From: Aphelocoma coerulescens
Lineage: Eukaryota > Chordata > Aves > Passeriformes > Corvidae
Direction: 5' to 3'
Assembly (NCBI RefSeq): GCF_041296385.1
Contig: NW_027183519.1
Location: 124,001 to 188,000, forward strand
Length of the DNA stretch: 64,000 nucleotides
Under the pieces are notes generated by a model. The model did not search any database. It was given only the letters and a program-made list of their open reading frames with translations, and was not told the origin of the DNA. Shown piece after piece: positions 1 to 64,000 of the stretch (within the stretch, counting starts at the first letter, position 1; each line of letters starts with the position of its first letter). The position numbers were made by a program, and so were the translations under genes.

Positions 1-111
1 CACTCTTTTGGACCAAAGTATATGAGCTGGTCTGTAAACAAATAAAGGAAGCTATTCTTCCCTGGAATTATGTCGTGATTCTTGCCGCCGTCCCTGAGGA
101 CAACAGCGACA
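1..111 (+). mobile_element. Solo-LTR-like insertion, array copy 1 (5' part outside window)
   Basis: This is the last 111 bp of the element described at 1216-1576. It contains AATAAA at 41-46 and ends GCGACA, followed directly by the AGAAATTA copy of the target duplication at 112-119. Confidence 0.6.
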
Positions 112-151
112 AGAAATTAGCCTTTGCAGAGACACTTTATCTGTCACTTAC

Positions 152-255
152 AATTCAGTATTTCTTGGCTCCAGAAAAAGGAATCTTGGCAGAGGTTCGG
201 ATGAAGTATCTGATGAGATGGAGCCGAGCGAGTACTGCTGGCTCCGTTCCCAGTC
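152..255 (-). CDS. RNF4-like exon b, array copy 1
   Basis: 104 bp, with acceptor CTACAG at 256-261 and donor GTAAGT at 146-151 (minus strand). It matches exon b at 6012-6115, where the exon type is described. Its downstream partner would lie left of the window. Confidence 0.5.
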
Positions 256-779
256 CTGTAGTGGGGTGAAAATGGAGACAGATTAGGATCTGCTTGAAGC
301 CACTCCGTCCTGCTTCCCTGTTTCAGATCCCTGACTGGATTTGGGCTAGAACCTTTTCTTTCCCTCGTTAGCCCCCAAAAAGGCAACTTCTGCAGTCATA
401 GCCCTAAACACTTCATGTTAGATGAACAGTTCCTGAGGAACGCAAACCACAACTACAGGAATTTGGGGCAAAGAATTGCAGATAGCTGCTCTATTGGCAC
501 CAGGCAAACAGAACTTGGAATATGTGCAGTCTGTCAGTCAATGCTAGAACTACAAGGAACACACAGATCTGCCGGTGCCATCCTGACAAGGGCTTCTCCC
601 TCTAGGGATACCACCAAGAAGGGACGTGGAGGGACGTGCAAGTTGGAGCTTCAGAGCAAGGGCTGTGCTTCCAGCCAGCTGCCCACAGCATCCCACCTAT
701 GACAACTGAGTTGTGCAGCTCCCCTTCTCTCCCCTCCCTTCCCACAAATCTGAAAAGACAACAACATGTGGATCCTCAC

Positions 780-834
780 CTCTGCGTTGTCATCCTCCCT
801 AGTTGGAGTGCTAACAAGACCTCCTGGCGGTTCA
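780..834 (-). CDS. RNF4-like exon a, array copy 1
   Basis: 55 bp, with acceptor CCCTCTAG directly above 834 and donor GTGAGG directly below 780 (minus strand). It matches exon a at 6640-6694 and pairs with exon b at 152-255 across a 524-nt intron. Confidence 0.48.
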
Positions 835-1215
835 CTAGAGGGAGCAGAACCAGAAGAACATGCAGCCGTCAATTTCACAGTGCACAGAGGGTTACCAAGA
901 CATAAAATTGCAGAAATCAGAACACCCCCTTAGTCTCAGTTAGCAACATCCCAGCCCAGAAACACAGCCCGTGCAAGAGCTTTAATGTACTGCAAGCATT
1001 TCAGTCTGTCGCTATCCATAATGTAAGAAACATTCAAGAATGACTTCCTGAATGGAGAAGGAAGGTTTCTCCTGGATTTTGCTGGGTTTAGGGCTTTCTT
1101 TTCCATTACTTCTCTTCCAGACAGACCACTATGTTCAAGTCAGAATTCTTCAAGCAGAATCAAGCAAAACCCAAAAGATTGGCAAAATCCTGTGTCAACT
1201 GTATATCAGAAATTA

Positions 1216-1576
1216 TGGATGCTGAGAAAGGCTAGCAGAGAGATTTTTTGAGCTTTTTGCACCCTCTTGTGAAAGTCTCTGTTCTCACGCAAACTAGCTG
1301 AGAAACCGTTTGCTATTTTGTAAATTATTTTTGCAGGTGCAGGTTGTTGGGGAATACTGTGGATATTGTTATGGCTCATTGAGAATAGTATTTTGAGAAT
1401 GGGTGTTGTAGCATTCAGCCAATCATTCTAGGAGGTGGATGGTCAAAGGACCAATGACCTCCAGCCACTCTTTTGGACCAAAGTATATGAGCTGGTCTGT
1501 AAACAAATAAAGGAAGCTATTCTTCCCTGGAATTATGTCGTGATTCTTGCCGCCGTCCCTGAGGACAACAGCGACA
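1216..1576 (+). mobile_element. 361-bp solo-LTR-like insertion inside the tandem unit
   Basis: The insert begins TGGATGCTG and ends GCGACA, the TG...CA termini expected of an LTR. It is flanked by identical octamers AGAAATTA (1208-1215 and 1577-1584). A CCAAT box (AGCCAATCATT) near 1417 and a polyadenylation signal AATAAA at 1506-1511 give plus orientation. The diverged copy at 7069-7076 has a single AGAAATTA in the same sequence context and lacks the insert, so it records the empty site. The element sits in the intron between exon b and the next exon a of the minus-strand RNF4-like gene, 40 nt from the exon b donor. An 8-bp duplication is longer than the 4-6 bp usual for retroviruses. The class is therefore not certain. 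Confidence 0.65.
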
Positions 1577-1616
1577 AGAAATTAGCCTTTGCAGAGACAC
1601 TTTATCTGTCACTTAC

Positions 1617-1720
1617 AATTCAGTATTTCTTGGCTCCAGAAAAAGGAATCTTGGCAGAGGTTCGGATGAAGTATCTGATGAGATGGAGCCGAGCGAGTAC
1701 TGCTGGCTCCGTTCCCAGTC
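1617..1720 (-). CDS. RNF4-like exon b, array copy 2
   Basis: Same 104-bp exon as at 6012-6115, with both splice sites intact. The solo LTR lies just downstream in the following intron. Confidence 0.5.
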
Positions 1721-2244
1721 CTGTAGTGGGGTGAAAATGGAGACAGATTAGGATCTGCTTGAAGCCACTCCGTCCTGCTTCCCTGTTTCAGATCCCTGAC
1801 TGGATTTGGGCTAGAACCTTTTCTTTCCCTCGTTAGCCCCCAAAAAGGCAACTTCTGCAGTCATAGCCCTAAACACTTCATGTTAGATGAACAGTTCCTG
1901 AGGAACGCAAACCACAACTACAGGAATTTGGGGCAAAGAATTGCAGATAGCTGCTCTATTGGCACCAGGCAAACAGAACTTGGAATATGTGCAGTCTGTC
2001 AGTCAATGCTAGAACTACAAGGAACACACAGATCTGCCGGTGCCATCCTGACAAGGGCTTCTCCCTCTAGGGATACCACCAAGAAGGGACGTGGAGGGAC
2101 GTGCAAGTTGGAGCTTCAGAGCAAGGGCTGTGCTTCCAGCCAGCTGCCCACAGCATCCCACCTATGACAACTGAGTTGTGCAGCTCCCCTTCTCTCCCCT
2201 CCCTTCCCACAAATCTGAAAAGACAACAACATGTGGATCCTCAC

Positions 2245-2299
2245 CTCTGCGTTGTCATCCTCCCTAGTTGGAGTGCTAACAAGACCTCCTGGCGGTTCA
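2245..2299 (-). CDS. RNF4-like exon a, array copy 2
   Basis: Same 55-bp exon as at 6640-6694, with both splice sites intact. Confidence 0.48.
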
Positions 2300-2680
2300 C
2301 TAGAGGGAGCAGAACCAGAAGAACATGCAGCCGTCAATTTCACAGTGCACAGAGGGTTACCAAGACATAAAATTGCAGAAATCAGAACACCCCCTTAGTC
2401 TCAGTTAGCAACATCCCAGCCCAGAAACACAGCCCGTGCAAGAGCTTTAATGTACTGCAAGCATTTCAGTCTGTCGCTATCCATAATGTAAGAAACATTC
2501 AAGAATGACTTCCTGAATGGAGAAGGAAGGTTTCTCCTGGATTTTGCTGGGTTTAGGGCTTTCTTTTCCATTACTTCTCTTCCAGACAGACCACTATGTT
2601 CAAGTCAGAATTCTTCAAGCAGAATCAAGCAAAACCCAAAAGATTGGCAAAATCCTGTGTCAACTGTATATCAGAAATTA

Positions 2681-3041
2681 TGGATGCTGAGAAAGGCTAG
2701 CAGAGATATTTTTTGAGCTTTTTGCACCCTCTTGTGAAAGTCTCTGTTCTCACGCAAACTAGCTGAGAAACCGTTTGCTATTTTGTAAATTATTTTTGCA
2801 GGTGCAGGTTGTTGGGGAATACTGTGGATATTGTTATGGCTCATTGAGAATAGTATTTTGAGAATGGGTGTTGTAGCATTCAGCCAATCATTCTAGGAGG
2901 TGGATGGTCAAAGGACCAATGACCTCCAGCCACTCTTTTGGACCAAAGTATATGAGCTGGTCTGTAAACAAATAAAGGAAGCTATTCTTCCCCGGAATTA
3001 TGTCGTGATTCTTGCCGCCGTCCCTGAGGACAACAGCGACA
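2681..3041 (+). mobile_element. Solo-LTR-like insertion, array copy 3
   Basis: Same element and same AGAAATTA flanks as at 1216-1576. It was copied with the unit rather than inserted independently. Confidence 0.62.
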
Positions 3042-3081
3042 AGAAATTAGCCTTTGCAGAGACACTTTATCTGTCACTTAC

Positions 3082-3185
3082 AATTCAGTATTTCTTGGCT
3101 CCAGAAAAAGGAATCTTGGCAGAGGTTCGGATGAAGTATCTGATGAGATGGAGCCGAGCGAGTACTGCTGGCTCCGTTCCCAGTC
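3082..3185 (-). CDS. RNF4-like exon b, array copy 3
   Basis: Same 104-bp exon as at 6012-6115, with no coding change noticed. Confidence 0.5.
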
Positions 3186-3709
3186 CTGTAGTGGGGTGAA
3201 AATGGAGACAGATTAGGATCTGCTTGAAGCCACTCCGTCCTGCTTCCCTGTTTCAGATCCCTGACTGGATTTGGGCTAGAACCTTTTCTTTCCCTCGTTA
3301 GCCCCCAAAAAGGCAACTTCTGCAGTCATAGCCCTAAACACTTCATGTTAGATGAACAGTTCCTGAGGAACGCAAACCACAACTACAGGAATTTGGGGCA
3401 AAGAATTGCAGATAGCTGCTCTATTGGCACCAGGCAAACAGAACTTGGAATATGTGCAGTCTGTCAGTCAATGCTAGAACTACAAGGAACACACAGATCT
3501 GCCGGTGCCATCCTGACAAGGGCTTCTCCCTCTAGGGATACCACCAAGAAGGGACGTGGAGGGACGTGCAAGTTGGAGCTTCAGAGCAAGGGCTGTGCTT
3601 CCAGCCAGCTGCCCACAGCATCCCACCTATGACAACTGAGTTGTGCAGCTCCCCTTCTCTCCCCTCCCTTCCCACAAATCTGAAAAGACAACAACATGTG
3701 GATCCTCAC

Positions 3710-3764
3710 CTCTGCGTTGTCATCCTCCCTAGTTGGAGTGCTAACAAGACCTCCTGGCGGTTCA
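3710..3764 (-). CDS. RNF4-like exon a, array copy 3
   Basis: Same 55-bp exon as at 6640-6694, with no coding change noticed. Confidence 0.48.
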
Positions 3765-4145
3765 CTAGAGGGAGCAGAACCAGAAGAACATGCAGCCGTC
3801 AATTTCACAGTGCACAGAGGGTTACCAAGACATAAAATTGCAGAAATCAGAACATCCCCTTAGTCTCAGTTAGCAACATCCCAGCCCAGAAACACAGCCC
3901 GTGCAAGAGCTTTAATGTACTGCAAGCATTTCAGTCTGTCGCTATCCATAATGTAAGAAACATTCAAGAATGACTTCCTGAATGGAGAAGGAAGGTTTCT
4001 CCTGGATTTTGCTGGGTTTAGGGCTTTCTTTTCCATTACTTCTCTTCCAGACAGACCACTATGTTCAAGTCAGAATTCTTCAAGCAGAATCAAGCAAAAC
4101 CCAAAAGATTGGCAAAATCCTGTGTCAACTGTATTTTAGAAATTA

Positions 4146-4506
4146 TGGATGCTGAGAAAGGCTAGCAGAGATATTTTTTGAGCTTTTTGCACCCTCTTGT
4201 GAAAGTCTCTGTTCTCACGCAAACTAGCTGAGAAACCGTTTGCTATTTTGTAAATTATTTTTGCAGGTGCAGGTTGTTGGGGAATACTGTGGATATTGTT
4301 ATGGCTCATTGAGAATAGTATTTTGAGAATGGGTGTTGTAGCATTCAGCCAATCATTCTAGGAGGTGGATGGTCAAAGGACCAATGACCTCCAGCCACTC
4401 TTTTGGACCAAAGTATATGAGCTGGTCTGTAAACAAATAAAGGAAGCTATTCTTCCCCGGAATTATGTCGTGATTCTTGCCGCCGTCCCTGAGGACAACA
4501 GCGACA
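4146..4506 (+). mobile_element. Solo-LTR-like insertion, array copy 4
   Basis: Same element. The left flank reads TTTTAGAAATTA instead of TATCAGAAATTA, one of the few copy-specific changes. Confidence 0.62.
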
Positions 4507-4546
4507 AGAAATTAGCCTTTGGAGAGACACTTTATCTGTCACTTAC

Positions 4547-4650
4547 AATTCAGTATTTCTTGGCTCCAGAAAAAGGAATCTTGGCAGAGGTTCGGATGAA
4601 GTATCTGATGAGATGGAGCCGAGCGAGTACTGCTGGCTCCGTTCCCAGTC
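4547..4650 (-). CDS. RNF4-like exon b, array copy 4
   Basis: Same 104-bp exon as at 6012-6115. A CAGAGA to GGAGAGA change lies in the intron just beyond the donor, at about 4521. Confidence 0.5.
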
Positions 4651-5174
4651 CTGTAGTGGGGTGAAAATGGAGACAGATTAGGATCTGCTTGAAGCCACTC
4701 CGTCCTGCTTCCCTGTTTCAGATCCCTGACTGGATTTGGGCTAGAACCTTTTCTTTCCCTCGTTAGCCCCCAAAAAGGCAACTTCTGCAGTCATAGCCCT
4801 AAACACTTCATGTTAGATGAACAGTTCCTGAGGAACGCAAACCACAACTACAGGAATTTGGGGCAAAGAATTGCAGATAGCTGCTCTATTGGCACCAGGC
4901 AAACAGAACTTGGAATATGTGCAGTCTGTCAGTCAATGCTAGAACTACAAGGAACACACAGATCTGCCGGTGCCATCCTGACAAGGGCTTCTCCCTCTAG
5001 GGATACCACCAAGAAGGGACGTGGAGGGACGTGCAAGTTGGAGCTTCAGAGCAAGGGCTGTGCTTCCAGCCAGCTGCCCACAGCATCCCACCTATGACAA
5101 CTGAGTTGTGCAGCTCCCCTTCTCTCCCCTCCCTTCCCACAAATCTGAAAAGACAACAACATGTGGATCCTCAC

Positions 5175-5229
5175 CTCTGCGTTGTCATCCTCCCTAGTTG
5201 GAGTGCTAACAAGACCTCCTGGCGGTTCA
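5175..5229 (-). CDS. RNF4-like exon a, array copy 4
   Basis: Same 55-bp exon as at 6640-6694, with no coding change noticed. Confidence 0.48.
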
Positions 5230-5610
5230 CTAGAGGGAGCAGAACCAGAAGAACATGCAGCCGTCAATTTCACAGTGCACAGAGGGTTACCAAGACATAA
5301 AATTGCAGAAATCAGAACATCCCCTTAGTCTCAGTTAGCAACATCCCAGCCCAGAAACACAGCCCGTGCAAGAGCTTTAATGTACTGCAAGCATTTCAGT
5401 CTGTCGCTATCCATAATGTAAGAAACATTCAAGAATGACTTCCTGAATGGAGAAGGAAGGTTTCTCCTGGATTTTGCTGGGTTTAGGGCTTTCTTTTCCA
5501 TTACTTCTCTTCCAGACAGACCACTATGTTCAAGTCAGAATTCTTCAAGCAGAATCAAGCAAAACCCAAAAGATTGGCAAAATCCTGTGTCAACTGTATA
5601 TCAGAAATTA

Positions 5611-5971
5611 TGGATGCTGAGAAAGGCTAGCAGAGATATTTTTTGAGCTTTTTGCACCCTCTTGTGAAAGTCTCTGTTCTCACGCAAACTAGCTGAGAAA
5701 CCGTTTGCTATTTTGTAAATTATTTTTGCAGGTGCAGGTTGTTGGGGAATGCTGTGGATATTGTTATGGCTCATTGAGAATAGTATTTTGAGAATGGGTG
5801 TTTTAGCATTCAGCCAATCATTCTAGGAGGTGGATGGTCAAAGGACCAATGACCTCCAGCCACTCTTTTGGACCAAAGTATATGAGCTGGTCTGTAAACA
5901 AATAAAGGAAGCTATTCTTCCCTGGAATTATGTCGTGATTCTTGCCGCCGTCCCTGAGGACAACAGCGACA
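5611..5971 (+). mobile_element. Solo-LTR-like insertion, array copy 5
   Basis: Same element, with two private changes (GGAATGCTG and GGTGTTTTAG). It is the copy nearest the diverged units that lack the insertion. Confidence 0.62.
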
Positions 5972-6011
5972 AGAAATTAGCCTTTGCAGAGACACTTTAT
6001 CTGTCACTTAC

Positions 6012-6115
6012 AATTCAGTATTTCTTGGCTCCAGAAAAAGGAATCTTGGCAGAGGTTCGGATGAAGTATCTGATGAGATGGAGCCGAGCGAGTACTGCTG
6101 GCTCCGTTCCCAGTC
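6012..6115 (-). CDS. RNF4-like exon b, array copy 5 (reference copy)
   Basis: On the minus strand CTACAG precedes the exon and GTAAGT follows it. It starts in phase 0 with GAC TGG GAA and ends with two bases (TT) that need one more. The next exon a begins with T, giving Phe. The 34 codons begin DWERSQQYS, include a Ser/Thr/acidic patch (SISSDTSSEP) and a hydrophobic run (RFLFLEP), and end RNTE. It aligns codon for codon with the diverged exons at 7665-7768 and inside 7109-7273. Those keep an acidic patch (DDEEEPREND) like the one after the SUMO-interacting motifs of RNF4. All five array copies look identical. What is seen: open frame and splice sites. What is inferred: that it is spliced into an RNF4-like transcript. 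No function is assigned to this segment. Confidence 0.55.
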
Positions 6116-6639
6116 CTGTAGTGGGGTGAAAATGGAGACAGATTAGGATCTGCTTGAAGCCACTCCGTCCTGCTTCCCTGTTTCAGATCCCTGACTGGAT
6201 TTGGGCTAGAACCTTTTCTTTCCCTCGTTAGCCCCCAAAAAGGCAACTTCTGCAGTCATAGCCCTAAACACTTCATGTTAGATGAACAGTTCCTGAGGAA
6301 CGCAAACCACAACTACAGGAATTTGGGGCAAAGAATTGCAGATAGCTGCTCTATTGGCACCAGGCAAACAGAACTTGGAATATGTGCAGTCTGTCAGTCA
6401 ATGCTAGAACTACAAGGAACACACAGATCTGCCGGTGCCATCCTGACAAGGGCTTCTCCCTCTAGGGATACCACCAAGAAGGGACGTGGAGGGACGTGCA
6501 AGTTGGAGCTTCAGAGCAAGGGCTGTGCTTCCAGCCAGCTGCCCACAGCATCCCACCTATGACAACTGAGTTGTGCAGCTCCCCTTCTCTCCCCTCCCTT
6601 CCCACAAATCTGAAAAGACAACAACATGTGGATCCTCAC

Positions 6640-6694
6640 CTCTGCGTTGTCATCCTCCCTAGTTGGAGTGCTAACAAGACCTCCTGGCGGTTCA
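6640..6694 (-). CDS. RNF4-like exon a, array copy 5 (reference copy)
   Basis: The minus-strand acceptor is preceded by a strong pyrimidine tract (TTCTTCTGGTTCTGCTCCCTCTAG) and the donor is CAGAG/GTGAGG. The exon is 55 bp: one base completing a split codon, then 18 codons reading EPPGGLVSTP then TREDDNAE. It ends in phase 0, so exon b follows in frame. Exons a and b total 159 nt, so each added unit inserts 53 residues without a frame change. The diverged relative is the first third of the fused exon at 7109-7273. Its distance from any known domain makes it the weaker of the two exon calls. It could be an exon seen only in this lineage. Confidence 0.5.
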
Positions 6695-7108
6695 CTAGAG
6701 GGAGCAGAACCAGAAGAACATGCAGCCGTCAATTTCACAGTGCACAGAGGGTTACCAAGACATAAAATTGCAGAAATCAGAACATCCCCTTAGTCTCAGT
6801 TAGCAACATCCCAGCCCAGAAACACAGCCCGTGCAAGAGCTTTAATGTACTGCAAGCATTTCAGTCTGTCGCTATCCATAATGTAAGAAACATTCAAGAA
6901 TGACTTCCTGAATGGAGAAGGAAGGTTTCTCCTGGATTTTGCTGGGTTTAGGGCTTTCTTTTCCATTACTTCTCTTCCAGACAGACCACTATGTTCCAAA
7001 TCAGAATCCTTCACACAGAATCAAGCAGAATCCAACAGTTTGGCAAAATCCTGTGTCAACTGTATGTAAGAAATTACACTTTGGAGAGACACTTCATGTG
7101 TCACATAC

Positions 7109-7273
7109 CCATCGTTGTCTCTTGGCTCCTCTTCATTGTAACCTGCCCACAGCTCAGCTGAATTCTCTGCCTCCCTGGAACCAAGTGGAGACTGCTGGCT
7201 CTGCTCCCTGTCCTGCACCTCTGAGTTGTTGTCCTCCCTCGTCACAGGAATAGCAGGACCTGCTGGCCATGCA
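7109..7273 (-). CDS. RNF4-like fused exon a+b (diverged copy, intron lost)
   Basis: The minus-strand acceptor CCCTCTAG and donor GTATGT bound 165 bp, equal to 55 + 6 + 104. The two exons are joined by the hexamer GTGCAG, which supplies the first three bases of the lost intron's donor side and the last three of its acceptor side. It adds Val-Gln in frame. The fused frame is open and contains TREDNNSEVQDREQS and, near its end, NEEEPRDND. That acidic patch resembles the DDEE...RDRD segment of RNF4, which lies between the SUMO-interacting motifs and the RING. Phases match both neighbours: it takes two bases from exon 7665-7768 and gives two to the first array exon a. Confidence 0.58.
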
Positions 7274-7664
7274 CTAGAGGGAACAGAACCAGAAAGAACG
7301 TGCAGCCATTTATTTCACTGGGCACCAAGGGTTACCAACAAAGAAAACGGTGGTACTTAAAACCTATTGCCCTATTCTGATTAAGCAACATCCCAGCCCA
7401 GAAACACAACCACTGCAACAATTTCTATGTACTGCCAGCATTTCAGCATGTCGAGCCTTTCTCTTCTATACAATTATGGCTTCACAAACAGAGAAGAAAC
7501 GCTTCTGCTGGATTTTGCTGGGTTTATTTTAATTCTCTTCCAGGCAGGCCACTCTATTCCGGGTCTGAAGTATTTGCACAGAAGCCAAAAGCTTGGTAAA
7601 AACTTATTCCTACCACATATCTGAAGTTGGAGTTTAGATAGTAGATACTTTCTCTCTCACATAC

Positions 7665-7768
7665 CCATCATTTTCTCTTGGTTCCTCTTCATCATCCCTT
7701 GCCAGGGCCTCGGCTGAATTCTCTGATGCTCTGGAAGGATGTGGCTGCTGCTGGCTCTGCTCCCTGTC
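7665..7768 (-). CDS. RNF4-like exon b, oldest copy, acidic patch
   Basis: On the minus strand the acceptor is CCCTGCAG and the donor GATGG/GTATGT. The exon is 104 bp, exactly the length of array exon b. It starts in phase 0, as required by the end of the SIM exon at 9232. Its 34 codons begin DREQSQQQPHPSR, continue SENSAEALAR and end DDEEEPREND. In RNF4 a similar Ser/Asp/Glu-rich stretch separates the SUMO-interacting motifs from the RING domain. This is the least decayed copy and links the array to RNF4. Exon boundaries are confident by phase and length; expression is unknown. Confidence 0.62.
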
Positions 7769-7960
7769 CTGCAGGGCGATAGAAATGGAGGCACTTAGGA
7801 ACCACCCTGAACACTGTACTCCCTGCTCCCCTGTTTCAGTCCCTACTTGGATTGGGGCTGGAGCTGTTTCTTTCCCTCGTTCTCCCCCAAACTGGCTAAT
7901 TCACCTGAACACTGCTTAGTACATGAAGAGCTGCTGAAGACATAAAACCCCATACCCAAA

Positions 7961-8079
7961 GCTGCTCTTCAGGAGATAGCTCCCATGCTATGTTTGCTGC
8001 ATGTTTCTGCTTTGCACAGCAGCAGCGGCACCCCAAATTTGAGCAGACACACTGCCCTGTGGGCTGGATCAAAAATATT
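7961..8079. other. Intronic spacer, nothing recognised
   Basis: Sequence between the old unit copy and the candidate LTR. No exon-like or repeat signal was seen. Confidence 0.4.
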
Positions 8080-8758
8080 CTGAAACATGGATTTTAAAAG
8101 AAACATTAAGATTTTAGTTAAGGGATAGCTTTGTTGAAATTAGTTAAAGTAGATGGCCCAGCTGGAACTGATAAAGTGTTAATAAGTAGTTAAAGAGAGC
8201 CAGACCTGAAAGAAGTTTTTAGATGTAGGTAGCTAGTTGCCTGTCACTTTTCTATTTGTTTAGCTGTGCTTTTAACGAGAAACAGAAACCCTGATAAATA
8301 GATTCAAAGAAATGGAGACAATTTCTAATTTCCACCTCTGAGAGCCTATTCAGAAGTCACAAAAGGAGGAACTGGAAGTCCCCTAAGAGTGATTTGTATT
8401 GTCAAAAATCAGAAAGGTAGAAAGGTCAAAGTGAGGGAGAGTAGCTTTACTTCATCTTTTAAGACCACTCCCCAAATAAAGAGACAACCAACGCAATTCA
8501 AAGAACAAACTACGCATGCTTCATGACTTTCAAACTAAATACCATACGAAGAGGAGAATGGAAGGTGTCAATGTTATAAATATGCATTTGTATTTTGAAT
8601 ATTCAAGACCTCTTTAATTAAACAGACTCTGTGTTTGGCTAGTAATTTTGCAGTGCACATCAGGGAGCTATCCTGCACAGCTGCCTGGCACTGGAATAAA
8701 CATACACTTTCTGACTCTACTCTGTTAGAGAGTATATGTCCGTCTTAGTTGGGTGTCG
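8080..8758 (+). mobile_element. Candidate solo LTR (about 680 bp)
   Basis: The stretch ends in an LTR-like R/U5 region: AATAAA at 8695-8700, then a pyrimidine-rich run and GGGTGTCG. The pentamer ATATT occurs immediately before the start (8075-8079) and immediately after the end (8759-8763), which would fit a 5-bp target duplication. The left end reads CTGAAACATGG, not a clean TG. The general style is that of avian ERV LTRs, but the family was not identified and the boundaries are inferred. It lies in the long intron between the SIM exon and exon b of the RNF4-like gene, in the opposite orientation to that gene. Confidence 0.42.
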
Positions 8759-9231
8759 ATATTAGATCAATACCCATATTTTGGTAAATCAATTCCTTCC
8801 AAATAGAAGGGGAAAATTTAAAAAAGCAAACAAACGTGACTCTGTTAAAGGCTTCTTGGAATAAGGAACAGAACTAGTTTGCACCCCAGTAAGGTGCAGT
8901 TGTGTTTTACACCTCAGTGGGAGGGGTACCTTAAACTGATGTTGCAGCTAAAACACTTCTCATTTGAGAAGTCAAAGACTTCCTGTGGTCTCCTTTAAAT
9001 CACTGAAGCAACAACCTCTCTTAGGTTGTTCATCCCCTCTCTGCAAGCGATTCTCAGGGATGCTGATGTGTTCATGAGTGTGTTTGGGCTCGACTGGGAA
9101 CTGTGTCTAATGTGGTAAATCAGAGCCATGTTCCAACCTTTGAGGCCAGGGTACTTAGTAAGATGCCAGAAGACAGGCAAGAAAACTAATTTGACTGCAA
9201 GATGGAGGGGAGTGTGCCATTCACTACTTAC

Positions 9232-9314
9232 CACATCAGACTCATCGTCACTGATAACGATGACTTCAGGCTCAGAAGATTTGCCCGTGAGATCTATGAC
9301 GACTTCTTCATCAG
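9232..9314 (-). CDS. RNF4: RNF4-like exon with tandem SUMO-interacting motifs
   Basis: On the minus strand TTCTGTTTTTCAG precedes the exon and GTAAGT follows it. The 83-bp exon completes an Ala codon with the G left by the previous exon, then reads DEEVVIDLTGKSSEPEV and IVISDDESDV. VVIDLT and VIVISDD are classic SUMO-interacting motifs: a hydrophobic V/I/L core beside acidic residues and serines. Their order and spacing match RNF4, whose SIMs bind poly-SUMO chains so that the RING can ubiquitinate sumoylated substrates in the nucleus. It ends in phase 0, matching exon b at 7665-7768. The motifs are intact, so this exon shows no sign of decay. The RING part of the protein is not in the window. 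Confidence 0.82.
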
Positions 9315-10060
9315 CTGAAAAACAGAACGTTAGAATCAAGATCAGAGATTGCAGAGGAATTAAAAGGGCTGCCAGTGTGGAGCAGGCTGAGGTTGGATTC
9401 ACTGTGCCCTGGGTTTCTTTTTTTCAGGAGCACGTCCAACATTGCACTCAAGCTTTGCCCCAGCAGTCCACAGGGAGCACTACCAGCCCTGTCCTCTGAA
9501 GGGGCAGTGCAAGAGGAAGAGCAGCTGAGCCCCTCACAAGTTCTGTGGGATGTCAACAGCTATGGGAGCTTCACAGCAAGAAATGATTCATCTCACACAG
9601 GGGAATGTTTAGCACACAAAAGGAAAAAAGCAACCAACCAACACTAGAGGGGATCCTTTTTTTTTACAGTTTTACCATACTGTAGATTGTTCCCTTGAGG
9701 GATGGGGCACAGCTAAAGACAAACTTTTCCTTATCTTCATCCACTTTGGGAGATCCCAAACTCAGCTTGCCACCCTCCCCTGTGGCATCTATGGTGACCA
9801 CCAGCTCATCAGAGCACACATTCAGGTGTTTGAGCAGCACTGGAGGACCTTTGCTGCAGAGCTCATCTCCCACGAGCAGCCAGTGTATTGAGCTCAGGAA
9901 CAAACCAAAACAGTTGTCAGAAGGCTTGCCGTTAGGGATGCCATATCAGGTGCTTCCTAAACCCCAAGGTTTCCCTTCCTCCCCAGTAAAGGGCCTAGAA
10001 ACTGGCAAAAGCACACATTCAAATGAACCCAAACCTTCCAGAGGCAACTGCTGTTCTTAC
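9315..10060 (-). other. Intron between RNF4-like N-terminal and SIM exons
   Basis: 746 nt bounded by GTAAGA (10055-10060) and TTTCAG (9315-9320) on the minus strand. It contains an 80-codon minus-strand open frame at 9664-9903 that resembles no family I recognise. It is treated as chance. Confidence 0.7.
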
Positions 10061-10202
10061 CAGGCTCAAAAGCAAGTGTACCACTTCCTTCAAGGTCTAC
10101 TATCTCTGCCTGCGAGGTTCCACCAGGACTGGAGGGCAGCAGCCTGCTCCGTTTCCGAGCTTGAGTGGAATCAAGCGGTCCTCCAGGGCGCTTTCGCTGA
10201 TG
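10061..10202 (-). CDS. RNF4: RNF4-like N-terminal exon
   Basis: On the minus strand the acceptor GTTCTCTCTCAG and donor CCTG/GTAAGA bound 142 bp. The open frame begins HQRKRPGGPLDSTQARKRSR and continues to AEIVDLEGSGTLAFEP. This matches the start of RNF4, where a basic RKRRGG...RQAQKR segment (nuclear localisation) is followed by the first SIM; EIVDLE is that SIM here. The exon leaves one base (G) that the SIM exon uses to make Ala, so the junction is in frame. There is no in-frame ATG in the exon where mammalian RNF4 starts. Translation would need an upstream coding exon, or the start has been lost. Orthologue versus paralogue is unresolved. Confidence 0.8.
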
Positions 10203-11032
10203 CTGAGAGAGAACAAAGCCTTAGCATTTTCTGTGGCAGCAATATTAGCACGGCCCTCGGGTTCTGCAGCACCAATGACAGCACACGAGGATACCGAAAA
10301 CACTCCCGCAAAGGCTGGAATATGCATCAAATGGTGCTATGGACCATTTTCACCTTAGCACATCGCATCAGGGAAAAGACATCGCCCCTCATCTCCTACA
10401 TGTTGCCTCACCAACAAATAGCCTGTCCAATGGCTTGAAAATGAGGAGACCAGTTCCCAATTCCATCATGTTGTTACTCACACTGTAAGCATTTCTGAAC
10501 TATTGCCAGCACCCACAGAGATTCAGAACCTTCAGTATCCAAAAGCGGGAACTCACAGGAAGTTTGGAAAGATTTCTGTTTCTGTGCATTTGCTCCAAAC
10601 TCTTGAATTCTTTTCTAGAAGTCCCTTGCAAAATGTTTCAAGAATCAGATTTGCATTGAGTAGTAAAGTACTTACTGAGCTCATGGTGTTTTGTGATCTA
10701 AAACCACCAGCAAAGCAAGTGGGACTAACACCAAAAAAGGAATGTCAGGGAAGAGATCCCTTATGTTCCTCCTGGTAGCCCACTGCAGATTTTTCACAGT
10801 TCCGGAAAACTGTTCTTCCAAACCTATCAGAAAAGAAGAGATCAACTATTTGGAATGCCTGTTCTCTTGAATACCCCCATGCCCCAAGACTCCCACTCTT
10901 GAGTCTCCAGTTTCTGTCCATAACTGGAGGGGAAGTCCGTGACCCCAGTACTTGAGCCCACCTGCAGCCCATCCTGCAGCCCAGACCAGCCCCTCAGCAT
11001 CAGAAGCCTTTTCAAGAATTGTCTGCACTCAC

Positions 11033-11090
11033 CTGTATAGTCAGTCCAGATTTTGGCTCTCAAAAGTCAGCAAATCGTCTTTATTCCCAC
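11033..11090 (-). other. Possible 5' non-coding exon of the RNF4-like gene
   Basis: Minus-strand TCTTCTCCATCCCAG precedes and GTGAGT follows a 58-bp segment ending CTATACAG. All three frames contain stops, so it could only be a 5' UTR exon. Support is splice-site shape and position alone. Confidence 0.2.
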
Positions 11091-11289
11091 CTGGGATGGA
11101 GAAGACGGATGCTCCACGTCTGCTGCGCAGCAGAGAATCCGTCAACTGGCTCAGCAGACTCTGTGTCAACAGAAGCTTGGGAGCAGGAGTGCCCCTGGCA
11201 ACCGGTGCCAACATTCCATGCCCCAGTAACGGGTCTCCGTTTCGCACACCCATGGAGCTCCAGAACGCCATGGAGGCACCTCAACGATC

Positions 11290-11760
11290 ACCTGGTTCTG
11301 CTGCCACCCCCCCGATCAGGCTGCTCAGGGCCCTGTCCAGCCTGGCCTGGAACATTCCAGGGACAGGACATCCACAGCTTCTCTGGGCAGCCGGTTCCGA
11401 TGTCTCAGCACCCTCACAGCTCTGCCAAACATCTGATCCCAATCTCCCCAGTCTTCTAGTCTGAAACCCTTGCCCTTCTCCCATCGCTCTCTGCCCGCTT
11501 TAGGCACTGGGAGGCCGCAGTGAGGCCTCCCCGGACCCTGCTCCTCTCCAGGCTGGACAGCCCCGGCTCTCCCAGCCTGCCTGCAGAGGACAGGTGCTCC
11601 AGGCCTCCACACATCCCCACGGCCTCCTCCGGCCCTGCTCCACAGGCACATCCTGCTGCTGCTGGGCAGAGCTGGACACAGCTCTGCACGTGGGGCCTCA
11701 CGGGGCCTCGTGGGGCAGACCTGCACCTCCCTCCGCCTTCAGCCTCAGGAACCTGAGGAT
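11290..11760 (-). mobile_element. CR1 LINE fragment (3' region)
   Basis: The plus strand reads TCCACAGCTTCTCTGGGCAG, CAGCACCCTCAC and, further right, GGCCCTGCTCCACAGG and CTCTGCACGTGGGGCCTCAC. These are the reverse complement of the conserved 3' part of avian CR1. A minus-strand frame carries NRLPREAVDVLSLE, typical of the CR1 ORF2 C-terminus, but it is broken. It is truncated at both ends, and no ATTCTATG tail was seen on its left side. Confidence 0.78.
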
Positions 11761-14700
11761 CACTGCAGCCCTTGGGTGGCAAAAGAAAGCCCACCCAAAC
11801 ACACCTGCCCAAAACAAAGAGAAATTTAAACTCTGCCTTAACCCTCCTCCTCCAGGTTTATTAGTCTGTTGCTGTTTTAACCCTTATGAGAGTGTTTTAA
11901 CTTTAACCCAGGTAAACAGCAATTAAAATAAGTTTGTGGGGTTTTTTTCCAAACTGTTGGAAGTGTAGCCATTCAGATTGTTATTTCAAGTCTCTGAAGT
12001 CTTGATATTTTCAAATGTTCAACTATTCCTCTGCCAGAATTTTGTAATAGGGCTGAGGGGGTTTGCTCTGCTCCCAGGGACCGACCTGCTCTGTCACGAA
12101 AGGTAAAACAGCAAAAAACCAGAATTAATATTCAGTTTTCTTCTTGCCATGCTGCTGCTGGACCTGTGTTCAGAGGGATGGGCTGGTGCTCCTGAGAGCA
12201 ACAGGGAACCCATCTCAGGCCTGCCAGAGGCAGGGCTGCTCCTCAGCCATTGGTCCCATGGGCCCTCTCTGGTGTGGGAAGAGGGGTGGAAATGCATCCA
12301 GTGCTGAATAAGGATATTTTAAGCTCATGCTTTACATGAGGAAGATCATTTCTCACAAAAATGTTTCCATTATAACTGTTGGTTTTAGGTAATTGGCAAC
12401 ACATTGAGTGTTTAAGAATGGGTGGGGATGACTTCCCACTTTTCTGAGTCCAGTGTCTGGGACCTGAAGCACAGGCTTGTTCCGGTCATCATATTTGCAT
12501 CCTTCATTTCTCATACTCAGTGCTTTGAGACCAGTAGGAGCTGCTTAATTATTTATGTATTAAATTCATATTTGGAACTGCTTTAGCATATTAGCATTTT
12601 CATGCAAAGTATTAAATCACCTTTAGGATTTTTCTTATCTAATCCTCTGCCCTTTGGACCCAACATTTTTGGAAAGCAAAAGTGTTTAAACAGCTGAGGT
12701 TGTCTGAGTGGACTCAGTACCATGTGCATTTTGGGACAGGACTGGATGGCTTTTAGAAGAAATGTGTCATCATGGGTAAGGGACAGGGGAGCACTGAGGA
12801 AGAGGGGCAGCTTTCAGTAAGTCAAACATTTGAAGGCTCTAGGGCTTGATCTCCCTCATCCCCACTGAACAATGGCAGCAGGGGCTGGGAGACCTTTACT
12901 GTAAAGCCCAACACTTTTTAATTAAAGATCCTATTGAAAATACTTATCGCTCAATGGTGAGAGGGAGAGAAATTTCCTGCCCCTTCACTGCACATCCCAG
13001 GGAAGCTGCAAAGGCCACATTCCTGTTTCATCTCCTCCCATGTGGGTCAGCTTTGAAGCAAGGTGTAAGACCTTTAAACACCCACTGCCTTTCCATTTCA
13101 GGAAGGAAGAAGTTTTCATCTATTACCTTCCAAAAATAAAAGATTATTTATAGCCAACAGCCTAAACTAAGCCCAAATTGAGCTGGCTTGGTATACTAAT
13201 CACCTGGAGGTACAGCATCAGTGTTTTGCACATGATTAGCTACAGTTTGCCAGGAATTTTTGGCAGGAGAAGACACCTCAGGGAGTGAGAAACCCAGAGT
13301 TCACTGGACAGGGGTTGTCAGCTCTGTACTCTCCCAAATCAGGGCTATCCTGAGGATCAGAGCAAGGGCCATGAAGTAATTTAAGAAGGGTGAATGTAGT
13401 ATAGGATATTGTATATCAAAGTAGTCCACTGCAGGGCAATCACTGATGACAAGAAAACCTACAATGGCATGAGAAAACCTACTTTGCACCCCAGCTGGAT
13501 CAATGCTGCCTCTCTCTCTGACTCACTCTCTTTATTAACCAAAATTATTTTGATCTGAAGGTAGACAAATAACTGGATTCCACAAGGCAGCAGAGGTCCA
13601 GCGACGAGCCCAGTCCTTCAGTCCCATGACCATGGTTGTGGTTGCCCACAGGGGTCCTGCCCATGGGCAAGCAGGTTTCACTACCAGGCAACCCAAGTGA
13701 AAATGGGATGCATCACCCTCCCAGGCTGCCAGGGACATATGGTGGGTTATTAGTGGGAGGCAGCCAGACACCTGGCTTCCCACACAGGTTGGCACAGGAG
13801 CAGGTCTGCACTCTCTAGAGCAACCCTGCAGACCAGTCCCTCTAAATCCACCATAGGGATGCAGGGAAATAGCAAGGATTACCAAAAGAAGCCCCAAAAA
13901 GATTATATTCTTGAATAATGATAATTTTTACTAGTCTCACTGAGGATTGCATTTTACTTCACATGTCAAAATGTGCCTTTGCTTGACTCTAGCAATGGTT
14001 GTGACTTCAGGGTATGTTTCCTCAAAGTGCTGATGGATGGTCTATTAGAGAAATACATATTAAGACTGTTCAGAGTAAGTAAAAACATTTTTTACCCTCC
14101 CTGATGGTAGGCAGTAGGGGATGGCTTGTTCTGCAGAACAAATATGTCTCTGTCTCTGATTTCCTTTGCTCATTTTTTTCTAATACTCCTCAAAGGTTTG
14201 AAATTCTTCCACAGAGTCTACATGGTCTTGAAAGCTGAGCAAGATTTGTAGCTTGCTCTGAATCTGAGACAACATCTATGAGTGTGCTTGCAGGGAAATG
14301 GGCTTTTCAGGCAGTAACGAAATGGGGAATGTTTTTCCATATATAGCCTATGTTGCTTGTTCATACCCCAGGCCTAACACCAGGAAAACTCATTTTCGTA
14401 AATTGCTTTCTTGTGAAGGCAGGTATCATAAAGCGTTTTATACAGCGTTAGGCAAAAATCATCTTTAAGAATTGGGTCACTGTGGTAACCACTTCTTATC
14501 TCAAAATCAAATAGCCGTTATGGCTGTAATTAAACAATATATGATTTCTACTAAGAATTATTCTGAATTATAATTCATTTTCTGTCACAAGCTGGAATTA
14601 TTTTTATTGCCCCCAAGGGCATCAGCATTTGATCTAATTCAGCAGTGCAAAACTTCACAGAGAGAGACTATAACCTGCTTTGAATCTACTGTCAGAAATC

Positions 14701-14816
14701 ATGGTCAATGCCTTCAATCTCTTAAATACTTCAACCAACTCCACAAAATATCAGTAATAATTTTTGAGGAAGGCAGAAAGTAAACAAGGTCTCCTGAATC
14801 TTGTGTTTCATTGCAG
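11761..14816. other. Non-coding stretch, no gene recognised
   Basis: AT-rich intronic or intergenic DNA. A minus-strand 120-codon frame at 13535-13897 starts with a hydrophobic, signal-peptide-like segment (MGLLLVILAISL) but resembles no family I know. No convincing exon was found. Confidence 0.4.
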
Positions 14817-14876
14817 CTAGCCACATGTCCTGAGCCCAGTGGTGCACAAAGGGGCCAGGGCTGCTGCCGTACACAG
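14817..14876 (+). other. Exon-like 60-bp segment of unknown gene
   Basis: TTGTGTTTCATTGCAG precedes and GTGAGT follows a 60-bp stretch that is open only in phase 0 (begins LATCPEPSG). It is on the EMCN strand but is not obviously mucin-like. Splice-site shape is the only support. Confidence 0.18.
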
Positions 14877-15392
14877 GTGAGTGGACAGGCCACAAATTCA
14901 GATTTTCCCTTGGCTTAAGCAGAAACTTTATTTAAAAACAATAAAAAAATATTTTGAAAATAAGAAAACCTCTCCGTTTTTCTTCCTTGGGCATTTTTAC
15001 CTGTCACTTCTGTTCTTGGGATCAAGGTCATGCACAGAAACCTTGGCAGACTACTGGGACACAGTAAACATCATTCACAGGTGAATCACTGTGACTGCCT
15101 TTAAAACCATAACATAAGTAACAGGAGCACGATGCTCCACGTGGAGCCCAATCAAGCTGTTTTTCAAATAAAGGGGAAAAACCCAGCCTTGTGATTAGGT
15201 GAGCTGCACCAGCTGGCTCTGATGGGAGTTGTCCACAGGTGGCTTCAGGGAGGAGCAAAGCCCCCACTGCTAATATGAACCATTTCCAAGGGAGTAGTGG
15301 TAGGGTGGTTCTGTTCTTTCCTTCTTGGTCTGGAGCTGTACCAGGTCAGGAGGCTTTTAGCAGGACTTTTTGGTACTCGCACCTGGGAGTCC

Positions 15393-15408
15393 TTTTTTTT
15401 TTTTTTTT
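15393..15408. repeat. Poly-T tract (16 T)
   Basis: Uninterrupted T run; it could be the reverse-complemented A tail of an old insertion. Confidence 0.95.
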
Positions 15409-15514
15409 GGGTGGAGGGCTGCAGATGGTTTGTTCTCTAGCTAACACATTATGGAGCAAATATATGCCTATGTTCTATGTAAATATTAATAGACTTGTTT
15501 GCCTGAATGTTTGG

Positions 15515-15548
15515 TTTTTTTTTTTTTTATCTCTCTCTCTCTCTCTCT
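15515..15548. repeat. Poly-T followed by (TC)n microsatellite
   Basis: Fourteen T, then A, then a TC repeat of about 19 bp. Confidence 0.95.
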
Positions 15549-18500
15549 TCAAGAGAGAGGCAAAACAAACATTTACTTTCCTAAAAACCTGTAAATTTTT
15601 GAGGCACTTGTTTCCCTATAATGCAGTTGTGAATCCCTGTGGGCTCCTGAGTGTTTTCTCCTGGAAGTGAATTTACTCCTTAGTGGCTGCAGTTATTCCA
15701 GAAAAAAAACATGGAAAGCCTTTTGGTGCTTAAAATGAGGATTTTTCTCTTCCTGGTCTGGAGGAGCAGTTTCCTGTGCTCCAGATGAGCAGCAATGTTA
15801 GTTTAATGAGCCATGGACTAGTATTTTTTATTCTTTTGGAGCTATTCTGGCCACCCATCTACCCCAATGGCTCTCAGTGGAAAAATATTTACAAATCATC
15901 AGGCTGCCTAAAGACTTTCAGGAAAGAACCCTGTAGAAAACCCCAGTCAACCAGAAGAACCCAAATATGTCTATGGGGCCTGAGCATTGCACCCAGGACA
16001 GTGGCAACCCTGCCTGCAGTGGCACAGCCACTGCTTGTGTTTTGGGTCTTGCACAGGGATGCTCTCAGCACTGACTACAGCCTCCCCACCACAAGGGTAA
16101 CGCTGTGGGCTTTCCAGGTGAACCTTTTGAGTGGTGAATGGCTTCATTAAGCCTGGACTAATAAATAGTTTAATTTGCTGAAGCACAGCTCAACAAAGTG
16201 CAGTTCAAAGGTGAGTTAGCTCCAGCATGCTGTGCGGAGGGCAGTGGAGGACGCAGGCAGTGGGAGGGCTCTGCAGACTCCTGCAGTGGTGCTTCCGTAG
16301 GCATGGAGTGACACTGAATGGAGGGGCAGCATCAGAGGAATGCCCTTCGCGAGAGGGGCATTCCTGACCCTGCAGTTTTCCCTGTCACTGCTCAGGGACA
16401 GGACTAAGTGTAAGGCGGCTCCTGTGGCAGAGGGATTAAGCCTTCTGGCCTTGAGGCATGTCTGTGGCTTTGCCCTGGGCATCCATCCCTTAGCTCCACT
16501 GCAGAGCATCAGTATTTTGACCTTTCCTCTGTTGGCTTTTTCCAGAGCCTCCCTGTTGGTTTCTCTGTTCTTCTTTGACAGCTCAAGCTAATGGTTTTGT
16601 CCCCAAACCAGTGTCTGATTTTTTTTGTCTTCTCTCTTCAATTTTTTTGAAATATCCAGCAATTCTCCTTTTTCTCCTGAGCTGCTGCAAAAGAGTCATA
16701 GCTGAGCTGTGGTTCAAGCTATGGGAAAATATCCTGTGCCCACTCCCCACCCCAGCCCCCAGTGCAAGTAGGTTTTAGTGTCAAGCAGTGTCTTCAAGTG
16801 GGATATCATTGGCAGGGGCTGGATCTTTGCACTGCCATGAATTGTTAGCCTCCTCTGCCACCCTCATTTCTATGCTTGCTGGCATAGCCCTACCCTTAGA
16901 TTCAAGAAATGAACTTGTCTGTGTTGACACTTGAGACTACACTTTTAGTTTTCAACAGAGGGTGTCTGCAGTGTGAAATCCTGCTCACTACCAAGGACGT
17001 GCTTCATAGTCCCAGCCAGTGGGGACAACAACTCCTCCCTTGTCAAGCTGCTTCATGAACAGTGGAGTTGAGATGTGCTGCAAGCAACACGAAAAAATGG
17101 TGTGTTAGTGCTGCACCCTTGAAACTGAAGAAAGGCCTTCTTTCTTTATCCAGCCTTCTTATTTTGAGCTGATCTTCCCTTCCCAACTCTCCCAGCAGCA
17201 CTTGGGGTCAGAAAGAGTTTTGAGGGAGGGGACTCCTCTGCAGCACTGCAATTTTGGCAGTCCTCGTGCTGAACTCTGAGGAGCCCTTGGCAATAATAAT
17301 TACTCAAGATTGCAGAGGCTATGTAATCAGAGCCATGCGAAGCTTGGAGGAGCCTACTTCAGTTTGAAGTACATTAGCCTGCTCAGAACTGGAGAGCAGA
17401 AACCAGCATGAGGCACCCTCATGCCATGAAGTGAGAAACAAATCCTGTTGTTTGAGCTGGCTACCAGGATGAGGTGGCCCTTCAGTTACCTTCTCACACT
17501 GAATTCATTTCCTCATCCTCTGGAGAGGGCAGGACACGATGGCCCTTGCCCATCAGAAAGGAGGAAAGAAGAGAGATTTGCTCACAAGACAGAAACAATA
17601 CATTGCCAAGGTAGGAACCACCCATCACCTCTCTTTTGGCAAACAGAACATCAAGCAGAGAAAAACTCTCCTGAAATTCCAACATTCACTGCACTCATCC
17701 CCTACTCATTGTCTTAAAGATGAGGTAATGTTCTTAAAGGGCTTCCCTGTGCAGGAGCATCTACCCTGCAACCTGCTGGTAGAGCAGTTCAAGAAACTGG
17801 GCCTTCACGCTGCTTTTTCTTCTCAAAATGACATCCTGCCATGCTACGGCTTTAGAGACTTCTCTTAGGTATGGCAGTGGGCTGGTTAATGGGATTGGAG
17901 GAGGAAAACCAGGCTGAAAGAGGTGACCAGGAGATCCAAGTAATGAAATGTGACATCAGCAGGGTCCCTGCCTCTCAGCAGAGGTCCTTCAGCCAGGTGT
18001 ACCTGTGAGGGAGAAAGGACCTATGGATGTATCTGTTCCTGGTGCCTCTGATAGCTGTTGTGTGTGAACAGATTACTTGCACTGAAAGATGAGTACCTGA
18101 ATGGTCAGAACAGCCTTTACAGTTCCCTGAGTTTCAGACTTCAGAGGGGACTTGTTGGGGTACCCTCTCCTGTGTCTCCTTTGTGCCCAAAGTCTGTTTG
18201 CAGTTTCAGCCACTGCTGTATCAGTTTTACAGACACATCCCAGATTTCTGGTACCAGAATGCCTGGGCCACAGGCAACCAGGTGCTCTCTCTATAGCTGT
18301 GGGCATTAAAGCACCTGTAACTTCCTTATCCATTTACAAAAGAAGAGTTTGCTCCAGGCATCCTGGGTGGATTACTGTTGGTCTCATGGCATTTCTTTAG
18401 TTAATAAAATGCCCTCATCTGGGAAAAGCCCATGCTCTGTGACCCTGCAATGTAAACTATACATTCAGGCTGGTTTATTTAGAGAGCAGACACAAGCACA

Positions 18501-21500
18501 GGCCTCCTCTTGCAGCACCTTTATTCAAAGGTAGATAGTCAAAAGACATTTGCCACTTGCCTTTACTGAGGGAAGAGTCATTGTAACCACATGATGCTTC
18601 TGCTGAGGCTTAGAAAATTTGTAGTCTCTTGCTGTCTTCCCCTCTGCCCAAATCTGGTTTTCCCTGCTCTCACCAACATAAGTACCCTGTGCCTCTATGC
18701 TGAACAAATGCAAGAGGAAAGGGAACTCTAAAGGGTTTCCTCAGGCCAGTGTTTTCCTGCATCAAGCAAAAAAAAACCCCAACCTGTTGTCTTTTGCCAC
18801 AGGGATGCAAACGGTGGTCAGAGCAAACCGGAAAATTGGGTGTGTTACTTTTGCAAGGCCTGAGGCAGCCGTGGCTGGTGTCCACGGCTTCTGGAGCAGA
18901 GGAGTGTACGCAGCTGGGAATTAGGAAGTACAATAATAGTTCCTGCACTATGATGTAGGGTGTGTATCTCATTCACAGGTGCTGCTGCCCCCCCCGCCCC
19001 CGATTCATGCTGTGCTTCTGCTACACTGAAAACTGCCCTTGCTGTTATGTAAGAGGTAACAGGATGCCAGTAGATGTATCAGTGAACTCTGAGGTTTATG
19101 TGACTGCTGGTTTTAAGATGCTTAAAGCCTATCAGGGCTGTGTTATTTTGTCTGGTTGAATCAGGGCAGTGCCTGAAGTCCCCAGGTTACTGCTCAGACC
19201 TGCTACCTGCCAGGACTGGCTCAGTTTAGTGTTGATGTTATGGAGATGGGAGTTGCCTTGGTTGTTTTGTCTCAGCAAGTTAGATCAAGAAAGCTTTAAG
19301 AGGAGTTTCCAGCAAGCTTTAGGACAAATGGACGATAGATTTAGCTCTGCTCATCTGCTGCAGTGTGGTCTTGCTATTTGGCCAAGACACCTGGGTGCTA
19401 CAGCAGTGGTGGTGAGGCAGAGAGAGACATACACAAAATTCCCATCCTCAGGAGCCAAGGTGAATACAGAAGAAATACCTGAAAAGAAATTTTGCACTAT
19501 CTGAGCTGCCCATTTATAAGGTAGTGATCAGCTGGGATTGCTGGGTAAATGAGTGCTTGCCAACTTCCAGGCAGGTAATTTCTATATGTGAATGAGGATG
19601 GCAAAGGCAGGTGCCATCGTTGTATACAGGCAAGAAACCAAGGGATCTTCAGGGTCTTTGAGTGGCAACTTGTCACCGCTCCAGCAAAGTTTGCATGGAA
19701 ACACATCACAGTGGCTTCGTATTTACTTATCCAACAGGATTCTGGTTTTTGGTTTGAATTTTATTAGCTATTAAATGGGACTTATGGAGCACCAGACTGC
19801 ATCCTTGACAGGTTGTGAACATGCGTTTTATTCACAAAACTCATTCCCCTCGTACAGCCAGGTGTAAAGGTGGTCAGGAAAGGACCAGCTGGGCTGGCAA
19901 TGCTGTGCCAGTCCTCAGTGGCACTGGAACCTTTCTTCCATCTCTCTGCTGAGCACTCATCCTTTGGATGATGAGAATTCATTTTAGCCAGCTTTTTCTA
20001 AACATTGGAGCATCTACAAAAGGCTTTTCATGCTACAGTTTTTCATCCATTATATACATAGGGGGAAAATTATCCCAAATCTTATCTTTCAATGGGTACA
20101 GGAAACTACTTACTGGTCTGGTTCCCACCTCATATAAGAAGGAGGATGTGTGCAACTGGGTTTTCTCCTCATCACTGAAAAGGTGAGTTCTGTTACAGTT
20201 GTTACTGCTGTTTTGTCAGTAAGCTTTGGGCAAACAGCCTGGGAACTGCTGAACATGCCAGAGACTCAAGGCCCTGACTCATTTGTTCATCCCACTTTGC
20301 AAAATAATTTAATAGAAAATAATTTAAGTGTGGACTTAGCTGTGTTGCTGAATTGAGACTTTGGGGTAAAGTCCCTGCTGGATTCAGTTCATCTTAAGCA
20401 GATATTTATCAGAGCTTGGGCAAAGCCACTGACATTTTGCTAAAAGTGCTTCATAAAAATGCTGCTGCTGCTAACTTGGACACAATCACATAGGCATTTT
20501 GGGAAACAAATGAGTACCAATCAGTGTTGTGCTGGATGAGTCATATGGGAAAGGGGGAAAATTGGCTGATTTTGCTGTTTTTAAGGCAGTCAGCCATACT
20601 GATGTGAGTGGCAAATAGGAGAGCCAGGCAAAAGTCATCTATGATGGAGTCTATGATAGCCTGCTATTCATTTTGGAGGAAAACTGGCAGTAAAAAGGAT
20701 CATCAATGAGCTCCAGCAGAGTTTATTCTAATTTTGTCAAGCTGACTCCTTAATTAAATGGCTGTTTTATGGGGAACTGGAGAAGTATTGGATGTGTGGT
20801 AGCAACAGGTAGAGGCTGTCATCGCAATTCATCTATTTTTTCTGAACTCTGAGAAAACACTTTCCACCTCTGAGAGGCTCTTCTCCCAAAATCTACCAAT
20901 CCTTCCCTGAGCAGACAAGATTAAAAGTGTGCATCTGGGGGTCCCCTTGTTTCTATCATAGCCACCTGCTGCTGTACCCCAGCTACAGAGGATAATTTTG
21001 CTTTTAGTTTCCAAACAGTGCCCAGACATTTTTCTTTTCCTAAGGGATAATTCAATTCCTTTTGTGAACTCATTTTGGGTCATACTGCGACTATACTTCA
21101 ATCCTCTTATTAACCCCATATTGAAGGCAAGCATAGTACGATTGGAGAAAAAGAAGTACAGTTTGTTTATCTTTACTGAAGGTCTTGTTTCCTTCTCCCC
21201 ATGCCCAGGGCTTTCTCTGGGTTTCAACTCAGCAGCCCCTCCATCTTAATGCTCTTCTAGAAGAGCCACAGGACATGCACCAGGGCACTTGGTGGAGCAG
21301 AGAAGAATGAACTGGGGGGTCCACAACTGCAGAGGTGCCACCTTCACAGTCGCAGCCAATTAGTATTAGTAACCTGTCACAGGTAGGTGTTTTCCAGACT
21401 CCTTGTGTGGCATGCAGTGGGTTTTTATCTGATCCCCCTGCCTAATCATGAGCAAACTGGAAAGCAGATGGCAATTATCCACAACACTAAGGGAGGCTTG

Positions 21501-23354
21501 GGGGGAAGGTGTTGTGCCTTTCCTTCCCGGTGCCTCAAGTGTGAAAGAAAGGTAGTGAGTCCTTGTTTACTGGGGTGAGGCAAAGCTCACAGCTAGCAGG
21601 GGTGCCCTGATCTCCGACTTGTGACTGAGAGAAAACAGCTGCTTGGAAATGGGTTTGAAAACATGGTGGTGCCTGGTTCAAAATGTCTAGCTTGATGACG
21701 TTGTGTTTTCAGGAAGTCCCAGTTAAGATGTATAACACTGGAAGATGCTTATTCTGCCTGCACTTAAGTCTTTCCCCAAACAGGTCTTGTTGATTGCTGA
21801 AGAGTATGTGTTGACATACCTGGTAGTGATAAATTTCACAGAGCTGGAGAATCACAGATGCTTTACTGCCTTTGGGAATACCCTAAGGATAATTGCATTT
21901 AGAGTTAGTATTCTTTATATATTTTACTGTCCAGTGAAAAACTCTGCTCCCTGAGGTGTGGATCCACACCTTTCTTCTGGTGAGGCAGAACTACAGTCTA
22001 ATTCATTATAAAGATAATTTGGCAGCAGGAAACTCAGAGGCCCCTTGATAATATCAGGGAAACTGACACAACCTTAAAATATTTAGATTTTATTTTGTGA
22101 TGGAGGCTTCCATGCAGCCTGGATTTTTACATTGCACTGCTTTTCCCCCCTGTACATCCAAGGCAGGGGATGAGGCCAGACACACCTTGGTGTTTGCTTG
22201 TAAGGCTGGGCTTGTGCTGTGGACTTGTGATGCAGAGCTGCACTGGGGCTGACAGTGCACTGCCAGCTCTTGAGAGCTGCAGCATCCCCTGAACCACTCA
22301 GCCTCGTGCCAAGATGTGTTCCCAGGGAGGCCTGAGGGCTCACACCCACCTTTAATTAACACTGCCCCATCCAGGCTTTGGATAACCTTGAGTAGTTTCA
22401 GGCCTTTGCAACTTTTACCATAAAAAAGAAAAAAAAAGGAATTTGCCAATGGAGAGGGGATGTTGCCAGGTGCTGTCCCAGCAGTACCCACTATGTGGCA
22501 GAGATGGTTTTACAAAAGGTCCTAAATCCTTCTGGGACCAGTTGCCAGGGAGCATCCCATGCAGAACATGAACCAAGTAAAAATGCAAAGCTCATCTTGC
22601 ATCTGTCTTACCTTAAGAAATTCTTAGGGCACTAAGGACATAGTATTACAGTACTTGTACCTTTTTAATCCATAAGTGAAAGCGATGTGGGTTATCATAT
22701 GTGGTAATGTTTGAGAGCTGAATGACAGAGCTGTCAGCTGTGGGACACTGAAATGACAGCCCTTTAAAGTGCTGTCAGGTCTTGTCAGACACTTTTACCA
22801 TAACACTTATTTTAGCCTCTGGAAGACAAATCTATTGTGTCTTCCATTTCTGGGGGTCTCCTTAAAGCACTGCTATTCAGCAGTGGGATGTTTAACAAAA
22901 TGGCTTTCTTGAAGCTGTCTGCACTGTAGGTAAGATCTCCTCCCTTACCAGATACAGGAACCCCACCAATGCCATAGTCAGGGGCTTTGAGCAGGGTTCC
23001 CAAGACACAGAGACATTTTCCAGGCCTTGTGGCTTCCACAAAATGCAGAGATCTGTGTGCGATGCTCTGTGATTGCCTGGTGTTTGCATGTGACCTGCTT
23101 GGGCCTGCATGGGATCCCCCTGTCTGGCAAAGCCCACCACTTCCCAGGCCCCGACCTCTCTGGTGCAGAACAGCTTCATACAGCAGTGAAATCTGCTGGG
23201 GCTTGGCAGTGTGTTGGCCTGTGCACTCATTGGAGTGATAAGGAAAGAGGGGACACTCTCCATAATACCACCAGTGCTAAGGTGGGCTGGGCAGAACCTC
23301 GCTGCTCCCATCCAAACACGAGTGCCAGTGTTTGGCCTCGCCTTCTGCCCTCCT
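15549..23354. other. Non-coding stretch, no gene recognised
   Basis: About 7.8 kb with only short chance frames. Upstream EMCN exons (a Ser/Thr-rich ectodomain in small exons) should lie left of 40245 on the plus strand, but none could be identified with confidence. The best hint is a 33-bp segment at 21350-21382 between CTTCACAG and GTAGGT, open in phase 0, reading SQPISISNLSQ with an N-glycosylation sequon. A C8 homopolymer lies at 18988-18995. Confidence 0.4.
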
Positions 23355-23552
23355 GTGAAAAACGAGGTTCACTCTCCTGTGAGAATTTAAAGGGTTTAAT
23401 ATAAAGGCAATAAGAGACACATAAAGTAAAGCAAAGGGGTAATGGCTGGGTGCCTTGGCGCTCTGCCAAGAGCACACCTGATGCTAGAGGTGAGTCCTTT
23501 TTATACCATTTTTACTGTCTGTTCTTCATCCATATTAAAACTTTTCCCGGAG
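23355..23552 (+). mobile_element. Possible truncated LTR of a second ERV family, cut by the ERV array
   Basis: The segment opens TGTGAAAAACGAGG and has the look of an avian LTR. It stops abruptly at the ERV array boundary, and no continuation was found on the far side at 39988. Family and orientation are inferred from general style only. Confidence 0.35.
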
Positions 23553-23928
23553 TATTACCGCAGGCCTGGTTCCTATGGTATAGCACCGTGTCCCGCAGCC
23601 ATAGGGAGGAGGAGGAGGAGAAGATCCAGCAGGCAGGAGTTGTGCAGCAAGATTGATTTATTTAATTATTTTACAAACTCTTTTATAGACTTTTTTCTTC
23701 ATAGCCTAATTGGACAAAGGGCCAGCCACCCCTTGGGGGTGATTGGCTAAAATCCTAAAACATCCATTGTCAAAATATTTTTCTACTATACCATAAACAA
23801 GACTTTTCAAGGTTGCAGGTGTCTGGGTTGTTTACATTCCCTGCTACCTCTTCTGTGAGAGAGAAAAGTCTCTCACGGACTTAGAAAATAACAAGAAAAT
23901 CCTCGCTAGCAGCATTTTTGTATCTACA
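23553..23928 (-). repeat. LTR1 (outer 3' LTR, 376 bp)
   Basis: On the minus strand it starts TGTAGATAC right after the polypurine tract and ends GGTAATA. A TATAAAAG box lies at 23680-23687 and AATAAA at 23657-23662. It reads CCTATGG where the other three LTRs read CCTACGG (near 23575). The 3' end is TA rather than the canonical CA. Confidence 0.93.
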
Positions 23929-23942
23929 ATTCCCCCTTTTTG
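23929..23942 (-). other. Polypurine tract, ERV copy A
   Basis: Minus strand AAAAAGGGGGAAT directly before the TG of LTR1: the usual plus-strand DNA priming site. Confidence 0.88.
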
Positions 23943-24057
23943 TTTTATAAGATAACAACTCTACTATTAATGCCAAATAGAAATCTACATCAGTTATTAA
24001 TTCTAAATATGTCCTTAAGGCTTTAACTATCTGACTCCATAACAAGAAATTTAAAGT

Positions 24058-25417
24058 TCAGTCTCTGCTTGTGGAAGGACCATCTGCCTGATGGTTGACA
24101 TCCTGGTCATCATCAGAAGAGTCATTAGGCTGATGCTCTACATTCTGGTCGCCATTTGGATGATTGGCGTTCTGGTCATCATTCAGAGGTTGCCTGTTCT
24201 GCCTCTGGTGCCGTAGGTCAGGGCGAACGCATTTTGCAGGTAGCCACCGTATCCCAGTATCTGTGGAAACGCAAGCATACCCACGACCCCAGACGATAAG
24301 CTCATGTGGGCCTTCCCACTGGTTAGTGAGTAAATTCCGCACCCAGACTCTTGCCCGGGGCAGTTGTCTGTCGCCTGCAGACTGCAATGAGAAAAAATGA
24401 TTCAGAATAACAGGATTATTTGAATTTTGTGGTACTGTAAGGTGATTAATTGTATACAAAGCTTTTGCTAGTCGGCTCTGTGGGGTTTCTCCATGCATTC
24501 CCCTTTTCTGTTTGTCCAAAACATGCTTCAAGGTACCATGAGCGCATTCAACAATGGCTTGGCCAGTAGGAGAATGTGGGATACCAAAGGTATGGTCTAC
24601 ACCCCATAGGTGTAAAAACTGCCGTGTCTTCTCGGAGGCGTAGGCAGGACCATTATCGGTTTTCACAGAAGCTGGCACGCCCAGGACTGAGAAAGCCAAT
24701 TTCCAATGGGCAATGACATCACGGCTCTTCTCTCCAGTGTGAGCAGTAGCCCACATAGCTGAGGAGAAAGTGTCAATAGACACGTGCACATATTTCAGCC
24801 GACCAAATTCTGGGACGTGAGTTACATCCGTTTGCCAAATCTGCAAGGCTTTTAGCCCTCTGGGGTTTACCCCTGCTGGCAAAGGCGCAGCGAGTCCGTG
24901 ACAGTCAGCACAAGCGCTGACAATGTCGCGCGCCTCGGTTGGCGTTAAATGAAAACTGCTTCTGCAGGGTATGTGCACTTTGATGGAAGAAACCGTGCGA
25001 TGCCTTGGCTTGTGCAATTTTGTCAGGCTGAGGCCCTACCCATGCAGGGTTTGCCAGCATGTCAGCCCTGGCATTGCCTTCCGTTAGAAAACCTGGTAAA
25101 TTGGTGTGGCTTCGAATGTGCAGAATGTAATACGGATGCACTCGAGCCTGAATTGCAGACCACAAGGTTTGCAACAGCGAAAACAGAGCCGCATTATTCA
25201 CCTCCTTCAGAAGGGAACAATCTAAGCGTTGGGTGATATCTGCTACATAAGCAGAGTCAGTAACCAAATTCAAAGGTTCCTGTGAGAATCGCTGAAAAGC
25301 CATGGTAACAGCCCTTAATTCAACTAACTGAGCAGAGTCTGACTCGGATTGGTGTGTTAATGAACCACCACAAAGGCAGTGTAGGATACTGTGCGCCCTT
25401 ACACACAGTGACCCCTG
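24058..25417 (-). pseudogene. pol: ERV pol remnant, copy A: RNase H end and integrase, RT deleted
   Basis: Two frames. The first (open 24905-25417) holds the C-terminal part of RNase H (SAQLVELRAV, LVTDSAYVADI, HIRSHTNLPG) and the first two His of the integrase zinc site (HQSAH). The second (24058-25017) resumes the zinc site (CADC), then the catalytic core with D64 (WQTDVTHV), D121 (KTDNGPAY) and E157 (GQAIVE), a D,D35E triad, and the C-terminal domain (WEGPHELIVWGRGY). Residue numbers count from the first Met of that frame. The frame change falls inside the zinc-binding domain, a probable indel. The reverse-transcriptase domain that should lie between protease and RNase H is absent; fewer than 100 bp separate the pro stop from the RNase H part. 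The tail is unusually rich in Asp/Asn/Gln/His. Confidence 0.9.
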
Positions 25418-26211
25418 CTAAAATTTGTCCCAATCCGTACGCCCCAAGCTGCCAACACATCCCGTCCCCAAAGGTTACAGGAAGTGGTAGCAACATAAGG
25501 CCTAATTGTAGCTGTGTGTCCCTCTGAATCCTTCACCACCACAGGCCGTTCACTTAAATAGCTCTGTGTGGTTCCTCCTAATCCTGCGATGGCCGATCCC
25601 ACCGGGGCTAAAGGCCATGAGGGAGGCCACGCAGAGAAGGAGATGATAGTTACATCAGCACCCATATCAATCAAACCTCGAAGCTGAATCCGGGGTGGTT
25701 GGGCGCTTGGCAGGACCAGGGTACGTGTCATCTGTGGCCTTTGGTCAGAGATGTCTGCAGTCCAGAGGGCCTGTGGAAGTCCCGTAGATCCACTGCCGTT
25801 ATCTTCCTGAATTTGTTCTACCCTGGGGACACAAGACTTAAAAGGCACTAATTTAGCAAGGCAGGTCTTTTCAGGAATAGTTACAGGGGGGTTTTGCATG
25901 GAGACCATAGCGCAAATCTGACCTTTAAAGTCAGAATCAGTAACTCCTGAGTGCACTAAGATTCCTTGATGGGCAACATCAGATTTTCCCACCAGCATCG
26001 CACTGGATCCCTGGGCTAAGGGTCCATATGCATCCAAGGGAACCTTATAAATACCGCTAGAGTCTAAGACGACTGTGGCTGCGGTGTGGACGTCAAACCC
26101 GTCTGATCCGTGGGTGCCGTCTGATCCCTGGGTGCTGTCTCTAGGGTGGCTGGGTAGGCCTGTGCCTGTACCTGTGCCACTCTCTGGGGGAGCGACTGCA
26201 TCGGAGAGCAA
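25399..26211 (-). CDS. pro: ERV pro: dUTPase plus aspartic protease, copy A
   Basis: A 270-codon frame lying -1 relative to gag and overlapping its end, as expected for ribosomal frameshifting. The first sense codon shown is not an ATG. No canonical slippery heptamer was seen; the nearest candidate is GGGGGAAT, just above 26211. The N-terminal half is a dUTPase domain (GFDVHTAATVVLD; GVTDSDFKGQI resembles a conserved dUTPase motif), which in the family lowers dUTP during reverse transcription. The C-terminal half is a retroviral protease with active-site segment LIDMGADVTII and flap-side LWGRDVLAAWG. The usual Asp-Thr-Gly is Asp-Met-Gly here. The stop comes shortly after the protease, next to the pol deletion. 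Confidence 0.88.
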   Translation of the reverse strand: MLSDAVAPPESGTGTGTGLPSHPRDSTQGSDGTHGSDGFDVHTAATVVLDSSGIYKVPLDAYGPLAQGSSAMLVGKSDVAHQGILVHSGVTDSDFKGQICAMVSMQNPPVTIPEKTCLAKLVPFKSCVPRVEQIQEDNGSGSTGLPQALWTADISDQRPQMTRTLVLPSAQPPRIQLRGLIDMGADVTIISFSAWPPSWPLAPVGSAIAGLGGTTQSYLSERPVVVKDSEGHTATIRPYVATTSCNLWGRDVLAAWGVRIGTNFSRGHCV

Positions 26212-28778
26212 TTCCCCCTCCTTGCACCCCGGTGGAAGTTTCCCGACAAAGGCCGACCATCGGCATGAGTCCGGGATCTACAGTAGCCCGTACAATGGCC
26301 TGGCCTGCCACACCTCTTGCACTGGGGGATCGGTGTGTTCTCTTTTTGGCTCGGCTTAGGCCACTTCCGTCTCTTCACCTGTTTTGGTGGCTTTGGTTCA
26401 CGACCAGAAGATGCGTGAACAGGCTGCAGGAAAGCAGCCAAAGCAGACCTTTTCTGGTTCCCAGATCCCACCTTAGCACAGGCTTCGACCATGTCTGTTA
26501 CCTCAGGGTCCCCTGGTAAGGCATCTATGATTTTTCTGCACTCCTCGTTTGCGTTATCCCTCACTAACTGCCTTAACAACATCTGTCTTAACCCGTCATC
26601 CTCAACCTGCTTCTCAAGAGAAGCAGAAACTTTCTCTACAAAAGAGAGGAATGACTCTGATTTGCCTTGAACTATTTCAGTATATCGCTTTCTGGGCGCA
26701 GACAACTCTATGGTTTTCAACAGGGCAGCCATGCCGACCTGTTGAGCTTGCTGCAGGATGCTAGAGGGCAAATTACCCTGTAGACTGGGATCAGAGAAGG
26801 GACCAGTCCCCATCAAAGCATCCACTCCTGCTGTCTGTCTAGGATCAGCAGCAGGGAGCTGCATATTTGCTAATGCAGTCTTGCCGGCCAGCTTTCTCCA
26901 GGTTTTCTCAAAAACTGTCAATTGTACAGGTTGAAATAGAATTTGACCTAAGTGTCTGATATCAAATGGAGAAAGCAAATCCGTATTTATCACCCTTATT
27001 ATCTGCATAACCTCAGCAGAACCTAGTCCATATTGTGCCACCTTGGATTGGAGGTCCTGGGCAACTTTCCAGGCAATTACCTCATGCTTGTCATGCTCCC
27101 CTGAATCTGGGAGAGCCTTATACACTGGGAAAGCTTGGATCTCCCCTTTAGGGGAAGCACTACCATCCTGAACTTCTGGCACCGCCTGTGGATGGAGTGT
27201 AACAGCTCCCCGGTTACCCCCAGAATCCGCAGATCTATATGGCATTCCAAGGATTTTTAATGACCTCCAGTCACCCTCCTCCAATGCTCGCATCTTAAGG
27301 GACTCTAAGAAGCGATTATAATGCGTCGGACGCACTGTTACCGTGCAGTCCTGAAAGGTCCAGGGGCGAGACCGGCGCAGCCTTTTTCTTCGCCGCGCGG
27401 CTACAGCCGCCTGACGACCTGGGGCCAGCACCTCATCTGCCTCACTGCCTGACGAGGAATCATCAGGCAAAGGCAACTTTGGGGTGCTGGGAGTGAACAG
27501 AAATTTACGTGGAGGGGCACTTTGGCTAAGTTCGCTAGAGGCAGAACAGACAGGACAGACTGCAGCTGGCTGCGCGGCAGTTTTTGCACCAGTTTCTATA
27601 CGGGAGGCCGTCTCGGCCGGCCCCGACCGAACTGGTACTGGAACCGCTGTCGCCGTCTCTGAGGCTACAGCCGCTCTCGGCGCCGCCGCCTCTGGCACAG
27701 CAGCTGCGTTCGGCGCGGTCGCCGCTGCCGCTGCTGTTTCGCGCTCCCCAGCCGCGCCCGGCGCTGCTGCCGCTGGCCCGCTCTCGGGGGTCGCTCTGGG
27801 TGCCGCTGCCCCTGCCCGCTGCTCCGCAGCCGCCGTCTCTGGCCGCGTCTCCGCAGCCGCTGCCGGGTTCGCCGCCGGCCGCGCCGTTTCTCGGCTCGGA
27901 GCCGCGTCTCCCGCGGATGGCGGGGGGGGCGCGGGCGGCGCTGGTTCGGGCATTCGCCGCTCTAACAGGGTGAGGAGTTCCTCCATCCTTCGGGATAAAT
28001 TTGGCAGCTCCATCAGCAAAGGCAAATGCTGCACTAAGAGGTCGATGGCTCGGTTCTGCGACTGCGCAGAACAGTCCAGCGCCAGGGAGGGCAGCGGACC
28101 ACACCCAGGGAGTCCCGGGGCAGGCACGCCCGGCGCTACGCCGGCTAAGAAGTTAGATCCAGGTCCGTACGGAACCGAGCTAGGAGCCTCTCTGGGCATC
28201 CAAGTGGCTAAGCCGCTGATCTGCAGCCCTGGATAAGCCGTGGCCGCTGCCCAGCCGACCGGAAAGGCAGGCTGTGCGCCCTCCCGCTGCTCTGACCCCC
28301 CCGCCTCTGGCGGCGCGGGGTTCCTGGGGGCTGCGGAGTCCTGCGATTGTGCAGGGTGAGCCGTCGCAGGCTCTGCCTGTGGAGCCGGGGGGGTTTTCCT
28401 GAATCCATTATCATTTTCCCCGGAAACCCAGTCAACGGGGCCCCCTTCGGACGTTCCTCCGTCACTCATCACCGAGATAGACGAGCCAGCCCTGCTATCA
28501 CAGTCAAGGTCTATCAGCAGGATAAATAATGAACGCCAGGTTTTGTATCATTCTAACGCTGCTGAGTCCCCAGTCGGGAGCTCCTGTCGGACAGCGCATC
28601 CGAGTTCCTGCCATAAGGCAAAGTCCAGGGCACTATCTCTGTCCATGGAAATCCCTTTTAAAGTAGCCCAGTCTAATAATTCCCGAACTGAGTTTTCAGG
28701 AATGGAGGTGCGCAATATGCTAAACACACCTTTCCAGACCAGCATCGCAGCTTCGGTTTGTGAGCCGCTGTTTGCCAT
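26064..28778 (-). pseudogene. gag: ERV gag, copy A, interrupted by one in-frame TGA
   Basis: The frame starts at ATG 28778 with a matrix-like segment of 76 codons (includes VWKGVFSILRTSIPE and ALDFALWQELG). It meets TGA at 28548-28550, then stays open in the same frame to 26064; the downstream part, counted from 28472, has 802 codons. That part has a very Ala/Pro-rich linker (about residues 170-300), a capsid with a major homology region (QGKSESFLSFVEKV, near residue 600), and one nucleocapsid zinc knuckle, CKRCGRPGHCTGYC (near 720). Gag builds the virion core. The single stop separates matrix from the rest. Copy A reads RAGAAAP and SETATAV where B and C read RAGGEAP and SETAAAV. Its end overlaps pro by 148 nt in the -1 frame. 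Confidence 0.9.
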
Positions 28779-28883
28779 TTCTCAGTTCTGTCGGACCTCC
28801 CGGTCCCGGGGGGCAAAGGGGAGCAGCGTACCTCTAGAGGAATTCGGCTTGGCTCGCAGCAGCAGGACACGTCAGAGAGTGCA

Positions 28884-28903
28884 GATCACGTCGGGCAGCA
28901 CCA
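28884..28903 (-). other. Primer-binding site, ERV copy A (tRNA-Trp-like)
   Basis: Two bases after the LTR the minus strand reads TGGTGCTGCCCGACGTGATC. It shares TGGTG and CCCGACGTGATC, and the TT spacer, with the tRNA-Trp site of avian leukosis-type viruses. The middle differs in sequence and by one base in length. Confidence 0.7.
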
Positions 28904-28905
28904 AA

Positions 28906-29281
28906 TATTACCGCAGGCCTGGTTCCTACGGTATAGCACCGTGTCCCGCAGCCATAGGGAGGAGGAGGAGGAGAAGATCCAGCAGGCAGGAGTTGTGCAG
29001 CAAGATTGATTTATTTAATTATTTTACAAACTCTTTTATAGACTTTTTTCTTCATAGCCTAATTGGACAAAGGGCCAGCCACCCCTTGGGGGTGATTGGC
29101 TAAAATCCTAAAACATCCATTGTCAAAATATTTTTCTACTATACCATAAACAAGACTTTTCAAGGTTGCAGGTGTCTGGGTTGTTTACATTCCCTGCTAC
29201 CTCTTCTGTGAGAGAGAAAAGTCTCTCACGGACTTAGAAAATAACAAGAAAATCCTCGCTAGCAGCATTTTTGTATCTACA
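28906..29281 (-). repeat. LTR2 (shared, 376 bp)
   Basis: Same LTR with a primer-binding site on its left and a polypurine tract on its right, so it is internal to the tandem. Confidence 0.93.
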
Positions 29282-29295
29282 ATTCCCCCTTTTTG
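29282..29295 (-). other. Polypurine tract, ERV copy B
   Basis: Identical to that of copy A, next to LTR2. Confidence 0.88.
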
Positions 29296-29410
29296 TTTTA
29301 TAAGATAACAACTCTACTATTAATGCCAAATAGAAATCTACATCAGTTATTAATTCTAAATATGTCCTTAAGGCTTTAACTATCTGACTCCATAACAAGA
29401 AATTTAAAGT

Positions 29411-30770
29411 TCAGTCTCTGCTTGTGGAAGGACCATCTGCCTGATGGTTGACATCCTGGTCATCATCAGAAGAGTCATTAGGCTGATGCTCTACATTCTG
29501 GTCGCCATTTGGATGATTGGCGTTCTGGTCATCATTCAGAGGTTGCCTGTTCTGCCTCTGGTGCCGTAGGTCAGGGCGAACGCATTTTGCAGGTAGCCAC
29601 CGTATCCCAGTATCTGTGGAAACGCAAGCATACCCACGACCCCAGACGATAAGCTCATGTGGGCCTTCCCACTGGTTAGTGAGTAAATTCCGCACCCAGA
29701 CTCTTGCCCGGGGCAGTTGTCTGTCGCCTGCAGACTGCAATGAGAAAAAATGATTCAGAATAACAGGATTATTTGAATTTTGTGGTACTGTAAGGTGATT
29801 AATTGTATACAAAGCTTTTGCTAGTCGGCTCTGTGGGGTTTCTCCATGCATTCCCCTTTTCTGTTTGTCCAAAACATGCTTCAAGGTACCATGAGCGCAT
29901 TCAACAATGGCTTGGCCAGTAGGAGAATGTGGGATACCAAAGGTATGGTCTACACCCCATAGGTGTAAAAACTGCCGTGTCTTCTCGGAGGCGTAGGCAG
30001 GACCATTATCGGTTTTCACAGAAGCTGGCACGCCCAGGACTGAGAAAGCCAATTTCCAATGGGCAATGACATCACGGCTCTTCTCTCCAGTGTGAGCAGT
30101 AGCCCACATAGCCGAGGAGAAAGTGTCAATAGACACGTGCACATATTTCAGCCGACCAAATTCTGGGACGTGAGTTACATCCGTTTGCCAAATCTGCAAG
30201 GCTTTTAGCCCTCTGGGGTTTACCCCTGCTGGCAAAGGCGCAGCGAGTCCGTGACAGTCAGCACAAGCGCTGACAATGTCGCGCGCCTCGGTTGGCGTTA
30301 AATGAAAACTGCTTCTGCAGGGTATGTGCACTTTGATGGAAGAAACCGTGCGATGCCTTGGCTTGTGCAATTTTGTCAGGCTGAGGCCCTACCCATGCAG
30401 GGTTTGCCAGCATGTCAGCCCTGGCATTGCCTTCCGTTAGAAAACCTGGTAAATTGGTGTGGCTTCGAATGTGCAGAATGTAATACGGATGCACTCGAGC
30501 CTGAATTGCAGACCACAAGGTTTGCAACAGCGAAAACAGAGCCGCATTATTCACCTCCTTCAGAAGGGAACAATCTAAGCGTTGGGTGATATCTGCTACA
30601 TAAGCAGAGTCAGTAACCAAATTCAAAGGTTCCTGTGAGAATCGCTGAAAAGCCATGGTAACAGCCCTTAATTCAACTAACTGAGCAGAGTCTGACTCGG
30701 ATTGGTGTGTTAATGAACCACCACAAAGGCAGTGTAGGATACTGTGCGCCCTTACACACAGTGACCCCTG
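29411..30770 (-). pseudogene. pol: ERV pol remnant, copy B
   Basis: Same deletion of reverse transcriptase, same frame change between RNase H (30258-30656) and integrase (29411-30370), and same D,D35E triad as copy A. Confidence 0.9.
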
Positions 30771-31564
30771 CTAAAATTTGTCCCAATCCGTACGCCCCAA
30801 GCTGCCAACACATCCCGTCCCCAAAGGTTACAGGAAGTGGTAGCAACATAAGGCCTAATTGTAGCTGTGTGTCCCTCTGAATCCTTCACCACCACAGGCC
30901 GTTCACTTAAATAGCTCTGTGTGGTTCCTCCTAATCCTGCGATGGCCGATCCCACCGGGGCTAAAGGCCATGAGGGAGGCCACGCAGAGAAGGAGATGAT
31001 AGTTACATCAGCACCCATATCAATCAAACCTCGAAGCTGAATCCGGGGTGGTTGGGCGCTTGGCAGGACCAGGGTACGTGTCATCTGTGGCCTTTGGTCA
31101 GAGATGTCTGCAGTCCAGAGGGCCTGTGGAAGTCCCGTAGATCCACTGCCGTTATCTTCCTGAATTTGTTCTACCCTGGGGACACAAGACTTAAAAGGCA
31201 CTAATTTAGCAAGGCAGGTCTTTTCAGGAATAGTTACAGGGGGGTTTTGCATGGAGACCATAGCGCAAATCTGACCTTTAAAGTCAGAATCAGTAACTCC
31301 TGAGTGCACTAAGATTCCTTGATGGGCAACATCAGATTTTCCCACCAGCATCGCACTGGATCCCTGGGCTAAGGGTCCATATGCATCCAAGGGAACCTTA
31401 TAAATACCGCTAGAGTCTAAGACGACTGTGGCTGCGGTGTGGACGTCAAACCCGTCTGATCCGTGGGTGCCGTCTGATCCCTGGGTGCTGTCTCTAGGGT
31501 GGCTGGGTAGGCCTGTGCCTGTACCTGTGCCACTCTCTGGGGGAGCGACTGCATCGGAGAGCAA
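30752..31564 (-). CDS. pro: ERV pro: dUTPase plus aspartic protease, copy B
   Basis: Translation identical to copy A, including the DMG active site and the stop beside the reverse-transcriptase deletion. Confidence 0.88.
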   Translation of the reverse strand: MLSDAVAPPESGTGTGTGLPSHPRDSTQGSDGTHGSDGFDVHTAATVVLDSSGIYKVPLDAYGPLAQGSSAMLVGKSDVAHQGILVHSGVTDSDFKGQICAMVSMQNPPVTIPEKTCLAKLVPFKSCVPRVEQIQEDNGSGSTGLPQALWTADISDQRPQMTRTLVLPSAQPPRIQLRGLIDMGADVTIISFSAWPPSWPLAPVGSAIAGLGGTTQSYLSERPVVVKDSEGHTATIRPYVATTSCNLWGRDVLAAWGVRIGTNFSRGHCV

Positions 31565-34131
31565 TTCCCCCTCCTTGCACCCCGGTGGAAGTTTCCCGAC
31601 AAAGGCCGACCATCGGCATGAGTCCGGGATCTACAGTAGCCCGTACAATGGCCTGGCCTGCCACACCTCTTGCACTGGGGGATCGGTGTGTTCTCTTTTT
31701 GGCTCGGCTTAGGCCACTTCCGTCTCTTCACCTGTTTTGGTGGCTTTGGTTCACGACCAGAAGATGCGTGAACAGGCTGCAGGAAAGCAGCCAAAGCAGA
31801 CCTTTTCTGGTTCCCAGATCCCACCTTAGCACAGGCTTCGACCATGTCTGTTACCTCAGGGTCCCCTGGTAAGGCATCTATGATTTTTCTGCACTCCTCG
31901 TTTGCGTTATCCCTCACTAACTGCCTTAACAACATCTGTCTTAACCCGTCATCCTCAACCTGCTTCTCAAGAGAAGCAGAAACTTTCTCTACAAAAGAGA
32001 GGAATGACTCTGATTTGCCTTGAACTATTTCAGTATATCGCTTTCTGGGCGCAGACAACTCTATGGTTTTCAACAGGGCAGCCATGCCGACCTGTTGAGC
32101 TTGCTGCAGGATGCTAGAGGGCAAATTACCCTGTAGACTGGGATCAGAGAAGGGACCAGTCCCCATCAAAGCATCCACTCCTGCTGTCTGTCTAGGATCA
32201 GCAGCAGGGAGCTGCATATTTGCTAATGCAGTCTTGCCGGCCAGCTTTCTCCAGGTTTTCTCAAAAACTGTCAATTGTACAGGTTGAAATAGAATTTGAC
32301 CTAAGTGTCTGATATCAAATGGAGAAAGCAAATCCGTATTTATCACCCTTATTATCTGCATAACCTCAGCAGAACCTAGTCCATATTGTGCCACCTTGGA
32401 TTGGAGGTCCTGGGCAACTTTCCAGGCAATTACCTCATGCTTGTCATGCTCCCCTGAATCTGGGAGAGCCTTATACACTGGGAAAGCTTGGATCTCCCCT
32501 TTAGGGGAAGCACTACCATCCTGAACTTCTGGCACCGCCTGTGGATGGAGTGTAACAGCTCCCCGGTTACCCCCAGAATCCGCAGATCTATATGGCATTC
32601 CAAGGATTTTTAATGACCTCCAGTCACCCTCCTCCAATGCTCGCATCTTAAGGGACTCTAAGAAGCGATTATAATGCGTCGGACGCACTGTTACCGTGCA
32701 GTCCTGAAAGGTCCAGGGGCGAGACCGGCGCAGCCTTTTTCTTCGCCGCGCGGCTACAGCCGCCTGACGACCTGGGGCCAGCACCTCATCTGCCTCACTG
32801 CCTGACGAGGAATCATCAGGCAAAGGCAACTTTGGGGTGCTGGGAGTGAACAGAAATTTACGTGGAGGGGCACTTTGGCTAAGTTCGCTAGAGGCAGAAC
32901 AGACAGGACAGACTGCAGCTGGCTGCGCGGCAGTTTTTGCACCAGTTTCTATACGGGAGGCCGTCTCGGCCGGCCCCGACCGAACTGGTACTGGAACCGC
33001 TGCCGCCGTCTCTGAGGCTACAGCCGCTCTCGGCGCCGCCGCCTCTGGCACAGCAGCTGCGTTCGGCGCGGTCGCCGCTGCCGCTGCTGTTTCGCGCTCC
33101 CCAGCCGCGCCCGGCGCTGCTGCCGCTGGCCCGCTCTCGGGGGTCGCTCTGGGTGCTTCCCCCCCTGCCCGCTGCTCCGCAGCCGCCGTCTCTGGCCGCG
33201 TCTCCGCAGCCGCTGCCGGGTTCGCCGCCGGCCGCGCCGTTTCTCGGCTCGGAGCCGCGTCTCCCGCGGATGGCGGGGGGGGCGCGGGCGGCGCTGGTTC
33301 GGGCATTCGCCGCTCTAACAGGGTGAGGAGTTCCTCCATCCTTCGGGATAAATTTGGCAGCTCCATCAGCAAAGGCAAATGCTGCACTAAGAGGTCGATG
33401 GCTCGGTTCTGCGACTGCGCAGAACAGTCCAGCGCCAGGGAGGGCAGCGGACCACACCCAGGGAGTCCCGGGGCAGGCACGCCCGGCGCTACGCCGGCTA
33501 AGAAGTTAGATCCAGGTCCGTACGGAACCGAGCTAGGAGCCTCTCTGGGCATCCAAGTGGCTAAGCCGCTGATCTGCAGCCCTGGATAAGCCGTGGCCGC
33601 TGCCCAGCCGACCGGAAAGGCAGGCTGTGCGCCCTCCCGCTGCTCTGACCCCCCCGCCTCTGGCGGCGCGGGGTTCCTGGGGGCTGCGGAGTCCTGCGAT
33701 TGTGCAGGGTGAGCCGTCGCAGGCTCTGCCTGTGGAGCCGGGGGGGTTTTCCTGAATCCATTATCATTTTCCCCGGAAACCCAGTCAACGGGGCCCCCTT
33801 CGGACGTTCCTCCGTCACTCATCACCGAGATAGACGAGCCAGCCCTGCTATCACAGTCAAGGTCTATCAGCAGGATAAATAATGAACGCCAGGTTTTGTA
33901 TCATTCTAACGCTGCTGAGTCCCCAGTCGGGAGCTCCTGTCGGACAGCGCATCCGAGTTCCTGCCATAAGGCAAAGTCCAGGGCACTATCTCTGTCCATG
34001 GAAATCCCTTTTAAAGTAGCCCAGTCTAATAATTCCCGAACTGAGTTTTCAGGAATGGAGGTGCGCAATATGCTAAACACACCTTTCCAGACCAGCATCG
34101 CAGCTTCGGTTTGTGAGCCGCTGTTTGCCAT
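31417..34131 (-). pseudogene. gag: ERV gag, copy B, same in-frame TGA
   Basis: Same matrix frame (33901-34131, ending in TGA) and same 802-codon downstream frame (31417-33825) as copy A. It has the two linker differences noted there. The short sequence between the two parts is open in the same frame. Confidence 0.9.
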
Positions 34132-34236
34132 TTCTCAGTTCTGTCGGACCTCCCGGTCCCGGGGGGCAAAGGGGAGCAGCGTACCTCTAGAGGGATTCGG
34201 CTTGGCTCGCAGCAGCAGGACACGTCAGAGAGTGCA

Positions 34237-34256
34237 GATCACGTCGGGCAGCACCA
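34237..34256 (-). other. Primer-binding site, ERV copy B
   Basis: Identical to copy A, including the imperfect centre. Confidence 0.7.
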
Positions 34257-34258
34257 AA

Positions 34259-34634
34259 TATTACCGCAGGCCTGGTTCCTACGGTATAGCACCGTGTCCC
34301 GCAGCCATAGGGAGGAGGAGGAGGAGAAGATCCAGCAGGCAGGAGTTGTGCAGCAAGATTGATTTATTTAATTATTTTACAAACTCTTTTATAGACTTTT
34401 TTCTTCATAGCCTAATTGGACAAAGGGCCAGCCACCCCTTGGGGGTGATTGGCTAAAATCCTAAAACATCCATTGTCAAAATATTTTTCTACTATACCAT
34501 AAACAAGACTTTTCAAGGTTGCAGGTGTCTGGGTTGTTTACATTCCCTGCTACCTCTTCTGTGAGAGAGAAAAGTCTCTCACGGACTTAGAAAATAACAA
34601 GAAAATCCTCGCTAGCAGCATTTTTGTATCTACA
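34259..34634 (-). repeat. LTR3 (shared, 376 bp)
   Basis: Same LTR, joined to a primer-binding site on the left and a polypurine tract on the right. Confidence 0.93.
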
Positions 34635-34648
34635 ATTCCCCCTTTTTG
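34635..34648 (-). other. Polypurine tract, ERV copy C
   Basis: Identical to that of copy A, next to LTR3. Confidence 0.88.
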
Positions 34649-34763
34649 TTTTATAAGATAACAACTCTACTATTAATGCCAAATAGAAATCTACATCAGT
34701 TATTAATTCTAAATATGTCCTTAAGGCTTTAACTATCTGACTCCATAACAAGAAATTTAAAGT

Positions 34764-36123
34764 TCAGTCTCTGCTTGTGGAAGGACCATCTGCCTGATGG
34801 TTGACATCCTGGTCATCATCAGAAGAGTCATTAGGCTGATGCTCTACATTCTGGTCGCCATTTGGATGATTGGCGTTCTGGTCATCATTCAGAGGTTGCC
34901 TGTTCTGCCTCTGGTGCCGTAGGTCAGGGCGAACGCATTTTGCAGGTAGCCACCGTATCCCAGTATCTGTGGAAACGCAAGCATACCCACGACCCCAGAC
35001 GATAAGCTCATGTGGGCCTTCCCACTGGTTAGTGAGTAAATTCCGCACCCAGACTCTTGCCCGGGGCAGTTGTCTGTCGCCTGCAGACTGCAATGAGAAA
35101 AAATGATTCAGAATAACAGGATTATTTGAATTTTGTGGTACTGTAAGGTGATTAATTGTATACAAAGCTTTTGCTAGTCGGCTCTGTGGGGTTTCTCCAT
35201 GCATTCCCCTTTTCTGTTTGTCCAAAACATGCTTCAAGGTACCATGAGCGCATTCAACAATGGCTTGGCCAGTAGGAGAATGTGGGATACCAAAGGTATG
35301 GTCTACACCCCATAGGTGTAAAAACTGCCGTGTCTTCTCGGAGGCGTAGGCAGGACCATTATCGGTTTTCACAGAAGCTGGCACGCCCAGGACTGAGAAA
35401 GCCAATTTCCAATGGGCAATGACATCACGGCTCTTCTCTCCAGTGTGAGCAGTAGCCCACATAGCCGAGGAGAAAGTGTCAATAGACACGTGCACATATT
35501 TCAGCCGACCAAATTCTGGGACGTGAGTTACATCCGTTTGCCAAATCTGCAAGGCTTTTAGCCCTCTGGGGTTTACCCCTGCTGGCAAAGGCGCAGCGAG
35601 TCCGTGACAGTCAGCACAAGCGCTGACAATGTCGCGCGCCTCGGTTGGCGTTAAATGAAAACTGCTTCTGCAGGGTATGTGCACTTTGATGGAAGAAACC
35701 GTGCGATGCCTTGGCTTGTGCAATTTTGTCAGGCTGAGGCCCTACCCATGCAGGGTTTGCCAGCATGTCAGCCCTGGCATTGCCTTCCGTTAGAAAACCT
35801 GGTAAATTGGTGTGGCTTCGAATGTGCAGAATGTAATACGGATGCACTCGAGCCTGAATTGCAGACCACAAGGTTTGCAACAGCGAAAACAGAGCCGCAT
35901 TATTCACCTCCTTCAGAAGGGAACAATCTAAGCGTTGGGTGATATCTGCTACATAAGCAGAGTCAGTAACCAAATTCAAAGGTTCCTGTGAGAATCGCTG
36001 AAAAGCCATGGTAACAGCCCTTAATTCAACTAACTGAGCAGAGTCTGACTCGGATTGGTGTGTTAATGAACCACCACAAAGGCAGTGTAGGATACTGTGC
36101 GCCCTTACACACAGTGACCCCTG
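34764..36123 (-). pseudogene. pol: ERV pol remnant, copy C
   Basis: Same deletion and frame change (RNase H 35611-36009, integrase 34764-35723) as copies A and B. Confidence 0.9.
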
Positions 36124-36917
36124 CTAAAATTTGTCCCAATCCGTACGCCCCAAGCTGCCAACACATCCCGTCCCCAAAGGTTACAGGAAGTGGTAGCAAC
36201 ATAAGGCCTAATTGTAGCTGTGTGTCCCTCTGAATCCTTCACCACCACAGGCCGTTCACTTAAATAGCTCTGTGTGGTTCCTCCTAATCCTGCGATGGCC
36301 GATCCCACCGGGGCTAAAGGCCATGAGGGAGGCCACGCAGAGAAGGAGATGATAGTTACATCAGCACCCATATCAATCAAACCTCGAAGCTGAATCCGGG
36401 GTGGTTGGGCGCTTGGCAGGACCAGGGTACGTGTCATCTGTGGCCTTTGGTCAGAGATGTCTGCAGTCCAGAGGGCCTGTGGAAGTCCCGTAGATCCACT
36501 GCCGTTATCTTCCTGAATTTGTTCTACCCTGGGGACACAAGACTTAAAAGGCACTAATTTAGCAAGGCAGGTCTTTTCAGGAATAGTTACAGGGGGGTTT
36601 TGCATGGAGACCATAGCGCAAATCTGACCTTTAAAGTCAGAATCAGTAACTCCTGAGTGCACTAAGATTCCTTGATGGGCAACATCAGATTTTCCCACCA
36701 GCATCGCACTGGATCCCTGGGCTAAGGGTCCATATGCATCCAAGGGAACCTTATAAATACCGCTAGAGTCTAAGACGACTGTGGCTGCGGTGTGGACGTC
36801 AAACCCGTCTGATCCGTGGGTGCCGTCTGATCCCTGGGTGCTGTCTCTAGGGTGGCTGGGTAGGCCTGTGCCTGTACCTGTGCCACTCTCTGGGGGAGCG
36901 ACTGCATCGGAGAGCAA
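36105..36917 (-). CDS. pro: ERV pro: dUTPase plus aspartic protease, copy C
   Basis: Translation identical to copies A and B, including the DMG active site. Confidence 0.88.
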   Translation of the reverse strand: MLSDAVAPPESGTGTGTGLPSHPRDSTQGSDGTHGSDGFDVHTAATVVLDSSGIYKVPLDAYGPLAQGSSAMLVGKSDVAHQGILVHSGVTDSDFKGQICAMVSMQNPPVTIPEKTCLAKLVPFKSCVPRVEQIQEDNGSGSTGLPQALWTADISDQRPQMTRTLVLPSAQPPRIQLRGLIDMGADVTIISFSAWPPSWPLAPVGSAIAGLGGTTQSYLSERPVVVKDSEGHTATIRPYVATTSCNLWGRDVLAAWGVRIGTNFSRGHCV

Positions 36918-39484
36918 TTCCCCCTCCTTGCACCCCGGTGGAAGTTTCCCGACAAAGGCCGACCATCGGCATGAGTCCGGGATCTACAGTAGCCCGTACA
37001 ATGGCCTGGCCTGCCACACCTCTTGCACTGGGGGATCGGTGTGTTCTCTTTTTGGCTCGGCTTAGGCCACTTCCGTCTCTTCACCTGTTTTGGTGGCTTT
37101 GGTTCACGACCAGAAGATGCGTGAACAGGCTGCAGGAAAGCAGCCAAAGCAGACCTTTTCTGGTTCCCAGATCCCACCTTAGCACAGGCTTCGACCATGT
37201 CTGTTACCTCAGGGTCCCCTGGTAAGGCATCTATGATTTTTCTGCACTCCTCGTTTGCGTTATCCCTCACTAACTGCCTTAACAACATCTGTCTTAACCC
37301 GTCATCCTCAACCTGCTTCTCAAGAGAAGCAGAAACTTTCTCTACAAAAGAGAGGAATGACTCTGATTTGCCTTGAACTATTTCAGTATATCGCTTTCTG
37401 GGCGCAGACAACTCTATGGTTTTCAACAGGGCAGCCATGCCGACCTGTTGAGCTTGCTGCAGGATGCTAGAGGGCAAATTACCCTGTAGACTGGGATCAG
37501 AGAAGGGACCAGTCCCCATCAAAGCATCCACTCCTGCTGTCTGTCTAGGATCAGCAGCAGGGAGCTGCATATTTGCTAATGCAGTCTTGCCGGCCAGCTT
37601 TCTCCAGGTTTTCTCAAAAACTGTCAATTGTACAGGTTGAAATAGAATTTGACCTAAGTGTCTGATATCAAATGGAGAAAGCAAATCCGTATTTATCACC
37701 CTTATTATCTGCATAACCTCAGCAGAACCTAGTCCATATTGTGCCACCTTGGATTGGAGGTCCTGGGCAACTTTCCAGGCAATTACCTCATGCTTGTCAT
37801 GCTCCCCTGAATCTGGGAGAGCCTTATACACTGGGAAAGCTTGGATCTCCCCTTTAGGGGAAGCACTACCATCCTGAACTTCTGGCACCGCCTGTGGATG
37901 GAGTGTAACAGCTCCCCGGTTACCCCCAGAATCCGCAGATCTATATGGCATTCCAAGGATTTTTAATGACCTCCAGTCACCCTCCTCCAATGCTCGCATC
38001 TTAAGGGACTCTAAGAAGCGATTATAATGCGTCGGACGCACTGTTACCGTGCAGTCCTGAAAGGTCCAGGGGCGAGACCGGCGCAGCCTTTTTCTTCGCC
38101 GCGCGGCTACAGCCGCCTGACGACCTGGGGCCAGCACCTCATCTGCCTCACTGCCTGACGAGGAATCATCAGGCAAAGGCAACTTTGGGGTGCTGGGAGT
38201 GAACAGAAATTTACGTGGAGGGGCACTTTGGCTAAGTTCGCTAGAGGCAGAACAGACAGGACAGACTGCAGCTGGCTGCGCGGCAGTTTTTGCACCAGTT
38301 TCTATACGGGAGGCCGTCTCGGCCGGCCCCGACCGAACTGGTACTGGAACCGCTGCCGCCGTCTCTGAGGCTACAGCCGCTCTCGGCGCCGCCGCCTCTG
38401 GCACAGCAGCTGCGTTCGGCGCGGTCGCCGCTGCCGCTGCTGTTTCGCGCTCCCCAGCCGCGCCCGGCGCTGCTGCCGCTGGCCCGCTCTCGGGGGTCGC
38501 TCTGGGTGCTTCCCCCCCTGCCCGCTGCTCCGCAGCCGCCGTCTCTGGCCGCGTCTCCGCAGCCGCTGCCGGGTTCGCCGCCGGCCGCGCCGTTTCTCGG
38601 CTCGGAGCCGCGTCTCCCGCGGATGGCGGGGGGGGCGCGGGCGGCGCTGGTTCGGGCATTCGCCGCTCTAACAGGGTGAGGAGTTCCTCCATCCTTCGGG
38701 ATAAATTTGGCAGCTCCATCAGCAAAGGCAAATGCTGCACTAAGAGGTCGATGGCTCGGTTCTGCGACTGCGCAGAACAGTCCAGCGCCAGGGAGGGCAG
38801 CGGACCACACCCAGGGAGTCCCGGGGCAGGCACGCCCGGCGCTACGCCGGCTAAGAAGTTAGATCCAGGTCCGTACGGAACCGAGCTAGGAGCCTCTCTG
38901 GGCATCCAAGTGGCTAAGCCGCTGATCTGCAGCCCTGGATAAGCCGTGGCCGCTGCCCAGCCGACCGGAAAGGCAGGCTGTGCGCCCTCCCGCTGCTCTG
39001 ACCCCCCCGCCTCTGGCGGCGCGGGGTTCCTGGGGGCTGCGGAGTCCTGCGATTGTGCAGGGTGAGCCGTCGCAGGCTCTGCCTGTGGAGCCGGGGGGGT
39101 TTTCCTGAATCCATTATCATTTTCCCCGGAAACCCAGTCAACGGGGCCCCCTTCGGACGTTCCTCCGTCACTCATCACCGAGATAGACGAGCCAGCCCTG
39201 CTATCACAGTCAAGGTCTATCAGCAGGATAAATAATGAACGCCAGGTTTTGTATCATTCTAACGCTGCTGAGTCCCCAGTCGGGAGCTCCTGTCGGACAG
39301 CGCATCCGAGTTCCTGCCATAAGGCAAAGTCCAGGGCACTATCTCTGTCCATGGAAATCCCTTTTAAAGTAGCCCAGTCTAATAATTCCCGAACTGAGTT
39401 TTCAGGAATGGAGGTGCGCAATATGCTAAACACACCTTTCCAGACCAGCATCGCAGCTTCGGTTTGTGAGCCGCTGTTTGCCAT
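36770..39484 (-). pseudogene. gag: ERV gag, copy C, same in-frame TGA
   Basis: Same matrix frame (39254-39484, ending in TGA) and downstream frame (36770-39178). The translation matches copy B. Confidence 0.9.
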
Positions 39485-39589
39485 TTCTCAGTTCTGTCGG
39501 ACCTCCCGGTCCCGGGGGGCAAAGGGGAGCAGCGTACCTCTAGAGGGATTCGGCTTGGCTCGCAGCAGCAGGACACGTCAGAGAGTGCA

Positions 39590-39609
39590 GATCACGTCGG
39601 GCAGCACCA
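39590..39609 (-). other. Primer-binding site, ERV copy C
   Basis: Identical to copy A, including the imperfect centre. Confidence 0.7.
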
Positions 39610-39611
39610 AA

Positions 39612-39987
39612 TATTACCGCAGGCCTGGTTCCTACGGTATAGCACCGTGTCCCGCAGCCATAGGGAGGAGGAGGAGGAGAAGATCCAGCAGGCAGGAGTT
39701 GTGCAGCAAGATTGATTTATTTAATTATTTTACAAACTCTTTTATAGACTTTTTTCTTCATAGCCTAATTGGACAAAGGGCCAGCCACCCCTTGGGGGTG
39801 ATTGGCTAAAATCCTAAAACATCCATTGTCAAAATATTTTTCTACTATACCATAAACAAGACTTTTCAAGGTTGCAGGTGTCTGGGTTGTTTACATTCCC
39901 TGCTACCTCTTCTGTGAGAGAGAAAAGTCTCTCACGGACTTAGAAAATAACAAGAAAATCCTCGCTAGCAGCATTTTTGTATCTACA
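39612..39987 (-). repeat. LTR4 (outer 5' LTR, 376 bp)
   Basis: Same LTR. On its right it borders unique host DNA (CAGGGCAGCATG), which does not duplicate the left host flank (CCCGGAG), so there is no visible target-site duplication. Confidence 0.93.
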
Positions 39988-40244
39988 CAGGGCAGCATGA
40001 GTGTCAGGGAAGGGGTAAGGGTGGGAGAAGGAAGATGCTTCAGTCTTCCCTCCCCAGAGAGTCCAAGCCTGAGGCTCAGTGGTTGCAGGAAGAGTAACAG
40101 GAGCAGCAGGTTACCCTGCTCCAGAGAAATGGGTAATGTTTGGTGAAATGGAGCTGGAGGTGCCTCTCAGTGTGTGTAAGTGCCTATACACAGAGGCAGT
40201 GTAAGTCAGAGGCAGCAGCCAAAATTGTTCTCCCTCTTTTGCAG
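39988..40244 (+). other. EMCN intron end between ERV array and transmembrane exon
   Basis: 257 bp of unique host sequence ending in the pyrimidine-rich acceptor TTGTTCTCCCTCTTTTGCAG. Confidence 0.85.
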
Positions 40245-40340
40245 ATGTTATCTTGCCAATTGTCATCACCCTGATAGTCATTACCCTCTCTGTCTTCTCA
40301 CTGGTGGCTTTGTACAAGATGTGCCAGAAGAAAACTCCAG
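40245..40340 (+). CDS. EMCN: Endomucin, transmembrane exon
   Basis: The exon is flanked by TCCCTCTTTTGCAG and GTATTT. It is 96 bp, using one base from an upstream exon and leaving one base (G). It encodes VILPIVITLIVITLSVFSLV and then ALYKMCQKKTP: one hydrophobic membrane helix followed by a basic stop-transfer segment. This closely matches the membrane segment of mammalian endomucin (ILPVVIALIVITLSVF), a sialomucin of venous and capillary endothelium that limits leukocyte adhesion. The Ser/Thr-rich ectodomain exons should lie upstream on the plus strand but were not identified. Confidence 0.93.
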
Positions 40341-40763
40341 GTATTTGGTTTGCTTTCTCTGCAGGGGATGAGGGGGGAAATCAATGTGCTTTTCATTATT
40401 AAAAGATCTCTTTTAGATTACCTTAACCATCACTGTTGTGGCAGTCTGGTGGGAAAGCCTTTTGTATTTTGAAGTGTTTTGCCTAATGTGGGAAACTAAC
40501 ACTTCATTTTCAAAATCAGTAGGAAGAGCAGAGTGAGCAAAAATGATTTTTGGAGAACATATAATGCTGTAAAGCCTTTTGTTCATGATTTTGCAGCTAC
40601 AAAGAGCTAACAAACACCTGTGCTAACACAATCAATCAGATAGAAATAGACAGTGAAAACTAAATTTGAAGATATTCAACAAAATCCCTTTATGTATTTT
40701 ATCTTTCTTCTAGACACAGGCAAAGAAATATCAATGTTTTCTTTTGGGATATACCTGGTACAT

Positions 40764-40778
40764 ACACACACACACACA
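40764..40778. repeat. (AC)n microsatellite
   Basis: About 15 bp of perfect AC repeat in the EMCN intron. Confidence 0.95.
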
Positions 40779-42031
40779 TGCACATGACACATGAGTAAAA
40801 TTTTCCAGTTACAGTATAATGTGCAGGGAACAAAATCCCTGAGCAAACAGTATTTGCAGAAATAGTCATTTTGACAGAGCAGCTAAAGTCAGTATCTCTT
40901 TCTTTGTTGTCCATTAAATACTTAAGATAATGGGTTATAGTTCCATCAGAGTCCATTTGACGAATATTTCAGGGCTGCCCAGGCAGGCCACAGGTAAGTG
41001 TAAATCTCCATTAAGTGAAAACCCAGATCTGAATCCAGACTGTGGTTTTTCTGTCCCTGTGAGCTGGTGTGAGTTAGGAGACCTGTGCAGAGCTGTGAAA
41101 TCACCCGGCCTTGGAAATACAAAATCACAACAGGGTATTGAAACTGTAAACCAAGACAAACAGTGTGTCACAACCAATTTAGCCAATGACATGGCAAAAC
41201 AGACCCAGATAAACAGAGGAAGGTATGATCCTTACTTAGGAAATTACTGAATATTCAGAGTCGGGAGACAAAGATGTGAGATGGAGAACATTTCCTTACC
41301 AGCCTCCCCTCTGTGCAAATGCCATCAGGCACTGTATTAGCAAATTCATTTTGAAGATAGAGTAGATACCTGTGGTGCTTCCTGTAGGATTTGCCCAGAC
41401 CCATCCAGTGCACTTCCCCTGCAGATGGAAAGCCCTGTACTTGGTGCCATGGAGTTGGTGCCATGTCTCTGATGTAACCCCCGGCCCCTTGTATCTGCCC
41501 ACACTTGCACGTAAGCATAAAATACATTCAGCATATGATTCATTTTGGAGACAAACCTGTTCCTCATCGATGGGGATGACAAACTCTGTTCTCGGATGTC
41601 GTGCCAGGTTGTACCCCACAGGGGGTACGGCCTCAGGAACACCCTTGTTCCCTCAGTCCCCTCACCCCGTATCTTTTAGCTCAGTTGTTGTGTACTCAAG
41701 AACCATCGCATGCTCATGTCCTCTGCGCCAGCTACCCAGGGATTTGGGAGCTGCAGGGAAAAAAACGTGCTTCTGTTGTGCTCTTGGGCAAGTCCTCTGT
41801 CATTCTCCCTGGTTTCCAGAAGCATCAGTAGGAGCAGCATCAGTTCACTTCCATAGATGACCAGAAAAATAACAATTACTATTCAAGCTGATTGATTGTG
41901 TGAATGAACTTAATGCAATACTGCAAAATTAGAACTGAGCCTTGTGCCAGCAGCTGCAATAGTCATGTCTAAATGTCTGGGGTTTGAGTTCCAGCAGTCA
42001 AAATGGTATTAACTTTTTTTTCTTCTTCCAG

Positions 42032-42056
42032 AGAGACAAGAGAACGGTGCTGAACA
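42032..42056 (+). CDS. EMCN: Endomucin, 25-bp cytoplasmic exon
   Basis: A micro-exon between TTTTTTTTCTTCTTCCAG and GTAAGT. The G carried from the previous exon plus AG makes Glu, followed by RQENGAE, and two bases (CA) are left over. It corresponds to the PENGND part of the mammalian tail. Phase agreement on both sides makes the call strong despite its length. Confidence 0.9.
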
Positions 42057-43089
42057 GTAAGTTGAATCCTTTTCATTGCTTTGAGATCTATCACAGGGCA
42101 CTTGTAAATGTAGCAGATTTTGCATAGGATTTTCTTTCATCTTTCTCTGTTTAAACATAATAATCAGTTGCCAGCCCAAAGAGAAATATCCTGTTGAAAG
42201 TGCTGCACTTGCAGTTATTGTAGACCTGTATGCATGATAAGCAGCTGTTTCAGCATGGGTAGAAATGTGGTGACTCTCAACTGTTTTGCAAGTGGTCATT
42301 TTGAAATGGATAAACAGCTTATACTGTGCCACAGGACTCATTGGCCCAGTCTTTTTCTTTTTTTTCCCACTTTTTGCCCCATTGATCCTTCCCCTCTCCC
42401 CCCACATCTTTTCCCACTCCCCTTCTTTTGTTCATGTTTTCTTTCTTTTTATTGTGTTTCCTTTTTATTGTGGGTTATTTTTATATTTACTTATTTATAT
42501 TTATATTTCTTTTGGTCCCCATTATATCATGTTCCTCTGTCCCATCTTGTTTCCACTAGACCATTTGCGTAGGCTCAGTTGAAATAGTAGCGGCATAAGG
42601 AGTGTGAGGAGAGGGAAACTGAGAAAGATCCATTAGAAGATATGTGCTAAAGGCCATTGAGCTTGGCAGTGGCCACTTCTATGACCAAAAGCAACATTTG
42701 GGCTGCTGATTTACTTGGTAGCCTTGACTCCCTGGGCATCTGAAGTGGTCCTTCTTTGCAATTCAATATGTCTAAAGGGCTTGCATTGACAGAAAAAGTA
42801 TGACTCCTTTTCCCCAGATGTATCTCCTCTGTGAAGTCCTAGATTAAGCCTGGAGTCATTAAACGTGATTTATTACATATTGTAAGAGAAAGGTATTTTC
42901 AGAGATACTGTTATATGGTGTTTTCCACCACCAAGATTTCCACTTCATGACCCCATGCAAAGCCCTTTTTAAGCCTGCCAGTGTAGACTGGAGTAGATGC
43001 TGCCTCCTTGGGACCATCATTTTAGAGTTTTGTTTGGCTGACCAACATGTGTGCTGACTGTCTGCTTAAATGTTTTCTGACTTCAACAG

Positions 43090-43151
43090 GGCCCAGTCAG
43101 ACAAAGAAGGAGTCAAACTTCTTTCTGTGAAGACAACTTCTTCTGAGACTG
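43090..43151 (+). CDS. EMCN: Endomucin, cytoplasmic tail exon
   Basis: 62 bp between TTCAACAG and GTGAGT. It completes a Gln codon, then reads AQSDKEGVKLLSVKTTSSET and leaves G. Mammalian endomucin has QSDKESVKLLTVKT at this place, one of the most conserved parts of the protein. The exon is intact. Confidence 0.93.
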
Positions 43152-43505
43152 GTGAGTGTTGCCTTTGTGTGTATGTCTGTTTCCCTGTCTGAGCTCAGAG
43201 AAGAGCAGTTTTTGGGATGTCATTTCTTATAGCAAGCCCATGTTCACTTCCTGTCAGGTCAAAGTCGCTGCAAACAATTCCTCTACAGTGCAAATCCCCA
43301 GACTGGGAGCCTGTAGAGCTGCAGTTCAGCTGTTCTGTGTGTGCTGTCAGTACTTGGGAATGAGAAGTAGGACTGGTTTAGGAAAACATTTTTTAAAATC
43401 ATTGATGGTAAGCGATCTAGCGAGGCATGTTCAGGAGTAACAGTGATCACAGTATTTATCAGGTAGATCTGGCTGTAAAAGGAGGTTTGAGGACTGGTAA
43501 TATCA

Positions 43506-43634
43506 AAATCACAGAATGTTCTGAGCTGGAAGGGACCCTCAGGTGAATTTAAGTGAATGGCCCACATGAAGATCAAACCCATAACCTTGATGTGGTTATT
43601 ACCATGCTCCAACCAACTAAGCTAATATCCCAGG
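43506..43634 (-). mobile_element. CR1-type LINE 3' fragment
   Basis: Plus strand AATCACAGAATGTTCTGAGC and GGAAGGGACC, then CCATAACCTTGATGTGG and CCAACTAAGCTAA, match the reverse complement of the 3' end of an avian CR1 subfamily that carries the GTTCTGAGYTGGAAGGGACC start. The right part looks loosely tRNA-like but belongs to the element. Confidence 0.7.
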
Positions 43635-46600
43635 GATCAAAAGGTTTGGAGTCAGTGCTGTATGTAATCAGGGTTCTGTTGGAGTTGGTGTCAGTCAGTG
43701 TACAGTGACTGAGCCCTGTACTCAGTCACCCCTTGCATTCAAAATCCTACTCTCATTGCAAATCCCTCTGTCCTGTGCTTCAGGTTCTTACAAAATAAGT
43801 GATATAAAGCCTAAAGGAGCAAAGGTTATTCATAACATGCACAAAAGAAAGCAAAGTCTCAAAGGAAAGAGATGGATGGAGTAATAGATTCTGCAAAAAA
43901 ATGGAGTAGCACAAAATAAGACTGAGGCAGAACAAACTTCTGACTAATGAATCAAAATCCCTAAATCTCTCATGGTAGAGCTAGCCATGGTGATACTTCA
44001 CACCTTCACCCAATGCTTTCTCAGTCATGTAGGTCCCCCCTCATCTGCAGAAGTCTTTCCATCGCTTACTTCCTACTTTTTAGGTATAAAGCTCTTTTTT
44101 TGTCTTTAAGCTTTTTGGCCATCTGTTTCTCCTACTGACATTTCTGAGGTTGACCAATCGCTGCTTTCTCCTTTTGTCCAAATCCTTGGGAAGTCCTCTG
44201 AAATACAGCACTTGATCTGAACTATCCTCTGCTTGCTGGAGAGGCACAATTTAGACTCTCCAGCCTTCTCTGCAACTCCCAGAACTTTTCATGCAGTCTA
44301 AAACACCTACAGGGCATCTCTGGCAGCCGTTGCAACAAATCAGAGTCGGGCAAGGTCCCTCCCCATGGCCTCATGACACAGAGCTAGGGGTAGAGTGGCA
44401 CAGGAAGGGCCTGCTCCACCACAGGACACATAATTCTGCCCCACTGTTGGGTTTTTTTGTTTGTTTGCTTGTTTTTTAAACTGAATTAAGTTAGAAACTA
44501 ATTAATGGACATTTTTTGATTGATTCTGCCCTCATGCCATTTCAGAAATAAAGTGACTTCATTGACAGTAGCAGAAATGTTTGTGGCTTACAGCAGGGTA
44601 AACGAGAAAAGACACAGGCTCACTTTTTTTTTCCCCAGATGAGCTCTGGTGCTTGTTAATCAGCTACTGGCTCACGGATTATCTGAGCATCTTCCATCCA
44701 GAGGATGCTTGATATTCCTTTATACTGAAGTATGATTTGTGCATGCTATAATTAGAAGGTTTGAGTCATAACCACTTAGAAGACAAGATTCTTGCCCTCT
44801 TCTCATTAATACAATTCATATTTAAACTAGCTGCCATTTTCTCTTGAATTCTTACATCATCATATGTTTCAAAATTAAACATGCTTTCACAGAAATTGAA
44901 GTCCTGCTTTGCCCAGGTTTTTAGACTCACTTACTTCTTAAATTAAAAGCACTCTGGCAGAGGGGTCTCTTTCTTCCAGAAATATCTGTCACTCATACAG
45001 GTATTTCAAATATGTTAGGATGCCTCCCCATTGGAATCAGATTTACTTGCTTCGTTAAAAGCTCAGGCATAAAGGCAAATATTTCTTATAGTACAGACAC
45101 AAGAACTGTCTGACTCATGGGCCTTCTCACAGCTACTGACAACAATTGCCCTGCATAAAACTTCTTTGCCTGTGTTCTTTCCTTGGTCCAGCTGTTTAAA
45201 AAGTGTGTGTTGTGGCTGTCTCTGCACATACCAGCAAAACTACAAGGAGCTGTGAGTAGAAAGACTAAAATTAGAAAGATCTAAAGAGCAGCCTAAACTT
45301 TACAGGCAGGGCTACATCATCCTCTCACTATCAATAGGCAGCTCCTCCCTAAGGTCAAGCATATATACAGTGCAATTCTGCTTTGATATGTATTCAAATT
45401 AAGCTTTATTAGAAGTATACATTGGGGGTTTTTTTCATTTTTGCTTTTTATTCCAAACAGAAGACTTTGAGATTATATAATTTTGTAAAATATATACAGG
45501 ACAAATACGGACCTACAAACTGTTCAAGCTAGCAACTTAGAAAGACCCTGTGTCAGTGTTGTGCATAGATCTTGATCAAAGGTTATGGTGAGTTTAATCT
45601 TGCCTTATTTTATCTGTCTAAAAACTAGGCCAGCTGCACATAGTTGAAAGAGATGTATGTGTCCAGAGGGCTGTTTATCCCATCTGCCTTGAGCTGGAAC
45701 GGGCTGACCTGTGGCAGTCCATGGACTACTGAAGGATCCTATTTCAGGACTTCTAAAATTAGGTTCTGAATATGAAATGAAAGGAAAAGGAAAGACTCCA
45801 TTTTCAGAGACACAGCTGAATTCAAGAGTATTATTTCAAATACCTACAATTAATGTGAAAAGAGTACAGGAAAAGAATGGTTTTCAATTAAGCCTGGACT
45901 TATGTAATGTTTTTAATGGTATTACACTAGGTAAAATGGAGCTTTAATATTCTCATTTTTTATAAGTCTTCTTAGAAAGATGGAATTGCTAATGGCTTTG
46001 AGCTCTAAGGCACAACTGGTGTAGAATTGATGTAAAGTAAAAAAACCTGAAAACTAAACTAGACTCAGTAAATTTTTCATGCATGTTTGTCAGTGAACTG
46101 CAACACCTGATGCAAGATAAGTGCCTCTTCTTGCATCTAACTTGAAAACTCGTCTTGGGTAAAAATGCTCAGGATGCTGAATCGTCTCAGAAGTTTTACA
46201 CTAAAGTACAAATGCAGGACTTATGGCAGCCATTTCATGTTGGCTGTACAGGCAAATTTAGGGTGACTCTCCCTAGGGAGAATAAATGGTCTTCTACAAT
46301 ACGGCATTCTAGAAAATCTACCTGCAAAAATATTTATTTGAGATTCAACATAGCCCACAGAACTGCACATTTTGCTTGTCAGTGACAGTTATATTTCCTG
46401 AGAATATAAGATGAAGGGTTTTAATTGATGACTAAGAGATCAATACCATCAGGCATGAGGTTAAAGTATTGCCTGTCTTGAAAACAGACCTAACTTTTTC
46501 TGTAAGGGTTCTTGTGTATTACACTGAGAAACAGCAAGGGTATTGATCACCTTTTTAGGACTGATGAAAAACATCAAGGAATGAAAATTGTTCAGTTACA

Positions 46601-49600
46601 GAAAGGATAGTAAATAGAAAATTGGGTAAGGCTACTCCATACAGGTGTATGATGCGTGATAGAAGTACTGATACCTGAGTAATGACTTGACAATTTTGTT
46701 TTATGGCCCTTGCCTGGAATAACTATTCTAGAGCAGGTAAAATGTATGAAAGGCCTTTTAATGGAAGCACACCAGTTCAATATTCAATGTAAAGTCTTGC
46801 AGGGATGTGCAGGTGACATAATATTTCCGGCATGGGTATAATCTTGGCACCTAAGCATAAGCTGATCCAATAAAGCGTGATTTATGACCAGACTGAGCTG
46901 TTTTGAGGTGAAAGGGTAGGATATGACTTACTTGGCTTGTAGGGGTATTGCCTGTTCTGCACTGAGTTTGCTGAAAGGCACCTGAGGCTGGAGAAGGGTC
47001 TGTGGTACTTGTCTGCATTAGGGCTTCCAAGGATACCAATTGTGGACAAAAATGAAAATTCAAGTGTTGCTACTAAACAGAGATGAGAAAACGTACCAGG
47101 CAAAGATGGATATTTGGGAGACACTTAACCTGGTCCATTTGAAACCCCTTTAACCTATTGCAATCATGCTGGGGAAAGAGACCGTTTAATACCTAGAGGT
47201 GCTCTGAGATGGCAGTGCAGTGCACGATAGCATGAACCGAGGAAGCAGAAAAACTTGCATTCTCCATACGCTCCACATCTCTTCCAAAAGCTGCTGCTGT
47301 TCAACAGGAATGATGGCCTTAGAGCTGTTATCTGCTTCTTCAACTGAATGTACCTCAAGACAACCCACTGTGGTGCTAGGGCTTGGACATGGAAAATCCT
47401 GTGATGTTCTGAAACAATGTGGTGGGATGACATTGTCTTTGTCACTGCTTTCCACAACCCTCCAAATGCTGAGACTAATTGTTCTGCCCCACTCATCAAA
47501 CCACAGATGTGGTTTTGGAACAATGGGACAAATCAGGAGCTGGTGCAGACCTTGTTTCCTGTTATGTTGAGTACATCTAAGCACAGACCGTGACATTTAA
47601 GAAGGTAAGAAATCTTTGGGGCTTACCTCATTATGGACCCAACCAAGGGAAATGTACCCCTGTGAGGGGGTATAGTTCCATAGTGGGCCATGAGGTTTCT
47701 CAACATGCATTGGGACTTTGACCTCTTTTTCTTTATATCTAGGATCCAGATGTCTTTAGGAGCAGAAGAATCTGACCCCCTAGATGAGACACTCTGTCAA
47801 TGGAAATTCCCTTCCCTCTTCCAATTACTTGCAAGATAAGCAGTGTAGGTCAGTGAAGAGCAGTCTGCTGGCATGCCGCATGCTTAGGAACAGTAAGAGT
47901 GGGTGGTCCTGCTAATGTAGGATATGATACTGATTTTTTCTGTTTCCTATTCTGAGATGTAGTTTCAGGGTCTTATGTTTTTCCCCCTGCAGGTAGAACA
48001 CCTAGATGCCGCTTTGTAGGAAAGGTTCGCCTTGCAACAGAGAAAGATGTCAAGTACCTCCCTCCCTTTCCTTTTCTTTCTCACTTTCTGATACTCTATT
48101 TTTTTAACCTTGTATTGTATAATAGCCTGAAGTTGTGTTTCTTTCTTCACAGAAACTGTGGAATAAACTTTCTTAGCTCCTTACAGCTTGTGGTTGGACT
48201 CTGTTTGTGTTTACTCTCACCACCAAGTTCTGACTGCACACACTTCCAGCTGAAACTTTTGGACAAAACCATAGTCAAAAACATAGTCAAACTGTAGTCA
48301 AAACAGCATATGCTTCCTGCTGTATTTCTAATTTGACTTGTGAGCTGTGCATATTTTCAAGGGTTTTTAAAGCAGTCTTAGATTCAGACTGCTGAGGGTC
48401 AGGTGATGTTTTCCCCTGTGAAGCATTTGCTGACTTTACAGCCTGCAGTTTTCTGAGATGCTCCTCATGAGGGAGCCACCTCCCACTCTTTGCTGCCCAT
48501 TCGGCAGCAATTGCCTTCCTGTCCTTCACCTGAACTTTTCCACACACCCTCTCTCTGCCATGGGGAATTTTTCAGATCCTTCTGTCGTGCTAGCCGTAGC
48601 GAGGAGCAGTTTGCAGGGAAATGGTGAAGTGTGTGGCAGGGGAGCTGCAGTACATTGCAGGTGCTGGACCCACTGGCCCACATCAAACCTAGCTACTGGT
48701 TCCCAGTTAATGCTGTTCTCCAGCATCTGTAATACACCCCTCTTTCTTTTATTTCAGCATGGTAAAAACAGACATTTTTTTCCCTGTGTCTGCAGAGGTA
48801 GTTTTATACTTTTATAAAAGATAGGCTTCTGCAATCAGATTTTATGGAAAGCTTGCTTTAATTCTTTGCTCCAAACCTGAGTGCCACTTACCAGCAATTT
48901 CTCAGCAGCAGATATTACAGTGAAATAACAGCACAATTAATTTCTTTCTTACAGACAATGTAATTTGAGATGCGGTACAACCTATTTTTTATGTGAAAGA
49001 CTGTTTTTACATCCTTTTTCTTCCAGCTTTCCCAATAATGTCAGAGGGCTTTACCCAGGTCAAAGGCTTTCTGTACTCATAGTACTCAGTCTGTACTCTC
49101 TTTTATGTCATGATGTTCTGCAGTGTGTGTGTATTCTGAATACTATATTCAGATTCTGAATCAAATGTGGAGGGGCAGGGGAAGAGGGCCAGTTGTAGTG
49201 AGATTAATCCAATATCCTTCCACAATGGTGAGACAAAGAAATGTTTGTTTCAGAGCTTCAAAACTGACCTTATTGTAATCTGTAATTTCAGTTGATTGTA
49301 CCCATTACTTATTCAGGTACATGGGCATCAGGATGCAACATTAATAGTTAGAAATGGATATATTTGTGAGGGAAAAATCAAAACAAATACTGCACAAGTG
49401 AAATTTTAATTAGGAATAAAACCCTGCATTTTCACTGCAGCACTATTTCTTTCCTGGCTATCTTTCAGCTTGGAACAGCCCTCAGTATCCATGTACTCAG
49501 TCTACCTTCCATGAACTCAAAACAAGTACGTTGAAGGATGAGGATTTATGAGTACAAAAGTTGTTTTTTTTTTCTTTTATGTCTTCCTTATCTTTATCCT

Positions 49601-50888
49601 TTTGAACCACGGCCTTGTTTTAGAGGAGAATGTGTGCAGGGTGTATCGGATCAGGCCCAGTGCTTACGCTGCCAATTTCTTTGGGTGGATCAGTGACCAA
49701 GGCTCTAGCAGAAGTGTTCAAAGGGTAGCCACATGGAGGCTGTGTGTATGAAAGACCTGTGCTGTATTGTAGTGGTTGCTGCAGCACTGACTCCTTTAGT
49801 ACTGAGGCTAAGAAACCATCATCTGAGCCAGCTGTACCTGCTCGGACCTTGGATCTATGTAGCCTCAAATCCTGTCACTGAGGGTGGATCACATGAGGTG
49901 TGAAAGGAAGCGTGACAAACAGGAAAGGACTCCAATAGCCTGTCCTCCACCATAGTCTTTCAGCAGTCCGTGGCTTGGAGACATCCTGAATCAGACTTTG
50001 TATCCTTGGTGTTTCACAGATTTCAGTGGCTATTAATTCCACAAATTTGTCTGGTTTGCTGTGATATCTGCAGCCTCCTGCAGCAATGAACCTGATAGTT
50101 TGACTAGAGATCTGTCTGTTATATGACAGTAATAGTTAGAGACCTCATGATGCCTATGTCTTTGTTTTTGCAATCCAATTTCAGACAAAAATCAACAAAC
50201 AGATGCAACACTGGAGTATGAGAGGGAGAATAAAAGGTGTAATGTGAGGCTTTGCATGTCAGCTAAAACTTCCACATCAGTATCTGACTTCATTTTCCAA
50301 ATATTCTGCCTAAGGCCTCTTTCTCAAACTGTGCATCATTTCTTTCAGTTTTTGTAGAAGTGCGTGTTATATGTGAGGTTGGCTTCTCACTGCCCTCTGC
50401 CAACCTATCTGAGCCCACAACTCCTCCTCCATCAGGAGAGGTGTCACAAGGCAGGACCACAGGTAAAGGGGGTCACGTAGCACTTGCAGCTGTGCAGTTG
50501 GTAGCACTTTAAATGCACCAAATACTTTCTTCCAGTTCCCTTCATCTCCCATTTTTCTGAGGCTGCACACTTACTTTTCAAGGTGGACAAATGTACAGTG
50601 AATTTTCAACCCATTATCAGAAAGTTATTGCCATACTATCCATCAAATTGGATCAGAATATCAGAACAGCAACCAATACCTTTATTCAAGATGCTGAATA
50701 CCTATATAGTGAGCAGCTGACAGTTCAGGTTTCTCCTGATACCTTCCATCTCCTGCTGCACAAAACTAGAGTTTGTGTATCATCTTTCTCTAAATGCATA
50801 ATTCAGAATAAATAAAATCCCAGTTTTTCACTGACGATGTTGTGCAGCAATTTTGCTCTTGTTGGTATATTTTGTGGAACTGCACCCT
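43635..50888. other. EMCN intron, no further gene recognised
   Basis: Intronic DNA. Two overlapping minus-strand open frames at 47164-47596 (119 and 136 codons) were not recognised. A strong acceptor (TTTCTTTCTTCACAG) at 48138-48152 is followed by a few in-phase codons and a stop, a possible alternative EMCN end. Confidence 0.45.
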
Positions 50889-51148
50889 TTCTCTTTCAAT
50901 GATGGCCTCAAGTTGCACCAAGGTAGTTTAGATTAGATATTAGGGAAAAATTCTTCACAAAAAGGGATGTTGTTGAAACAGGCTGTCTAGGGCAGTGACA
51001 GAGTCATCATTCCTGGAAGTGTTCAAAAATGTGTAGATGTGGCACTTGAGGACATGGTTTAGTGGTGAACATGGTGATGTTGCTGGGTTGATGGTTGGAC
51101 TTGATCTTAAAGGTCTTTTCCAAACTTAACAATTCTATGATTCTGTGA
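50889..51148 (+). mobile_element. CR1 LINE 3' end with intact tail
   Basis: It begins near CAATGATGGCCTCAAGTTGC, contains TTAGGGAAAAATTCTTCAC and GTTGGACTTGATCTTAAAGG, and ends ATTCTATGATTCTGTG, the octamer-type tail diagnostic of CR1. It is plus orientation and 5'-truncated like most CR1 copies. Confidence 0.88.
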
Positions 51149-53693
51149 CAGCCTTCAAAGGATCCAGGTAATCTATCTGGACTGGTTGAGCACCTCCAGT
51201 GCACCCTCTATTTTCTCAGTCACCAAAAACTTCAGTATGAAATAATTTCTTCAATCTATTAAAATGCCATCTGTTCTAACAAGCTACTGAACACAAGTAT
51301 TTAGTTTTCATTTCCTTTCTGGGAAGCAAGGTTTAACCCATTTGTTTTGGTGGGTGATGGTTTGGGGGCAAGTTTGGGTTTTTTTCAGTCTTGGAACCTG
51401 TTTGTGTCAGTTAAGGCTGTTTTGAGATCAATATAAATGTCTTCTTACTTGCACCTAGTCTGAATGTTCTTCTTGGTTTGCTCTTTGAGTTGCATCTGGA
51501 TATTTAGCAGAACATCAAACTGCTGAACCATTGAACTCCCAAACTGATCTGGACACGTCTCTGTGCAGTCTCCGGGCATACTGCAGCCCTGTATCTAAAT
51601 CCATCCATTACCCTTTTATCTCTTGAACAGAGAGCATCTGTGACCACTTCTTCTCCAGTGTATAATCATTGTCTCATCGTCACTGAATTGTTGGCTGGCA
51701 CTAATGATCACAGACCTTAGGACAAAAATATCTTCAGGCATATTTGCAACCATGGAGCAGCCATAACTTGGTTTCGTTTCACAAGTCTTGCAGGCTCCTG
51801 CCCTCTTGGAAGTGCAAAGCAACATAGAGCATCCCTGCCTGCATCCATTCCTCACCAGACATTGATATTATAGGGGGACACTGTTCACTGTTCCAGGGAT
51901 AAAGTGTGTAGCACCAGGAAATCTGGATAGGGCGTGAGTGTCTGTGTGCTGCAGTCTCAGGGTGTGCAGAAAGGCAGAGTCACCCTCCCTGGCCTGGCTA
52001 CCGCTGTGGGCAGGTACCACTCAAACACTCTGCCTTCTGCAGCCAACGCTGCTTGCCCATTTCATACTCTGATCCAAGGTCTAGTGGCATAAATGGGATG
52101 TAATCAGGGAGCTACGTTGACTCTGGAGCCTGCCCTTAGACATGTTATTCTCCTGGGGTGCTTCCATGTGAATCTGTCTGCAGAAAAAACAGCTGAGAGT
52201 GGAATTGATAGAAAAGTACTGATATTTATTACCACTATTGAGTATCTTCTGCATGGTAATATATTTCACAATTAATTTCTCCATCGCCTTCTTTTTTAAA
52301 TAGTTTTGCCAACTTCTCTCTTTCATTCTCTATTTAATCTTCTATTTCTACATATTAAGCAAGGAAAGTAGAGACATGCAGAAGGGGAAAAGAACTGAAA
52401 AAGAAATGAGCGTTCTTGAAAATATCATTCCTTTGTTAGTATAAAACTGTGCAATATTTGAACTGGTTCGCTTTATTTTAGCTTTTCAAAACAAGATTTT
52501 TATCTAACAAAAAATATGCCTTGTTAAGATGTTTCAGTTTTTTTCCTAGAAGAAACCTGTGATTCCCTTTTCTCTACCTGAAATGTGACATGATCAGAAC
52601 TTCTGAAGCTCTATCTTAGCAACACTTCAAAATTACTTTAAAATATTTTTTTCCAAAATTGAACCCTTGGGAAGTGAACACAATTCCAGCACATTATTGT
52701 TGAACAGTTTTTAGCAGATACCAAGTCTTGTACTCATCTCCAAAAAGCTGGACTAAATTAAAGAGCCTTTTTTGCTGTGAAGAAAAGCTGTTGGAAAACT
52801 ATTGATAAGTCTTTTCCATTCTCTTCAGGAGTGCAACTATTTAATTTGGCTGCTAATCATTTAAATGCCTAATCAGTGAATTTTTCTATAATCCTAACTT
52901 GTATTACAATTTGCAACCCCAGGCCCTTGATCATTTGTAGCTTTTTAACACATATTCACTTCTCCTGGAATGTAATACATCACTTCCTTGCCTCTCATGT
53001 GTGCATGAGGAATTAAATTGTCTCCTGCAGGTGAGCAGGGAGGCAGAAGGCAGTTTCCTGGAGGCATTTGGGTTTTCCCACCCTCATGCCTATCTCCATG
53101 TGGCTCTGGACAGTCTGTGAATGCCACTCCCTGTTCATCTCCATGTACAAATCTCTGACACAAAGTAATTCCACTGCCATTCCTGAGTCATGCCCTTGGA
53201 AACGGGACATCTGTAAACACGTCCTCATCTGGATTCTTATTTGCCTGCCTGTAACTGCTGGTAGTGCCTCTGCTTCTCCAGGGAAGGAGGATTGAGAACT
53301 GTGTGAAGTTCTTAAATATTCATCCTTCTGCTTTGGAGGAACTGAGCTGATGTCAGTGTTACTGGCAAAAATTAATTTTATAGTTCTATCTTCTTATTTT
53401 TATAGTTCAATGTTCTAATCATAGCTATAAATTAATTAAAGTCTTATTCCTCTTCAACCTTGGAAAATACATTGTGGTAGTAACCCACCATTTTTGAGCA
53501 AATCACAGGGGAGATAATCGATAAACTAGGAAGAGTACTAAAAATCTATCGTGTGAACAATTTTTGGCATTAAGTAAATCTGACAAGGAGACTGGCTGGT
53601 TTGTACAGTGGTCAGTGATGTGTTCCTGCTAGACTCATTGGTCCTTTTGTCTTTCCATGTTTATCTGATGCAAATATATTTTCTGTTTCTTAG
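51149..53693. other. EMCN intron, nothing recognised
   Basis: AT-rich intron. No exon or complete repeat was seen. Confidence 0.45.
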
Positions 53694-53752
53694 GAGAGCA
53701 CTCATCTCATGGGAAGAATAAAACTCGGCAACTCTTCACATCTCAGCAATAA
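53694..53752 (+). CDS. EMCN: Endomucin, last coding exon
   Basis: The acceptor TTCTGTTTCTTAG is followed by codons completing Gly, then EHSSHGKNKTRQLFTSQQ and TAA. Mammalian endomucin ends GEHSAQGKTKN, so the bird tail is several residues longer (TRQLFTSQQ region). Only three bases after the stop lies a consensus donor GTAAGT (53756-53761). The 3' UTR may therefore be spliced, or the donor may be unused. The preceding intron is 10.5 kb. Confidence 0.9.
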
Positions 53753-53756
53753 ATAT

Positions 53757-56700
53757 GTAAGTTCATAGCCTTTGTTTTCCATCCCATAACATTAGTGATT
53801 GTCAGTCCCTTTAATACTTTTTAGTCTCAGTATTGTGCCACATAACTAAAAAAAAGGGTTAAAAATGCAAACCAAAAAGAGCAATGACTTAAGTTGGCAG
53901 CAGCCTCAAGGAAAAATGTCTTAAAGAAAGCTCAGCTTGAGCACACCATCGTGACCAGATTCACAGGCAAACTGAAGAAGCTTCCAGCTCCAGAGACAGA
54001 CCTATATAGGCAAGAGCATGTGACTTTAACTGTTCAGCATTTCCTGGATGTAAATCCCTGAGTGAATTTTCTTTCTGTTTGTGTGAGAAAGAATAGATTT
54101 TTAAAGGCAGATACCTATTAAAAAAAAATATTTGGTACCCAGAAATTTTTTGCTCCTTTTTTTTTCCATGAAAAATCTGAATCTTTTTCACTTCATGAAA
54201 AAAGCCAGCACTTTGATTGAGGTAGTTTATTACCTCTTGAAATCCTTGGTGGTTAACATACACAGCAAGTGCTGGATGCTATTTTTATGTGTGAGAGGGC
54301 AGAGAGCATCAGAGCACCTCTGAAACCCAGGTTTTGATGTGGGCACTGCATTGTCCTTCATGTATGAAGCTTTCTCAGGCACCACAATATCCACTTCCCA
54401 TGGAGCTGCTTCTGTCGCTTGTGGAGAGCTGTGGTCCTTTGCTGAGGGAGAAGGAAGCAGCTGTGGGAAGGGTCCTATGTGACCAGGGTAGAGCAGGAGG
54501 TAAGGGAGAAGGATGCTCTGAGGAGCTGGGTGTCCCAGCATGTGTGGGATGGACCCAACAGAGGCTCTGGCAAAGCCCAGCCTCCCACCAGCACTGTAGG
54601 ATGAAGCCCCTCTAGAATGGGTCCCATCACCCTCCACTGAGAAATACCTGGCTGACCAGAGATGTGAGGAACATCTTTGATGGTTTTGACCTATTCTCAT
54701 TTCCTCTAGCATGCAGAGACCGAGCTTTCCTGATGCCAATAAAAAGGACAAAATTACCTCCTTTGTTCCTTGAATTAGAGCAGCAGAACGCAGTTTTGCC
54801 TACATTATTGAAAACCCAGAGGTGGTTCAGTATGTGTGGATGCAAGACAATGGCCTGGACAATGAATTTAATCCTTATTGTCTAACCCATATTGGATTTA
54901 TTCTGTGTCTTCCATTTTAGCTTGCTCTTATGTTCCTGAACAACCTTACCTGGAATAATAATCCTGAGATACTCTTGTCATTTCAGATGTGAAGCAGCCT
55001 GTTTTATCACGATATCCAGGAACATCCCACCAAAGTTGCATTTCAATGGGAAATGTGGAGCAGCTGAAGCTTTTTACCATCAGGGCACTTGTGTTAATGG
55101 CCAGGTTTTGACTTCTAAATCTCAAGCATCTCCTTTCCCTTCTGGAAAGACATGTAATTTTTTGATGGCTTAATTACTGGTATATCATATATATTTATTA
55201 TTTTCACATATAGTAAAAGCAGGGAAACAGGTTGAAGAGAATGTAAAAAGAAGAAGGGTGAAGATAATGTAAAAATTAGGTGATGTTTGCATAGTAGCTA
55301 CTAAAAATGTTTTCTGCACACAGAGGAAGGAATATGTCAGTATACTTTGTTGAACTTATGGTAGCTAGGGATCTTTTAATTGTATGTAGCAGAATACAAA
55401 CAGGGCCTGACCCTTGAAACAGGACTGGGCAAACAGCCACTATGAAAATTAATTCAGTGTTTTCCATGAGACTCCTCACTGTAGCACATGCTTTGCTTGT
55501 CACAAATGTTTACAGGGTGGGATGCCCGGCTGAGATGCTGAAGTGTGTGCTTGTTTTCTGTGAAGGGAGGAATATACCTTGCACTGAGGCTCTTTTAAAT
55601 TCTGTAAATTACTGAATATAATCCTTGTAATGTAGCAGGCAATAGTTGGTTTTCACCTGTTCCTTGGCTAATTGCATTATGTGTGCTACAAATATGACTC
55701 CCATATAGCCTGGGGCACACAGTGGGAATCAGCAAGGGAAGCAATTTCACAGATGAACCTTCGTCCCTGTGTTCTGAGTAATGCATTGGATTCCTGTGGG
55801 TTATTGAATAACTCTGGAAGTTTAGAGAGTGTTTCAAGTGCTAATTACAGTAGCTCTTAATTTGTACAGAGCTGGCAGTTCCAAAATATCAAGTAGTGCT
55901 TCTATCTGCATGTACCCTACCTTTCTAGAACTATAAATGTTTGAAAGTTATATTACTGTGAGCATCTGCTCAGTCTCAATCCACTGACTGGTAGCATTCC
56001 AAGAATTACTTTTTTTTAAATTGAAAATTGAAAGAAGACAACTGTTGGTCTAAGTGTAGGACCACGATCCAGGATGATCATCTAAGTTTTGTTACCTATT
56101 GATGCAACACTTTTGAGGAACTTCTCTCTCCAATTTCCTTCTCTGAAATATTAAAACTTGCCCAGCATTATGGTAAGAGACTGAGCAGATTTATTAGTTC
56201 ATGTCTATAGACAAATCTGAAAAGTGTTTTTTTCCCTGTGCTTGGCCATTGCTCTTACTTCCACTTTGTTGGATCTGACAATCTTCTGTCTTAGTGGCAC
56301 CATGGAAGACTTTTGATGAAGCTTGATCAAAGATGGGGAACAAACAAGTGTCCATGCTTCAGCTGAACTTACGTGGTTCATTCAGGTATTCCTGGATCAC
56401 TTGTGTTCTTCAGGAGCAGAGGAGTCTTGGATGCCTACTTTGGAAAGGTCAGGCCATCTGAAATATGCTAGTTGGCATCTACAACTATTCTGGTTCCTGA
56501 TTGATGAAGTTTCCTTCAAAAAAAAAGCAGTCACTGTGGATTTTCATGTTGATTAAAAACCCAAGATATTTTGTGGTATGTTGTACAGTGAAAGGACAGT
56601 AGAAAAAAGCAGAGAAAGATTGTGAAATACCTGTTTGTGTTTTTGTGCAAAATACTTTCAGAAAATACCATGTTGCGTCAAGAAAAAAAAAATGTACTGC

Positions 56701-59499
56701 CTATTAAAATGTATTATCTTTATTAAGTAGCTATCCTTTTCTGTTTGCAGAAATGTAATCCGTTACCCGTGTCTAGCACAACTATTGTCCATTACTCCAC
56801 ATTCCTGTATCACAGAATGAGCTGGACCCTTTCTGACAAGCCTGGAGAGCAGGCATTAGATATTCTGGGCATGGTGGTGGCAGGAGCGCCATGAAACCTT
56901 GCAGAAGGCATGCTGGAGGTGGCAAGTGGAAACTCCTCCTCATTACAATCAGTGATGGGGAGAGAGCAGGCCTCTGCAAATCCTGATGCTGGAAAAGTGA
57001 AAAACACCAAAACAGGGAAGGTGTTTGGGCCCTTCATGATAAGGGGCACGGCAGACAACCAACTCATCAGAAGGCTGGGAAACATCTCTCAAAGGGACTG
57101 ACTTGTGCTGAGTGTGTATCAAGTAAAAGAGGTGAGTTTAGTGGAGAGCGGAAATAAGAGCCTGAGATCCTCTTAACCCCTGAAATTACAAAACTTGTAG
57201 TAAAGGGAGACATATGAACTTCCATGCTTGTTAAAAATCACAAGGGAATTAATGTTGGTATGAAGGAGAGAAGACAGATTTGCTTGAAGGATATCTGTAA
57301 AGCACAGAAAGGATTTGAAAGAATATTTGGGGCACTTCTGCAGGGCTGGAGGTGCTGGAATTGGCTTTAATGGGAAGTGATGAACTGTCTGCAGAGAGAG
57401 CTCAGTATTTAAAGAAGTTACATGCAATGGATCAGGTAGATGAAAAAGAAATGAAAAATCAATTCAGGTTGTCTGGCTCAACAGCTCCACTGTAATACAT
57501 GTCTAAAAGAGCCACTACAGTTTTTCTAGCCACTAGTATGGCAAAAAAAGCCCCCAAAAGTTAAAGTTGGTTCTCCACTGTGAGTTTCGTCTGTATGAGA
57601 ATACCAGGAAAATGGATCTATATTTGTAAAAGTCTTTTCACTAAAGTTTGGTTAAATCCTCTGTGGACAGTCCTATTTAAATTTTGTGTTCTTCAGCTTC
57701 TGTGTCCTAATTTGCTAAAGCAGTAAATGACATCCACTTCACTGTGGAATGAACATGCCCACAGAAATGTAATTGAACTGGATCTGCTTACAAATTAGTT
57801 CAGCTCGTGAGTTACTTGTTGAACAAGTTTGTAGGTCGAGTATATAATTCTGATCTACATGTTACAATCCAAGACTAAAGAACGTATTTGGGTGGCAAAG
57901 ACTTTGGGGTATCATTAATCACTGCCAGCAAAGTGTGCAGGGCTCAGTTTTGCCAGGAGAAAGTGTTTTCAGCACTGCTTATCTCAGGCTCAACTTGGGA
58001 AAGCAAGTCACTGTTTTCAAGCACAGAAAAGTTTCCCTGAGCTCTTCCCAGAGTCTAACCCTGCTCAGTAAAAAGCTTTGCAATATTTTGGGAGTGACCA
58101 GTTGCAGCATGCTGGGATTTCGGACCCAGCTCTAAACAAGACAAGTGGGCACTGAAGGAAAAGAACCAACCAAACAAAAAACCCCATGTGGCACAGTCTA
58201 TTGACTATTGGCTTTCTACCCTAAGATGCTGTATCAAGTAACTTATCTGACTCACAGACAGAAAAATGCTTTTGTCATTATTTACAGGGAAAAGGTCTAG
58301 AAATGAGAAAAACAACATAGAAAAGTTGAAAATAATTATTTCTAAAAGGTAAATGCTGAAGAGGTAGGCATGAAATGCTTTTCAAGCACAAGCAGCTTAT
58401 TAGCCTTCTAAGTACTTACATTTTATTCTCACACGTTTGGCCGAGGGCCTCATGTTGGCTGCTTGTGAATGGGCCAGTCTTCTGGGGTTTATTCTGCTTA
58501 TTGGATCACAGGAATGATTCTGATCCTTGACACTCCATTGTTTGTGGACAGAATTATTTCACAGGCACTGCTCAGAAAGTTGTTTAAATGAAAAATATTC
58601 CTTGGCCTGTTTGTTGTGGGAAAGTTGTATGGCCTGCCAGCAAGGCTGTTGCAAGGGAAAGCAGTAGCCCTGTCAGGATACTTCACCTTCCATAAGCCCC
58701 AAAGGCACCTGTGGTTTTGGAATGACTCCACCCCACTGAAGAGGGGTGAACCATTTCACTGCATACCAGTGCACAGTAGACTTAGAGAAAGGCATAAAGC
58801 ACATCAGTCTCACTGGCTCGGGACAGGGAGGCCATTGGCAGCATCTGTGACACTCCTTGGTTGTCAGCAGCCAGCAGATATGGCTTTTCTGCAGTGCCCT
58901 GTGGTGACAGCACTGCCTTCACAGCCGTCCCCTCAATTTCTGGGCAGAGTGCTGGCTATTGATTTGCTGTTGGATTTCTGCAGTGCTCCTGGGAGCTCAC
59001 TCACCAGCGCTGAGTGAGCCTGGCCTCAATGCTGTGCCCCGGCATGCTGGGCATCTCCAGCACGCTGCCTGCAGCAAAGCACTCTCCTCAGGACGCTTTG
59101 AACATACATCTCAGGACCTCTCTGGCACCATTAATTACGGCCCTCAATTTTTTCCAATTAGAACCCTATATGTAATAAAATAAAAGAGCTTAAAGATTGC
59201 TCTATTGATTTCCAGTTGAGGCAGCTTTTCCGTTTATGGCCAAGGACAATCTATAAAACACAGACTTTAATTAACCCTGGTGAGTGCAGCTGACATGAAA
59301 TGTCAATACCCTCAAAATTTTCAGCATAGACAGCTGAAGGATCTTCTCAGCTCCCTCACATCCACTCTGCATGTTCCCTGGGTGGAGAGCCACAGTAGAG
59401 GCACTTCCCTATCAGGCTGCACTGGAACAAGGACAGAAACCTCTCTGCTACCACAAACATGTTTATTGCTGGCTGTGCTGGCCGTGCCTGTGGATGTGC
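53757..59499. other. Downstream of the EMCN stop: 3' UTR and/or intergenic DNA
   Basis: No coding exon was recognised. AATAAA occurs near 54737, but nothing ties it to EMCN. Confidence 0.4.
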
Positions 59500-59571
59500 C
59501 TCTGTCTTTGCTTCATCTTGAGGGCTGGACAAGACCTTAAAGGTCCCTTCCAACCCAAATCATTCTGTGAT
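59500..59571 (+). mobile_element. CR1 LINE 3' tail fragment
   Basis: GCTTCATCTTGAGGGCTGGA is followed by AAGGTCCCTTCCAACCCAAA and ATTCTGTGAT, the standard CR1 3' end in plus orientation. The left boundary is approximate. Confidence 0.78.
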
Positions 59572-62500
59572 CTTCTCCCCCCATGGCTTTGCAGGTAGGC
59601 AAGACAAAGACCCACAAGTAGCCTGGTGGTGGCCTACAAGGGACACCCAGCAGGTCCTGCTGGGTCCTGGGGACCCTGTGCCATGGTGGGCAGCTCTGGG
59701 GCTGTTCTTCAGGCATCCACAGGTAACCCCTTCGTTCCACGGCTGTCACATTGTGGCCGCTGCGCTGTGCTGGGCCTGTTCCCTGGAACAATGTCCTGTA
59801 ATTTAAAGGTGTTAAGCTGCATAGAGCTTAGTCTGTTATTTGAGGTCAAAGCTACTGAGGTGCCTCAATAGGGTAGCCTCATCAAGAGTTCTGATGCACT
59901 TCAGGACCTGCGTGGGTGGCAAAATTCCAAAGAGAGGAGCAGCAATCAGGACCTCTGGCTGGTCAAGAGTGAAACACAAACCTGCCTGTGGGAAACTGCC
60001 TCACTGCCTTGCATGGAGGGGCTTCTGTAGCAGCAATGTCAGCTTTTGGGGCCACATCATGGCACTCAAAGGAGCAGCACTAAACAGTGCAGCTACAGAA
60101 CTCAATACCACAAAAAACCACGCTAAATAAAACTGGGAAGAAAGGTAGTGCTATGTGGGCAAGGAGCATTTCATCGGTTTCCATCTCTGCTTTCCACAGA
60201 GCATTTATTTTCTCCAGATTTGGTGCTTTCTGATAGAAAAGCAACTGTGTTACTGTGTTCTTTAGTATTATTAACAACTTTCACCTTTCTCATGTCATCA
60301 GTAGGACACTTCCCTGGTCAGGGCTGCTGTTTTTCTAATGAATGTGGCTCATTTGTCTGTTTCCCTCCCTCCCCGCTCTGCTTTTTGTCTGCTTGCTCTT
60401 TGGGTAGTAATTTGATGTATTGAGCTCTCACCACCTCCACTGCCCCCGGGGCTGAAGTTCTGACAATGCTAAACAGTTAAAATGCAATGCAATTAGAGGC
60501 AGTACAGAACAGCAGAGAATAAGCCAGCAAAAATTCAGTCGTGCATAACGCTGTGGAGACTGTGTGGCTGTCAGTCTCCAACTCCAGGAGATAATTTGGG
60601 CTTTTTAAGAAGCAATAATTGAGCCTTTTGCATATGCTGCGGTTATGAACTAGTCAAAAGTCTGTTTGCTCTGCACCCTGGAGTACCAGATGGATTGGAT
60701 TGTCCCTGCAGGTCTTCGGGGGCTGCCAGCTTCATACTTCAAGACTTTTCTAGCTCCTGTACTTGTAAGTTGTTCTTCTGACAACTCTTATGCATACAAG
60801 CACCTTGTCTGAATTTAGCTGGCAAAGTGAGGAAGGAAGGGTGAGGAAGAGCATACCAAACTAAATCCACATAGCTTGGGGAGTTCAGAGCCAGAGCTGA
60901 ACTCTGCTGCCACATCATCCAAAGAAAAGCTGCATGTGAGAGAGAAAACCACCTCAGACCTTCAGCCCTCAGAGTATGGTAAGTGCTGTGTGCTGCAGGT
61001 CAGGCTGCAGCTGTCCCATGCCAGCCAAGCTGGTCACACTCGGAATCTTTCAGTCCTGTTTTCACAAATCCCACGTGCGCATTTCCAAAGAAGACTCGGT
61101 ACTAGGAAGCTCAACAAAGAGCTGCTACTAGAAAAAAAGTAATCGGAGGGAGACTTTTCCCTTGGGATTTAGCAGCTGACCTCAGTGGAGCACGCACCTG
61201 ATGGAAAGAGCAGAGAGCAGCAGCTGCTCTGCTGACGATCGGGGATGATTGGAGTTGCAGGTGAAATCCCGAAGGTGAGTTACAGAAATGTCTAAATGCC
61301 CCCCCCCCCCCTCAGTCAGAGCCCCTGCTTATGGAATGGGGAGCAGGAGGCAGGATGGGAGGAAAAGCACCTACTGGGTACAAACCCCTTATCAGCCCCA
61401 GGCTTGCTGGGCTTGCTTACCACACTCTCCCTAGGTCGCTTCCTCACATCCCCAAACCTGTGGGCATTCGTTGCAGAGAGGGATAGAAAAGACTTAATCC
61501 TACTGCACTATAGTTTTAGTTCTGCTCAGTGCTCGGCATGAAGGGCCTGGCCTAAACCTCTGGAAGATGGAGATAAAAGGGGCCAGGATATGAACCAGAT
61601 TGCACTTTCATGCTGCTTAAGCCAGGTGCTTTTAGGAGCCATGGCAAGCTGTCACACACCTGTGCCAGACTGTGCATGGCCAAGGGGCTGGGAGAGACAC
61701 CAGGGGCCCACTCCACAGGGAAGCTGGCCCTGAGGCACTTGTGTTCCCCATCACCCCAATAATTTCTTTCAGGTGCCACTACTGTGTATTAACTGGGAAG
61801 ATTTTGCCTCCCATCTCACCCTCCCTCTCTCCCAGGTAGGTTTCTTATTGTTGGGTCTGCTTTGCACCCTCCTAAATGCTTCTCTTGGCAGAGGATGGAG
61901 GCTTTGGGGCATCTTCCATCCTCCAAAAACCTGGACATATTTGGGTCCCCTTCAGTTGCCCAAGCTTGGCTGCCAGCTTAGGAGCAGGAAGGCTGAGCAG
62001 TGGGAGGAGGGGTTTGCTGGGGGTCTGTGCAGTAGTTCAGTACATTTCAGTTCCTAGTGCTTGGCACGGGATGATGATGGGTCTCAGTGAGGGGGAAAAT
62101 TGTTACTGTCCTGTTGCCGCGTTCCTTCCCTTTGGAGAGGTGCTGCTTTCATCTGCTCCCTCAGGCAGGCCTCTTCTAAAAAACCACAGTGTTACAAAGG
62201 ACAAAACATCCACCCCTCTCCAGGCTGTGCCTGCTGCCCTCACACAGCCATGAAGGTGTCTGCACACTGAGAAGAGCCCCCTCCACACGGCCAGCATCAA
62301 GCTCTTTACCTAAAAACATACGGTTCAAAACTCCATTTTAAGATTGGTGTTCAAGGTGGGTACCCAACTCCCTGTTCCCAGTGCCCAGCTTCAAAAACCT
62401 GTACATGATGCAATCCAGAGTGATGCTTGCCCCTTCAAACAGTTCCTCACAGCTCATAATTTTTAGACTTCTTTTAGACAGCATTTTAGCGGTTCTTTGA

Positions 62501-64000
62501 AACTTTGCTGGCCTGAAGCAGTAGCATGCACAGGACCGCAACACAGTGAAGGTGATGGAAGAATGTGGAATGAGAAGCATAAACAGGAGTTGGGCAGGTG
62601 GGGAGGGGCCAGCCTGCTGCTTCATGCAATGTCTTGAGAGCAAAGGTAAGGGGTGGCTTTTGATAAATGAAGAATGCCAATATGCTGCATCTCTGCTTTC
62701 TGGGCTTTCAAAGCTCCAAAAAAAACCAATTCTCCTGTGCCTACAGATCAATAATGAATGAGCTGTTTGGGGATTGTCCCCTTGGTGAGGTGTGCCCCAC
62801 ATACTCCTTGGAGGAACTTCCACAGAAGTCATCCCTGTGCCATCTGTAGTCTGGAAAACACATCCCAGCCTTCCTCCACGTGGCTTTGTTAAATACTGCC
62901 CTCTTCAACACAGCAGGGCTGGGTCAGCTGTGATGGTGCTTTGTGCACACACACAGTTTTCTACCTCCATACAGGTCATAAATTAAAGTATAAGGAGGAG
63001 GAATCCTGACACTGAAAAAGTCAGTGGGGTCCTGAATCCCTGGGGCAAGCGGGTGTGAATTTATGTACCTGTGCATCGTCTTGGGGAATGAAATTAAAGT
63101 GTGTCGCCCTCTATTTTCCTGGAGTGCACCAGGTGATCTGATAAGATTGTAGCTGTCTCTGAGGGACTGCAAGGCAGATGCGTGGGTCTGATGGGGAGAT
63201 AAAGAGCCTTGCTTTCTTGCACTTGGAAAAAACTTGTCTGAAAAAACTGCAGCTTTCTGAGCCTTGCCATTGATTGCAGAGTGGAGGTGACTTCTAGATC
63301 CAGAAATGCTTGGTTTAAAATATTCCAGACTTTTTTTATTTCCCTCCTCATTAAATGAGGACACCTAATGTGCTGGTTTACTGTACCAGTTTTAGGAACA
63401 GAATCATTAGGATTCAGCTGCAGCACAAAGACAATGCACTAACTTCAGCTGAGCCTCAGTCATTAGGTACATATGGTTTCTATTTTCCATAGCTGTGTCT
63501 GACATATTAAATTAGTTATTTTGCCCCTGTGTGTTGGAAGCAGCAGGAATTAGTGTAGAGTTTAAACAACATGCCTGGTAGAGCGAAATAAGGAAAAGTT
63601 AATGACCACAACTACTGAAGAATTTTAAGTATTCAAGGTTGTGTTCAGGGAAGAAGAAACCCTACTATGGATCAAATAATCTCATGGCTTTCAGAGAACT
63701 CTTTCCAATAGAGCACATGAGTATTTAGAGTCTGTGTTTTGTAAGAGAAAATGAGTGACCTTATTCTCACGTTACCAAGGGAAAAAACAAGACTGAAAGT
63801 TCATCACGTTGCCAAGGCATGACAGGTGCCTGTGGTGGGGACAGGGACAGCTGCCATCCAAAGGTGACTCCTGTTTTGCTGTGCAGGTTTCATGTCCAGG
63901 GAAACACCTTTCAAGCCTGAAGTCCTGCAAGTGAAATAGAAACCAAGGGAAGCTGCAAGGGCCAGTCATCCAGGCTAATAGTGGGATAATGTTAACCCAC
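59572..64000. other. Non-coding stretch, no gene recognised
   Basis: Only short chance frames. Donor-like sites follow open stretches near 60979 (GAGTATG/GTAAGT) and 61275 (GAAG/GTGAGT) and could mark a non-coding transcript, but there is no other support. A 13-C homopolymer lies at 61299-61311. Confidence 0.4.
61299..61311. repeat. Poly-C tract (13 C)
   Basis: An uninterrupted C run; the length is likely to vary or be mis-called. Confidence 0.9.

Follow-up and report, generated by a model that had tools for sequence, protein, structure and literature searches.

An in-frame tandem exon-pair array of variable copy number in a multicopy RNF4-like gene of Aphelocoma coerulescens

Proteins can be lengthened by the duplication of symmetric exons: a phase-matched unit remains in frame at any copy number. 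Among ubiquitin ligases, we use the terms STUbL for the SUMO-targeted enzymes and SIM for the SUMO-interacting motif. The closest described family comprises RNF4L1-RNF4L7, passerine duplicates of RNF4 on zebra finch chromosome 4; a table of that study gives RNA-seq expression for three of the seven copies and none for the other four in the tissues tested (PMC4377847). As described there, RNF4 and RNF4L have an N-terminal region, a SIM exon and a C-terminal C3HC4 RING and occur in several duplicates, as does the gene reported here. A table in PMC13175713 names RNF4 beside FAM193A. In human RNF4 the compactness of the disordered spacer affects activity and helps to bring SIMs and RING together (PMC7393505). 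In the open-access literature on RNF4, songbirds or passerines, and SUMO we found no report of the exon array described below.

In the 64,000-nucleotide stretch analysed here (the window), a gene of this type carries an exon pair, a and b, in a tandem array (Table 1). The five a and five b exons are letter-identical, recur at a spacing of 1,465 bp and are each preceded by AG and followed by GT. An earlier note made from the letters alone had correctly given the unit length, the two exon lengths and the addition per unit of 159 nt (53 codons). With approximate matrices, the array acceptors lie in the 96-97th percentile of the 860 AGs in the stretch and the donors in the 97-99th percentile of its 618 GTs. 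The exon phases of that note likewise hold: the first coding exon, N-terminal exon, SIM exon, b1, fused exon and five pairs make 432 codons with no stop. The leader region is 69-80% identical to passerine proteins over 59-65 aa (tblastn, best E 1.8e-20); since it contains a stop, translation should begin at the ATG of the following exon. A start of the form MSSxQRKRPGG is present in 14 of the 34 related proteins compared by their N-termini.

Table 1. Features of the gene in window coordinates
Feature	Position	Strand	Remark
5' leader exon region	11033..11271	-	tblastn conservation with Vidua, Hirundo, Serinus, Melospiza, Ammospiza proteins
Start codon and 3' end of first coding exon (ATGAGCTCA, then gtaagt)	10676..10684	-	
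N-terminal exon, 142 nt	10061..10202	-	frame and splice-site scores
SIM exon, 83 nt (VVIDLT, VIVIS)	9232..9314	-	frame and splice-site scores
b1 exon, 104 nt	7665..7768	-	frame and splice-site scores
Fused a+b exon, 165 nt (a + GTGCAG + b)	7109..7273	-	
Hybrid intron, X part	6997..7108	-	matches fused-exon-to-a3 intron of unamplified gene
Hybrid intron, Y part	6695..6996	-	b4-to-a4 type; 302 bp, 0 differences from second array copy
Array part in window, 1,465-bp units	1..6996	-	last a exon of whole array ends C99:104270
Array exon a, 55 nt, 5 copies	6640-6694, 5175-5229, 3710-3764, 2245-2299, 780-834	-	
Array exon b, 104 nt, 5 copies	6012-6115, 4547-4650, 3082-3185, 1617-1720, 152-255	-	
Solo-LTR-like insert, 361 bp	5611..5971; also 4146-4506, 2681-3041, 1216-1576	+ (antisense to gene)	b-to-a intron of each unit

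On the window's contig (C99) the whole array has 19 a and 18 b exons, that is, 18 pairs, and is followed by a microexon of 10 nt, a linker exon and two exons that encode a RING of the RNF4 type. The earlier note had proposed to seek RING exons left of the window on the minus strand, and there they are, some 24 kb past the window edge, at C99:100622-100568 and 100250-100101. From ATG to stop every splice site is GT/AG and one frame is open, predicting 1,260 residues. The RNF4 identity that the note had taken from family knowledge is borne out by the C-terminal C3HC4 RING of the RNF4 type, ending in YHPIY (4ap4, E=5.2e-46; PF13923, E=6.6e-10). By sequence, the N-terminal half has two SIMs, EVVIDLT and EVIVISDDES, both in the SIM exon, and 40 of 113 aligned positions are identical to human RNF4. 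The best named annotated match, at 90% over 76% of the query, is from Corvus hawaiiensis. The array module matches no Pfam family; SIMs within it are not supported, RFLFLEP being only loosely SIM-like by eye. A PDB search with the N-terminal half gave two matches to Timeless (E 0.77 and 0.79), which we take as chance. Rfam gave no matches at its gathering thresholds.

Exon a and the gene's first RING exon (RING1) are homologous, but a lacks the two cysteines of RING1. Together with the flanking introns, the two align at 72.8% over 478 columns (E=6e-77), and the 55-nt exon a agrees with the RING1 exon at 33 of 55 sites, a value reached in none of 20,000 shuffles. The right edge of the array falls within an intron and not at an exon: the intron upstream of the first copy is a hybrid whose switch point lies at about 7013-6996. 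Its informative sites relative to the unamplified gene pass from X to Y, a single site breaking the order. The a-to-b intron of the array matches the unamplified a3-to-b4 intron at 93.9% and the intron after a4 at 75.9%. In 8 of 20 places in the first cluster on a 79.6-Mb contig (C5), a3 persists next to the fused exon. An intermediate would be expected to show this arrangement, and we regard these places as candidate intermediates. From the homology of a to RING1, the joints in homologous introns, the copy-number differences and the open copies, we infer that unequal recombination between paralogous a exons gave rise to the unit, with the frame kept. The locus displays the marks of tandem exon amplification, namely a symmetric unit, homologous joints and a copy number varying between loci. 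The 361-bp insert, bounded on either side by TAATTTCT, appears solo-LTR-like from its TG..CA ends and AATAAA, with no library match. It was considered as the recombination joint, the edge of homology seeming to fall at the LTR end, and rejected: the site-by-site test puts the switch at about 7013-6996, some 65-80 bp beyond.

The genome contains 39 or more near-identical copies of the N-terminal stretch of this gene, 35 on C5, assumed to be the chromosome 4 equivalent, and four on C99; these counts are lower bounds, 40 of 43 candidates having been scored. The 3' end of the fused exon has 39 genome copies at up to 3 mismatches. At the same threshold there are 176 a exons (reversed control, 0), and among the best 100 of the 176, all exact, a single gene copy has at most 20; neither C99 nor the second cluster is among these 100, nor are most minus-strand copies, and counts by span take in a3 units lying between. 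The four array-bearing genes fetched whole have 18, 5, 3 and 5 pairs and are all open from ATG to stop with GT/AG at every site, so that, as the earlier note had supposed, the region between the SUMO-binding motifs and the RING could vary in length. The three sister copies on C5 (5, 3 and 5 pairs) predict 571, 465 and 571 aa; a fetched copy from the second cluster has the unamplified exon order, is intact and predicts 361 aa. RING exons were observed in all five. In 4/4 fetched array genes the unit sits between the SIM exon and the RING exons and keeps the frame, which rules out a satellite-only reading, as the note had also held.

The note's description of the amplification as frame-preserving stands insofar as an open frame runs through all array copies of the window gene; the unit being symmetric, however, the frame is kept automatically at any copy number. 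Stop-free frames in near-identical young copies prove little, and a neutral model gives a chance of 0.12 of no frameshift and 0.15 of no stop. The dN/dS values of the array module, from few sites, are 0.48/0.91 and 0.49/0.63 for b and 0.37/0.40 for a. The array b exon is 60-62% identical to other b exons, less than the compared introns (64 and 72%). Constraint on the module is thus weak. Exon identity was rejected as a signal of selection: the four complete copies and the 834-bp partial copy in the window differ at 8 alignment columns, none within exons, yet only about one would be expected there.

We consider it reasonably probable that the gene belongs to a multicopy family of RNF4-like ligases (STUbLs) in which the exon pairs are spliced in and their number, through array length, sets the SIM-to-RING tether. 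Each pair spliced into the transcript would insert 53 disordered residues with a net charge of -7 between SIMs and RING, and array length would set the distance between SUMO binding and ubiquitin transfer. As a compact spacer in human RNF4 favours the SIM-RING meeting, long arrays should weaken ligase action or redirect it, for example towards larger SUMO-coated assemblies; an array-skipping short isoform may keep standard activity. The human spacer rule may not carry over, since the arginine-rich motif that compacts the human spacer between SIMs and RING is not apparent here: the stretch aligned with it, REQSQQQPHPSR, is arginine-poor (motif position from PMC7393505). More tentatively, and with fairly low confidence, the family may be a fast-evolving, length-tunable passerine STUbL in which the linker and dead-half-RING pair was amplified separately by lineage and two donors of the fused exon switch short and long forms, perhaps in a conflict over SUMO-dependent silencing.

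An alternative that we hold unlikely is that the array is intronic ballast, its exons rarely or never used, with the fused exon exiting through a distal donor (AGT/GTAATT) 32 nt downstream (7077), which adds YVTHEVSLQS and joins a 5'-extended RING1. That donor is present, and the partial crow model P0037 (Corvus brachyrhynchos) displays this very join, with the array omitted; P0001 (C. hawaiiensis) runs on into the intron and stops. In both crow models the array looks skipped or never entered, an outcome that the earlier note had named among those refuting its proposal. An LHVLS lead into the RING occurs in 5 of 58 relatives (P0019, P0023, P0033, P0037, P0040) and before RING1 of the window gene, and 26 of the 58 have a single module hit only. 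The distal donor, however, scores -1.5 (86th percentile), below the proximal, array-leading donor at 1.9 (95.5th), on approximate matrices; in the array b exons it is lost, with a stop in its place, and the proximal donor reads GTAAGT. P0037 is, moreover, flagged partial, and zebra finch and Zonotrichia gene models contain such modules. Among annotated corvid proteins of about 122-1,869 aa, sought partly among some 8,000 candidates sharing most words, no array-bearing one was found.

The gene copies could also be young passengers of segmental duplication, mostly non-functional, with arrays drifting like satellite DNA. This seems to us improbable, albeit in keeping with N-terminal stretches that are 97-100% alike and flanks 98.4-99.8% alike in the compared pieces, with 8 nonsynonymous among 13 variable codons in four gene copies, and with the four RNF4L copies for which the table of PMC4377847 gives no expression. 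It has to contend with the intactness of 5/5 fetched whole copies, including all splice sites and one copy diverged by 2-3% in the N-terminal stretch, with the three RNF4L copies listed as expressed, and with 25 of the 58 related proteins retaining the RING pattern, partial or alternative models accounting for many of the rest. Multiplication of the array or the gene copies by the assembler is very improbable: there is but a single assembly, and C99, a separate contig of 348,699 bp, could be the other haplotype, but the units differ at 40 columns in a patterned manner, unequal arrays with a3 and a4 units mixed occur at many loci of one long contig, and amplified modules appear in annotated proteins of other species.

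The preferred reading, of a spliced-in array, can be compared with related proteins of other species, which we take to be passerines. The 53-residue module is found at least once in 56 of the 58 and at least twice in 30, and Zonotrichia, Hirundo and Pseudopipra each have an annotated protein in which identical modules recur. Repeats of the module are therefore not unique to this gene; the RNF4 proteins known to the earlier note have none. LOC113460741 of Zonotrichia albicollis (P0047, 640 aa) has ten b-a modules and an RNF4-like N-terminus, as here, with three identical three-module blocks, each including the module type amplified in the window gene; unlike in the window gene, the block rather than one pair is amplified, and the model reads on past an a exon at its end and lacks a RING. 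Zebra finch LOC115495026 (P0050) and the CIP8-like protein of the blue tit Cyanistes (P0053) have modules between SIM and RING, as here, the final one, in one copy each, being the type amplified here, directly before linker and RING. In the AlphaFold model of P0053 the RING alone is confident (core ten-residue blocks 85-89; 292/393 residues below 50), and its modules accordingly look disordered.

If the pairs are spliced in, the natural gene copies with 3, 5 and 18 identical or nearly identical modules would provide a length series for SIM-to-RING distance in a disordered ligase. The locus also documents how exons of an enzyme can give rise to a protein repeat: the joints are mapped and candidate intermediates are present. 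As reported in PMC4377847, the RNF4L copies have a single RING motif each, two being truncated, and neither "internal repeat" nor "exon duplication" occurs in its main text. The genome studied here has 39 or more near-identical N-terminal stretches and, among the best 100 of 176 matches, up to 20 exact a exons per gene copy. Compared with symmetric-exon duplication in general, the unit amplified here is distinguished by including a degenerate half-RING that comes from the enzyme itself.

The minus-strand gene of the window, from a passerine and most likely a songbird, belongs to a multicopy family resembling RNF4, a SUMO-targeted ubiquitin ligase, and carries a real, intact and in-frame array of exon pairs, the joints of which are resolved from DNA. 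The array fills window positions 1-6996 with a 1,465-bp head-to-tail unit. Five 55-nt exons (a) and five 104-nt exons (b) lie in the window, letter-for-letter identical within each set, each preceded by AG and succeeded by GT; the exons and splice sites described in the earlier note are exact copies with these flanks throughout, and its splice phases are correct, the exons joined from the ATG at 10684 remaining open for 432 codons without a stop. Its term 'frame-preserving' holds in that the frame is kept, but this carries no sign of constraint and follows from the exon phases: two bases of a codon are carried into the unit and two out of it, and this symmetry keeps the frame at any copy number. 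Among the window's unit copies 8 columns vary, none exonic; with exons making up 159 of the unit's 1,465 bases, about one exonic change is expected among the 8, and hence exon identity permits no inference on selection.

The window spans C99:124001-188000 (genome G000), and to its left the array goes on, reaching 19 a and 18 b exons in total between C99:130694 and 104270, one of the b exons carrying a single mismatch. The RING (C3HC4) exons that the earlier note had proposed to seek there on the minus strand are present on C99 as a pair, matching the solved RNF4 structure at E=5.2e-46. The C99 gene reads in one frame from ATG to stop, with a predicted 1,260 residues and GT/AG splice sites exclusively. 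Three further fetched copies on contig C5 (79.6 Mb), namely C5A, C5B and C5C, are likewise intact, with 5, 3 and 5 pairs (571, 465 and 571 residues); RING exons were seen in the five whole copies fetched. At about 103.8 kb on C99 (locus L011), after the last array a, lies a decayed b exon whose flanks are homologous too, the region matching the intron-b-intron stretch at 76% over 554 columns; it is apparently a relic of an a-b pattern that once ran further.

Exons of the C99 gene left of the window
Feature	Coordinates	Strand	Basis
Microexon, 10 nt, predicted	C99:103576-103567	minus	DNA reading, guided by LLEV ahead of the linker in zebra finch P0050
Linker exon	C99:102327-102180	minus	gene assembled from DNA
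RING1 exon	C99:100622-100568	minus	gene assembled from DNA
RING2 exon	C99:100250-100101	minus	gene assembled from DNA

The make-up of the unit emerges from comparison with a second-cluster gene (C5:28760519-28772012), which is unamplified and intact (361 residues), with b1, fused exon, a3, b4, a4, microexon, linker, RING1 and RING2 in this order, each once. Its a3 reads EWPDRFESPPNSQDDITD, similar to DEWPDRFESPPTWQDDITD-type stretches in other songbird proteins. Informative sites against this gene show the intron ahead of the first array a to be hybrid: it follows the fused-exon-to-a3 intron up to window 6996 and then the b4-to-a4 intron, with one out-of-order site at 7013. The array a-to-b intron agrees at 93.9% with the a3-to-b4 intron from its 13th base on, and at only 75.9% with the intron after a4. 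The switch and these matches identify the unit as a4 fused to sequence downstream of a3, and the joints, mapped from the DNA, lie in homologous introns. The unit would thus have been made when paralogous a exons, with the homologous introns around them, recombined unequally, a process that cannot break the reading frame. Such a first recombination predicts genes with a3 first, followed by a4 pairs: a3 adjoins the fused exon in 8 of the 20 fused exons listed for C5 cluster 1, and a3 units are interspersed in other arrays. The first array position here would later have been converted from a3 to a4. In the fused exon the a and b parts are separated by six nucleotides, GTGCAG (window 7213-7218, minus strand), which now code Val-Gln and have the look of an intron deleted almost down to its GT and AG ends; VQD is common to several other songbird proteins.

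The stretch coding the N-terminus and the SUMO-interacting motifs (SIMs) has at least 40 matches in the 1.33-Gb genome, a lower bound with 40 of 43 candidates scored. Thirty-nine show 97-100% identity: 4 on C99, 19 at C5 25.70-27.04 Mb and 16 at C5 28.69-28.92 Mb. The remaining one is a divergent locus (73%) at C5:15.02 Mb (L035, C5:15018750-15019531), where a b-type stretch is followed by a 48-bp repeat in about 16 copies, one frame reading SPPGDVGSSPRDSDDW. The fused-exon 3' end has 39 copies at ≤3 mismatches (24 exact), and exon a 176 (reversed control 0). Among the matches listed, 2 to 20 a exons fall to each gene copy (at least, for the last gene), counted on the 100 exact a exons listed of the 176. 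Two fused exons 7.5 kb apart (C5:26325166 and 26332628), with one N-terminal stretch among the matches listed, suggest a larger internal duplication. One a3 exon lies at C423:52457, so the family reaches that contig too. C99 may represent the other haplotype or else a cluster segment of its own. Elsewhere in the window, 23551-39989 on the minus strand is a tandem provirus array with a period of 5,353 bp: three internal regions with shared terminal repeats of about 380 bp, matching gag, dUTPase/protease, RNase H and integrase, with neither a reverse transcriptase nor an env frame seen among ORFs of at least 110 aa.

Aligned together with its introns, exon a matches RING1 and its introns at 72.8% over 478 columns (E=6e-77); the exons themselves, both 55 nt, agree at 33 of 55 bases, a value reached by 0 of 20,000 shuffles. 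RING1 reads AQRGVVIRCPICMDTYSE and array a EPPGGLVSTPTREDDNAE, with both cysteines lost. Since the RING is the conserved part of RNF4, we infer that RING1 gave rise to a, not a to RING1. In some relatives the place of exon a is taken by forms with cysteines (e.g. SLLCVICMSCYSQ in P0002), which look like intermediates. Exon b is by position and phase the counterpart of the RNF4 exon between the SIMs and the RING, and probably resembles human RNF4 there.

Protein searches gave 58 related proteins, isoforms included, which we take to be passerine wherever named (one is nameless). A profile of the 53-residue module coded by one exon pair, built from window modules and iterated on the same 58 proteins, detects the module in 56 of them, more than once in 30. 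Zebra finch P0050 and blue tit P0053 each have a module of the array's type as their last one ahead of the linker. Identical modules recur inside single annotated proteins: a three-module block three times in Zonotrichia, including the type amplified here and two others, and three copies in Hirundo and two in Pseudopipra, of types other than that amplified here. To judge by these differing types in annotated models, modules were apparently amplified on more than one occasion. Proteins of Vidua (P0051, P0055, P0057), Serinus (P0058) and Zosterops (P0025) have 4 to 22 IDLTGE-type SIM-like motifs each by a simple pattern, apparently a second, separate kind of repeat expansion. PMC4377847 already described the passerine duplicates RNF4L1-L7. 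Their RING motifs are single, two of the copies are truncated, and three of the seven have RNA-seq expression listed; the paper's main text does not mention internal repeats.

In the four fetched arrays every unit is exactly 1,465 bp; of the 40 columns that vary across their 31 units, three fall in exon b and none in exon a. Among C99 units the mean difference is 3.2 sites, against 7.6-9.0 to units of the other arrays, whereas differences within C5A (7.8), C5B (8.0) and C5C (9.4) are as large as those between arrays; recent homogenisation is therefore clear for C99 only. That the array is used in protein, with a functional effect, is a candidate reading. Against it, crow models P0037 and P0001 omit the array, no corvid protein with it was among the protein search results, and module constraint is weak: dN is close to dS in exon a, and exon b is less conserved than the introns. 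The gene copies could have been carried along by recent segmental duplication; among four of them, the variable codons divide into 8 nonsynonymous and 5 synonymous. Under a neutral model the array would remain intact with a chance of 0.12 (no frameshift) or 0.15 (no stop), modest odds against chance.

Were the array used, its inclusion may be governed at the fused exon, where a further donor site, 32 nt beyond the first, yields YVTHEVSLQS, as in the annotated junction of crow P0037. This site has been lost from the array b exons, which have a stop at that point and bear a consensus GTAAGT donor. A switch is possible in which one fused-exon donor leads to a short ligase and the other to array forms. 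Each module has a net charge of -7, and in the predicted structure of P0053 the RING is the confident part. PMC7393505 describes how charge segregation in human RNF4 compacts the disordered N-terminus, bringing the SIMs to the RING, and how mutants with an extended N-terminus lose activity. In comparison with the human protein, the arginine-rich motif is not seen here and the array would add 159 to 954 residues, which would be expected to form a long extended tether, with ligase activity reduced or retargeted.
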